Part shown: piece after piece, positions 1-64,000 of the stretch
How the letters are laid out: every line of letters starts with the position of its first letter
How positions within the stretch are numbered: the stretch's first letter is position 1
From: Hyaloperonospora brassicae
Taxonomy: Eukaryota > Oomycota > Peronosporomycetes > Peronosporales > Peronosporaceae
Reading direction: 5' to 3'
Length of the DNA: 64,000 bases
Assembly (NCBI GenBank): GCA_947650285.1
Contig: CANTFL010000002.1
Span: 1 to 64,000, forward strand
Program-made: the position numbers and the translations under genes
The notes under the pieces: model-generated
Database searches by the model: none
What the model was told of the DNA's origin: nothing
What the model saw: the letters and a program-made list of their open reading frames with translations, nothing else

Positions 1-560
1 AAGTCATCTAGCGACCTAAACACATGTGGGTCGCTACTCTCGAGTCCCAGGGACCAAGTTTTGGCACGCCCTGCCAAGTGGGTCTGAGCAAATGTGAGTT
101 TCATTTGCTCATCTTCGACTCGACGAGCCCTTAGGGCTCTTTCGAGTTCGACAAACCACAGAAACAGGGAGTCTTCCGGGACTCCACTGTACTTGGAGAT
201 GTCAACTTTCATGGCTTCGGGACGACGCGCATGTGCCGTCCCGCCCACAGCAGCATGGAATTGCTGCTGTCTCAACAACTCTGTCTGTTGAGCACCGAGT
301 TCTCTCAACTGATCGGCCTGTTGAGAGCCTTGCTGGTGAAGCAAGGCTCCTTTTTCCCTTTCGGCGACAAGTTCATTCTGAATGAACTTGGCGATAGCGG
401 CATGTTGTTGGTCTCTGTCTGGAGACTCCAACATGGCGCTAATAACAAACTCGCCTACGGTAGAACTCATTCGTTCTACCGCACCCAATTCGATCCCACT
501 CAAATAAGTAAACCCTTCACGCGTGGCGTGAAAGGCCTCTTCATCATCCAACATGTTCAT
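1..560 (-). CDS. Ty3/gypsy gag polyprotein, N-terminal part, family A (runs off left edge)
   Basis: Reading the minus strand from an ATG at 560-558 gives an open frame without stops to the window edge (about 186 codons). It starts MNMLDDEEAF, has a Gln/Leu/Glu-rich probable coiled coil around residues 75-105, then a gag-core-like stretch containing KYSGVPEDSLFLWF, followed by QMKLTFAQTHLAGRAKTW. That pattern (small hydrophobic and Trp residues, AxxHLxGxAxxW) is typical of retrotransposon gag capsid cores. The in-frame TAG at 597-595 upstream and the primer site plus LTR immediately before it fix the start. The product would be the capsid precursor of cytoplasmic virus-like particles. No disablement is seen in the visible part. 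Oddity: almost every stretch of this gene is half of a perfect short inverted repeat (see findings). The gag call is firm; the exact family name is not known to me. Confidence 0.78.
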   Translation of the reverse strand, partial: MNMLDDEEAFHATREGFTYLSGIELGAVERMSSTVGEFVISAMLESPDRDQQHAAIAKFIQNELVAEREKGALLHQQGSQQADQLRELGAQQTELLRQQQFHAAVGGTAHARRPEAMKVDISKYSGVPEDSLFLWFVELERALRARRVEDEQMKLTFAQTHLAGRAKTWSLGLESSDPHVFRSLDD

Positions 561-584
561 GTTGGATGCTGTGGTCCTTGGAAG

Positions 585-602
585 GACTACAAAGTGCTAC
601 CA
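585..602 (-). promoter_or_regulatory. Primer binding site of family A element
   Basis: On the minus strand, two bases after the LTR end at 605, the sequence reads TGGTAGCACTTTGTAG. A TGG start right after the 5' LTR is the hallmark of a tRNA-primed minus-strand start site, complementary to a tRNA 3' CCA end. I cannot name the tRNA. It lies 25-40 bases upstream of the gag ATG. Confidence 0.6.
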
Positions 603-604
603 GG

Positions 605-880
605 TGTAACGGGGCACACCCTTGCGTGAACTTAACGCAAGGGTTCCGGTGCGCCCGACAGACGTACACGTGGCAAACGAGGAAGCGTAGGTATGGTAAA
701 AGTAGAAGTGTTATATTAATAAATTAAGTCTTTAAACTACTGTCTCTTCGTTTGACTTACTTCAATTATACTAATATAACTGCATGTATGGTGACGTCTC
801 GTCACCACTCATTGCGCGCGTCTTGCGGCGATTGGTGGGTTGATATCATCACGATATCAACCCATGAACAGACTGTGAGC
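605..880 (-). repeat. Truncated 5' LTR of family A, minus orientation
   Basis: This is the reverse complement of the LTR at 2247-2642: it begins (plus strand) TGTAACGGGGCACACCCTTG and shares the blocks cattgcgcgcgtcttgcggcg and ggcgattggtgggttga, at roughly 85% identity by eye. It should be about 395 bp long but breaks near 880, where a chromodomain reading frame of opposite orientation begins. It contains an exceptional perfect inverted repeat, a 12-bp stem with a 5-base spacer at 836-864. An LTR supplies promoter and polyadenylation signals for the element; I did not identify a TATA box. Confidence 0.75.
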
Positions 881-1137
881 CTAGGGTTCTAGAGGAGGTA
901 TTTCCTCCTCCACCACATCCTTTGGTGGATGCTCACGGTGATCAACGCTTTCTAGTGGAGCGTATCTTGAACCACCGTAACGATTCAGGATCAAGGACGA
1001 GCTACCTCGTCCAGTGGCGGGGGTATCCACCCTCTTGGAACAGCTGGGAGCCCCGCTCTCAGCTGTTGATGGACATTGAAGGTCTCGTCCGCCAGTATGA
1101 CGAGACTCATCCGATTGGTCCGACGGCTCATCGGTAA
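880..1137 (+). pseudogene. C-terminal end of gypsy integrase with chromodomain, family A
   Basis: The frame reads through a Pro-rich linker (VFPPPPHPLVDAHGDQR) into a chromodomain: FLVERILNHRND, then [18 protein letters not shown], then LVRQYDE, ending at TAA 1135-1137. The order of aromatic and charged residues (F/Y...YLVxWxGY...SWEP) is that of chromodomains fused to Ty3/gypsy integrases, which bind chromatin marks and bias integration. Everything upstream (RT, RNase H, integrase core) is missing because the sequence joins a minus-strand LTR at about 880. So this is the 3' fragment of a plus-strand copy. The visible chromodomain itself has no stop or frameshift. Confidence 0.82.
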
Positions 1138-2118
1138 ACACGCGCCCTAGGCGCTTGTAGACGGATTGCAAGTTTTCAACCGCGTCACGCATCTCAGCCG
1201 AGATGTGTGCCCTTCCCCAGGGCGAATCTAGGGAATACACGTCGCTCTGCGCACGTTGCGAGTTCTCAGCACGACTCGCACAAGGGTCTCCCCAAGTGAG
1301 GCATGGAATGCCGGTCTCACTTGATAAATGATGCAACCGGTACCTGGCACCGGTTGGTGTTCGCTTTTCGAACCAGAGGCGTGTCGCCTCAAGCTTCTTG
1401 AGTCACCCTTCTCGTCCAAAATTCTTTACGTTTTGGACGAACGCGTTCCACGCTGCCAAAAGCGAGTTTTTGTCACGCTTTTGGTTGCAGTTGTACCATC
1501 GATGTCTAAGAAAGACATCGAGATAAAAATCCTCTTCAGCGCGAAAGTTGCTCGCGCTGGAACTCAAGCCGTGAAGCTCACTTGCATCGAATAAAGGTAT
1601 TCGATGGTGTTGGCTTGTCTCGTGAGACAAGCCATTGATGAGCCGTTCAGGCAAACGCCACGGCTTCAGCTCATCACGCTTCAGAGTGGTGCCCTTGTCG
1701 GTACCACGGTTTTCAGTATGATGACGGTTCGCACCATCGTCATCACGCTCGTGCGAAGAAGCACGAGTCGGCGGTGGTAAGGAGTAATACCCCTCACCAC
1801 TCTGATCACCTTCATCATCACTGCCGAACAGACTGTGATGCGAATCACGAGTCCGTTCGTTCGGCAGTGGTCTTGGCGAATACTGAGGCGTCGCCGGTGA
1901 TCGAGACGCCTCTGGGACATTGCCCGAGTCAGACACGTCTAACTCGCCAAGTATATGACCTCAATGTCGGGGTCATCATGCGCACGCGGTGTTGTACCGC
2001 GTGAACCTGCAGCACCTCTTGCTGCAGGCGAAGAACGAGCAGCAGACGACGAATCGTCTGCCGCAGAATCTGGCACAGGCACAGACTCTGTGTGCCTTGC
2101 GTCACCCCGCATAGACAT
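881..2118 (-). pseudogene. Antisense ORF in the 3' region of family A element, unknown protein
   Basis: On the minus strand an ATG at 2118 opens a frame beginning MSMRGDARHTESVPVPDS, rich in Ser, Ala and Asp. It reaches a stop near 1945, and a one-base shift there restores a long frame (177 codons, 1960-1406) containing KPWRLPERLINGLSHET and EEDFYLDVFLRHRWYNC. After a single TGA at 1403-1405 the same frame stays open to 881 (LKKLEATRLWFEKRT, then [14 protein letters not shown]). So about 330 codons outside the chromodomain overlap carry one frameshift and one stop. Composition and amphipathic segments look like a real protein; I recognise no domain. It starts 129 bp inside the 3' LTR, so antisense transcription from that LTR is a plausible driver. 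Antisense ORFs at this place are known in some plant gypsy elements; I cannot confirm a match. The portion below 1137 may be only a shadow of the chromodomain. Confidence 0.55.
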
Positions 2119-2237
2119 GTTAACTATGCGAGGTCAGGTCGAGTTATGAACGGAACTAACCCAACAAGTGCTCCCTGTCCCAATGGTGACCAATGAGTGG
2201 CCACCATATTTTCGATAGTCACACAGTGACTATCAGT

Positions 2238-2246
2238 TAAGGGGGG
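2238..2246 (+). promoter_or_regulatory. Polypurine tract
   Basis: The run aagggggg lies directly before the TGTAAC start of the 3' LTR. This is the expected plus-strand priming site and fixes the LTR's left end and the plus orientation of this copy. Confidence 0.7.
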
Positions 2247-2642
2247 TGTAACACGGCAGCTTGTTACAAGGAAATTGTCATTTAGAAGATAATGACAATA
2301 AAGGATATTATGTGGAATATTCTTTTAACAATATTACCAATGGTGATGATATTGATGGGTCGACCAAAGAGTCTGATCATTGGTTGAAAAATATCTTGAC
2401 GATTTCAACCCACCAATCGCCGCAAGACGCGCGCAATGAGTGGTGAGTAGACGTCGTCATACATTCAGTTAGATTAGTATAATTAAGTTAAGTCAAACAG
2501 AGAGACAGTAACAAAAGACTTAATTATATCTTTACAACAGTTTTACTTTTCCCTTATCTACGCTTCCTCGTTTGCATCGTGTACGTCTGTCGGCGTACCA
2601 AAACCCTTGCGTTAATTTCACGCAAGGGTGTGGCCCGTTACA
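2247..2642 (+). repeat. 3' LTR of family A, apparently complete
   Basis: It begins TGTAACACGG and ends GGCCCGTTACA, so TGTAAC/GTTACA form the terminal inverted repeat expected of an LTR; length 396 bp. A polypurine tract precedes it. Relatives in this window are 605-880 (minus), 3451-3628 with 17719-18021, and 33826-34140. It contains serial inverted repeats: 2274-2299 (9-bp stem, 8-base loop), 2382-2410 (8-bp stem) and one about 20 bp before the right end (ACCCTTGCGT against ACGCAAGGGT in the minus copy). The last could fold in the transcript near its 3' end. The stem at 2382-2410 co-varies with the other copies (see findings). Confidence 0.85.
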
Positions 2643-2891
2643 TTTTTGCTCTCGACGTTCGTCTGCGTTGGGGCAAGCGGTGGACCAGTGGCGTCTACGG
2701 CTGCCACTTTCGGAGCAATTTCAGCTGTTCACTTTCGCGAAAACAAAGTCAAGCACACGACGGGTCTGCGTGGAGCAGTGGGCATCTTGGACGTCAAGCA
2801 TCCCGCTAGAGTTGACGTGGACGAAGAATTTTTTACTTCGATGTCATTCGTTTTAGAGTATGTGATTGCGTGGTTTAAGGTGTTCGGATAA
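2643..2891 (+). pseudogene. C-terminal fragment of an unidentified protein-coding gene
   Basis: Immediately after the LTR, one frame is open to TAA 2889-2891. It reads FVCVGASGGPVASTAATFG, then AISAVHFRENKVKHTTGLRG, then AVGILDVKHPARVDVDEEFF, ending FVLEYVIAWFKVFG. The codons carry typical coding bias, the Gly/Ala/Ser-rich start and hydrophobic end suggest a membrane or secretory-pathway protein, and the frame is far more protein-like than the overlapping ones. The 5' part of the gene is not visible; the LTR sits where it should be, so retroelement insertion or rearrangement probably cut the gene. I do not recognise the family. It could be a host gene remnant or a gene part carried by another repeat. 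Confidence 0.45.
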
Positions 2892-3450
2892 ATGGGGGAA
2901 TATGCGAAGTATATATCAGAACCGTGGGTTTTCCTTGGCCTCGTAGCCAGAAGGGAGAATCTAGACAAGGAGCAATGATGAACGCGTGTGCTGAGTAGTT
3001 TTGTTAGGAATCGCGCTTTCGCGCGACAAGCTAACATTAGTTCCACAATTGTGCCACATTTGTCTTTGATTAAGACTGCAGTTGATGATTATAAATGCTG
3101 AGACAAATTAATGCAGCCGCTACCCATATGTAAAACGACCACGTAGACATGACAACGCAGTCGTTGGTAGCTATCGGGTTGCCTGCGAAGTCGATTGCGT
3201 GACTAGATGAGGGTTTCAAACTAGGCGTGCGGAGGTGTCATCGGATTGAAATTTCAATCGATATGAGACATCATCAATCGACATGCAAGATCGATCAAGC
3301 TGACCAAGCCGTCACTTCGATTACATAAAATACTTCTCTTGATGCTGTATGAAGCTGTTGCTCCTTTAACACGAACGGTAGATCCGCTGAGTTATATTAT
3401 AGTGGTATAAGAACGCACGTTTTTCCACCACACTCTACGACCTGTGCATT
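2892..3450. other. Intergenic, nothing recognised
   Basis: No ORF or repeat that I can support. It is AT-rich with a small inverted repeat near 3012-3028. It ends at the start of the interrupted LTR. Confidence 0.4.
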
Positions 3451-3628
3451 TGTAAAGGGGTGAGCCCGTCACATGATTCTTGATGTCTTTGTAGTAATTT
3501 TTGAGCATAATCGATTCCGATAATGTTTAATTTTAAGCATTATTTATTTAAATAAATTTCAATTGACATTACCCGCAAGGAGTAATGCATAAGGCATATA
3601 CCACCGAATAATATTTCTCTGATGGATT
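3451..3628 (+). repeat. Left part of an A-related LTR interrupted by element B
   Basis: It starts TGTAAAGGGGTGAGCCCGTC, comparable to TGTAACACGGCAGCTTGTTA of the LTR at 2247 and to TGTCACTAGCTCGTTACATG at 33826. It continues with the same landmark, a CATTAC/GTAATG hairpin near 3567-3586, and is cut at 3629 where element B begins. The rest resumes at 17719. The outer flank gcatt (3446-3450) nearly repeats as gcagt after 18021, consistent with an old 5-bp target-site duplication. Confidence 0.5.
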
Positions 3629-5011
3629 TGTGGTGGAGCGACTATGGAAATTCGCTATAGAATAATTGATCGCATTCCCGTTATTTCCGAGCCAGCTAAC
3701 GGTTGGCTGCCCGGTCCCACATCTGGTTAGATCGCGTCCATTGGACAGTCAGACTAAAATGGACATCAGATCGGGCAGGTTGGGACGTGCGATCTTGGGT
3801 CAAGGTATGAGGCGGAAGGTAACGTTGGCGATCAGTGGATCAAGAAGGAAACCGCTATCAGCAAGGCAATCGCGATCAAGGAGGCGATCGAGATCGTGCT
3901 CAGTGATCAGGTTTATGATCGAGATCAAGTATGTGGTCGCATTCAAGTTGGTGTGGAGCACACCATGTGATCCGCGATCAGCACGACGATCAGGCAACGA
4001 TCAAGATCGTGATCAGTGATCAGGTATGTGATCGCGATTATGGTCAGTGATCAGGTATGTGATCGCGATTATGGTCAGTGATCAGGTATGTGATTGCGAT
4101 CAAGTTGGTGTGGAGCACACCATGTGATCTGCGATCAGCAAAGCGATCAGGCAACGATCAAGATCGTGATCAGTGATCAGGTATGTGATCGCGATCATGA
4201 TCAGTGATCAGGTATGTGATTGAGATCAAGGTGGTGTGGAGCGGATCATGTGATCCGCGATCAGCAAGACGATCACGATCAGGAAGCGATCGCGATCAGA
4301 CAAGTATATCAGGTGGTGCCACGCAAGTACAAGATCGATAGCGTCTATGGAAAGCGACATGTGGTAAACGATGTCCAAGATATGGGAGTATGGATAGGGT
4401 TGTTGGGTTCGATTGGTTAACATTAAACAGAGTTCAATTTGCTTCAAAGTACACGTGTCGACTTCTCCTCCGGGTGGATCATTGGCCGCCCGACGTCAAG
4501 GAAAGGTTTACATGCTTTAATCAAGTGATATCCCTGGATTGTTTGGCCAGGAAGCAAGATCTCTCAAACGACACCCCAACTGCGACTGGACGCAGGAAAT
4601 CCTTTGTAGTTAAGGACCCAAGATCGCGAGACGGCTCAAGTAATCAGAAGGCTCGCGAATCAAGGTCTACATTTGTACAAGGCGATCTGTTACAGATCAG
4701 GATGAATCATATTGAGCACCCCACAAGCATACAAGTGATCGCGTGACGAATTCCACGTGATCACACCAACCCCGATCGTGGTGTGAAGATTTCAACACCG
4801 TGATCGAACTTCGACCCCATCGCAAACACGGTCAAGTTTTCGATTGACACGAGTCACATGGAAGAGTGCAACCCGCCCCACCGACGGTACAAAAGGTAAG
4901 AAAGGCAGTCAAGAACACGATATCAGAGTACCCCTTCCATAATTCGGTCTTCCGGGCGACAGTGGAGAGTTGGGATCGACTACTCAAAATAGCGATCACC
5001 ACTCCCCTAAA
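3629..5011 (+). repeat. 5' LTR of element B
   Basis: 1383 bp, beginning TGTGGTGGAG and ending at the base before the primer site. Compared with the 3' LTR I see about 18 substitutions, one single-base indel, and one extra 31-bp unit (gtatgtgatcgcgattatgg plus tcagtgatcag) inside the GATC-rich tandem block. Substitutions sit mainly in the first 25 and last 140 bases; about 4240-4870 looks identical in both. The frame 4390-4746 is open identically in both copies but has no family resemblance and is probably chance. Confidence 0.88.
3828..4300. repeat. GATC-dense tandem block within the LTR of element B
   Basis: By hand I count about 39 GATC tetramers in roughly 470 bp, where fewer than two are expected by chance. 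They are arranged in imperfect repeats built from tgatcagtgatcaggtatgtg and gatcaagttggtgtggagca. The same block occurs in the 3' LTR at about 16567-17005 with one unit fewer. Possible roles are an enhancer-like array, a methylation target or a structural element; none is shown. Confidence 0.75.
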
Positions 5012-5029
5012 TGGTGCGCGTACCCGACA
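5012..5029 (+). promoter_or_regulatory. Primer binding site of element B
   Basis: TGGTGCGCGTACCCGACA begins at the base immediately following the inferred 5' LTR end, the standard position for tRNA-primed minus-strand DNA synthesis. I cannot name the primer tRNA. Confidence 0.6.
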
Positions 5030-5490
5030 TGAACCAGCGATATCACCGTAATCCCTGAGTGAAGATGCGAAGATAAAAATTGAACCTGGGATGGAAGCGT
5101 CGAAGGCTAAGGAATCGCCACAGACGCGTAAGTCTGAGAGACTCCCAATTCATCAGAGTTTTAGAAGGGGCTCTAATAACATAAATATAAATAGGAAAAT
5201 CGATCGCTCGATTTGAAAGAAAAACCTCGACCCTCTCCTGTTGTCTATTCGGGGACCACCACGGATCGTGCTACAAATATTGATTTACAGGTCGAAAACC
5301 CATCGGTTAAAACCTAGAAAAAGTTGCCCAAAGTCACACCCGCGATATCGAGAAAAGATCGATTGAGGACTGTGAGGGTGAACAAAACAACGACCAAGCT
5401 TGATCAACGTGATCAAAATGAGAACAAGATCACGAAGCCGTTCAAGTTCGTGGAAGACGAGATCAAGATGGAAGATGGCAATATAAAAAA
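5030..5490 (+). other. Untranslated leader of element B
   Basis: No sustained frame. It is the expected leader between primer site and gag, GATC-rich like the rest of B. Confidence 0.4.
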
Positions 5491-5826
5491 TTGACCAAGA
5501 TGTACGAGCGGAAGATGCTCAAAGATCTACTATCGAGTGACCCAGTACTCCAAGTACTGAATCCAGAACTGATTGATGAGATTCAGGGTCCGGTATCGAC
5601 CCCGGCAAATGCATCGAACATGCCGGAAGCAATCTATGAGATCATGAGACTATTGAATGAAGCTGGATTTGTGGCGATGATGATCTATATAAAAAGGTTG
5701 TTGAATTTTGATCAAGATCAAATTACCTGCGCATGTCGATCGTTGTACGAGAAGCTGATCCCACTCACAGGCAAAGCCATGACTAAAGATCAAGTGAGTA
5801 CCACTATCGCGGACATGACGAAGTAA
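5491..5826 (+). CDS. Possible N-terminal gag segment of element B
   Basis: An uninterrupted 111-codon frame, read from a TTG (the nearest ATG in it is codon 4) to TAA. It holds LLSSDPVLQVLNPELIDEIQ, then ASNMPEAIYEIMRLLNEAGF and CRSLYEKLIPLTGKAMT, mostly helical and amphipathic. It lies where the matrix or N-terminal part of gag is expected, ahead of the capsid core at about 6300, with a stop-riddled interval between. I cannot match it to a named domain. It may be one piece of the same polyprotein or an accessory ORF. It is one of the few stretches in B without a disabling mutation. Confidence 0.45.
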   Translation: MTKMYERKMLKDLLSSDPVLQVLNPELIDEIQGPVSTPANASNMPEAIYEIMRLLNEAGFVAMMIYIKRLLNFDQDQITCACRSLYEKLIPLTGKAMTKDQVSTTIADMTK

Positions 5827-6299
5827 TACCACACCGGATCGTCGCAGTATGCCTCAGCGGGACCCGAGATCGACTCAGACGCCTCGATCGGCATTCAACG
5901 GGAGTCACTAGGCCCCAGTGGATCCTCTCATCTGTATGATCGCGCAAAAGGAATACGGGCTGAGGCTCGATCGGCAGCTATACGCACCACCGGAGATGAC
6001 GCAGTGGTCTTACAAGGACATCTGCTGTACTACATTGATAACGCAATGGAGCGATTCAAACAGAGGCACAGGAGTCAAGCCTGTCAAGCGATCTATCCAA
6101 GTCAAGCAATCTAGATGCCAACAGCGCGATAGACATACTTTCCGGATGTGGAGATGAAGTCGGTCGAATCCCGTCAAGGTCAATCAGACTTTGGCGATCA
6201 CGGGGGACATACCCCGTACGAATCAGAGCGGGAAGACTAGAGGCGGGTATTGATAGCGCCTGCAGCAGTGTCAATAAATCAAGAGCCATCCCCCCATGG

Positions 6300-7344
6300 T
6301 ATCCGTTTCTCGGTGATCAAGAAGCTAAAAGAATTTAATGGTAGAGACCAAATGGAAGATCGCCCAAGAAGCTGGATCAGCAAGGTCATGTCGGCTTTTC
6401 TAACCGGACCACCTACCAGATGAAGAGAAATGCCTGGATTTGATTGATCTACTGACGGGACCGGCACAGAATTGGCACAATCAACTGAGTCGCGCTACTC
6501 GTCGAATTTGATAAGGTCTGCTGAAAGGTTTCATGGTGCAAAATGGAGGGTACGGTGTGTCAAATGCCAGACAGTACTATCACGCACGCAAACGACCGGA
6601 TGAAACCCCGCTGGAGTCTTTACAACGATTAAATGGGGGCAGCGATCCAAGCCAAGGTCACGATTTGAGAAGGAAGACACGCTACGCGGCGTGAACATAT
6701 AAAACATTTTATTTCTACAGTGGAGGATCACGATTTAGCGAAACAGTTGACTCTACTGCGATAGTTGGACGCCGACGACATGGGATAAATGTTGCGTGCG
6801 TATCAGCAGATGAAAAACGGTACAAGAAGGCGTCGGTAGGATCGAGAAATTTTCATCATCGATCTAAAGTTAATGCTGACCAGTTGCCGTAAAAATCAAC
6901 CCGAGCCGTACGAGAGATTAAGGTGGAAAGCGATAGCAGCAGTTCGGAGTCGGATTCAAGCGGATCGGAAGAGGACGTGGACCGGCGCAGAATTTGTACA
7001 ACTACCAGCCCCACTCCAGTGCAATCAAATCAAGATCATTGTATGCCGCATGAGGAAGCAATTGAGGTGGAGTTTTGCAATCACGGAGAACGATCAAAAT
7101 TGTGCACTCACTTTGGATCGACTAAGCATAATAATCGTGTCTGCTGGAAGAGATTGACTTGCCAGAAGTGCGGCGGTATGGGATATCCTTCGGACAAATG
7201 AATTTAAGCGTGGGAAGATTGTGGAGAGTGCATGAGAGTGGCAAGTGCCCTTTGGAAAAGTTTAACAATCTGACACGCCAATGGTATGTGCCTACCAAGC
7301 ACTCAGGAATGTTTCCGTCCGAGAAGGAGGAGATGTTATACTAG
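6300..7344 (+). pseudogene. Gag capsid and zinc-knuckle nucleocapsid, element B (degenerate)
   Basis: The capsid signature appears in pieces across frames: LKEFNGRDQMEDRPRSWISK (about 6325), DEEKCLDLIDLLTGPAQNWH, then QYYHARKRPDETPLESLQRL (about 6563-6630). An acidic-serine linker (ESDSSSSESDSSGSEEDVD, about 6926) precedes a cysteine-rich nucleocapsid: EFCNHGERSKLCTHFGSTKH followed by VCWKRLTCQKCGGMGYPSDK (about 7065-7200), then ESGKCPLEKFNN and PTKHSGMFPSEKEEML in another frame (to 7344). This is the capsid/RNA-binding order of gypsy gag. At least three frame changes and several stops are needed, for example a frameshift after the FLTGP region and a TGA directly after GYPSDK. It would package element RNA if intact. 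Confidence 0.75.
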
Positions 7345-7479
7345 GACGCTCGCCACGATGGAATCTGGTACGAGCCGAGCGTTCTAGGCTCTTCATATAT
7401 GCATTTGTTGACAGACAAGTATAGGATCAAGAACTGAACTACCAGGTCGAGCCGATCGCTAATATATGCATTGATTTAA

Positions 7480-8114
7480 CTTGTTTCCCGGCCATTTCAA
7501 GTGTGCAACGAATTAATGATTATACTCGATCAGCCGTGAAGATGAAGCTCGATATCGCACCAGGGGAATACGTGGAGTTAGAAAAAAATATCCTACGCCT
7601 GGAATATAGTTTAAGCAGGCTAAATCGTTTGGCAAGATCAATAATAAGAAGGCCACTATGCTGTTTGTTCAGGTGCTTAAGTGTCAATCATCGACACCAC
7701 CTTTTCTTGTAAGGTAGGGTGCATGATCGACAAAATCCAGACTCAAGAATGTGTCGGCATAGGGGAAAACGCATACATGACAATTTAGCGCACGAAAATC
7801 AAGATTACATTGGACGGCTCACTAATATTTTTTACGACTTATGGGTCGGTGATCAAGTCGGTCAAGAGGCTATACTAGGTATGAAATTCATGGTTTCGGC
7901 GGGTATTCGCTTGGATCTAGCGGACGTAACGCTATGCCTACCCGATGAAGTCCGCATTGGTCTAGCAGGGCGTAAGCCACTTTATAGACCGACCATCCAA
8001 GCGATCAATTTGAATGATCAACACGTGGCGATACCGGTCGGCAACCCAACAGAATTAAGTATAGGTATCGCGCCACCAAGATCTAAACTGTGGGTAAGAC
8101 GAGACGTAGAGTGA
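7480..8114 (+). pseudogene. Retropepsin-like aspartic protease region, element B (degenerate)
   Basis: The clearest part is the C-terminal half, open at 7719-8114: FYDLWVGDQVGQEAILGMKF, then MVSAGIRLDLADVTLCLPDE. Proteases of gypsy elements have the flap followed by a hydrophobic Gly-rich strand written (I/V)(I/L)LGxDFM; here Lys replaces Asp in GMKFM. The catalytic DTG/DSG triad expected upstream near 7450-7560 could not be found, so it is lost or hidden by frameshifts. It lies correctly between nucleocapsid and RT and would process the polyprotein in the particle. The assignment rests on position and on this strand, so it is moderately sure. Confidence 0.55.
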
Positions 8115-9122
8115 GAACCAACTGTGACTATCGGGCCTAGAAGGATCAACTATCTACAGCTCACAAAACTATGTGATCGCGAGATGATTTTACGCTGGGG
8201 AACTCCATTAGGACTGTGGACGGTAGCGGACACGATACCCCGATCTCAGGGGTACGTTTCTGTGGGGTCGCGACGTTATAACGAGTAGCAGACATTAGCG
8301 TTCGAAGCTACAACTGATCGAGAAGAAGTCTCGCCCGCAACGTATGAAGGACCATTGGTTGATCAGCGATCATATTCTACGCCAAAAAAATTTTTAAACG
8401 CCAAGAAATGAAGACAGAAAAGAGGCAAACGACTGCAGTGCTGACAAGATATAACCTGATTAAAATGTGATCGACGAGGATTTGATGCACTACATAGACG
8501 AGAGTGAACGCGATGATCGCGCTATGAAGAGAGATTAAAGATCGATCAAGGTACTTGTGACGGAACACACAAATGAAAAGACGCAATACGATGAGCGTGT
8601 GCAAACCATGTCAAAGAAATCTAGCAGAGTGGTGAAGCTGCCCGTGACAGAGAGGATCGATTGCGAGGAGCCTGATCAAGGGCATAGAAGATCCATCCAT
8701 CAGCAAGAAGCGATTATACCATGGACGGTGATGGACCAAAAAGTATTAGAAATCAGTCTGACAAGATCGCGAGGGACACAAAAGAGCGGTGTTTGCATCC
8801 CGAGGAAGCTGTTTATCTGCCAACGAAAGTTTCTTCGTCGATCTCTACGACCCAAGAGTGCAGGAGGGGTGATCAGTCACAAGATAGTCATGAGGATTAA
8901 AACCCTAGAGTAAAGATGGTCGACGCAAAAGATATCGGGCGGGGTATCAGCGATTTGCTGTAAGGAGAATCCCGCTGTCAGACAGACGGGAGTGCGATCA
9001 AAGATTGTGATATACCAAAAATATCTGATCGACTGGTGAAATGAAATTCATTGGAGTGATTGGTGAGAAAAAACGGAGGCAGACCCGCCTTTCGCGTCGA
9101 CGTATCGTAATGAAATGGAGAG
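8115..9122 (+). pseudogene. Protease-RT connecting region, element B
   Basis: A frame is open at 8557-8913 (118 codons; Arg/Lys-rich, e.g. KKSSRVVKLPVTERIDCEEP) but I recognise no domain. Length and position fit the spacer preceding the RT fingers in gypsy pol. The rest is stop-rich in all three plus frames. Confidence 0.35.
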
Positions 9123-10290
9123 ATGTATGCTGAGGATATCGATCAGCACATGGCGATCCTACCGGAAGGTGTTACACTGACGGTAGAGATATTTTTAGAG
9201 GAAATTCAAGTGGGTGACCCAGGGAACCCACAGTCGAGTGATCAAAAGAAGGTGCGACAACTAATATGGGCGAATCGCCATCTGCTCATCGGCAAAGGTA
9301 ATGCCCTACCCCGTGCAATTCGTGGAGCGGTCTGTGATATTCATGTTGGAGGCGCTAACCTGATCGCATAAAGAGTGCGACCGGTCGCACCTAATTTCGC
9401 GAGTAGTTAGCTGATCTGATCAAGGATCTATTGACTGCGCAGATAATTCGCCCGTCCACTTCTCCGTGAGCATCACCGATAGTTGTGATTATAAAGAATA
9501 ATGATGAAGATGTTCGATTAGGCATCGAATATAGACGAGTGAATCATCTGACGAGATTGATGGTTTACCCCATGCATTTGGTTAGCTACTTGCTGCAGGA
9601 TATGGATAAAGCCCTGTGGTATTGTTCCTCAGACATGACAAGTGGTTTTTGCTTGGTTAAGATGACGGAGCGAGCAAGCGAGTTATTGGCGTTTATTAAA
9701 CCATCAGGCCTGTTTTTATGGCAAAGGATGCCGTTTGGATTAAAGAATGCACCCCAGATGTACCAACGACTGATTGATAATGCGTTTTATGGACATTTGA
9801 AGATTGGTACACGTCCAACTACTACCGCCTCGGGATCAACAGATCTTACTGATGTGTTTACCGACGAGAGACCGGATTCTGACATGAAAACGCCGGTCCT
9901 TGGCCGAAGGTCATACATCGACGATATACTGGTACCGGTCCCGTCGTGAAAAATTCTCTGCCGCAAAGTGGATTGATTGTTGAACGTGTGTAATCAATGG
10001 GATTTATCGATCAGTCTAACTAAGAGCTTCTGGGGACGATCCAAGGTAGACTACCTAGGTCATCAAGTGTATTTAGCTAAATTATGAGCAAACCCAAAGG
10101 ATCTAGGATCATTGGTCAACATGCCATTTTCTCGCTCCTTTCGGTCGATGCAATCGTTTCTAGAGAGCCTCAACTATTGCAGTCTTTTCATTGAAGGCTT
10201 TCCAGTGTACGCCTTAGTACTGTACGAATTACGAGAAGCCGATTTCCATGAGATCCGTCGAGCGTATGACGACCCAAGACAGTGGGGGTT
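9123..10290 (+). pseudogene. Reverse transcriptase domain, element B
   Basis: Start-side motifs DQKKVRQLIWANRHLLIGKG and IRGAVCDIHVGGANLIA (9220-9370) give way after a stop to the RT core, uninterrupted at 9485-9949: LGIEYRRVNHLT, then KALWYCSSDMTSGFC (first catalytic Asp codon 9632-9634), QRMPFGLKNAPQMYQRLID, and the active-site YIDD (9914-9925). Catalytic Asp residues are all present. Further pieces follow in shifted frames: SISLTKSFWGRSKVDYLGHQ, then MQSFLESLNYCSLFIEGF and LYELREADFHEIRR. Frameshifts lie near 9950 and stops near 9371 and 10085, so no full RT could be made, but the palm is intact. The family call as gypsy-type RT is firm. Confidence 0.88.
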
Positions 10291-10330
10291 GCGAAGCAAA
10301 ATCGGCTGTGTCATTCTGCCCATAAAAACG

Positions 10331-10487
10331 ATAAGAAATTGCATTCAATTCCTGGAGATGATCAGGAATTACATCCAATTGCTGGGTGCGATCAGAAAAT
10401 ACATCCAATTGTTGAGGGCGATCAGGAATTGCACCCAATTGCTGGGGGCTATCAGGAATTACACCCAATTGCTGGGGAAGATCAGGA
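10331..10487 (+). repeat. 30-bp in-frame minisatellite inside pol of element B
   Basis: Five consecutive 30-bp units (10331, 10361, 10391, 10421, 10451) plus a seven-base partial unit, consensus atcaggaattacacccaatt followed by gctggggrcg. Since 30 is a multiple of three, every frame stays open; in the RNase H frame it encodes decapeptides of the form DQELHPIAGG. It sits precisely between RT and RNase H. Unit-to-unit differences are few, so expansion is recent relative to the decay of the gene. Confidence 0.9.
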
Positions 10488-10968
10488 CCCGGAAAGCAGG
10501 ACTATCTGGGAGAAAGCAACGATCGCGTCCACTTTCTTGAAACAGAACATAACGACCACACTCATTTTGAAACAGTTTGACCCGGATCGACCGCCAGTGA
10601 TTGTGGTGTACACCAGCAAGTGGGCTGTGTCGACGGCATTGCTGCAGAAACATGAGGGGGTGTATTGGCCGGTCACTTTTTCAAGCCGTACAGTGAAGCC
10701 CAACGAAATTAACTATGGCATGGTGGAGAAGGAGGTGCTAGCATTGCTAAGGATGCTGGATGTATGCTATACCATGCTGGTGTCTCGTGAGATAACCGTG
10801 CTGACGCGTTCTTCAACCTTAGCCTGGTTGCTACGATCATCCGGTCTCAAAGGGAGATTAGGACGATGGGCTGCATTGGTTTTTAACTGGACACTGGAGA
10901 TCCGTCGATGTGAGAAGGGTGAAGATGAGACGCTGGGTACTCTGGCAGCGATTATACCTCCTCGATAG
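10488..10968 (+). pseudogene. First RNase H domain of pol, element B
   Basis: The frame 10282-10968 runs from the decapeptide repeat into LKQFDPDRPPVIVVYTSKWA, then VSTALLQKHEGVYWPVTFSS, NEINYGMVEKEVLALLRMLD and GRLGRWAALVFNWTLEIRRC, ending at TAG. This is the gypsy RNase H, which removes the RNA template. In this fold the first catalytic Asp precedes the S-K/D-G segment; here Tyr (VVYTSKWA) occupies the site, and the later Asp is Arg (LTRSSTL), while the Glu of EKEVLA is kept. The loss of two of the catalytic acids looks like a property of a domain superseded by the second RNase H just downstream rather than of random decay, because the rest of the domain is open. Confidence 0.8.
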
Positions 10969-11028
10969 AAATTGGATAATAAATTGAGCGCGATTGCGCT
11001 AAAGAAAGATCCCTGACAAACGATCATT

Positions 11029-11433
11029 ATGCCTCCACCTACGGTCGAAAAGAAAGAAAAATCTTTATGTGGCTACTTTTTTATGGGTCTGCTAGAGGTA
11101 AAGAGAAAGTGTGGAGCATTCAGCACAATCTTATGGAGATTACCAGGTATGAATGTTGTGGCTGCCGCATCTGAGTTTGCCCCCGATCTAACGGTAAACG
11201 AAGCAGAGTATAGAAAACTTCTTCTAGGTTTAGATTTGTTGACTGATCAGACCAAGGGAAGGATAATTTTTATGTGGAGATTCAAATTTAGTAATCAGGC
11301 ATATGCGTGGAGAGATCGATTGCAAGGCGCAGGTCTACAACTGCTGAGACATAAAGCGAAAGAAAAACTCCGATCCTGGCCCATACGTGATTTCTTACAT
11401 GTGGAACGCGATTAAAAATCAAGCGCAGCTCGA
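11029..11433 (+). pseudogene. Second RNase H domain (archaeal-type-like), element B
   Basis: The frame reads LTVNEAEYRKLLLGLDLL, the NEAEY motif that carries the catalytic Glu of the second RNase H class, then LQLLRHKAKEKLRSWPIRDF. The remaining catalytic motif GDSNLVIR is visible at about 11276-11299 but one frame over, so a pair of compensating frameshifts surrounds it. At the first motif the other frame reads FYGSARG, with Tyr at the position where these domains carry Asp. I recall that oomycete and some plant LTR elements carry an extra archaeal-type RNase H; the order RH, second RH, INT fits. The product would be an active RNase H in an intact relative. Confidence 0.65.
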
Positions 11434-13020
11434 TTGGCAAGTGAAGCTCTGCGGAAAGAGAAAGTTGGGATAGTGGTGAATCACCAAGATCGCCAAGATC
11501 TGTTGACTCTGAAATGGCTAGATGAGTTACTGAAACCCCGCAAGACGAAGCAGAAGGTTGAAGTAGCTGCAATTACCCGTGCTGCCGCAAGACGACGCCA
11601 TTCGCCACAATATATTCCAGAGGAGATCGTACAACAGATACGAATCGAAAGGATCAAACAAGCGCAGGATGAAGAGAGTTAGATCTTTAATTTGAAGATC
11701 TATTCGACTGGAGACGTATCAACGATTGCATCAGCGGATGCAAAATCATGTGCCTTGATCGCGCCGGACTATGAGGTCGATCGGGACGAGTGTTGCGCTT
11801 TTGTCCCAGATCAGCTATAAAGTCAAATTATCGCGTAGAGCTGGGCCGGATGGTGATTTCGAAGCTATTGCAGCAGAATTTTTACATCATTATCCTACCA
11901 GTTTGGAGGGTGGACACCAGATTTTAGGTCGAATTTACCAGAGGATCAGGGCGAAGTTTCACTGATGAGGTGTGTATAGAAGTGTGCAACGGTATGTAAA
12001 AGAGTGTTTGGATTGCGAGACTGGTAAAGGCCGCCCCTGCGATCGAAGTGGCTCGCCGGGCAACGTAAAGCGACTTACGCGTTTTGGATTCTAGCGATGG
12101 ATCATATTCCTTCTTTGCAGCGATCGTCAAAGTAAAACAGAGAGTTGTTGCTCAGGTTCGATCTGCTCTCTGGATATGTAGTTGCGAAGGCGAGTGAATC
12201 TCAAACCAAACAAACAATCGCGGAAAATAACGAATGATGTGTATTTAGAAGGTTTGGCGCAAGTGAAGAAATTCGTCACGATTGTGAGCCAGGATTCATG
12301 TCTGATTTCTTTCGGGCGTTTATTCGCATCATTGGCTACAAATAACAAGCTACTTTGGCTTATAGGCTACAAGCAAACGGCACAGCAGAGCGCATGGTGC
12401 AGACGGTAACTAGGGCTATTAAGATGCATGTGCCGGACGAATAATATAGAGATTGGAAAGAATATGCCGAGCGATTGACATACGCGATCAACACCGCGCA
12501 TGATCGAATTCGCAGGGACACCCCATTTTTCTGATCACGGTTGAAACCTTTGATCAACTTTGAAAGCCACGTTACCCCTAGGGAGTACTGCGGCGCGAGA
12601 TCGAGATCCACGACGATGGCGATTTAGCATACAACGCCATTATCAACGGGCGAGAGCGGCGGTCAACAGACGACTAAAGGAAGCAATTTAAATACGCGCT
12701 GATCAGCATACTCAGGATCTCGATCTGCTATACATATGCAGCGGATCAAAATTCTGGTCATATATGGATCGCGTAAAGGAGGGGTAGGCTGGGAAACTGA
12801 CACATATGTGGCACGGACCGTTCCGTGTGATCGACAAGTGCGGGGATCACGCGGTGAGATAGGAAATAGCATGTACGCCCTAACAAGTCTTCCCAGTGGT
12901 TCACGTGTCGAAGCTGAAACTCGTACGACTGTTTCCGGATCGAATGATGGAACAAATGATAATAAGCGAAGCGGATCGATTTTTTTTACGAAGCTTTATA
13001 ACCAGAAGACAGTTGGATAG
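11434..13020 (+). pseudogene. Integrase, element B (zinc-binding, DD35E core and C-terminal part)
   Basis: A linker (WLDELLKPRKTKQKVEV) is followed by the HHCC zinc domain: FLHHYPTSLEGGHQILGRIY, then YVKECLDCETGKG. The catalytic core is a single frame from 12094 to about 12545 in which AMDHIP (Asp codon 12100), RHDCEPGFM (Asp codon 12280) and GTAERMVQ (Glu codon 12388) give exactly 35 residues between the second and third acids. Five in-frame stops interrupt it, including CAC TGA TGA upstream, where family members have Trp-Arg. The C-terminal part THMWHGPFRVIDKCGDHAV and VVHVSKLKLVRLFPDR (12800-12945) follows after frame changes. It would insert the element DNA into chromatin if intact. Confidence 0.85.
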
Positions 13021-13205
13021 GCCATCTGGCAGACGACGAGTTCGAAGTCGAGAGAGCAACGATAATGCGATTAGGACGGGGGACACGTTGTGGCAGGGTG
13101 CAACGACAGTTCAAAGTCTATTGGAAAGGATATGGGGATTCGTCTTGGGTGGACGAAGCCGACTTACACTGTTAAGCATTGATACAAGAATGGAATCGTA
13201 ATCGT
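13021..13205 (+). pseudogene. Integrase chromodomain, element B
   Basis: In the frame starting GHLADDEFEVERATIMRLG the text continues RRQ/VQRQFKVYWKGYGDSSWVDEAD, the Y-W-K-G-Y and SWVDE pattern of a chromodomain, with one stop after ADLHC. It is the second chromodomain in the window; the other (880-1137) belongs to family A, and the two differ strongly. Its role would be targeting integration to marked chromatin. Confidence 0.75.
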
Positions 13206-13851
13206 GTGCGGAAGAATTGGATTAAAGTGATGCAGTCGCATGAAGAGGAGAATGCGGGTGTGCTCGGGTCAGGTCGTTGACTTGAGGTCACGTACAGGAA
13301 GGTTGTACGGGAAGGTGGAAAGGCGTTAGATGTTGTGAGTATGGCAATCAAAGATTTACCGACGTGATCGCGCAGGTGAAGATCTAGCAGTTAAAGAGAT
13401 CGACAGTGATCAGCATCGATAATTCTGATCGCAGTGATCAGATCGGTGAATCTTTGATCGCGAGCGATCTGGACAGAGGGTAACCCGATCGAGCATGGTT
13501 TAAGAGAAGAAGAAGCATGGAGAGGATTTCAACAATGGATTAAAAGGATAAATACAAGAGAGAATATTGATATTGAACGGAGAGACTGACAACTCTTGGA
13601 CGATCAGCAAGGGAAGAATTTGCCAGAGATATGGGTGATCGACGATGCAGGATGTTTTGCGATCGCGGACCAATAATAATTACGCAACGGCTGGGCTGAG
13701 TCAACTAGCGACAAGGCAGTGATCAAGTTTAGAATCTTCGTCGTCTTGCATCCTAGACCAGGGCACTACAATCTTTTTCTGACGAGGTCGGGAAGTGTAA
13801 AAAGAAGGCGTACAACAGAATGTACTAGTTGCAACGTCCGTCGATCATCCC
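13206..13851. other. GATC-rich spacer after integrase, element B
   Basis: No sustained coding frame in either orientation. Rich in GATC, like the LTRs. It separates the integrase from the antisense coding region on the other strand. Confidence 0.4.
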
Positions 13852-16203
13852 TTAAAGTATAAAGCGGAGGACAGTTTTCCAACGAGGTCCCGATCGCGAT
13901 CGGCGTTGCCGGCGCTCTTCACAAAACACGGCCAATCCCGGATCTGCCTGGAGCTGCCGACTGGAGATGGGGAGAACGTGAGTCTCATCGCATAGCGCCT
14001 GTCGATGACGATCTTCAAACCCGCGATACGTTTTTATCAACTCCTTAATCCACCCAGTCACTGGAAAGGAGAGCGGATCGATCGATTAATCGATAATTTT
14101 TCATGATTTTTGGCTGCAGAGAGACGTGACATGCGCAGAAAAAATCAACTTGGGAGCCCATTGATCGGCCCGGAGTTCCGACGGCCCCGGTGCCTTGTAC
14201 GCGAGGAACAAATATAATTTCGACTTGAAGAAATGTTTGACCATGAACTCCACTTCCAGCTCAGCGACATGGTATAGCTGACTCGACGCGACGACCAGGG
14301 TCTTACTTGAAAAGTTGACCGGGGAACGCGACAGCTGTACCCAGGGATCCACTGATCGCGCGGTACGCGAGTGGCTGGCAGCGCAATGTACTGGCCGGGA
14401 GACAACATATTGTACACGTCCTCGCGATCATCACTGGCCATGCTGAGACTGCCAGACATATCGCTCGACAGCTCGCACATAAGATTGATTTTGGATACCT
14501 GTGCTTTTTTAGGAGTCGTCGATGGAGCCGGAGAAGAAGATCGCGAGTTAAGGCTGAATTCTTCAATGACGATCGTGAATGCAGGTCGATCTAGTTTGGT
14601 CAATTTAGCAGAATTTAAAGCTCGTCTACGGAGAGTAGATTGCGAACCAGATAACGCGGCGCGGGTGGCATCCCTCGAAGCACTGGACGAATAGCTCAAG
14701 TCGCATGACAAAGAAAACCAATTTTTCGGATTCGCTCGACTTTCCATCTCTTCTTGCAACGTCTTCGTGGAGATCACCGGTGCCCCCTATACCGGAGAAG
14801 GATAAGCAGGATTTTTCGGGCATGCCCATGGTGAACGCTCGGACGATACCGATCACTTGTGCTTAGGTGATCGCGTTGAACTAGCTGACCTCCCGTGAGA
14901 AGGCAATCGTGCGGGGGTTCTACCGGTGCGGATGCAGTAGACTCGGGAGGATCGACAGTTCTCAGCGACTCAGCTGATTGTGCGGCATTTTTGTCAAAGC
15001 CGACATAGTTGATCGCGTGGGCTAGTTCGATCGCGGGAACGTAGTATACTTGGTTGATTTTGTACGCAGTGCAGGCTTGCCCAATTGCTGGATCTTTTCT
15101 CGTTGCTTAGAAGCATCCGTCTGCACCGTATCAGCTGATCGCGTGGATGGAGATGATCGCGTAGTCCGAGCGGAAGACTTTGAGCGGGCAGATCGAGTCA
15201 AAGTCCTGGTAGGGGTCGGAGGAGAGGAGTCTCCGGAAACCTGAGAACGCTTAAACGATAGATCATTCTTACTGTCGCTCCGATTACGATTGCTGCCCGA
15301 AGAAGCTGAAAGTTACGCTGTAGCAAACGGACGTCCAGATACCAGCTGATCTATATGAGCCCGAAGTTGGTCGCGATCAGCTACAGCAAGAATACGATCG
15401 ACGATCGCGACATCGCGAGCATTTTCTCGGTCCTAAATCTTACGATGATGACGCGCATTTTCGGAGTGGAAACCCGCCATTACCTTGCGCAATCGATCCA
15501 GTTCGCTCTTTTTATCCGTGATCTCCGCTCCATGTTGATCACGCAGCGTAGAAAATGACGCGATCTATTTCTCGAGATCAGCTATCCTCTGCTAATCGCG
15601 AGCAGAAGCACCCTGATATTTCTTCGCGTCGGCGTCGTGGAGATCCCGGATCGACTCGAGCTGCCAAATCGGGATTAAAACTTTTGCTTAAGCTAGCTGA
15701 TCTCTTGCCGACAATTTATCTCGAGAGATGCACGACCATCAGTCTGGTCACGCCGACTCTTCTGTGGGCGAGATGAGACATTTTCGGACAGGAATGTCTT
15801 CAAGCGCTCGATCTCGTTTTCCAAGTCGTGATTTCCCGCCACCCGAACCTCCTGCTTGTTCAAGACGCCTTCTTATTCTTTGCTGGTATGACGAGCCTTC
15901 TGAAAGTGGAGAACAAACGATCGAAACGATGCTGGACATATCCACGCAACTGGATCCCGATTCACGCAACGCTTTCAACTCCTTCTCCAGCCGATCGCCG
16001 CGGTGCTTCTCGTCTTTCGGCGCACCTTCATTGGAGCCGTTACGCCTTAAGATTATCTCATAGCTCTCGATGCGATCGTAAAGAGTGGCGACCATGCCGG
16101 CCTTTGTCGGTCGACTAACATAAACAGCGGTCGTCACCTTGGTACTGAGAAGAAGCGAGTACGACCCGTCGTACGACCCATTGGGATCGCGGAAGTGCGT
16201 CAT
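13852..16203 (-). pseudogene. Antisense coding region of element B, coiled-coil-like protein
   Basis: Minus-strand frames lie end to end: 16203-15748 (151 codons, ATG start; LLLSTKVTTAVYVSRPTKAG, then VATLYDRIESYEIILRRN and DRLEKELKALRESGSS), continuing through a decayed Glu/Lys/Arg-rich stretch to about 15400 (AEITDKKSELDRLRKVM), a Ser/Thr/Arg-rich stretch (SKSSARTTRSSPSTRSADT, about 15150), 14777-14145 (210 codons; EEMESRANPKNWFSL) and 14061-13852 (WIKELIKTYRGFEDRHRQA). Several stops look like CAG to TAG. The heptad-like middle suggests coiled coils. No domain is recognised. It starts 165 bp inside the 3' LTR, the same position as the antisense ORF in family A. Whether it is one protein is inference. 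Confidence 0.5.
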
Positions 16204-16236
16204 CTAACCAAAACCAGGAGACGAATCACACGAATC

Positions 16237-16250
16237 GGAGGGAGGAGAGG
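16237..16250 (+). promoter_or_regulatory. Purine-only run, possible polypurine tract of element B
   Basis: ggagggaggagagg is the only strong purine run near the 3' LTR, but it ends 117 bp before the LTR start set by the terminal inverted repeat. Just before 16368 the sequence is cgcagggtacgac, a poor tract. Either the canonical tract has decayed or priming occurred here and the boundaries are more complex. Confidence 0.3.
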
Positions 16251-16367
16251 TGCCAAAAAAATTTTTTTTTGACATGGCGTAAGTAAAACTGGTGGGGTTG
16301 ATCAAGCGAAAAGATAAGTGCGCAGCCAGATCGGCACCGTGTGGCGGCAAACGGCGCAGGGTACGAC

Positions 16368-17718
16368 TGTGGTGTAGCGAATACGGAAATTCGCTATAGA
16401 ATAATTGATCGCATTCCCGTTATTTCCGAGCCAGCTAACGGTTGGCTGCCCGGTCCCACATCTGGTTAGATCGCGTCCATTGGACAGTCAGACTAAAATG
16501 GACATCAGATCGGGCAGGTTGGGACGTGCGATCTTGGGTCAAGGTATGAGGCGGAAGGTAACGTTGGCGATCAGTGGATCAAGAAGGAAACCGCTATCAG
16601 CAAGGCAATCGCGATCAAGGAGGCGATCGAGATCGTGCTCAGTGATCAGGTTTATGATCGAGATCAAGTATGTGGTCGCATTCAAGTTGGTGTGGAGCAC
16701 ACCATGTGATCCGCGATCAGCACGACGATCAGGCAACGATCAAGATCGTGATCAGTGATCAGGTATGTGATCGCGATTATGGTCAGTGATCAGGTATGTG
16801 ATTGCGATCAAGTTGGTGTGGAGCACACCATGTGATCTGCGATCAGCACGACGATCAGGCAACGATCAAGATCGTGATCAGTGATCAGGTATGTGATCGC
16901 GATCATGATCAGTGATCAGGTATGTGATTGAGATCAAGTTGGTGTGGAGCGGATCATGTGATCCGCGATCAGCAAGACGATCACGATCAGGAAGCGATCG
17001 CGATCAGACAAGTATATCAGGTGGTGCCACGCAAGTACAAGATCGATAGCGTCTATGGAAAGCGACATGTGGTAAACGATGTCCAAGATATGGGAGTATG
17101 GATAGGGTTGTTGGGTTCGATTGGTTAACATTAAACAGAGTTCAATTTGCTTCAAAGTACACGTGTCGACTTCTCCTCCGGGTGGATCATTGGCCGCCCG
17201 ACGTCAAGGAAAGGTTTACATGCTTTAATCAAGTGATATCCCTGGATTGTTTGGCCAGGAAGCAAGATCTCTCAAACGACACCCCAACTGCGACTGGACG
17301 CAGGAAATCCTTTGTAGTTAAGGACCCAAGATCGCGAGACGGCTCAAGTAATCAGAAGGCTCGCGAATCAAGGTCTACATTTGTACAAGGCGATCTGTTA
17401 CAGATCAGGATGAATCATATTGAGCACCCCACAAGCATACAAGTGATCGCGTGACGAATTCCACGTGATCACACCAACCCCGATCGTGGTGTGAAGATTT
17501 CAACACCGTGATCGAACTTCGACCCCATCGCAAACACGGTCAAGTTTTCGATTGACACGAGTCACATGGAAGAGTGCAACCCGCCCACCGACGGTACAAA
17601 AGGTAAGGAAGGCAATCAAGAACACAATATCAGAGTACCCCTTCCATAATTCGGTCGTCCGGGCGCCAGTGGAGAGTTGGGATCGACTCCTCAAAAGAGC
17701 GATCACTACTCCACCACA
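16368..17718 (+). repeat. 3' LTR of element B
   Basis: 1351 bp, from TGTGGTGTAGCG to CTCCACCACA. About 98.7% identical to the 5' copy by eye excluding the missing 31-bp unit. The left 9-10 bases differ by one from the 5' LTR, so the perfect terminal inverted repeat is read from the outermost ends of the element. Confidence 0.88.
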
Positions 17719-18021
17719 GGTTGCTCCATCTGATGGATGATGTTCACGGTATATCAACCAGCTTAACCTCCAATCGCTGTTAGACGCGCGCAATGGGTGG
17801 TGAGCAAGAAACCAACCTAAAGGATTGAGGGTTATAATATTTTAGTTAAGACAAAAAATAATGTACTTAAAAAACAAGACAATGTTAAATACAGTTCTAC
17901 TGTTCCCCTTACCCAGAGCTTTCGAGTTCCGCCTACTTCGCTGCGCTTAATCACGCCACGTATACGTGACTTCGGGTGCACAAACCTAGTGTTGAATTGG
18001 CACAAGACGTGCCCCGTGCTA
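17719..18021 (+). repeat. Right part of the A-related LTR interrupted by element B
   Basis: It shares landmarks in order with the LTR 2247-2642: tctgatgg, tatatcaacc, caatcgctgttagacgcgcg followed by caatgggtggtgagcaag, gttctactgttccccttac, and the ending gacgtgccccgtgcta against aagggtgtggcccgttaca. It continues the fragment 3451-3628, giving a solo LTR of about 480 bp. gcagt (18022-18026) matches 4 of 5 bases with the left flank gcatt. Confidence 0.6.
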
Positions 18022-20577
18022 GCAGTGCTACGACCCTTCGTTCTACACACATTATACACCAAAAGACCCGCTACCATGACGTGTAAGGGCTCTGCGCCGC
18101 GCCGGTATTCTATTACCCAACAATCGTCCTTGCACATTGTTACATCGTTCCTCGGGCTATCATTGCTTTTTCAATCACGAGTGTGTGCCATAATCAACAC
18201 ATGCACAAGAATCTTCGAAATTCGTTCGAGTGCTGGAGCGCGATGCCATAGGATGCACGATGTCTGGACAGTAGGTTAGTGGTACATGACGTAAGATGCC
18301 GACAGGGCGACAGATCGCGACATGTGACGCTAATGATTACAAGGGCATCACAATGGCTAGCTTAAACGACCTCTTGGTCTTTACGAATAAGAAAGACGGT
18401 GCTGCCGGAAGGCGCGTGTTCACAGAAAGCGACAGCTCCTTCTGCAAGAAGGGACCTCGATGACGTTTGGTATGAGTGGTATACGTCGGTCATGAATCAG
18501 TTAGGCTATGTGGTTTACACTATGGAGAGTATACCCATAATATAAATATCAATAGGACCTTTTATTGTGTAAGGGAGCTGAGAAGCGTCAGTCACTGGGC
18601 TGGAAATCTTTAAATATTACTAGTTCAGGACTATGAGATCTAGATTAGGAATGTTTAGGATAGGGTGTTTGCATATATAACGAAATAAAATTTTAATTAC
18701 GTTTTGATATTCTGGCGCTCTCTGCCTTCCTAAGGCTTGGGCTCCGAATGCTAGGAGTAAGAGACCTTACACGGCATGTTTTATTAGGCTATAAGTATTG
18801 TGTGATTCACGTAATCACTAGTCCCTTCATCAAATAATAAAGATCTCCACCAGCTTGTGTGACTCCCTGGGTCTAAATTCGATTTATAGCTTGGGATATT
18901 AGTTAGTAAAAAATTCTAAGGATGAAAGAGATTTAGACTATAAGTCGTTAGCTTAAATTCGTAGATTTTGTTAGACTTCGATTCGTTAACTCACTCTTTC
19001 TGGATATAAGTGAATCCTAAAGGCTTTATGCTTTCCTATGACTTAGGAGATTGGGTAGAGTCGCTACAGTGGTCCTACGCCTGTAGACTGTAGACCACCA
19101 TTATGACGCCCAGCTGTCGCCGTTGCATTGACTTTCTGCGATGCAACCATTTGCACTACCTTTAAATCATCGGTCTAACGTAAGGCTTCAATTCTTCAAG
19201 GCTTCGAATCTCCACTGCGGTCTCCCTCGTCATAGTCGATTAGCACAGAATTGAAAGCTAGAGCAGGGCTAAATGTGTCTGAAATGAAGAAGAATGGACC
19301 AGATAGCTACGTGTACCACTCATTGCACACAAGGTGTTTGCACTGTTAGCACGTCGTAAGAAAGTTATCGAAAATAGCAAAGCGAGAGGTGAGGCGATTC
19401 TCGCGGCAAGATCGTGCTATCTCGTATTCGAAAAAGACACAGAAACAAGTACAATATTTATATAGGCTTACGATACATTGCAACTTACCACTGACTTATG
19501 GCGCTATGGTTAGCATTGCGTAAAACCCATGTAATGCTTATCTATTGTATCAGCAAAAAAGGATAAGCGAACGGTATAATACCGGTGTTGCAACGAGCGC
19601 TTTACCCTGTTTAAAGTATAATTTAGTGTGGTTGGGGTCATAAGCGATGACTAACATATCAAATTAAGCTCAGTTTATATTTTCAGGCTCTGTAGTATAT
19701 CGAGAAGACGCCAGAACTGCCTAAGCCGATACGAGTGCCCACAAATTGCGCACCATAGCTGCATGCTTTTTCAGCAGACCGGGTCAAATTTTTGTAAGCT
19801 CAAATTTTTATAGGCAATTAATATTTGCCCGAGCTTGAATATAGGGATTTACAGGTATAGACCATATTTTGGTATTGAGTCATTTAGAGCTCCCTTTTCC
19901 ATCTCCAAATTCCCCATTTATCTTCTATCCCACTTCCTTTCGTTTCTCACGCGCTGCACCTGATACAGTAGCGCTCGTCTTTCTCGTTAGTTTTTATATC
20001 GGCGGTGTGCTTCTCTTTTAAACTATGTCTCTTTTTACTCATATTTTATAGACCATTTATAGATTCTCTTCGTCATCGCTTACCACCACCACGGCACCAC
20101 CACCGCCGTCTTACTCCGCTACGATGATGCGTTTTGTAAGGAGAGGAGGTGATACTGGGAAAACAACAGAAAGAACAACTAGAAGAGAATAAAGAGTACA
20201 TCTTTTGAGGGGAGTAATCTTATATCGAACAAAATAAAAAAATATTATATCATGGATTTAGAGAAATGATTTGCTCTATGGCCAAACCATAAGCGAGCGG
20301 TATACAGCAACCGAAATAGTGCTATCTGTTTGATGTCGATTCTGCCTCTTCTATATTAGGGAAGGATGTAATTCTACGCGGAATCAAATAGCATGCCATA
20401 CAAAATATGGCGATACCAGAAAGTGCGCCAAGAGGTCAACCAACAAGTTCGTTCCCATGCCTTTTCTAAAAACGATAATTAACAAATCTAACGACTCAGC
20501 ATGATAGCCGGTGGTTAATTTAGGCACTATCAGACGAGCATAGGAAAACATAATTTGCTGCGATAAAGACCCGCTTT
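18022..20577. other. AT-rich intergenic DNA, nothing recognised
   Basis: No coding frame or repeat that I can support. A run of ACC trinucleotides at about 20083-20108 is low complexity. A tract resembling the B box of a tRNA near 19204 has no matching cloverleaf. Confidence 0.35.
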
Positions 20578-22320
20578 GTGCACACTCTGCCGATCCATTT
20601 TATAATAGAGAGATCAAAAATCTCTGTCATCCAGGTCAAAGGAGAAGTTATAGATAGTATCCGAACAAAGTATAAGATCGATAAAGAGGGATACTTAGGC
20701 TTCGAAGATGACGGCGAAGGCTCTGCCCCATCCGTTAAAGAGGGATTGATGGTAACAAGATTCAAGCTGTGCATTCGAGACAATGAAGTGAGGCCGCTCA
20801 GGTTCATGTACGACCACCATTATCGTCTAAGATGCAGGATCTGTCTTTTTAAGGTTGCAGCACAGAGGAATATCAAGGGTTTGTACCAAATAATTGTCAA
20901 TATAGATCCTCATTAGGAGCTGATTGTTCGTCCTTTGAGTGTGGGGATCTTTTGAAGGCGAACAGACAGCATGATAAGGAACTAAAGAGAAATAAATATT
21001 ATTCATAGCGTCGCCTTTCCAATCAAATTATAGATTTTAAGGGTGGTACGACCTACTTTGACCGAAATTCTAACAATGCTATGTGACATTGTATATTACG
21101 TGTAAGTTCCCTATAGCCTCTAATTCGTCTGAACAAATTATTCAATTTCTACTTGGAAGTCAGGATAAACTTGCAATGATCAAAGAGCTCCTACAACTCC
21201 CATTAGGTCGCTCTGCAACCCAGAAAGGCACACAAGGTCAGCGATGTATAGTTTTTTTTGCAAACGTGCAGAATTCTGTCCGCCCTACTTGTTCCTCTAA
21301 AATTACAGGAGTGAAAACTGACGCCGATATTAATATGCGTGTTGCATCCGTGTCCTTGCAAGCATGCTTGAGATACACGTTAAAGATGGCTTCGTTTGCA
21401 TTTGTTGTGGCGTTCATCACCTTGACTTGTAAATACAACAGCTCATCAAATCTAAGGTTGACGATCAAGTTCTGTCATATTTAAATACACTAATTGGCCT
21501 CCTTTTCCGGCGGCAATATGTTATACAAATGATACTGACGAGATGAAATAAACTGAAATCTACTCGATTGCTATCTAGGGTCTGACAGTAAAATGGTTTT
21601 GCAAGCATTAGTATTCTATTTTTTTAACGCTCAAACCAACAAAGAAGTAAGATTGCAATCCGTCACTGATCTGGTAGATTGTCTCTCATTGTTACAACGT
21701 TCTGATGAGCAGAGTCGATATCACCTCCGACAAGCTGCAAGGAACAAAAACGTTTGTAGGTGAGAAAGCATAAGAAATGCAAAATCTCGCGGCTTCCGTC
21801 ATGCATATGAGTTAGCTTGAGAATACTATTGAAGTCTCGCATGATGAGTCTGGGGAGATTAGATTAGTCATGGGATATATTAAGGAGGACAACTATGTAG
21901 TCTATGGTGGATACGATGCGCCGCTACCTTTGATATGAAATATTGCTAAAGACCAAGGACTTTTGTAGCCGATGATACAAAGAATCTTGTGCGTCAAGAT
22001 GAGGATGGAGCCGCGGATTACACACAAACTATAGCCTATATAGTCATAATTATGATAATGGGTGATGCCGAGATACGTTTTATTGTGGCTCAGAAGAAAG
22101 TTATTAAGCGCCTGCCATCCGTCCTTCCGTAGGACTTAGTAGTTCATCGCACTTCCGAGTTTACATATTTCTTGCAAATGGGAAGCAGAATTTCGGAGCT
22201 TGAGCCTTAGAGCTTCACTGGAAGAATTGACTGCAGAGTTTAGAAGATTCAAAGTGGCAGAAGATTCAGAGGGAGAGATTATACGCGAGCTAATGAGATG
22301 AAGTGAAATTAGAAATTTTT
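20578..22320 (+). pseudogene. Decayed coding region of unknown identity
   Basis: An open frame 20578-20916 reads SKISVIQVKGEVIDSIRTKY, then KIDKEGYLGFEDDGEGSAPS and KEGLMVTRFKLCIRDNEVRP. Further protein-like pieces follow on the same strand in changing frames: DDQVLSYLNTLIGLL (about 21460), NKEVRLQSVTDLVDCLSLLQ and RSDEQSRYHLRQAARNK (about 21640-21750), SHDESGEIRLVMGYIKEDNY (about 21840), and DAEIRFIVAQKKVIKRLPSV (about 22065-22130). The even spacing over 1.7 kb and the amino-acid use suggest one old gene destroyed by many frameshifts and stops. I recognise no family; it could be a transposon gene or a host gene. Confidence 0.35.
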
Positions 22321-23920
22321 TTCGAAGGAGATATGTAGGTACAGCCTCAGAACTCCGCGGTGAAGTTTTATTTTTATTAAAAAGTATAGCTACCTATAAT
22401 CTCTTCCGAAATTTCTATCTCTCACCTAATAGTTTGGGATTGAACGTGTCTTCTTAGGCACTTCTACATTTAAGTCGGATTTCTCAATGATTAAGTGGCA
22501 ATAGGATGACAATTTTTCTGGCTTAACAAATAATTTTTTAAAGGTTATTCTCCAGGCTTTAAAAAGATTACAAAATGTTTGCAAGCCCAGTGTCGAACAA
22601 AAAGTTATTACCTTATTTCCGCTGTAGAAAAGCATAGACTTCCAAATGAGTTGATATCTTCATTGTTTTTACTACCATGCTTTTACAATCTACCAATTTA
22701 TACTATGGTCATCATACTGCCATTCAATAATATGGTAGCTCGATGCCTTTTCACCCGTCGGTTGTTGTGGTGGGTGGTAGTGGTGGCTTCTGCGGTCTTC
22801 ACTATGGTATGATGATGATTTTACATTGGAAACAACGCTAGTGATGGTGGGGAGGGGATATAAATAATATTCTCATCACTCCTTTCTACCACCTAAGACA
22901 TTCTTAGCGGTACTACTACTGGTAGTCAATCGCTACTTTTTTCATTCCTATCGAAAAATTAATTAGACAGGTTCCCACTGACGCTGCTACTTCTGTTGCG
23001 GGAGTTTGATCGTCCGTAGCGCGGCACTCGCTAGTATCCTTCTCATATTGTTTCATACATTAAGCATTTTCAATAGCACTGCTGTTGTATTCTATAAGTC
23101 AATCCAGAGGTACGTTACCCCATTATATATATCAGTAAGACCGGATGTGATGAATATAAGTTGTACCGAGCCCGGTTTTTTAAAGCTAATTTCGAGGTGT
23201 GGCTCAATTTTTAGATTTGACCCTGGCCTTGTATCAGCATTGGAAATTAGGTGAGGCGTCATACATAAGCTTAAATATAATTGATATTAGTAGTAAGAGC
23301 GTTTTTGACTTCTCCGCGCATACGAATACAGTTTTGGACTATACTAAACCAAACAACGTGTGTGCTGATTCATACATGCAATGTTTACCATCCACAGCAT
23401 ATGAACGATTTTTAATACATCACGTACAATGTAGTTGCAGAGGCAGGTGATCTCACTTGGGAGATTGTGAATAGGGAAAAGTTCACACGAATCTGATCAA
23501 AATTTTGAACTGCTTATACCTTCACCTTGACTCTACTTAAAACTATAATAGTCTTTGAACGTAAATCTAGCTACTTGCTAGATATCTCATACGCGCGCTT
23601 TGCAGCTGGTCGTAGATAGCGAATGAAAAAAATGATGAATATTTACAACTATTTGTAGCAGGGATAATATTTTTTCGAAGGTGCTATAAATCTAATATTT
23701 GCTCAGCGAGATGGATATTGGTGGATATTATCAACACAGATAAAATCCTGATTGACCCGATGTGGTGTCAATTACATGCCATTAGGCTTACCTAAGTACA
23801 TTGACCCCTTTCAACAACAACAGTAACTCTTGTGAACTATTCAAAGCGCATTTGTGACTTGAGTAATCCATTATATCACTCTATACAAGAGATGGCATTA
23901 AGTTCTGCGTACCTCGTTGA
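22321..23920. other. AT-rich intergenic DNA, nothing recognised
   Basis: No supportable gene. It contains a GGT/TGG-rich low-complexity patch at about 22760-22800 and GAT repeats near 22810. Confidence 0.35.
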
Positions 23921-24290
23921 CTATTCTTTCTCATACATAACAACCCATAAGTTTGCATCCAAAGATGCCAAGAATCGGCTGCAATAATTGTGTAGCGGAG
24001 CTACACAGCTCCTTAAGTCATAGAAAGACTTAACGCTCTCACGAGCAACTTTGGTTCTACGAACCCGAATCAAAGAGTCAACAGCTCCGAGAGCTAAAGG
24101 GTGAATCAAAGAACCGACTGAAAGAGTCAACAAGCTCAAAGAGCTTACGGTCCCTGTTCCAGGGGGACCAAACGATTCAAAGAATCAAACGCACTAAGTG
24201 CACAAGGAGTAGCTGCCTTAACAAGGCGTTGCTACTTCCCTATGATCGCAAGACGCCTCAGAGAGGCACGTGTTTTTTGTTGATCAAAAT
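23921..24290 (-). pseudogene. Gag-like fossil in the hairpin-dense style of family A
   Basis: On the minus strand a frame from about 24195 to the stop at 23921 reads SLLTLSVGSLIHPLALGAVD, then SLIRVRRTKVARESVKSFYD and LRSCVAPLHNYCSRFLASLD. The capsid-like helix pattern suggests gag but no signature settles it. The stretch 23955-24290 is built from consecutive short perfect inverted repeats (e.g. 23990-24006, 24013-24033, 24035-24046, 24053-24065, 24083-24095, 24132-24146, 24149-24169), the same unusual pattern as in 1-2240. This makes a related retroelement likely. No LTR is found beside it. Confidence 0.4.
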
Positions 24291-24519
24291 GGGAACTGAA
24301 TTATATTTCTTCTTTTAACCAAAAAGAACACAGTAGAACAAAGTAAATAATCTACTCGCTTATGTCCTAAATAAACCTATTAAAAGATCTCGTAATCAAT
24401 TGTTGACAGACATCAGTCTTCAAAAATTGATACTTGTGTTCTTATATTACTTTATAGGGGATCCATTCCCTTATGTGTACCACACCTATTGTCGACTACC
24501 AATCGACGTGTAACCCCGT

Positions 24520-24783
24520 TTTAAATTATGTGCTGATGCTGCATCATACAGATACATAAACTTGGTTTTGAGATTGAACTTGATATGCGATGCGGAGAGA
24601 CAATTTTCATTGTAACCAATGGCGTCATCGTTCTCGCTGGAGTAGGGGTTGACGTTGATAAATTCATCAGCATCGTCATCACGGTCAGAACCATTACTAT
24701 CTTATTCCCTACAATTAAGTTCATCATATTCGATGCATATCCTATCGGCATCGGCATATTTTACGTCGACGTCGGCGCGTGGT
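24520..24783 (-). pseudogene. Acidic coding fossil, unknown
   Basis: The minus strand reads RADVDVKYADADRICIEYDE, one stop, then DSNGSDRDDDADEFINVNPY and SSENDDAIGYNENCL. Asp/Glu/Asn-rich low-complexity segments like this are common as linkers or N-termini in eukaryotic proteins and transposases. One stop interrupts it. No start or domain identified. Confidence 0.3.
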
Positions 24784-27700
24784 AGCTGAAATATTTATTG
24801 TGTTTATAAGATATATTTACTTCTACCGTTTTAGGGTCATAGCAGATCGAATTGGGTCTTCGTGGAACACGTACGTCTTTCAATAAGAACAGTTTATGTG
24901 TGGCTGATGCATGTACTGAGTTCTTAAGGGCAAATAATCCATCGGCAAAATCTCACCATAACTCGTGAACAGGTGGACAAGTCTTCGAACGAAGCTTTTG
25001 AGAACCCGATAGGCACGTCCCACCTAATTATCTGTTTCGGAATATTCTAATAAAAAAATGAAATGTGCCGTCAATACTATACCGGAAACCGAGGGTTTCG
25101 ATCGGAGACAATTACAAGGCGAGATCATTGAGAGCTTAACAACGTGTCGACACAGACGCGAGCACAGCCCTCGGCTTAATAGTCTCAATACACATACAAT
25201 ATAAAACATCTTGATGAACCGATTAACAATTACAAGTTTACCAGCACTCATAAGAGCGCATTTAGAAAAGTAATTGACAAATTAAAAATAAATTGAGCTC
25301 TTTTAACGCAGGCAGAACCTCCAGCGATATCATGGAGATGTGGACGGGAGAGATAATTTTCCCCTTCTACAAACTCGCAGTAGCGGCGGTTGTTGCGCAC
25401 AAACTGATACTAGCGTGTCCAGCAAGTCTCTGCCGATCGTGATGCTAGTATTTTCACGGCTACGAAGCCATCTCGTTTTTTCAATATGACAATCCTACAT
25501 GGCCCATATGTTTAGATCATTATGAGTTATAACGATGACTAGTGGTGTGTCCCCGACGACTGCAATACAAAGCGGCAGCCCATCTCAGGTTGTTTGAGTT
25601 GTGTATTGTGTTTAGGACGTTCGATAAGTTGCTGGAAAGCGTTGGAAGCTTGACAGGATTCAAACGAAAAGTGATTTATTCGAATGACAAGTCCCTTATC
25701 TTGTGCAAACGACTATCTAACCTCTACGAGCAATTTTGATGGAGGCACTTACATAATCAGCGTATCTATAATAGCCTTATCGTCACTATTGGACCACACC
25801 GCCGACTTTAAAACAGTCCGGCAAGAAGAAGCATCAGCCAACATAATCAGTCATCCTGAACCGTGCTCCGCGATGAATTCATGATACGCGAAGAACGATG
25901 TTCCCCGTACGCTTCAAAGCGGGAGGCGGGAAATGTAGATGGCTGTACGTAATGACGAATATTCTGTATAAAAACGATGAGTATTCCATCTACTAGGTGA
26001 CAATCAAATTATATTGCCGGTGCACACTGCATGACAAAAAATTGTTATTTATGCAATGGTCAAAGCTTCAGCGACTGCAAAAACTTGATGCGCTCTGCGC
26101 CGTCGGTGTATCTATGCATTTAGCACATCGTATCTTAAATTTATGACTTTACAAACCATTTTCAATGGCATGTCTATATTATTATTTACGTGCGATCGAA
26201 TGAAGCTATGAACGCCTCAGAAGTAATACTGGCACTGAGCATTCTAATTTACATATTGTTTTAGCAACGAGAGCATATATGGATATTTTGGCGTAGCTGC
26301 GAGTACTTGTGCAAGCACGTAGGTAAACAAAAAGACCTGCGAAGTCCGTAATTTACGAATTCAACCGTCTATAGATCTCTTGTTATTTTATGGTAATGGC
26401 ATAAGACGTTTTTACTATGGATGTACGCAAGAAGCACGATTTTGCTAGCAGCGAATATATACACTTTTTAGGTTTGCTTACAGCATATATTCACGCACAA
26501 CTCTAATAAGCTACATGTCGTAAGGCGTGTATATTCTTCATCCTTGGTTCCGCTATATCGCAGGCACGGACGAACGCATAGCGAAGTAGCTCAATTCAAG
26601 ATTTTGCAACGACCTTGACAGCTTTGTAGCATATTTATCGAATATAAATGAGAAGTTGCGTAGCCCTTTACCATCCACTTATACAGAATGTCACTGAATT
26701 TTTTCCGAGAGAGTACAAATGGGGGCGTCCACTGCTATGAACACTATTTTTGCATACAGATAAGGATCTGCGAGGAACCCATTCACCAGATCAATGGACG
26801 AAACGGTGATATTTCTCGCACCATATTCGATTACGTTTTGTCCGCTGTGTCGAAGACACGACCGGTACTTTGCAGCATATAACATCAAAAATACGTGCAA
26901 TATCGCCATTTTGCCTGTTTAATTTTGCACACAGAAGGTCGAATAAGAAAGAGGAGAGTGTGACGCTCTGACATGGCCGATGGCGATACAATCGGCAAGA
27001 ACACGCTGGATAATAATGACATTATACCGAGAAATTTTTAATCTTTTTCATTATTCCGTAAAATAAATCCGGTTACTTCGAATTTATTTATTACGGTAAT
27101 TTGTATTGAATAACTCGTGCGGCACGGATCGAGAACATACATCCTCACTTTTGGTCAAATACTGATAGATGGTTTTTGAGTATAGCGACTATACAAACAA
27201 ATAAAGTTTATCGTTCAGTCCTATTCTTCAATTCAAAATATCTTTCGTCCATCAATGCTGCTGTAAACCTGTCGTGCTCAGCAAATTATGCCGTCAACCT
27301 GTCATTGACATCGTACTTGTATATTAAGAAAAGTACGCAGATCTAATCGACTTTGACGTTGCGCACATTGCTTTAAGAATTGATTAAATTCAAGAGTCTG
27401 CAATCAGGAGATCTTTCTAAATAAATTTTCGAGGTGCATCAAGATCAAGTGTTTAAGAGCCGTCCCTAGATTGATCGGTTTTTATGACAACCAGTGTCTC
27501 GGTTTTTCTCAAGAAAATCATTCAAGTAGACCGAAAAGACAATTCATTAGCATGTCGTCAGCTGTGGTGGCTCTACTACCGCCAGTTTCTCTACTGTCGA
27601 CTCTTCTATCTAATTAGCTGTTCCGTATTGTCTATTCGGGGCAACAAGCACCTTCTTACTGGTATGTTTTACCTAAACAAGCATCCATGTCCTGTTTTGC

Positions 27701-30700
27701 TCATCTATGTTTGAGGTATGAACGTTCGCGCTGCTTATATTTGATATAAGAGCCTTATACAGATCTTTATACAATGTAGTAATCAACGACACCAACAGCC
27801 GTCGACAGCCATTTACACTGTGTATTCATCAAATACATTAAGTCATTGTTCAGTTCTGATCGATAAATTACGTGATGACATCACTCGCGCTTGTAAAGGA
27901 TGTAGAATCATATACACGCTTTGCGAGGTTCATCAAATGGTCACCTTTCAAACAAGTAGTAGTCATATCTAAGGTTTAACGCTTATTTTACTTGATCTCG
28001 AGCTGGTACCTCTTGATTATGTGTATCGATGACAGCTTTCGGATCATCATACGCGTACAAGAAGAAGCCAAAATCACCGTGATGTTAAATTGATACGCTT
28101 TCTTTGGTCCCGGTTCAGGTTTATAAACTTGATTGTACGGGACCATCGCAAGATTCACCTTGATCCACAGTAAATGACCTAGAGCTTAACAAAATTACCC
28201 AAATGATTATTCGGTGAGTAATATTGCAATTCATATCGACGTATGACAGTCAACTAAAGGTTCAAAGGGCGTTTTTTCGATGCCTCGGTCAGTAAAGGGA
28301 TAAGATATGCCTCATCACCATGTGTGACAATTCACAGAGACTGCGTGTTGAAAGTAACCTTCGTACTTATGCCTGAAATTACATACATACGCTGCTAATT
28401 ATCAAAGAGCTTCGCTCCCATTTACTAAAACTGGTTTGTGACGAACCCCGCCGCTGTGCAATTTTGCAAAAGCGCCGGACCCATTTCTCGGATCTTTTTT
28501 GATCGACTCAATGCCATTACGTACTGGTATACGTAATACTACATTCGATGCTTATTTCCCAAAAGCGTGTGTTATCATTTGTTTTGACATTTATTATTTC
28601 TTCCTGTAATCGTTTGTAAATAAAAATCGACTGTATGTGTCATTCACCTACAATAGGTAAATTATATTTAGACCTGAAATATTCTACCGTTTAAAGGAAA
28701 GTCAGGTACCCGAGTTGACGCGAGTCTATATCTGGTCGAAGTCTATATTCACCGCTACCGATACGTTTTGCCCGAGCATATTCGCGCGAAAAAGATGAGT
28801 ATAAGCGGAACTATTTAAAATTCGATGTTGACACAATTAAACGTGCGATCATGACTGAGTTATATGTGATGTAAACCTTAAGGTAGCAAATGCGCTGATC
28901 AGGCACAACCAAAAAATATTACCCTGATACGAGTCCACGATCCTTTTACATCCATTAAATCAATGTCGCAATGCTTAAGATTAACTTCGTAAAGGTCATT
29001 GATGATTTCGCATGACCCATAATATACGAAGTAAGCATATGACCATTCCAAATTTGGACGGCTGTTCTTTACATAATTAATTACCTTCATTCCATCTCTT
29101 TATATGCAAAAGTTTGCGCCATCCAACCCTATTTATACTAAATGAGTAGCATCCTTCTTCTGACATGAACCTGGAGATGTCACTAATCTGTTTAATTAAC
29201 GCTCATGCGTGGAATCAACAAACGAGTCTCGTCTCTTTTTCTATTCCCCAACATCTCAAATATGTATTAAAAAGAGTAAAAGCTGCGTTAATTAGAGATG
29301 ATGATCAAGTGAGGATCTTACTATACAAGCTTCGTAAATTTTATTGTTAGATGGACGGAAGAGATATTGGTATCCCACTCATTACCATTCAAGGAGATAA
29401 ATACACTTGACACAGGCGACTGAAATACCAATCATAAAACTCATTCGTTCGACTTCGTCTCACTTGAATTCTCAAACATAGGAAATGCCTTCACGCGTGA
29501 CTTGACCAACCATGTATAATAAATGTCGTTTTGAATGGTTCCGTGATATATTTATACCATTATGTACCAAAAGGTACAGCGGAGTCGGATGCGCACACAT
29601 ATTTGGGTAAAACGCTTTACATCGAATTTTGTTCCTTTAAAAATATGTTGGGCGCACAAAAACCATGTAAAGTAATTATCATGGGCGATATCACTTATTG
29701 TCAATTAGTACACAAAAGCTTCTGAACCAATTCGCTATGAGATCGTCTTTGTATATGTACGGCGACAGTTGCGTATGTAAAAAGTAGCACTAGCCCTGGC
29801 CCAATTTTTTTTATATATTGAGAGGTTCCATTGAATAAAAAATCACTCTTCATTCTAATTTTTTTAAGTTTAGTGACGATATATATTACTAATCATATTA
29901 AAATATATTATCTTTTGATTGTATCAATTATCTATAAGGACCATGTTTAATATATACCAAGATATCAGAAATAAAAAATTTAACCACAAGATCGAAAGTT
30001 ACAAAAAATACAGCAAACCGTTTTATGGCAAAATTATACACCGGTTTAATTGCATACTTAAAGGTTTAGACGAATTTCTATAAGGTTGAGGCATGTAGTT
30101 ACATTAGTAACGATAGCAACCTATAGTTCGTCCATCAAATATATCATTCATTTCTGCGAATTTTTACGAGGATATTATTATTTTCGAAAAAAAAACCACT
30201 GATCAGTATGAGAAATCTGATGTCGATGACGGAGAATTGAATCTGGCGGCGACGCTTAATAAATATTCTTAGCTTGTGATTAAAATGTTTGCACATTACA
30301 TATATTCGAATTTTGCGCTTATCTATTCCCTCAGTTGCTAGATCAAATGGGATCTGCATCTTTTTTATGCGCCCTTTGATTTTTGGATTCGATGGAGCGG
30401 TGCACACACATCTTGTCAGGGAATCCTACAGCACGAGAGGCAATATCTTGTCGTCCGATCTTATGAAAAAGGCCGACTCAAACTTCTTTCATTTCCGAGA
30501 GTCATGAAATTCGCCATCATTATCGGAATTTTTTTTCGATTGCCGTAGCAAGAGCGGAATTAGATCATGCCGACAACGAGAGCTAACATCCTTGAAGTAA
30601 CCCCACGATCATCTATTAAACTAATAACAAAATTGAATTGCTATTGTCAGCGGATAAACCGCCACTAAGACCGGAATTTTTATCAAGACAATACCGATCC

Positions 30701-33700
30701 AAATCTTTATATCTCCTTATTGATATTGAAAAAGCACAAAAACAGAAAGATCTATCGATAGAAGCCTCCAGGAAGGTGTCGTCCACGAATATTTATGCTC
30801 GATGTGTGGCTCATAGCTATTACCCCCAGTAAGGTGCCATCCACGGCAATATCATGCTCGCTGTAATGCTTGTAGCTTGCAGCCCTTCTTGGGAAAATGA
30901 CACACAGTTGCACAAACGCATCTTTTACGATTTTGAGCTTCGTTTCGTGACCTCGGTTATTTATTATAACCATGTAGGGTAAAATGAGTATGTATTGCTT
31001 GATAAAACTGCCGAACAAATCGAGTCTTGACAATTTGATAGCATGATCACAATTCATAGGAGAAGTATATCATTTCATTCTTCAGCTTCATTAAGATTAC
31101 TCTTGGTGTCACCTTCATGCCTAAGGTCATTCCAATTCTTGGGCTACATGATTTACAGTAATTTGTTCTGCGTTCGCATATCGACGAGACGATTTGGATG
31201 TTCCCGAAAGTTGACAGGAGTGCAAAACCAAATAGGTTGGAGGGAAAAATGTTTGTGTAAAGGATAGCTCCACCACGAACAAATAGTCATTTTGTGGGCA
31301 CACACGGCTATGTAACGTCACCCATTACTTAAGACACCACTGTACGGCCGGTTTCAATGTCGATCGTACTCAATAAGCAGCTTGAATGGTGTCGCTTTTG
31401 TTTCTGTAACTCATTCTATAAAAACCCTGCTAGTTTGCTGCTTCTCGTCGTCGCTTTCCACATGACAGGCGCAAAAAACTCAAGTGGTGATGTATTGCCA
31501 ACAAACGGAAGAAGAGGTGGTACGTCAACAGTTTGCCACGCGGCAGTAGGTCTATATTGCCGAGATAGACATTGGATTCAATATTATACGGGTGTATGAT
31601 TCTGCGTATGGTAAACAACCTTTTTTTGTAATTTATTTTATGGTATAATTGATGTATTTGATTTATATTATTGGTAAGTAATAAATGCAATCCCATTTAT
31701 TAATCTGCAATATTTAGTGATACCGCTTTGCGAGAAAATTAATCCATCTGGTTTAATTTTAAATATTCACATTTATAATAATGCTGACAAAGTGTATGAT
31801 TATGTGAAATGATATCGTAAAGATTATCATAATTTATACCTCGCATCGAGACGCGTTTTGCTCTCTTGTGTCAATGTCCATACTAGAATACCAGCAACGC
31901 GTCAATCATATTTATCAGATACGTTTATAAAATTGTAGATAATACCCGCATGAATTCTTTCAAACGTCCATGTATTTAAAACAAGACCATTTCGTTTATA
32001 TCTGCCTGAAAGTGTTATGCGCAAAGAACGCGATATATATCAAACAGAAAATTTTGCTGTATGATCGCCGCGATAGAAATATTGATTCGTACGGTCTACA
32101 CATTCCGATCTGTGTTATTGTCGTAATGCCTGATTGGAACTGCGTCGTTGCGAACCTTACCGAAGACACTTGTGTTTATCGGATATTTTTGTGTAAATTT
32201 TTTCATAAATATAATTAGCCAATTAATGCGAGTTTAGCAAAGATAAGTACTCAAGTCGCTCACAATTTATTTGTCAACCAAGAAAGCCTCCAATATTTTT
32301 CTATAGGTGCACAAGACGATAGTGTAGATTAAAACGAGTGTCGCGTACGCTTAATGAGATCTCCGTTCTTTTTGGTCGTCCACCTATACTTTTAATAATC
32401 GATTATGTTTCATGTGCTTATCACGAAAGTAAATTAATAAATGATAAAATTGCCATCATAAGTACTAGTCAAACGCATTAAGTATGGGTACAACTAGCAA
32501 CGGCCTCTGTTTTAGGATATTCTGAAAAATAAATCAACTCCCAGCGCAAATTACCTCCAATTATAGTAAGTTATATAATTGATTATGCAACAGGTGGCCC
32601 TTAGGCCTTAAGTCAAAGGTGTTGCGAGTGTCATGGAACGCAAGATCAGCACGTACGATAATGAGCCTTATTCGAGCAAAGGATATACGTCCACTCTATT
32701 CTAAATATTTGAAGTGTCTAATTGTCATAAAATGTGCCCTCGACTAATATAAATTCAAAATATACTAAGCGGTAACTAATCCGCACTTGTGCTACCAAGT
32801 CGTCTGATTTTTTCATGCATGTTGACGTCAGACACCCACGCCATCATCATTATATTGCAGATCATGAAATATACGTCGAACGAGGTGATCAATCAAGATA
32901 GCTTTTGCCAAGATTTGAATATGGAAGCGCGTCATGTCTTCGTATCAGCAAGGCTTCCTTGTATTCAATGAGAACTTGCATCTTGATTTTCATTAGTGTA
33001 TGTATCTAAGTAGCTTCTCTGCACGAGGTATCGATCGTGGCTTAAAATCTGCAAATTCTTTTATTTTTGACCTATAGATCTGGACCAGATACGCAGCTCC
33101 ACAAGTTCTAGTTGCAATGTTTTATGCACTAGTAAGTGAAAATTAAGTTTCTTAATATATCATAGATGAAGTTGCTCTGGTGAGAAAGTGAAAGGATATA
33201 CGTTCAGCTGTTATGATTAAAAAAAATTGGTGAGCATAAACATATTTTTGCTTTCGCTCATCGAAAGCGCTGTTTCTTCGTCAATTGTTTTGTCGTCATA
33301 CCCTATCGACATTCTCTGCGATGACCTGCTCAATTACACCTTAATTGTCGCCAGTTCTTGCTTCCAGGCATTTCCTCACTTGGTATCGATGTGTTAGTTT
33401 GTATCGTAACGAATGGTTCCTTACTTCTAACAAAATTTTGTCTCTTAAATCAATTGTGAAGCGTCTGGCAGCATCTATGTCCTAAAAACCGGGATCTACA
33501 ACGAATAATTGGTCTTGTTTAAGAACTAAAACGTCGACGATCTGATCTTGACGCACGTCGAACCACCGCGAAAGTGGCGACGGCAAGAATATACAGCTTG
33601 AGTGACAACGATGACTTTTGTTATATTATCATTCAGGTACGAGTTAGACAAATTTTTAAGACACATATAGCAGCATGGACACAAGAATGCCTCTCTACAT

Positions 33701-33825
33701 GGCCACGCGCAATCAAATTAATACTGCAAAAACAATCGCACGTGGTCATGAATATTGGATGCCGTATGTTTGTGTAATTAGCATATTCTCTGAGCTCAGG
33801 CGACTTGATTGCACTGCGCATTAGT
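24784..33825. other. AT-rich intergenic DNA, nothing recognised
   Basis: About 9 kb without a supportable gene, RNA or repeat boundary. Frames up to about 100 codons occur on both strands but show no family pattern and are expected in sequence of this composition. Confidence 0.35.
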
Positions 33826-34140
33826 TGTCACTAGCTCGTTACATGATGTTGTCATTAAGGCTAAAATGACAATAAAGAATATCACATTAAATATTCTTAA
33901 ATCAATATCACACAGCATGATGATAATGTTGGAATGACCGAAATGGCCACTAATTGGTTGATATTGTGATGATATCAACTTATTGGCCGCTGCTAGACGC
34001 GCACAATGAGTGGTGAGTAGACGTCATCATACGTTTGTAAATATAGTTGTTATTAAGTCAAGACAAACAAAAAACAAGAGGTATAGGATTTGATTTATAT
34101 ATAATAATATTTTTACTTTTACCTCGACTAAAGCCTTAAA
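33826..34140 (+). repeat. Solo LTR related to family A
   Basis: It begins TGTCACTAGCTCGTTACATG and then follows the A LTR block by block: tgtcatt...aatgacaataaagaatatc, the TTGATAT/ATATCAA stem (33957-33979), gctagacgcgcacaatgagt and ggtgagtagacgtc, then ttaagtcaagacaaac and tttttacttttacc. The right end is unclear; candidate 5-bp duplications ttagt occur at 33821-33825 and at both 34142 and 34166. No internal region adjoins, so it is a solo LTR left by recombination. Confidence 0.75.
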
Positions 34141-35907
34141 CTTAGTCTGTTACCTTCCCCTTAATTTAGTAATACATAGCAAGTCACTGGCCTTACTGTT
34201 GTCATCAAACTGAAAATCCGTACTGGCAAACCGGTATGCATTTGTCGGTGCCCCATACTAAAAAAAGTCGGCGAAATCTGGTCCTACCGATGTTTCGTTT
34301 TTTGTCGATATTCTAACGCCTTTACAAAACAGCGCAATTGCCCAATTATATATATATTAAAGTCGAAGCATGAGCTTGCTTGGAAGACCGGCGAATGACA
34401 GCCGTGCATGTTTGGTCGAATTCCGGTAGGCACTGACGTTGCGATCTGAAATTGTGGAGGATAGGACGCTGTGGACAGATATAAAGCTGGACGCATGTCA
34501 ATCGGCCGCTGCATCGAAGCTGCAGTAGCTTACAATATGTTTCACCCTATTTAGCGGAAGAGGACGTGGCCCAAGTATTCCCCAGCTTGATCCGCTTTTT
34601 CTGGATACTAGTGGCGATCTAATCTAGCCTGTGCAGTTGCTACGCAGGCACGTTAGCATCTACGAAATGTGCGTGCCCTTAGTCTTCATTTGCCTGACGG
34701 TATCAATTTATGTAAAAATAGCAGCATCTATGATTTAACGACTGAGAGAGAAGAAATCTGTTACGCGCGACGTACTGTGTCATGTATCCGATAAAATAAT
34801 TCTTCTTCGCGTTTGGCCAGATGCAACTGGAACGGGATTCTTTTTTACGGCTAGTTGAGAGCTGCAGCAATTTTCCACTGTGCTGCAGCTGGCTTGTCTC
34901 ACCTATAATACGTTTTGGGTTATGGATCTGCTTCGCTGGATAATGTCGTCACTAATCAGCACGTTAAACTAGGCATGACGATCAAATTGATCAGTGACCT
35001 CGTCAGCGGGCACTTATCACCAATTAAGGATTTCTGTTGCAATGAGGTCGGCAAAACGACGCGCCATATGCATTGGCATCCGTCGGAGATCGATGTTGCT
35101 TCTTATTTTGACAGAAATTCTTACAATAGACAAGACCACTGTTTAAATGCTTCGGCACCGATCACAAGATCGGTACCGTCAGCGGTGCCGTGTACACCTG
35201 CATATGAGTAGGTACAAATTTCTCGTCAGCTTTCATATAACGTTCCAGAAGAAGTGTGTCTTTAGCAAAACACGAGTGACTCTACCTTTTTCTTCCACCG
35301 CGCTATATCTTCTCCACTTTCCGAGCGCAACAAGCTATCAATACCATCGCGTATCTGGTCAAGGTTATTCGCCTACTGGTACGGTTTTCACTCGCGTGTT
35401 TTTTCATCATTTTGACGAGTGCTGCTCCCACGACTTTGACGTCTATCATTGCAGATTCTGCTGCTGATCATTTATGCAAGGACGACGTCGCGCGCGGCTA
35501 AAGTCTGCGTGGAATGACGAGCAGTACAGTTTGGATGTACAAGAAGCATTTTGATGAAAGCGCAGCTGAAGAAAAGCGTCCGGACTCGCCTTTATCAGCT
35601 GTAAGGTATGCCAAATTGTTTCTCGATGGTATACCTACTTTTTTCAGGATAGATCGACTACCTTAGCATCCCTACAGCAGCATCCGAACCTCCTGTCCTT
35701 GTTATTTTATTATGAGTCCAGAAATAGTGGACAATGAGGAAGAACGGTCGCATGTGCTGAGTAGCACGAGGAAAGGAAGCTGTACAGCGTGAAAAGGTTC
35801 CGTTCGAGTAAAAATGCCTTCGCAGTATGCAGCAATAGCTCTATTTTGTCATGAAATGGATAATCGACTAGCTATAACAACGATACAGCTACATTTGATC
35901 AAGAAGG
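34141..35907. other. Intergenic DNA with a few isolated hairpins
   Basis: No supportable gene. Perfect inverted repeats stand out at 34862-34888 (8-bp stem) and at about 35159-35174 (6-bp stem, 4-base loop). Confidence 0.3.
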
Positions 35908-36123
35908 TTTATAGGTACACACCCAAATTTTGATACGTACACACACCCTGAAATAGAGGTCCCTCCTATAGTCCCGTAACCCTTTCTACCTAGGTACTGC
36001 ACATATATACATTAAAACGCCATTTAAATATTCTTTGCATTGTACAAAACCCTCCGTAATACAGGCCTATTTTTTGTTAGCACATAGCCTAACGTACCAA
36101 ATACTCTCTCATTATCCGGTACA
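35908..36123 (+). repeat. Left terminal inverted repeat of the DNA element
   Basis: 216 bp; pairs with 37167-37381. Its outermost ~45 bp align with the right arm with a few differences and the inner limit is set by attatccggtaca. Confidence 0.75.
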
Positions 36124-37166
36124 GTTTCTATATGAAGCCCCACTAATACCATTTCCGTGATTTTATATATAAATCAAATGATTGTCATTCATATCGTAAA
36201 CCATTAAATGGTTAGTCGACTTTATCTAGATTGAAATGGTGGTGTTTAGATTCTTGATAAATACTTAATGCACGAGGATATTCTCGTCTTAATTGCGAGC
36301 AAAAGATATGTGAGAGTCAATTTTCAGCCAGATATGATCGTCCATGACAGCATTTCCGTCTTGTATCGTGCAGCAGTGGGTATTAACACCGCATCCGATC
36401 AAACACAAACGCATCAGAAGCAGCTTGTGAGTTAAAAGTCGATCCCAATAAAAATACCAGTTTTCTTAGTGAACAAATATCGCATAAATAGCGTCTATAT
36501 GAGACGACACGAGTTGTGCGCGGTAACAATCGTCTTTCCCAACGTGCTCACAAAACAGTCGGCGCACGATCGCCTGTTCATTGAAGGATGAAACGGATAA
36601 TAAATGCCTATCATTTAATTGCCCGGATCTGCTAAAATATCAAAGATCGGCCGCAGCGACTCCGAGCATTTAAGCAGGTCAAAGACGAATTTCAATCCAT
36701 TAACATGCAGCAATAATTAAACAGAGATCGCAGTCATACAGAACAAAGTACCTCAATATGTACATGGTACACATGCTCATCCGGACGAGTCGCCATAATT
36801 GGGCATTAGAACGGTCGTACGACGTCCATTGACGATATTTGATTAAATTTAAGTGGCTTGGACAGAAATGTGACAAGTGCTGCATTTTCGTTCGTGCGCA
36901 CTGCCGCTATGCTAAGCAACAAGACAATTTCCTGCGGTCGTGCAGGCAGTGTACATAATAAAATAGAGGAAATCGTACAGCACAACAAATAAACAGATGG
37001 CGGGTACGGCAATTAAAATATCAACGCGCAGGTCGCATGCTGCGCCTCTTAACTTCTCGCCGCGAAAGCTCACGTCGCCGTGCGGATGAATTGCTGCTCG
37101 TATCTTAGGCCTTGTAAACGATGTTCTAACGCTTAAAAACTAAAATTAAACGGTAGTGAAGGGAAG

Positions 37167-37381
37167 TGTACCGGATAATGAGAGAGGATTTGATACGAAA
37201 GGCTATGTGCTAACAAAAAATAGGCCTGTATTACGGAGGGTTGTGTACAAAGCAAAGAATATTCAAATGGCGTTTTATGTATATATGTGCAGTACCTAGG
37301 TAGGGAGGGTTACAGGACTATAGGAGGGACCTCTGTTTCAGGGTGTGTGTACGTATGAAACGGTGGTAGTGTACCTATAAA
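37167..37381 (-). repeat. Right terminal inverted repeat of the DNA element
   Basis: 215 bp, reverse complement of the left arm. The inner limit is tgtaccggataatgagag; beyond it similarity stops. Confidence 0.75.
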
Positions 37382-40300
37382 TCTCCAATTTTTACTAACT
37401 TATATCGGAGTACCATTAATCGATGATTGCCATTCGTCTATGATCGCCTCGTGTTGCGAGGAGGATTATTTTCGGTAATGGATCAAACTAGGGTACGAGA
37501 CGATTTCATGTAACGGGCTCACCATCACACGCAGCCACAACTTTTTTATAGCTATAAACAACGCTTTGCTCTTTATTTTGCAAAGTCAGAACACGACAAT
37601 TCTATTTGCCTTTTCAAATTCTTTTCTCACGGGCTTTAGCCTCTCTTATCCCCTATAAAAAGCATCAACAAAACAGCGGCAAATTGAGCCACTGCCACAG
37701 TACCAAGCTGTTTTAGATTCGCGCTTCTCGACAATGATCGCACTATACGTATCAACAACTTTACATCTATACATTTTGCATGTTCAATCATGTAACATAG
37801 CAAAGATGCAACAGGTCAAGTGTAACCGAAAGAAAACGAGCGCGCACCGATTCAAACGTATCAATTTTAAAGTGCATGGGTGCACCAGGACCAACTGCCG
37901 GTAATAGCGTTGCTTCTTTAACATCTGTATGTCGCAACATCTTTGTTTATTACATCTTAAGATTGAACTTGTTGATCGCGTCCGTGCTTGGACCGTAACT
38001 CAACTATAGATTTATCTTAAGTAATCTGTTAATTCACTCGGAATAATAATGAATATGCGTTCCAAAAATCAGTTTATGTTTATTCTAGTAAGCATCAATA
38101 TAAGACACTTTTTGATCCAAAATATTATCGTGAAACGCTGATTACTTGTAACATTACCGCTGTATCATCCACGTAAATCGGACAAGAAGTTTGCTACATC
38201 TTTCACTGGCTTATTGCACAAAAATGGGTCGATAATAGATTGACTAAATACAATGTTTGGCAGTGTTGACATTATAGCGATTGGTACTACAGAATTACAG
38301 TCTGCTTTAATCCTATTTAAGCTTCTCTCCAAACAAAGCGATTAATATTCTTGGAACCACATCGTAACCAGATAATTTCACCGACGTAACGATGATCCAG
38401 CACCAAAAAGACGATTGATTTAACAAATTCTTATACAGCAGGTAAATAAACACTTAACACGTCGAAATGCCGGGTAGGGTTCTAGATCAAATCCACGTGA
38501 TTGTAAATGCTGACTTTGCTTTTGTCATGCCTAGTGGTATGACACAAGGCAGCAAAAAGTTTATACTGGGCACCTTGTTTAGTACTGCACGCAACAAATC
38601 TTCATATAACATTCAATTTGCCTGTCAATCGTTAACATATTTATATATACCAACTTCTTAGTTAAACGCGAAATTCAAAACTCCATTGATTACACTCTTA
38701 ACGTGCGACTGAAAAGCAGAACAAGTATGTAAACTCATTATTCTATACGCTCTCGCTATTATCGTGGGTGGACTGCGTATAGCATCGCAGAATATATGGT
38801 GCGCAAACGCGCATCTATATATTGTATGATTGCAAGACGGTAGCAACGACAGCATCCATTCGTAACCAGATTCTGGCGAGCAATACCATAAAAATATAGT
38901 GTTGACTGTACTTAAAATCGCGCAGGACGGCTTTGAAGTATAGTTCTACCTCCGCAGTACAAATTGACTTATTTGGAGTACTATTTGACAGATTTGACGT
39001 ACGCCGAATCGGTAAATCACCATTACAACTAAAACTTTATAGCTCTGTGATAAGCCACAATATGTAATGTAGGGCGGTATCTACTTCATTTAAATGTCCC
39101 ATTCTACACTTATGGTCTTCTAGACGCCCGTAAGACACCAAATGGCCTGTACCAATGCGCAAATTTATCGCAAGATCTGAATCGCTGTATTTACATTGAA
39201 AAAAATTGTATACCAATGATCTCTGCCAGTGTTGATTATGTGCAATTGCTTCTCATCCTGCTGTCGAAACACAAATATTGTTGGAAAGTGCCTTATCTTT
39301 GTCAAAAAAGACACATATAAACTGGTAAGAGCTTCACCCAGTTTTAAGAATCACATATTCTTATTCTTATCTAGTTGCTTCAAATGCCCACATACTCTTA
39401 TTTCTTGATATATACCTGACTCGGTTGCAATTGATTTATTAATATTCTATTCTGCAATTTTGCGCGCTATGGCCAACTTAACTGTAGTTTCAGATCTCTT
39501 AAGGCACACTTTTGCATTGATCAGCTCGTTAAAACTGAAAATATTGCACATTTCCTTCTTCCAATTCATTATTACGTCCTCCACGACTATCTTATTAGCG
39601 TTATGTAAGTAGTCATTGCGATACCAGTTGTATTGACCTACGTTCAGCGCTTGAGACTTTGGTTGTGTATTTCTTACGATCCCTAATTTGTGTACAAAAT
39701 GGTCTTTTTGCCTCCTTCGTGTCCATAGAGTGAGGCCTACTATTAATAAACAGCATACTTTTATACGTCCGCTTTTCCACTAAATACGTTGAGCATTTAT
39801 TTTAACAAATATATACGTAGCCATACACTATCTTTTACATCACAAAAATGAGATTTGAATTATGTGTGCACTTGATGTATAATTTTGCAGCATTTGTACA
39901 TACTTTTGCCACATAAAGTTACCTCTGAATTCTCTGACCGGAAAACTTCACAATCTCGCAACAAAATTAATATTTGAAGCATCAACTAGCCTAAATACCA
40001 CAATGACAGCGATATGTCTTTTAGACAACAGCTCATCATAGTAATCGAACATGTATAATAATCCCTCGAATTGAGGAAAATTGATGAAATTCATGCCTAA
40101 TCCACCCCCTATTCGGAATGTATAGGTCTAATATCAGCACCATACAATATAATTATCCGTTATGCATATTTTCTACTTCTATAATTACAACCCTATAACA
40201 AGGCATCTCTGCTCAATGGTACCAAGCGTCTACTTTGATCATGCGTGCGCTAGATATGATCAAGCTGCTGCTTTGCTTAAGTTCCCTCAACACGCTCAAC

Positions 40301-43300
40301 ACTACGGGTACAATAACATGAGATCATTCCAGCAACTGCAAATTTCGCTTTTGCTGTAGATATTCAAATCTGAATAACCAAAATATATCACCTTCGATTA
40401 AGAGCACGAGATGTAATCATTTTTGACATCAGCATGATACTGAGTATGTTTCAGGCTTTTATTATCGAAGCCGAGCATGTAATATTCACCCATCTTTGCC
40501 ATGAAGTAGATGCTTCGTAACGAAGCCATACTTGGCACACCTTGTTTAGAGTAAAATAATGATTCTCATTGGCGAACCATTCGCGAGTAGAACCTAATAT
40601 TCTATCAAGACCGCATTCAACGGATAGACTTGTGGCGCGTTAAACACTACCTCATGTGCCATTAAATCATATTTATTGGAATGGAGGTCAGCGTTTAGGT
40701 GGACCGGCGATAGATCAATCAATAGTTCGATTGAGATCTCTACTGGCACCGGATGACCGTATAATGGAATGGGTACTCCGATTCCGTGCTGTAAACTTCG
40801 CTCACCTTGTGTACCCGTTGGTGGAAGGCGGGTTGCTCTCTTAAGGTAACACGAGTCAAAGTCGATCTTGATTGTGGATGAAATTAGGGCTTTCGCGTGA
40901 AAACCTTCGCACGGTTGTGTATATTGTGAGTGAGGATATTAATGAGTTGCCCCGATGTGATTCAGATTGTCTTACCCAACAGTGGTGCTACACCTACGAT
41001 CCCTTCTGACCATATGATCCATTTCGCAATATTAAACCCGTTGCTTTTAATTTTATGCTACTTCTAATCGCAGTCAAGATTATTGCTTTAAAAATGCAAG
41101 ATCCCCACAAAAATGTATAGATGTATTTCTTAATTATGGTATGTGACATTTCATGACGAATGGTGGCCACAAATATAAACCGGATGAGAAGTCGACACGA
41201 GCACTGTAAAATCGAAATCAATTTGATATAATTTTAATTAAGTGAATCAAAATCAGATCAGTATGCCTATGTTTACTGAAGAAGTGAAGGCTAGTGGTAT
41301 GCATAACCAAAAGACCATCCCTTTGTACCTATATGACCCGCACCGAGTACACCTTCTTTTTAATCTTGGCCTGGTTTACGCCGGATTTGTACATAGAAGG
41401 CTCACATATTGAGAGATCTTGTTAGATCGCGATCCCCGACTTAGAAGTAATTTAGATCACCAAAAAAACGCCCTGGTACAAATCACATTACTTATTCTTG
41501 CCATTAATAAGCTTGCAATCTGTTATGTTTTGGTACGCAATCCTGATCCATCTCTATCCGCTCTTTTATCCTACAACTAGACTTTTTTTACTTGACTGCT
41601 ACTTACGATCCATGCCCTACCAAGTTCGACTAAAGGTACTATTCTTGTTACCGCTTTGCCACAGTAAAGTGTCCGACATGATAATTCATAATTTAATGGG
41701 TTTCATCAGTATTTCATTTCTTCCTGGCGATATCTTATTTTATGAACGCACCTTGCTCCTGCACAAAAGTGAATGAATTTTGTTCACAATTTGTCTAGTG
41801 AGTTGCCTACGAAAACAAGAATTTAATACAAATAAGATCGTTTAAAGGGCAGTGTATTTTGTGTCCGATCAATGACGGCAGGTTTCAATCCAGCATAAAA
41901 ACGATTTTCGACATCTCTTTGTCCAGTACGTATCAGAATAGAACGACAAGACGCGTATGACGTGGAAGAGATATAATGTTACAAATGTACTGTGGGTATT
42001 ATGTACGGCGTAGTTTGCGCATCCTTGTTGAGTTCAGCGATAAATGGAAGTGGCATTAAGATCAAGTTGATTGTCTGATGCGATATAGTAGACTACTTTT
42101 GGTAACGACGGTGCAATCCATTTTACACAAGGCCCCGTTAGCAGACAAATGTAATGCAAGGGCATCGTTTGGAGATGTGATACTCGCAACGGAGGTTTCT
42201 ACTATGAGCTCAAACGTTATTATTTATCTTATTGTAAAATCTACAAAGGTGCAACATTGTAGTATGATCTAGGCGTGCTACAAGTCACATTGACTGAGGT
42301 CAAGAAGCGGTTTGGCGCTTATTGTATCGGAAGCTTTAAATATGTGGAGTATGATAAGAACTACAGGTTAAACAGCGGCATACGTGTCAGTCGCAACGAA
42401 GTCCTCGTCTGACAAGTGAGTAGTCAAATGCGGTTTGCATCCGCACTTTCGTTGGCTGCAATTTGACTAACGATTGCAGCCACATATTTCATCCAACGAA
42501 GCCTTCGCAGGTAAAAATTTATCTGACTTCAATGTATCAAAAGATTATTCAGATAGTATGTCAATGATTTCATTATTTATTGAAACAAATGACATGGCCG
42601 CGCTGTGCACCTTTATACTGAACAAATATATGTTGTGATGAAAGTGAAGATAAATTATCAATGACGGGAACTTTCGTAAACCACAAAATAATAGGACGTC
42701 GGTATGAAACGATAATGGTAGGTAAATGAGCGCAAAACAACTAAACTGGAAGTGAATTCCATATTTGAATGTAAGGCTTGGCGCATGCAATTGAGTTTTG
42801 TTGTCGAAGGACTTCTCAATGTTAGCTGCGATGAAGTCTACGACGAGCGCATTGCTATAAGCAAAAATCTTTGATCTTATGTAAAAGCTGATAATCAAAT
42901 ATACACCCGAAAAGAAATAACTTGACCCTCATTTTCACGAACGACAGCTACATAAGCGCACATCGGGAATTCCCGCTGAATCCATAAATCACTTTGTACA
43001 ACAGAATTAATTTCATACGGTGTTGATTAGATTGCAACAACTGAAATGAAGCATCAGGAGTATGACCCCTATACATCGGCGCTAGTAATCTAGAAGTTGA
43101 TGTGCACTGCAGCTCGTTATTTTCAATAGATTCATCTTTTTTGGTATCGATCGACTTGATGGCTCGCGCTTATTCGATCTCCTATATGTTTGTATAATGG
43201 GCTTTACATTAACAGCCTAATTAACAATATTTATCGCACTCCTGAATTTTAATATGTATTTAATGAAGTTTTGTGCTAAGCTTGATTTTTATCGTGAGCG

Positions 43301-46300
43301 CAAGCGTTTTTAGACAATCGTTGCACCCGTAAATGTATATATATATATCAACGAAGATATCTACTACATCTTTTCTGAATTTGCTTTCGACTAATAATTG
43401 TTTTAGGAATTTGAAATTCTATGTGTATGTGATGAAAAAAAAATACATTTGATCTTTGTAATACCCGATGTCTATGCCTTATTTACGCCTTTAAATGTCT
43501 TATACCTGTAGTGCTCTTGATATTGTGAGAGTGACATACTGTGAACTTTCGTTTAAAGCGATGTAAGATCCAGCGTAACTATCTGGCCGATGATTACTTT
43601 TTAAGGGTGAAAAATATTGAATAATTATACTTCACAATTTCTTGACGCCTTGAAAGAGCTCAACGCAAGGCGAACACTAAAATTCCGCTTTATAATCAAG
43701 GGATGAAATGAATAAATCCTTTTCGCCGGCTTTTATGCAGAAAAACACTAATCACTACAGAAGATATTTAGATATCTCTCATCTTAGTAATACTTACTTT
43801 ACCACATGGTGTATGATAATATGCTCATTTAGAGTCGACCCAAATGTGAATTTAGGTAAAACAGCGGTAATCCACGCTAAAAGTACGCCTATGTATAGCT
43901 AAATAAAGGCATAGATAGTTTAGCGAACATTAACCTTACTATTAAAAAACCATCTATGCTGTATTATTTAAAATTGAAAATTAACACAGATTCATAGTAA
44001 GCGCGAAGAGTAAATAAAATTAACTTCATGGATTGTTTTACTCTATCAGCACGATAATCGAGATAAGAAGAGTATCATGAGGTCTGATAATGTGTTCACT
44101 AGTCGAGACTCGATGATAAGCGCGGTTCAGTCCATATGTAAGAACGCCTAAGCCTGTTCGTGGCGGTTTCGAGAGATACTAATATATGAACAATGTTTTT
44201 AATAGATTTTCGTGCAAATACTGTTTAAACAATTTGTCCGGGAAATTCTTTGTTTCAATTTGAAAGCATGTTGGCATGACCAATGACACAAACAATCTCT
44301 TTTGGCTTTTAATATGCAAACAGGTCGATACAGACATCTAGAAATGACCTAAAATTGACTTGAAATGGACTTTGGCGTGTTTCTATCCCGTTGAATTGCC
44401 GAAAACCTTAAAAAAGAAGGAAACTTTCTTATTTTATCTCTGTAAGATAAGTCGTGGTTATGAGGTGGCTAATATAAAGTAGCTGGATAAAGGTCTAGAT
44501 TTGCTACGCTTAGACTTGCCGGCTAAAAAGAGGCAGTCCAGTCCGTTAGCACTCAATATGTTCTGCTTAACTTTTTGCCGTAAATTCATGCTAAAAAACT
44601 ATTTCTAATGATCACAGAATGAACCAACCTAAACTTGTATTAGGAGTGTGATTATTTTGATTGATTCACGTAAATTAGTTGCATAGAGATCAAAGAACGT
44701 CAATTTAATTTTAGGCTTCACACTCTGCTTCTTCACAAATGATGTCGCTTCGATGCCTAATTTTACCATATCCGAATTTCGGACCGGCTGAACGAGCCGG
44801 AATATGGCAGGTCGGTCTCTGCTGAGTCAGCTGGACGATCTTGGCCGTATATTCGTCTCTTGCTTGTTGCATCTAGTCACTGTATATGTCTTCTATGAAC
44901 TTTGCGTTTCTTTCACAATCGTCAAAAAAGCATTAGAATAGGCACATGAAATATCTGCCGTCGAGGTGCTAGAACATATCGCCCAAAGTACGGGAAATTG
45001 TGTCGTGAAGTGAAGAAAAGGTATTAAAATACTTAAAATTAATTACCAAAATATTGTCCAACCAATGGCAAAACCTTTTTATCCATAAAAACAATCTTAA
45101 AATCGACATATGTTTTGTTAAAGTAACGTCCTAGCTGGCGCGATCGACCATCATGGCTCATACGCTAATCGAGACGTTTATACTTTGAGTATATTGTATA
45201 GTGGACTTAAAAAAACTAAAAAAATACTTTATCATATAATGTAAAAGTAATTGTAATCTTTGAGTTCCGTAAATTTTGATAGATTCATGGGGTAAGTTAT
45301 GATATCCTTCACTAAATATTTGATCTACATTATTTGTCATATCATCTCCAACCTTTTCTAAAGCATATTGATCGTAATTGCTACGTATATCCATGCTTGA
45401 TGTGACATTAGATAATATATGACACTGACCTACAATATGATCTTGATATATATTGTATGTTGTTTGCATAGGATTTTAATCTGATTTTGAGTGAAAATAG
45501 TAAACTTCGTATGGTATAATGAGGGAAAGGTTGACAAATGCTCGCATTTATCTGCAGTTGGGGTATTTAATGCAAAAAAGTCACTATAAAACTTTTTTCG
45601 GAATAATAATTACTCCTTTATATCTTTTATATTGCAACAGCGAATTGAACATCCATGTGATCGTGTAGATCCGTAAAATCTGGAACTAAACCTAATTGTC
45701 GTTGATATTTAGTATTCCTCTCCTAAGTGAAGATATATATGTTTTCAATCGTCATGGGAAATCATCTTGGAAAAGTGCTTAATCGCTAACCGATATTACG
45801 CTGATCCCAATCTCAAGGACCCCTCTTCGGTCTTACCGGTCATTGTTTGAAAGCGTTACCTGCTCTAATTGATGCCATAGTCAAAATTTTACAAACAATT
45901 TTTATACGTCAGGCCTTTTGCGTCCAAGATGTTGGGACTCTTATGCCGATTTAAGTCCTTCTGGTGTGACATACGGTCGCGAATACAGGTCATTATACTT
46001 TAATATCTTTCATTTTATTTGATACCATTGTATTATCATAGATAGACATCAATATCATTCTCATTTTTGCTGATGAATAATCCGCAACAGCTCCATTTCG
46101 CTCATTTTCGACATGTGTTTGGATATCGTATGATTCAAGACACAGATATATTGTCGGTCCAGATAGCGAGTAGTCGTGTAAAAGATAATATAGCCGTATC
46201 ACTGCTATGCCATAAGACAGTAGCTTGAGTATTGCCACCGCTCAGAACCCGCCGAGCACAAGCTAGAGTACATGCCTTGCTATCTTTTAGTGCAATAAAA

Positions 46301-48984
46301 TCACTAGAACGTCCACGTGCCTTAGGTAAGTAAAATAATTTGTCAGCCGATATTTATAGAGCCATCGACACACTGATAGCCCTCGACGGTCGATTTTAGA
46401 AAAAGCCATTGTTTAAATATAAGTCGTGTCACCAAAAGGAGATATCTGTTCAATGTATAATAAATTCAATATTAAGCTATGGTCGATTAGGAAAATCGTG
46501 AGCGGGATTTTGTTTGTAACATGATGCAATCCAGCGGCTAACGTTCATAATATATTTAGTAATAAACTTTACTATGTGAAATTATAAGCTTTAAATTATA
46601 CTAATTCCACCATTAATTACAATGATCATCAAAGCTGCGCTGGTAAAGCGTGTATGTACCTTTTATAGGCTTGATTTGTGGTCCGATATTGGAATAGGAG
46701 CCATCATGTGCTGGAAACCAAATTTATGCGAAGTTTCGATGTGCCGCATCCCGCTTCTAAATTTAGACAAACAAAGGCTTTTTACGTCGACATGTAAAAC
46801 GTGGGTTATAGCAACGTAGATTAAAAATAGTCGATACTTAATCATATCGTTCCTAAAAGTTATTTTGGAGGAAGAAGAACAAGGATAATCTCCGAACTAG
46901 AATAAAACGTTTTGGACTCCTCTAACTTGAAAAAAAAGGATTGCGGAGTTATTGGAAAAGAGAGAAAGAAAGCAGCATTCATAAAATATACCGTGTGTAA
47001 GACCGGCAGCTGCAAACGCGTCGTCCTATGCCAACATCATTAGAAGCTTTAAGTAGCGATGCATCTGCACATCTACAACCTCGACATTCCAAATAAGCTC
47101 TACTGAAAAGCGGACATGCTCGCGCAGACGATGGGAGAACATGACCACACTTTCATATCGTCGATTTGCCATCGTCCATCGCTCATGGTACATATCGTTG
47201 CAAAAGCCGTCTGTCACGAAAAGCAAACATACGGCTGTAAACAATTCTCCAAAAAAACATGTTTCGGATCTTACTTCAGCCATCCAGATGACTACATCAT
47301 GAGTAATGTCCCACTAATGAATGAAATCAAGTTTATTTATCTGTTCCTCATTCGAATGCTTCTTCGTTTCAAGACTATAGATTCGCATCTTCACCTAAGA
47401 GAGCTTCGCGGACTTTCAATTTTGAACTTTCGCATTTTTTGCATGATATATACAAGATATATATACACGATCTACCATATATTCGTGTTATTTTGGATAC
47501 GGAAGAAAATGAAATGCCATATCTCAGGGTATTAGACACCTAGAAAACACATGCCTTCACGAATTCTGTTGCTGAATAAGTAAGTCGAGCATGGATTAGG
47601 GTGACATGGATTAAATATTTGATGCAGCTGAAGATGTCCATGATATATATGATATAATTGCAGCTTAGTCTACCTTATTGAGCTCATCATTTATGCGTGG
47701 AACTGGAGCTAAGACGCCAAAAGGAGGTTAATATAAAAATATAAGACGTGAGGGCGCTAATTGAATCTATATACGATAGGGAATCCATACCCGCAAATTT
47801 GATTTCGACCAACGCCGCCGATTCGACTGATAGTGTTTAGGCAACTTTGACTATACCCGTTACTTTGCATATCGGAGATGCAACTAACGACTATCCTCTC
47901 GTACTAAAAGTATATAAACCACTTAAATTGTGCATTTATGATCGTCATTCCCTACTCTAACTTATTATTCATATATCGGGAATTGACTTGCCGATGTTAA
48001 TTATGCAAAATGGTGATTAAGAGTACTCTTTGTAGATCAAAAAATATATCTACTCATATACGTACGACCAGCTTCTGGCTCCTTAAACGAATGTTAATAT
48101 TGCATAATGATGCTACCTTGAAAGGGGATGTCATCACCATTCGGCGATTAAGAGAGGTTCCTAAGACTTGCACTTCAAGTTCAATAAATGGTGCCAAGAG
48201 ACGAATTGATTGGTCAAACCGTACAGATCTCCGAATAAAGACCATTGTTGTGCGCTTTTGGCGCCTTAAAGAAGGACAAGCTAATGTATAGCCGTGTTAT
48301 TCACTAGTGTATCATGAGTTACATAGATACCCGTAACACACTTTTTTTATTGTGGATATCCATTGATATAAACCCCGAAAATCCTAGCATGTAAAAAAAA
48401 ACACCCTAAATGGATCTCGTACCCGTAATATTTTGTAGCTTGCCATAAAAAACTTATTTTTATGAGCATACGCTTTAATAGAATTTTCTGCTCATTCTAA
48501 TGTGTACGAAAGAGCAAGCTTGAATCATGATTACTTGAATAATATTATAGATTTTACTTCCGATTTCAACGCATATTGCAACTGCGGTAGCCATAAATAT
48601 CGCCTACGCAAAGTATACAGAAGTGTATTATAATCAAAAATCAAAAACATTTTGTCCCTTTTCCCCAGTACTGTATAATCAAACCCCCTTCATTATCATA
48701 AAAAGTACGGCGCGATTTTATATCCGTATTTACTTTTAGAATCTAAGGCATAAGACCATACAAATTATAGTTTTTGAAAAGGGGTTCGTAACCGGTTGGG
48801 GTTGATGCGTTTCCCCCAAAATACGGACAAGTTATCAATACGATCAGCAAGATGTGGGTACTATGCGGTTGAGCGGGTCTAGGTTCCCTTACAATTCTTG
48901 TGGTTCTGGAACACGACGCATATAAGCTAAATCGCAAGGAAAACGTGAAATGTAACGCGTAGTCGAAAATTTAAAGTTTAAAAA
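37382..48984. other. AT-rich intergenic DNA, almost nothing recognised
   Basis: About 11.6 kb without a supportable gene. The frame at 40656-40844 (GGPAIDQSIVRLRSLLAPDD, then RIMEWVLRFRAVNFAHLVYP) reads more protein-like than its surroundings but is only 62 codons, has no recognisable motif and no flanking exon. A (TA)7 microsatellite lies at about 43335-43349. Confidence 0.35.
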
Positions 48985-49015
48985 AACGAGGGTCTGTGTT
49001 TAATCGACCCTCGTT
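48985..49015. repeat. Isolated 10-bp stem inverted repeat
   Basis: AACGAGGGTC and GACCCTCGTT are perfect complements with an 11-base spacer. It is unusually GC-rich for its AT-rich surroundings and is followed by ttacaca. It could be a fossil of the LTR-end hairpin seen in family A or a transcript terminator-like structure; neither is shown. Confidence 0.6.
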
Positions 49016-52000
49016 ACACAGATACGGGGACGTCGTTTTAGCGTGCAACCTCATAATGAGCTTACGTAATCCGTAAGATGGTCAAACTGAAGTAGATCTG
49101 CACAAAGGAACCCCAATTTTAGTTTCAACATAGTATGTTCATTTGCTGTGAATGTCGTGTTAGGTAGCACGAATGAAGATACATGCCGTAATGAGTAGAT
49201 AGTGGTTAAGACACTCGTGATAACATGCAATGCAATAAATTTAAATCTTTAAATTAAAAATGGTTTATCTTACCCTATGTTTTTAATTCTCTATTTTGAT
49301 GCGCCTTATATGTCGACATAACGCGCATTCATACTGTAAAAACAGTAGTAGTATATCTTACATCGTACATAAATACTCGTATCGAACAAAATATTTATAT
49401 TTACACCGCGCACTAGTAAAAATGTCGAGGTGTAATGATATCGTCGGATGACAGATCCATCAGCGTCCATATCCCCTATATAATCCTTTTTAGAAGTGCA
49501 CGAGGCCTTACTACAAATTTTGATATGTGGGCCAATTCTGTTTAGATCGTTTAGCCATCAACTTTTCAAAAAAAGCAGCAATTTGGAATTTAGGAAAACA
49601 GTTCCGTGGCCTGTCTTATGTAAAAAGAATAAAATGAAATAAATAGCACTTAAGGCTTAAAGAATTGGAAATGGTGATTGGGAATCACATACTTTGTTTG
49701 CTGATACGCATCAACGCTGAAACTAGTTTAATCCTGTTGTCAATGTGAAAGTCATGGTTGGGCTCGGTGGGTCTCGTTTTGTGGTGTTGGATTGGGCCAT
49801 GAAAGGTCGTGACAACATTGAATTTCCTTTCTTTGACGATAAATTTCGTGTAGTCGGCGAGAGAAAGTAATTGCTTAAGCTTTATCGATGCAAATTTCTT
49901 GTATAGGCAGAATGATGTTAGATTAAAAAAATTAGAATCAATTGACACATCAGTAATACCCGATTACAAAACACGTTCATGTAAGTGTAGTATTCAAATT
50001 AAAGCCGAACATTATTGCTGCATCGAGGTCGTGCGATGTTCTATGCGCGAATGAGCAGCCGAGTTAGAATATACTAAGAAAAGACCTAGAAGTAGGGGGA
50101 ATGTTAAAATAGCCGCACAGCACGTGTCATCCTCTCAGATTATAATTTAACAGGAGCACTTACTAGATGAAGCTTGTTGCCAAAGTATGATGGCCAAAAG
50201 TGTATTGTATATTGTATGTTGAGTCTCATCTTTTGTGCACGCATAATGAAGCTTGTTGTGCATTCCTCTCCATCTCTTCGGTAATTAACCATCCATTATG
50301 CTGACCGATCATTAGTTGTTGTCGCGCTCCTTTTCTTTCTGAGTGTGCCAGAAGAACTTGATTGGACAACAGTCAAGAATTGGAGAAGCGTCACTATCGG
50401 GAAGTAAAGTGCATTTAAGCCCCGTCACAACAGTACCCGAAGGTTATTTTTCTTGCTTATACCGAATATAGAACCCGAAAAAACTGGTATACCTCTGCTA
50501 AGGTCTATCAGTGGAGCTACAGCGCTGTCGGTCGACCGTTAGCTTAAATATTTATAGTAAAAATACTAACTCAGCACAACCCCTAACTCACATTAACACG
50601 CAAGAATAGAAGGATTCTTCAATGCACAAGCCGCATCACCTTATCCCAAGAATCCTTAATATTTAAACATGATAACAGTTTTAGAATTTTTAATAATGAG
50701 AAAACGCTGTTTGAACGTCTATAAAATACGACAGAGTCGTGTATCTCGTTGCCTTCACAATATCGCCGACGCGTCAAATACATGTTTGCCCTCGGCATAT
50801 CATAGATCTTGCGTCTCGGCCGAGATGAATAGTTTTACGCGATTCATTATATATAGTGAAGTACCAGATACATATTGGTAAGATACCACCACCAGAGGGT
50901 TGACTTATTTTGACTACCTTCACGTCTTCTCAATGGAGGCTAACAGCTTAAACCTAGAGTATTTAAACTAATGAAAGCAATAGCTCGTTTTCCCAAAAAA
51001 AAATTTAATACAAAATTGAGTACAACTTAGTCGTCCACATGTTTCCTAAGCGCTCACGCGTCCACTAATCTAGATTAGCAACGGCAAAGTTCATATTATT
51101 CCTATGGGTCTCAGCGATCAGAATGAATCATGTAGACGAATTAGCACGCAATAGAATTTGTTTGCCACAACCAATTTACTGGCGCTAGAATTTTATTAAG
51201 AAGGATGATATATAACATATGCGCGTTCGCAGCTATATATCTACGTACGCAAAATATCAGACCATGCTCATGAATAACTATGTAGTCGCCCTTTTATGTC
51301 TTTGTACATTAGCTAGATCGATGAGTGCACCTAATTCATGGATAGTAAATCGTATGGATACCTTGCACAATTTAATACCTCAAAGTTCGATTCGATATAA
51401 TATAAAATCTAGTATTAAGATGCGAAATCTTCAATCGGGCTGGTCTTCGCGAAGTAAAAATGCCCTTTTCAAATTTCATATTTATTTCTTGTATGTATAA
51501 AACTATTTGAAGTCGGGGAAGAAGTATCTCACAAAAATCAAATATATTTCGGCCCTTATTTGGTCAATTTGTACATTAAGGGTGGCTCAACTCCTATCCT
51601 TTCGATAGATCCCCTCCGGGGTCGATTTAATGAAGCCATGCATGAATAATCTTTTACGTATCTCGAAAAGAGTTCGATTTTCCATAGTATTCAGCTAGTT
51701 TTTGGGATTTGAGACCTGGAAAAGGTGCGCTTCTGCGAGCATAATCGATACTAAACTAGAAACTTTGACTCGGCAAAAAATATTCCTGAAGAATAAAAGG
51801 AGCTTGCGTTCGTCAGATTACAAGCATCCCGTTTGCATAGTAATGTACTTTCTTGTCCTGGATGCAACTCCGCAGCTGTTAGAAAATGACACTTTAGTCC
51901 CTCAAAAATTCCAGCAATATATAGCCGTTCCCATACAGCTTATAAATGTTTCTGCATTATGATACATCGACAAAGGGGTTGACCATTTCGATGCGTCTTT

Positions 52001-55000
52001 ATGGTTCGCGAAGCCGTATATATCGTCCGAAGTATATTTGTAGGCGTTCAATATCTAACAATTCTGAGTTTTAACTTATGGGGCAAGCCAGATGAGAACC
52101 TGTGTCATTTTGTTCTGGAGATACACGTATTAGGCCGCTTTACTGCGATAGAGAACGTCGGCCACTACCATGTACCTCGGATCCAAGACATTTGCCACTC
52201 TTCTCACCACTAGTCTATTGATTGCACTCTATAAATACATCTAAGCTGGCTCCAATCTCACCAAGATATTATAGCGTTGCACAGCGTGACAATCTTTTTC
52301 GGTTTCAAATTGCATTAAGTTCATTACGGCATTGTATCCATCATGCACGATGTTTACGGTGTACAAGCCACTCTTGTCGATTCCAAATCGATATCTGGCC
52401 ATCTTAGTGACGAAAACAACTCGTCGTGGTCGGTCATTAAAACGTACATAGATAGTAAAAAAGAAAAGAAATAGCATCGACATAAGCTTTATTTGTTTTA
52501 AAAATGAATACTGAGATCTCTAAACACGTCTGTTTAGATAAGCTGTGGAGAAATGACGTTACAAGTTTGATGAAAAATCAATATTCAGTAACTTGGTCCT
52601 TTTATCACCACTGAGACGTATACCAATTAAAGAGGTCAGTCCGGATTAGCTTAAAATCTTTGATGATAAAGTTTGATATTAATGGCAATGACATCGTCTC
52701 GTCAGACCCGAGGTCTTAGCCTAATAATATATCGATTCAAGATTAAGACCTTTTGAAAACACGTATATGTTAAATCGGAAAAGACATCGATATTATAAAA
52801 TCTTTGATTCACCGTGTCCAAGTACTTCAGGTTCACAGTTCAAGAGGCACAGTATCTGCCTGTCGGTCAGTGCAAACTGATACCGAAGGCAGCAACACTT
52901 ATATACACATTACCAAGGGAGAGCGGATTAACTTTCATGATTTTCAACTGGCAACAAATTTGTTTAACGCCCTTACAAATTTGTATATCCGTTAGCAATT
53001 GTACAATCCTATTATATCCAGTTATTTGTATACTATAAAAATCACTGCAGGTGAACTGGAGTCTAGAGCTTTAACCAGTTTAATTTTGATATAACATCAT
53101 AGTATTCAGTGCCATTTCTGTAGTGTCACCACCACCACACATTTACACAGGTATTATGTTATTACGTTCTATGGGTTGTTTACATAAAAAACGGAAAAGG
53201 AGTATTGTGATCACTCGTCGATCACCGCCTTTGGTTCGTCCACCTTTTTTGGATTTTATCAACCCATCGAGTATAAGTGAGAAAACCTTTCAAATTCAGG
53301 ACTTCAGATTACGATTGACTTGAATACGAGCCGTTATAGGCTCCATTTGATCGGGTAGAAAAGTCATTCGCCTGTCACGCCATGGCGTGGATATGCGTAA
53401 CCGTCACAATACCGTTATCCGTCGTCAGTAAAATGAGTTTGCAACTCCTGTAAAGCAGATGATATCGTGCACTAATGGCTTCGGTCGAAAAACTTCCATA
53501 AATTATCATTTGATGAATCTTGGCTAATTATTACCAACCCTGACAAGCGAGCACAGTATTTACGCTCTCTACGCCGATTTTGGTAATCTTAATGATTCTA
53601 CAAGCACTGAAGACTGTCTTTTGATGCCCATAGCCAAGTCTAAATTAAATTTTTTATGCATCACTGTGTTTACATTCGTGTAACGAGGTAAGAATATACG
53701 ATAGGATACATCAAGATATTAGGATAAGAGTTGGCGGATGAGTTATTTTTCTCGGAGTCTCAATCTGAAATATCCTTTTGCATTTACATCCCGAGGACAT
53801 AATTGCACTTACCATGCTAAACAGTTAAGCCATTTGATCCCTAAAGAAGAAATTATACAACAGATAGATTCGTAAAGGTGCGTGCGACAATCTTCGTTTT
53901 GGTGTGGCTGAGGTGTAAGGTGTTGTGGTACATTAAGCCGTGCGTGAGGTGTGTGGACCAATATATAGATAAAAAGGTCAGGTGAGGATCAAATTACGGT
54001 GTTGGTAGGAGGTCCGCGATTCAAGTTACAAATGTTTTATGCTGCCTGCCCTAGCGTGTCCGACAGCTATTAAACTTGTAGATTTTGCCCCGCCGTCTAA
54101 ATCGTTAGGTTTGAAATGTTAAATGAATATTTTAGGTCCTCGGAGGCTGTCAGCTTTTTTTATTTGACTTTCATGTCCCCGTTCGCGTATTTGCGCGCCC
54201 GCAAATGAACTCGTCCCTACCTAAAGTCTTGCTGATGATCACACTGTAATTAATGAAGTGGAAGACCTGCGTTGTAATATTTATACATACACTTCAAAAA
54301 GCTGATACAAGATCTCATGGAGACTAGTGCGACATTCAGCAAGCTTACGTATGACGCTTTCGACGTATACGACCGACAATATTAAGGGCGTGCATATATG
54401 TACTTCAACTGAACTTCAGGCTGTATTTTGAAGCTGAAGAAGGACGCAATACTTTCTTTCTCATTATATATATAAAAAGCTTATAAATCGAACAACGGTA
54501 GCAGCTTTATAAAAGCCGGTAGTCGATACAGGTACCGCTAAACAGACCAGACCAAACCTCTCTCCGGTTGATACCGTTGTTAGCAAGTGAAATCGATCCT
54601 GCGAAGGTCTAAGAGCAGGCGTCTTTAATAAATTATGTATCTTTTTTAACCAAAAAATGATTTGGGTGGAACTTGTCTAGAAATTGTAGCGAATAATACA
54701 CGCCAAATTCTAGCAGCTAGTAAGGTCAGATAGAATAAACTGCAATATCCTTACCGACTTTGACTATTTTAATGGGATGGAATGAGTGTGTCAAAACCGT
54801 TTACAGTGTACTTATCATGTTTTATGTGCTGTGCATTGCCCGATTCACTTTTCTTACTAATGATAGTGAGTAAAAGATGATCATTATTGGTCAAGGTGAA
54901 CAGAGAAAGCAATGTATTCGAGAATGAGTGAAGTTTCAATCTATTTTATAAGACAGCGTGCAGCTTATCCTTCGTCCCTTTCCATAATAACATGCATAAG

Positions 55001-58000
55001 TATTGCTATCCTAGTCGTTAAAGGATTTCATCTCCTTCACCGACAATGTAGGAGGGTCGAATATGATTTTTGCAGATAAAATATACATATTATGCTTCTA
55101 CTGCCTATCCCGACCTGGATCCTCCACGCAATGCATTAAGCTTAGTGACCTGAAACACTTGTTTTTTCTAATCATGTCCTGTAAGACCTCCTCAAAGGTT
55201 TATTGCGTGAGTTAAGTCTCATTCCTGATCATACGAGGCAGTTGCATATGACTCGCAAAGGCAGATATGGTTCCACAAATATTTATCGAAATACATATAA
55301 TAGGCAGTCTATTATTTCAAATTTTATCTTTCTATCAATTAACTTGCTAAATAAAAAGTTCAAGCATTATTCACATCATTCAACTAAACGTCCGAGACGC
55401 AGTACACGGTATTTAGTCTTGCGTGCTTAAGAACCATACGTATAGATTACTTCATCGCCTCAATAAGGCGTCCAACGATTTTTATAAAAATCCTTATTTG
55501 ATTGAAAAGAATATTTTATCGATGAGATTCGCGAAGATCTAGATCACGAGCGGTAATCGTTCTAACCTGTATAGATTACGTGGAGAAAGACCCGCAACGA
55601 TCTATCAAATGATCGTACAAACATACGAACCAAATTTTCTTTTGCTGGATGAATATTAATGTGTGGATGGTTTTTTCGCGTCGAGATGACTATATATATA
55701 TTTCAAAAAAATTCCTTTTCACGTAGATAACTCTTCTCTAGATGACTAGACTGATAATTAAAAGCGTGAATGCCAAAGAACATGATGAGGTATAGTAAGT
55801 AAGGTATATTTGCTCACCATTAGAAGCTAGATCGCTCTAACAGTGTTAGTTAATATGCATACTGTAAAATGTGAGATGCGTGCTTACTCTTCGTGGCAGA
55901 TCTTTCGTATGTGCGTTGACTCGGCGACGCAACTCACAAATCAGATCCATATCTTTGGATATTATTCTAATACTTGGCCTGTTAGACATTATGTACTTAG
56001 GTAGAGTCTCGTAGCTTTTAGGATCAATCAAAATGATGGAGATGGAATCGCTATATAATGTGAAGTAAAGTGTGTAGCGAAAAGTGAACCTGCTTTGACG
56101 AGATCGCCCACCATAAGTAATTATCCGGTTTAAATGATACGAAAAGCGACCTACCTATTTTTTATATAAACACATGTATCTAATCCATACTCATGGGTTT
56201 CGATCCCATGGCCTCACCATCTTTATCGTGCCAAATCTCAAAATAAATGATATCGTTCCCCTCTGGATGAAGATATCGTTCATTATCACGATGAATTCAC
56301 ATCGCCAAATCATGAAGGCTGATATTACGTGTGGAGTTTCCAAATCTACGAGAATAAACCACTGACAGATATATTAGTTTCAACCGTAATCTCGACTTAA
56401 AGCGAAGAGGGTGTATTCGTCGTCATCTTTAAAAGAGGACCGCATCTACCTCAATATATGAAGGAGCGTTTGTCCTTTCCTAGTTGTCTGCATTTCAATT
56501 ATTTTGATTCAACACTTCCGTGATGAAATCTTTGACGAAACTGACGCCTGCTTCTTAAGTTTGTCAGCAGAATTTAAACTTCAAATTCGCCTATAGTTAT
56601 GCCAGTGCGCATTGTGTGCAATGTGGAAATTATCAGTATTAGTCGTGTTGTTATAGTCCTTGCAGGTAACGGGGGCGTGGGATGGTATAATTATCTGCTT
56701 CGTTTGCATCATTATCCGTTCCAAAATAAACTCATCGATGTTTCTATGTCTTCTTCTACGATTCCAAAACTGTCGTATCCAATAACTGTGAGTCGACATT
56801 ATCGTTGGCGCGTAATGCCTTTCGTATACAGGCTATTTAGATTAAATATCTGTTGACTAACACCATATTCATTCTTAATAAAGACACGAATTAGTGTATT
56901 TATTATGCGTGGATTAATTTATAAATGGCAAGTTTTGCCATTGGAAAAATTTTACTTCAAATTTGACGTGTAATCGTAATTTTTTATTAATTATGCGATG
57001 GCACGTACCGTAAAAGACTCTGTTACTATGTTCGGGAAGTCGAAATCTCTTACCGCGTCTCTATAAAACGAAACGCTGATTTTAAAAGGATGAGGTGAAT
57101 AGAGATATCGATCAGAAACAAGGATAAAAGATGTATCTTAAAGAGAAGAGTTAGACTGATGCAGACAAAAGCACTGATTCTGGCTGCAATCATCCCCGAG
57201 ACAAAAACAAGAATAAAAGACTTTTTCTCTGATCAACAGGCTTAGGAAAAATCCTGTTATCGCTTTCAAGAAATCGATACAAAAATTATCGACAAGCTCT
57301 TTGCCGGATCCGGTGCAGGCTGTAACGGTGCACAAAATGAAGGAGTAAGCGTCATCTGTTGTCAAAAAAATTGGAAGTAACAATGCACTTGCGTACAAAC
57401 TAAAAAAATGAATAGGATAAGACCGTGATTAAAAATATTATCACGTTCAAGATGACCACTAATTTGCTTCTCGTCACATACATAAATGATCATTATAAGT
57501 GTGAAATTTATACACTTTTATTATCGATAACAAAATGTACATCGTACAGTATCTATTGCGGGCTGAGTGTAGATTGTATGAAAAATGATATGCCTCTGGT
57601 AATATAACAAATCTTGCTGGGATGATTTAATAGGTATGCATACTTAACAAACATGTCTGGCACACTGCGCTTACTTGTGTTACACGTCGTCAGGTAGACT
57701 ACACGATGGTCGACTACGTATATGCGTTTAACAGGTGATTTTATCCTCACTGTTGGGACGCGTAGCGACTTATTACATAATTACGCGAAATTGCATCAAC
57801 GACAATGTTTATCCATATTATTCCATGTTCCTAGAACATCTTGTACTTGTAAAGAAAGAGAGCGTTCTATTCACGTTTAAGAGACACGGATGCTATTGAC
57901 GCCCGTGCTTTATAACAAATACTTTCAAGTAACGACAAAAGATATCTTCGATAGATATAAGCGACAGCAAGTCAGTGAAAATTCCATGTCCAAAACGTTT

Positions 58001-61000
58001 TTTTATCTGGAATGCGTACCTGGAATCTCCCGATTTGCAGCAAACCCGAATAATGAAATTGGACGAAGCGCACTGCACCGTCTGTGTCGTACTGCATCAA
58101 CGGGTAGCCATCGCAAAATCCCTGGCGACACATATATTATAATTCTGTCGGTAATGGAAATAAAAAATAATTTACGAAGCAAACTAATCAATCTGGTATG
58201 TAGACTTTTTCTAGAATGCTAATTTTTACATCCTAACATCGTTCATCGAATAGATTGAATAAAGGAGGTATAGTAAAAACGGTCATTTCAGCGCAGTCAC
58301 GGATAAATATTGCAAGTACGCCTAATCTCCAGGAAACCTTGAATTGATACGACATAAATTTGCACAGACCATTTGGTGGTCGTATCCACTTCACATAGAG
58401 CTGCGCCATTGCTACCGAAGCTAAACCCAAAAATTTCGAACTTTCATATAGATACAACCTAAAATTATTATAGCTAGCATATTTTATAATCTTGACGAAT
58501 GGTAGTAATTCTTAAACTCGAGATTAAGTGCGAGTACTTACAGACGTGAAATTGCTGGACCACTGCGAAGAAATTTTAGCTTTTATGATGTCAATAGACG
58601 AATACATCGTCGACGTAGCTCGATGCGCAACATCGTGCACCGACCTAAAATAACATGTGATTTATCTTTAAAAAGTGGCAGATTTGTTTACATCCTTTGT
58701 GTCATCACTCGCCTCTCCTAAACTATTTCCCTAAAGGAATTAGATTGCAAGGTTCGGGAAATTTCGTTCATGCAGAGAATCGGACATATTTATATCTCAG
58801 AGGTTTGGACAAAATATAGTGATTTTTAACATATTATAGAAGATGACGTCCTACATGTGCAGCGCCGTATGTGTAGATACCGGCGCCCATTTCAAAATGT
58901 TAAATGCGCGCATATTTGGCAGCGTTTAATGATAATTCTTGCACATATTTTCGGAAATTTATTGGTCGATTCATTTACACACACTCTCTACGAAGCGATC
59001 AGCATATAAGTGATCATCGCTTGGACTCTTTTACGATTCAAGAGCTACGTCTGCGTGATACACTGCTTCAAGCTCAAGTTGAGCTCGATCTCGATCCTAT
59101 GTCGAGTGCCTCAATGGTTAGGGTGAATTATACCGCTAAATTTTAATAATAAAATGCATCTTCCTATTTTAAATAAACTTGTATCGATAACATTTACTTG
59201 TATACCCAGTGGGCAAAAGTTATTTTAGATAGGTATGGGTATCTTCATCAAGGATAATTTCGTTTAATGATCCTTATGGAACAAGTAAGTGTTCCTTAAA
59301 GATAATGCCGACAAAGTATTGACTGCGTACATATCCTCTTCGACGAGTGCGTCGATCGTTTGAATCTTGTCACGACGCAGATCTATCCTGTAACGTTTTA
59401 TTTCAATCGTTACGAACCACAGTATCTCCAAATTGGAATTTCGAGACTATCAGATCAAGCTTTATAGCGACTACACTAGGTCTGTCACTTATTGTGACTT
59501 GCAATGTTTCATTGCTGTCACGATAACAAATTTACTCAGAGAACATGGTACTTTTTCACTCGTATAATTTGCTTGAATGATTTCTTATGTGAGCACATCG
59601 TGACGCATTCCCTTAACGTCTTAGTGATGTGATAGAGTTACCGCAGCCAGTCACATTATGGTAGACTCTTCCGTAGACCCAGACTTACCTTGGTGCCGCT
59701 TCTAAAAATTGATATCTTTTTATAATTAATGTTCTTTTTTTCAGAATGCCTCGATGGCCCGGCCATATAAAATTACACTTGTGCTGAACCTTGGTCCATG
59801 CGAAAGTTATAACATCAACTAGTAGCTTGCAGAAGTGTAGCGGTTAGCTAAAGTGGGGTCTTGTGTGTTAGATCTCTATGTTGTACCACAGAAGAGACCA
59901 CCGTATCAGTCATGAAGCATTGTAAGGCTTATAAACGCTCCATATATGGTATCGGTTTAGAAATGCGCTACCAGCTGGTCCATGCCTCCTACTGCTTGGG
60001 CTATCGAAGGTCAATGATGACATCGAATTTATCATCAGAATCTAGGACAGTATTATCACAATGTAGCTTTAATCACTAAGCGTATATTAAAGCATGAATG
60101 ATTGCATATCTGCCTTTACTGATAAGCATGCTGTAGGGCGCAATGATGTCCTCGCTTGAAGGGTCTCGCGCTCAACAAGCAGTAGACTAAGGTCCTCCAG
60201 CGATCGGCGCCGAAATACATTGCTTGACGTGTAACAGTTAGTTAGGGCTCAACGTGGCATGCCTTTGGTCAATATTATCTGCAAGACGATGAGGGACATT
60301 TTTTCACCAGGGGCAGCAACACATTAATTCGGTATGTTAAGATTTACCTTCGTCAAGAAGCCTACAGAGTCTTGAAGTCGTTAGATCAGCAAGGTGATCC
60401 ACTCTGCTGCCCTCGACCAGGTTTGATAGATCCGCTACATTATCGTGACATCGCATCAGCTTCGGAATCGCGTCTTGGCCCCGTATTGGTCGACGAACGT
60501 TTGCTACGTAGTACTGCCGGCAGCATTAGATTCGTGCAATACGTATGTAGGCGTAGTACCCTGCGATTTGACTGATTGAATGCACAAAATCTTTTACATA
60601 TAGGAGTGACAATTTCTCTATTCGTCACGTAGGATTGAACTAGTTGTTTCGAACTCCGCTCACTTGTAGCATCGGGGGACGATGGGACCTAAATTCGATG
60701 CTAGGCTGTTCCATAATAAATACATTCTGTTCCACCACTCAGAATGCGTATTCTTCCGTATCTATTACTTAATGGAACAAGTAAGTATTTAAGAAAATAG
60801 ACTATATACATTGAATAAACCTTGTCATCAACTCGTATTCATGAATTGTATTGGCTGTAAGGTGGCGAATGGTCTGAACGTGAGCGTGCAAGCCACGATT
60901 AAGCTACCTGAGGATCAAGAACTCGAACTATAAATGTATTTGGTTTGCGGCGACTAAAACGTTGGTCCTAGATAGAGCTAAGAATGCCTCTTATTACTCA

Positions 61001-61098
61001 ATCGTAAATGGTTCGTGAACCTTAAGCCTTACGACCTAAGTTATATTGCTATGCTCGGTCGATTTTGACAAAGCAAACGAAGCAATTATATATATCGA
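49016..61098. other. AT-rich intergenic DNA, nothing recognised
   Basis: About 12 kb with no supportable gene or element. A short stretch at 49727-49868 (plus strand, VMVGLGGSRFVVLDWAMKGR and FFDDKFRVVGERK) looks protein-like but lacks a start, family motif or neighbours. The frame 60372-60575 is likewise unrecognised. Confidence 0.35.
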
Positions 61099-61293
61099 GG
61101 ATGCGAAGATCTATATGGTGGCATTCAAATTGATATGGAATCCCATTTGATTTTCTTCCTAGTAACCGGAGATACATTTTCTTAAGTTTTCAAAAAAAAT
61201 ATCTTTATTTAGGATCTTAAGGTCTCTTTGATGGCTTCCAAATCGATATGACATCTCAAAAGAGGTTATTCGTGGTAATCGAAGATATTTTTT
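61099..61293. repeat. Diverged tandem duplication, period about 113 bp
   Basis: 61099-61180 and 61212-61293 align with an offset of 113: ggatgcgaagatct against ggatcttaaggtct, ggcattcaaattgatatgg against ggcttccaaatcgatatga, and taaccggagatac against taatcgaagatat. Identity is roughly 70%. It may be a duplicated remnant of a short repeat unit. Confidence 0.45.
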
Positions 61294-61305
61294 ACGACGC
61301 TTTCA

Positions 61306-61327
61306 GGTCAACGCGCGTGCGTTGACC
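61306..61327. repeat. 9-bp stem inverted repeat
   Basis: GGTCAACGC and GCGTTGACC pair with a 4-base loop, directly after the tandem duplication. Function unknown. Confidence 0.6.
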
Positions 61328-62031
61328 CGCTAGGTGCAGTCTAACATTACTGCTGACTCAACAATTCAAAGTGTTGGATATCCTATTCACTTAAAAGCTC
61401 TGACTGTGGAGCACCTTAATGGTAAAGCAAGGTTACCTTATAACTCTACGCGTCAAATTTATGCTGGAAGAACTTTGTATTGTGGCATGTACTTATCGCC
61501 TTTCATAGCAAGCCGGATGGCCCATTCGATGTCACTTAAATGCGCGAATACTTTACGCTTGGCATGAAAGCGATCCTATTTTATTCGTGTTGGATGAAAA
61601 GTCCGTAGTCGTTGGACAGACTACAAAGTGCTGTCATCTAAATGGGGCACTCTGCGCTTGTAACCGCACAGAACAAGCCGCCTACACTGAAACAGTGACG
61701 AAACGTGCCTCGCAACCCTACGTCCATGGCATGTGCAGAGGAAGGCCTGTCTTCTATACGGACGCATACATAGAAAGGTAAGAGCATAGTTGTGTTCAAT
61801 GCAGTTGAATCTCCTATAGCACATTTTGATCTAGTCAAATGTATCAACTGCAAACTCCAAATTATTATTTCGTTGAACGCCAATTGTTGCGTGTCTAGCA
61901 GCGATTAATGGCTAAGTCACTTGATATGATGGACTGCACTAAACAGTACGATTTTACGCGGCGTAGTCCTTCGGATCACCCCGGTGTGGGCTACGAGTGC
62001 AGTGACACTGTTGTAATTTCTTAGAGGATCC

Positions 62032-62244
62032 TCACCCCGTATTCCACTGTGGGACTTTGAGGCCAGTAGGGCTTCCATCCGACCCAAAGTAATACATACC
62101 TAAGGTGCGGGTTGGTAGGGCGGTCACCCATTGGCTGTTTGCTCGTCTAATATGTTTGTCGATCTCCGGCGCCTGTAACCGTACCCGCCGCCCGTCGGTA
62201 TCGATCCAGGTACCCCCCCCCCCCGGTCCCAGATTCAGTGGCAC
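62032..62244 (-). pseudogene. Short GC-rich coding fossil, unknown
   Basis: The minus frame reads GGGGTWIDTDGRRVRLQAPE, then IDKHIRRANSQWVTALPTRT and YYFGSDGSPTGLKVPQWNTG before TGA. It is clearly more GC-rich than the surrounding DNA, and the WIDTDGRRV-type text looks like real coding sequence. No upstream start is found, and a 12-base C run (62213-62224 on the plus strand) interrupts the N-terminal side and could hide a frameshift. I do not recognise the family. Confidence 0.35.
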
Positions 62245-62449
62245 TAACCAGTAAGTAGCGAGGTGTCGATATTACCCAATGAAGTTTATATTCCAATAAT
62301 ATTAGGCTTGTGAGGTACATATTGGAGAATATAATTTTTAAGACGATATTCTCATTGACCCAATTTTAGCTTGAACTACACGAAACGGACTAATCTCATC
62401 AACCGCCGACTACAAGTCCTCCTGATTTTAATTTGTTCAATGGATTAGA

Positions 62450-62788
62450 GAGCTTCGGCTCGGTCACATCTGCAGCATCTGTCCCGTCTCGAGCGCTTTC
62501 ACACGCTTGTTGAGCAATATGCTCGTAGCTTTCCGGATTCAGTGGAGGCTACCACTATGCTCGATCAGCGCAGCTCCAAGAAAGGATGCAGAACAGGTGC
62601 AATGTTCTTGGAAAGAAGTTACGAATTATCACGTTGCAGCTGTTAGCCGCGTCCAGTGGCTCTACGATTTGAAGGAACGTGGTCATTCAAGTCAATTACT
62701 GAAGTACGCGCTGATGGAACCTAACGGCGTAATTTTTGACAGTTTCGGTGATGCACTGCCTATTATAGCAAATGTAGAGAAAATATAA
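62450..62788 (+). pseudogene. Frameshifted coding fossil, unknown
   Basis: One plus frame reads ASARSHLQHLSRLERFHTLV and EQYARSFPDSVEATTMLDQR up to about 62600. The next frame then takes over: SWKEVTNYHVAAVSRVQWLY, DLKERGHSSQLLKYALMEPN and GVIFDSFGDALPIIANVEKI to TAA 62788. A single one-base shift joins them, so a decayed gene of at least 110 codons is likely. No domain recognised. Hairpins of the family-A kind lie just downstream (62823-62845, 62999-63021). Confidence 0.4.
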
Positions 62789-63272
62789 GACGTGTTAATC
62801 GGCCAAATTTTTGCTCTAATTGCTAGCGCTGTGATCCATCACACGCTCAGTATAATTAACTCTTCGTCTGTGCAGTGAGTCACACGGCCTGCACGCTCCC
62901 GTTGCAGCTATATTGCACTCGCATTGCGATTCTCACTAAGGGATCGTTCCATCGATGATCCGTTACTTTATCTAAGGCCACTCGTGGCAGCGGTGCGTAC
63001 ATCGACGTAATATCGATGTAACCTGCACTGACATTACAAGGCGCTTAGTCCACAACCTTTATAAACCTCAAGTTCCTCGTTGAACGTACAATGTATATTC
63101 CCCAGGTAAGAATTTAAAATGTTATGGTCTCAGTGACGCACTGTTGAACTTCCCGACCTTGCCGGGACGAGGCGATTGGGCCACCGGCGCAGATGAGACT
63201 TTATACACCATCGGCGCCACCACTACGCTATGAAGCTCTCGGCAAGCTATTGTCCAGGTCTCCGCGACTCAG

Positions 63273-63488
63273 GTGAGTAGAGCCACCGACTCAGCACGCT
63301 TCGTGCCTTTCAAGTCACTTACTTGGAATGTAGCTGCCGCGCTGATGCACTTTGCCTGTCTTTTGGAGCAGAGAAAAGGCGTTGGAACACTGAGTGTGAA
63401 GCTTAACAAGACAGTTATAGTCTCAACACCTGCGGTCAAGGACTTTTCTTCGGCAGCGTTTCCATTATTGCCGCTTTTCGATACTTGA
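63273..63488 (+). CDS. Short ORF, unknown
   Basis: 71 codons: FVPFKSLTWNVAAALMHFAC, LLEQRKGVGTLSVKLNKTVI, then ending LLPLFDT. Composition is protein-like and the frame is GC-richer than distal DNA, but there is no recognisable domain, and it follows the decayed fragment at 62450-62788 on the same strand, so it may belong to the same dead gene. Confidence 0.25.
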   Translation: MSRATDSARFVPFKSLTWNVAAALMHFACLLEQRKGVGTLSVKLNKTVIVSTPAVKDFSSAAFPLLPLFDT

Positions 63489-64000
63489 TGAGATCGTAGT
63501 GGACCGCGGAGATGAAGGGATGTCGCTTGTTCTTATCGGTGCATTATGGCTATGAGATACTATTTCTAGCGAGTCGTCGCTGCACTTAGCTAAAGACAAA
63601 CTGGATGAATACTGCTCTTCGTCTATTGACCATGTCAGTCACGCTAGCACAAGATATTGCAATATGCATGACTGCAAGTGTTGCATGTCATTTGAAGCCT
63701 ATCGGAAGCTACTCACCTGATGTACAACACTTCGCTGCCGCAATCTAGTGCGCAGGTGGATTCTATATACTAGTTAGTGACATTTCGTTGCAGCTAAACT
63801 TTTGTATTTAAAGTCGTGGCGTTATTTATGTGATGTGTCAAGATCTGCCTATCCTTTGCAACTACATCATACATGTACCACGGTAGATCAACGTGCTCCG
63901 AGAAACGAATATGTGCAGCTTAATACACCTGCACTACGCATTGAGTGCCAATCGTCGCACCGGCGCGCAGTACTGACGTCTGGCGCCCGAATGGGACCTC

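Follow-up and report, generated by a model that had tools for sequence, protein, structure and literature searches.

Dense short perfect hairpins along a Ty3/Gypsy retrotransposon family of Hyaloperonospora brassicae

Locus and element structure

The window analyzed here is a 64,000-nucleotide stretch of Hyaloperonospora brassicae DNA (GenBank assembly GCA_947650285.1, contig CANTFL010000002.1, positions 1 to 64,000). At its left end lie two oppositely oriented, truncated copies of a retrotransposon designated family A (Table 1); the first-pass annotation had read 1-2240 as a single A-element, and the junction lies near 873. Copy 1 ends inside its own LTR at 872 and at the contig end, position 1, and its Gag piece has a weak Ty3_capsid match below the cut-off. 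Copy 2 corresponds over 875-2503 to positions 6429-8050 of a full-length copy, L017, at 90%. The residues in 883-1137 that we take to be chromodomain-like were recognized by eye.

Family A is a high-copy Ty3/Gypsy (Metaviridae) LTR retrotransposon of an oomycete, about 8.0 kb long, with two 392-bp LTRs, gag-pol, and an antisense gene. The LTRs of L017 (206-597 and 7800-8190) share 99.7% identity, and its Pfam order of Retrotrans_gag (4e-16), RVP_2, RVT_1, RT_RNaseH, Integrase_H2C2, and rve is that of Ty3/Gypsy. SH3_Tf2-1 was found in pol, and Chromo was absent from the pieces scanned with Pfam. Protein relatives of family A are present in outside databases, both for gag and for the antisense gene, and include a Peronospora matthiolae family; no relatives were found in viral_contigs or genome_contigs. 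The antisense gene, with 17 relatives and a codon-position gradient, looks real, so antisense RNA would be expected. Its product, used as the query, had no Pfam family, and coiled-coil models matched one or two of 11 relatives; the structure model (pLDDT 49) has one helical domain and matches no PDB fold at E<=0.001. The name "Core-binding (CB) domain" derives from a UniRef record.

Table 1. Family A features at the left end of the window
Feature	Position	Strand	Details
Copy 1 of family A	1..872	-	LTR piece, primer-site region, start of gag; 94% match to L017 330-1201
Gag N-terminal 186 aa	3..560	-	ATG at 560, open to window edge
Perfect hairpins, gag part (11)	9..568		9-36, 85-111, 218-243, 247-270, 271-292, 302-327, 325-349, 368-390, 458-481, 516-532, 545-568
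Copy 1 partial LTR	605..872	-	Stems 618-644, 789-807, 836-864
Copy 2 of family A, 5' side truncated	875..2642	+	pol end, antisense-gene region, 3' LTR
Antisense gene, C-terminal part	881..1336	-	Same gene as at 1403..1936, other frame in copy 2
pol C-terminal end	883..1137	+	Chromodomain-like by eye in translation
Perfect hairpins, copy 2 internal (21)	892..2234		892-910, 909-929, 995-1012, 1082-1106, 1257-1280, 1334-1356, 1412-1440, 1456-1484, 1499-1521, 1537-1559, 1585-1606, 1611-1634, 1719-1745, 1748-1767, 1885-1912, 1983-2003, 2006-2028, 2042-2061, 2077-2097, 2108-2130, 2214-2234
Antisense gene (aORF), middle part	1403..1936	-	Longer frame in L017 has relatives
Copy 2 3' LTR	2247..2642	+	TG...CA; 86% identity to L017 LTR; stems 2247-2268, 2274-2299, 2603-2629

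Hairpin excess and extent

Stems were defined as perfect arms of at least 7 with loops of 3-12 and were compared with dinucleotide shuffles. Positions 1-2642 contain 38 such stems, against 1.31 in shuffles (maximum, 7 in 200 shuffles). All 29 inverted repeats of the first-pass annotation were recovered, with arms of the length given there or 1 base longer (for the composite repeats 395-441, 1293-1323, and 1819-1869, the outer arm alone was checked). Its estimate that chance would yield fewer than one stem in 1-590, where about twelve were seen, agrees with our counts: 11 in 1-600 (shuffle mean, 0.34; maximum, 2 in 100) and likewise 11 in 1-604 (mean, 0.35; maximum, 3 in 200). The internal part of copy 2 has 21 perfect hairpins against a mean of 0.69 (maximum, 4 in 200), and the interval 881-2240 has 21 against 0.74 (maximum, 4). 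Positions 5000-14000 are at background, with 7 stems against 4.5 shuffled.

Codon-preserving shuffles of L017 (60 each, loops of 3-15), which preserve the encoded protein, its codon usage, and almost all 3-1 dinucleotides, yielded 2.1 stems for gag, 6.3 for pol, and 3.6 for the antisense open reading frame (ORF), against 21, 80, and 31 observed. Shuffled sequences with the same protein and codon use thus come nowhere near the observed count, and codon usage plus protein sequence is ruled out as the cause. An origin of the hairpins in chance, base composition, codon usage, overlapping genes, or assembly artifact can be practically dismissed: both kinds of shuffle contradict chance, composition, and codon use, and nothing in favor survived the controls. 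Against an artifact, 44 of 173 distinct stems recur in all nine copies, which come from nine contigs, and the element has its protein relatives elsewhere.

The near-complete hairpin coverage described earlier for coding parts was confirmed but is wider than described, as the LTRs and the whole element are tiled too. L017 carries 137 stems (17 per kb) across its LTRs, gag, pol, and antisense-gene region, at like density in each (15.7-20.7 per kb; 7 stems in the 392-bp LTR). Single-coding and noncoding parts are tiled as densely as the rest, which rules out the earlier suggestion of a joint constraint from sense and antisense genes as the cause. All nine full-length copies are tiled (13.7-17.2 stems per kb), with 0-3 stems per 500 bp outside the element.

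Arms are mostly 7-10 bp and loops mostly 3-12 nt; the longest perfect arm is 12 bp in L017 and 13 in one other copy, and complementarity beyond the arms is near chance (0.20-0.37). Whole hairpins measure 17-33 nt, with a mode of 23-24, roughly small-RNA length. One copy has 124 perfect stems and 15 one-mismatch forms. Among loops of exactly 4 nt in one copy, 31 loops have 31 different sequences. The chance of arm extension drops to background past 10 bp, and arm length decreases with GC (rho, -0.39; null, 0.01), as expected if stability saturates.

The codon register that forces the most amino acid conflict is the rarest in each gene (16 versus 30 and 34 in pol, 4 versus 8 and 9 in gag, and 9 versus 12 and 10 in the antisense ORF). 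Arms sit in less conserved protein columns (identity to L058, 0.41 versus 0.61), and the same columns compared between L057 and L058 give 0.45 in arms versus 0.62. Stems occupy sites at which the proteins of other families are tolerant as well, which, with the rarity of the conflicting register, points to selection. Rewriting of the protein by stems was rejected, as family A deviates from otherwise conserved columns at 15 of 87 in arms versus 26 of 231 (p=0.19).

Folding and variation among copies

The MFED of family A, its excess of folding energy over shuffled sequence, is 50.1% for the sense and 49.3% for the antisense strand, compared with 30% for MS2 and 7% for the flank; over 44 windows of 350 nt in one copy, the mean is 48.9% and the lowest value 25.6%. 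Of 145 stems, 136 have a predicted local pairing probability above 0.8 on the sense strand and 133 on the antisense strand. Both strands are thus predicted to fold equally, in line with the first-pass impression of a sequence shaped to fold and near-symmetric between strands.

The same impression is borne out by third-codon positions, which in stems are as poor in shared variants as unpaired first and second positions. Among nine copies, shared variants fall at 11 of 535 third-codon stem sites and 103 of 1,342 unpaired ones (p=3e-7); the stem rate of 2.1% compares with 2.0 and 1.8% at unpaired first and second positions. For the 3' region, fifteen distinct copies were available, with stems taken from L017 and variants scored in 12 others. 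Shared variants occur at 35 of 837 stem sites, 53 of 297 loop sites, and 193 of 1,697 sites between, and private variants at 19.2%, 20.9%, and 18.4%, respectively (shared:private, p=9e-9). Because shared variants are depleted about threefold in stems and private ones are not, purifying selection acts on the stems of the 3' third in lineages that replicate, and loops are free. The direction is the same with each of the 15 copies as the reference (p<0.001 for each; the tests are not independent), the frequency of shared variants being 2.5- to 5.0-fold lower in stems.

In the 5' piece, which comprises gag and early pol (seven other copies), the shared:private ratio does not differ, at 7:29 in stems versus 33:118 (p=0.83). 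Shared variants there have a marginal deficit in stems (7 of 668 versus 33 of 1,420; p=0.058), and private ones are also rarer (29 versus 118; p=0.0007). In the nine-copy set, private variants amount to 6.1% in stems, 9.3% in loops, and 7.6% between; as they too are somewhat rarer in stems, a reduced mutation or detection rate in the stems of this set may contribute.

Changes to G-T and A-C in stems are equally disfavored (10 and 12 among shared variants, 46 and 54 among private ones), so both strands seem to matter; selection on sense RNA alone was rejected, G-T not being favored over A-C. Both sides of a pair are changed in 18 cells; 10 of these are Watson-Crick, where shuffling of the partners gives 5.9 (maximum, 16 in 300). 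The antisense-gene piece alone has no excess (7 cells versus 5.7). Compensatory changes are scarce, double changes in the 3' region (423 pairs) comprising one shared type and six private types. Some changed pairs are A-T to G-C double changes, and two subfamilies have alternative hairpins at one spot, from which folding, and not a particular structure, seems to be kept.

Other retroelements of the genome

Tiling is ruled out as a general property of retroelements in this genome, since most sampled loci are at background: all 30 RVT_1 loci have 0-1.3 stems per kb, and five of eight further reverse transcriptase loci have 0-1.5, versus 4.0-16 in A and B. Two sister families, B1 and B2, are tiled more weakly and at other positions. 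No stem pairs (0 of 289) are common to A and B1 or B2, hence no deep conservation, and B1 and B2 have 36 pairs in common. B2 reaches 4 stems per kb with an MFED of only 4.7%, and two other loci, L058 with 1.0 perfect stem per kb and L059 with none, have MFEDs of 13-16%. One host genome with strongly tiled, weakly tiled, and untiled relatives makes a family-by-family comparison of small RNAs and expression possible.

Comparison with known systems

Family A resembles structured RNA virus genomes, in which, according to one study, hundreds of consecutive stem-loops lie in coding sequence, as measured by MFED, and folding is kept while positions are poorly conserved among relatives (PMC7642675). 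The MFEDs quoted there, obtained with another shuffling program, are 15% for SARS-CoV-2 and, as the highest vertebrate-virus value, 23.4%. Family A differs in being an oomycete LTR retrotransposon with an MFED of about 49% (350-nt windows) and perfect, strand-symmetric stems; its synonymous stem sites are visibly constrained, whereas constraint was reported not to track MFED closely in the viruses (PMC7642675). With GORS it shares folding energy above shuffles along the whole genome and folding that is kept while pairs mostly are not (A and B1 are both enriched, with 0 of 289 A pairs in B1). It is, however, an integrated retroelement and not a positive-strand RNA virus with persistence and reduced innate recognition; family A is GORS-like in anatomy, not a strict GORS member.

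The leviviral RNA of MS2 is also coding RNA folded almost throughout (MFED, 28-30%), but it has 2.0 perfect stems per kb versus 17 in family A and 60% of pair weight within 35 nt versus 81%, and of its two strands the plus strand is the better folded (28.5 versus 24.2%), whereas the strands of family A are equal. A loop motif in common, as in leviviral packaging signals recognized by coat protein, is absent among the 31 4-nt loops. Local self-pairing in this natural coding genome exceeds that of every yardstick used, and its excess folding is about 1.7-fold that of MS2. A Dicer-length stem is ~20 bp, and a longest perfect arm of 12 bp in L017 and 13 in another copy sets family A apart from miRNA-like precursors. 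Yeast Ty3 and Ty1 are likewise LTR retrotransposons whose RNAs have mapped secondary structure, but it is a mosaic with stable regions of up to about 30% of the RNA, and the available sections describe no tiling by perfect short hairpins (PMC11381356). Maize transposable elements also have local hairpins inside retrotransposons; there, miRNA-like regions are reported to be tied to more small RNAs (PMC10760457), whereas in family A the arms are short and element-wide. No description of hairpin-tiled LTR retrotransposons was found in the literature searched, which lay mostly outside subscription papers and preprints.

Possible role

The likeliest role, judging from the sequence, would be to protect the RNA of both strands against forming duplexes and against silencing by small RNAs. 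Local folding of the sense (genomic) RNA and of antisense transcripts by the hairpins would disfavor sense-antisense duplexes and small-RNA pairing, and each stem would probably be too short for Dicer. Such a shield would be comparable in logic to the GORS of persistent RNA viruses. We put the proposal that family A has been shaped into a local hairpin chain with this effect at a little under an even chance; among the explanations offered in the first-pass annotation, silencing escape appears to fit best. A wider claim, that the element evades RNA silencing by sequence architecture alone, through strand-symmetric hairpins over its entire genome, LTRs included, is doubtful. If it were true, sense RNA, antisense RNA, and small RNAs would self-fold, with no mutual pairing and no dicing. 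Selection on pairing is readable from the element's own copies, and the purpose of whole-genome folding, a long-standing question, becomes testable. Published work reports 25/26-nt small RNAs from transposable elements in Phytophthora (PMC3804510) and evasion of innate recognition in cells by GORS transcripts (PMC3950689). The greater number of small RNAs reported at transposon hairpin regions in maize (PMC10760457) is the opposite of what a shield predicts and counts against it, as does an antisense gene at the 3' end only, with hairpins everywhere. The 5' variant pattern, the scarcity of compensatory changes, the lack of stem pairs in common with B1 or B2, and the MFEDs of B2, L058, and L059 also weigh against the proposal.

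In the retroelement cycle, the sense strand (RNA) and the antisense strand (cDNA) both occur single-stranded, and strand symmetry would also fit hairpins that serve replication, by compacting genomic RNA for particle assembly or structuring single-stranded cDNA or reverse transcription, with the overall fold of RNA and minus-strand DNA under selection. The tiling covers the reverse-transcribed unit, including LTRs, and none of the yardsticks used here is more structured than MS2, whose RNA is packaged. We nevertheless consider this somewhat unlikely, because most sampled retroelement loci of the genome (30 of 30 RT loci at 0-1.3 per kb) manage without tiling and the well-folded regions of Ty3 and Ty1 amount to at most about 30% of the RNA (PMC11381356). 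Packaging by a loop motif, one of the earlier suggestions, is itself unlikely: loops are the most variable parts, and the 31 4-nt loops of one copy include no repeat, unlike coat-protein packaging signals.

A mutational origin, in which fold-back of the nascent strand during reverse transcription lets one arm serve as the template for the other (quasi-palindrome correction or template switching), would account for the perfect Watson-Crick stems with few one-mismatch forms (15 versus 124 perfect in one copy) and for the rarity of private variants in stems of the 5' piece too. In some B1-only stems, moreover, one arm is conserved and its partner rewritten relative to B2 (differences of 4:0, 1:7, and 1:5, counted by eye); other B1-only stems are changed in both arms, against this account. 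Symmetric arm copying also predicts paired double changes near the neutral rate, whereas one shared and six private types were seen in the 423 3' pairs. Arm length saturates at 10 bp and trades off with GC, the most conflicting codon register is the rarest, and stems occupy protein-tolerant places. A mutational origin is therefore improbable, and template switching is disfavored as the maintaining force, since 3' private variants strike stems like other sites, shared ones are depleted, and arms gain nothing past 10 bp; it may have helped create raw stems. Selection on double-stranded DNA, for example through cruciforms affecting chromatin or integration, would fit strand symmetry and perfect Watson-Crick pairing, but short arms of this size extrude poorly as cruciforms. 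The 3' private variants, mostly postinsertion, strike stems like other sites, so that integrated DNA does not appear to be the target of selection, and we rate this explanation as highly improbable. Stem number falls with copy age among nine copies, a suggestive trend only (rho, 0.65; p=0.058).

Family A in the window

The window is the beginning of a contig in a 100.6-Mb eukaryotic assembly and opens with two truncated copies of family A, a high-copy Ty3/Gypsy retrotransposon. The oppositely oriented copies meet at 869-880, possibly through nested insertion or rearrangement. Among the best 40 of about 1,700 candidates, 39 other sites match 1-590 at full or nearly full length (94-96% identity), and 39 match 881-2240 (89-92%). 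A 200-aa reverse transcriptase (RT) piece has at least 150 matches at ≥98% identity. The full-length reference copy, L017, spans 206-8190, with LTRs of 392 bp each (99.7% identical to each other), gag with Retrotrans_gag, and one pol frame with protease, RT, RNase H, and integrase. Gag has many relatives in Peronospora matthiolae; the best named relative is 73% identical at full length.

For the antisense protein, 17 relatives were identified (39-87% identity); the 3 with names come from Hyaloperonospora and Peronospora. The relatives of both proteins make it probable that the host is a downy mildew. The antisense protein matched no Pfam family, and its structure, predicted as one helical domain, had no match among known folds. 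At codon positions 1, 2, and 3 of the antisense gene (aORF), 12.7, 16.9, and 26.0% of unpaired sites vary, as do 4.5, 5.9, and 5.9% of those in stems; the pattern at unpaired sites is that expected of a gene.

Coordinates of family A features
Feature	Window	L017	Strand	Basis
Truncated copy 1	1-872		minus	match to L017
Truncated copy 2	875-2642		plus	match to L017
aORF, 3' end of family A	881-1936	6394-7776	minus	

Hairpin stems and codon choice

All 29 short inverted repeats that the first-pass annotation claimed in 1-2240 were found, with arms as claimed or 1 base longer (for the 3 composite repeats, the outer arm alone was checked). When stems are counted uniformly (perfect Watson-Crick arms of ≥7, loops of 3-12), 1-600 contains 11 stems and 881-2240 contains 21, against means of 0.34 and 0.74 in dinucleotide shuffles. 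The two copies including LTRs (1-2642) contain 38 versus 1.31 (maximum 7 in 200 shuffles), and 5000-14000 is at background level (7 versus 4.5). The observation is confirmed and extends further than the annotation had it. Nine of 10 fetched stretches hold a complete family A copy, and each of these carries 109-137 stems, at 13.7-17.2 per kb, whereas the tenth (L026) holds a partial copy; outside complete copies, density drops to 0-3 per 500 bp. Stems per kb in L017 are 17.9 in the 5' LTR, 17.7 in gag, 15.7 in pol, 20.7 in the antisense-gene region, 17.9 in the 3' LTR, and 1.2 in the flank. Tiling covers the entire element, LTRs included, and is not limited to the coding region that the annotation proposed as shaped to fold.

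The annotation had named a similar stem count in shuffled sequences as a refutation. Shuffles of synonymous codons that kept protein, codon use, and nearly all cross-border dinucleotides (loops 3-15; 60 per gene) gave far fewer stems than L017 itself: gag has 21 versus 2.1, pol 80 versus 6.3, and the aORF 31 versus 3.6. The stems therefore reside largely in synonymous codon choice. The codon register that pairs positions 1-2 and 3-3 is the least common (pol, 16 versus 30 and 34; gag, 4 versus 8 and 9; aORF, 9 versus 12 and 10). An open antisense frame over gag/pol (L017 1501-2115, minus strand) spans 205-207 aa in seven of the nine full-length copies and is shorter (173 and 182 aa) in the remaining two; it is perhaps a by-product of near self-complementary sequence.

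Predicted folding

Near-symmetry between strands, also suggested earlier, was recovered in the predicted folds: L017 minimum free energy (MFE) in 240-nt windows exceeds that of dinucleotide shuffles by a predicted 50.1% (sense) and 49.3% (antisense). Corresponding predictions are 40.0% for an older copy (L024), 30.1% for phage MS2, 7.4% for the L017 flank, 4.7% for a 9.6-kb window piece, and 0.8% for five other RT loci. In 350-nt windows, the predicted excess is 48.9% for the element (lowest window, 25.6%) and 42.5% and 31.0% for the two window copies. For highly structured vertebrate RNA viruses, PMC7642675 gives 15% (SARS-CoV-2) and 23.4% (a deltacoronavirus), obtained with another shuffling program. 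The family A effect size exceeds all yardsticks used in this analysis.

A local partition function predicts mean pair probabilities >0.8 for 136 of 145 stems in sense and 133 in antisense RNA. Predicted pairing is more local than in MS2, which also has the lower MFE excess: 81% of pair weight spans ≤35 nt, versus 60% in MS2 and 51% in a shuffle. Arms are mostly 7-10 bp, and the commonest loop is 4 nt; the 31 such loops of L017 have 31 different sequences and none in common. The probability of one further pair is 0.56-0.80 at arms of 7-9 bp and 0.21 at 10 bp (chance stems, 0.18-0.28), and GC drops as arm length rises (rho -0.39, p=1e-6), a relation absent from chance stems. With extension near chance level at 10 bp and longer arms GC-poorer, stability seems to be selected for only up to a limit.

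Selection on the stems

Shared variants (in ≥2 copies) arose while lineages replicated; private variants are mostly post-insertion. In nine aligned copies, shared variants at third-codon sites number 11/535 in stems versus 103/1342 unpaired (p=3e-7; p=0.02 for shared versus private), and outside the gag and pol frames 21/524 versus 129/962 (p=7e-10; p=0.0004 for shared versus private). Stem and unpaired sites did not differ significantly at codon positions 1 and 2. Private variants were somewhat rarer in stems (6.1%) than in loops (9.3%) or between (7.6%). In the 3' region (15 distinct copies; stems defined in L017, variants scored in 12 others), shared variants occupy 35/837 stem sites (4.2%), 53/297 loop sites (17.8%), and 193/1697 sites between (11.4%), versus 19.2, 20.9, and 18.4% for private variants (p=9e-9). 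When every one of the 15 copies served in turn as reference, odds ratios were 0.20-0.44 (p<0.001 in all; only sites where the reference had the majority base, and the tests are not independent). Across gag and early pol (the 5' piece, variants from 7 other copies), both classes were rarer in stems, and the shared:private ratios showed no difference (7:29 in stems versus 33:118, p=0.83).

On covariation of stem pairs, a check proposed earlier, pair-keeping double changes occur but are few. In nine copies, 15 cells keep the pair versus 4 that do not, among 8504. In the 3' region, 10 of 18 both-changed cells are paired, versus 5.9 with shuffled partners (maximum 16 in 300); taken by itself, the antisense-gene piece is not above that expectation (7 versus 5.7). 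At one spot, two subfamilies have different hairpins from different bases. The data point to selection on the stems and not to mutation alone.

A G-T mispair is tolerated in sense RNA and an A-C mispair in antisense RNA. In 3' region stems, G-T and A-C changes are similarly rare (shared, 10 and 12; private, 46 and 54), and each is underrepresented compared with sites outside stems (p=0.001 and 0.0005). Among one-mismatch stems of L017, A-C is at least as frequent as G-T (7 and 3). It appears that selection sees both strands or that pairing is too exacting for wobble.

Related elements and interpretation

The best 30 of 150 listed RVT_1 loci have 0-1.3 stems per kb. Among eight further RT loci, a family A copy has 16.0 and the sister families B1 and B2 (62% amino acid identity) have 7.5 and 4.0; of the other five, those at 56 and 30% identity have 1.0 each, and three without a BLASTP match have 0.0-1.5. 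Five additional B loci gave 7.5 (one B1) and 2.5-4.0 (four B2). Tiling with perfect stems therefore fades from strong in A through moderate in B1 and weak in B2 until it is nearly absent in the next relative. Predicted MFE excess breaks this order (B1, 11.5%; B2, 4.7%; next relative, 16.2%). None of 289 stem pairs is common to A and B1 or B2; 36 are common to B1 and B2. Two 2-kb RT pieces (L058 and L059) have 13-16% excess folding energy without perfect-stem tiling, versus 0.8% for five other RT loci together.

These data support selection for the folded state via changeable hairpins, in an element whose strands fold alike. For GORS, the whole-genome RNA folding of persistent positive-strand RNA viruses, it is proposed that being folded counts and no given structure does (PMC7642675). 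Family A shares this proposed logic and works like GORS while lying outside it in the strict sense. GORS transcripts evade cellular sensors (PMC3950689). Phytophthora produces 25/26-nt small RNAs from transposons (PMC3804510), and family A carries a gene on its antisense strand. Our preferred reading is that the hairpins may shield family A, whose folded strands would form less duplex and be less recognized by small RNAs. Against such a shield, transposon hairpins in maize accompany more, not fewer, small RNAs (PMC10760457), and a benefit to particle packaging or reverse transcription is a serious rival.

Elsewhere in the window, blocks at 3629-5017 and 16368-17724, about 12.7 kb apart, have pieces 91-99% alike, GATC-rich repeats included. 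An inverted repeat at 35905-36126 and 37164-37384, its sides separated by about 1 kb, is made up of two neighbouring pairs of 112-114-bp arms (89-93%); it may be a transposon bounded by terminal inverted repeats.
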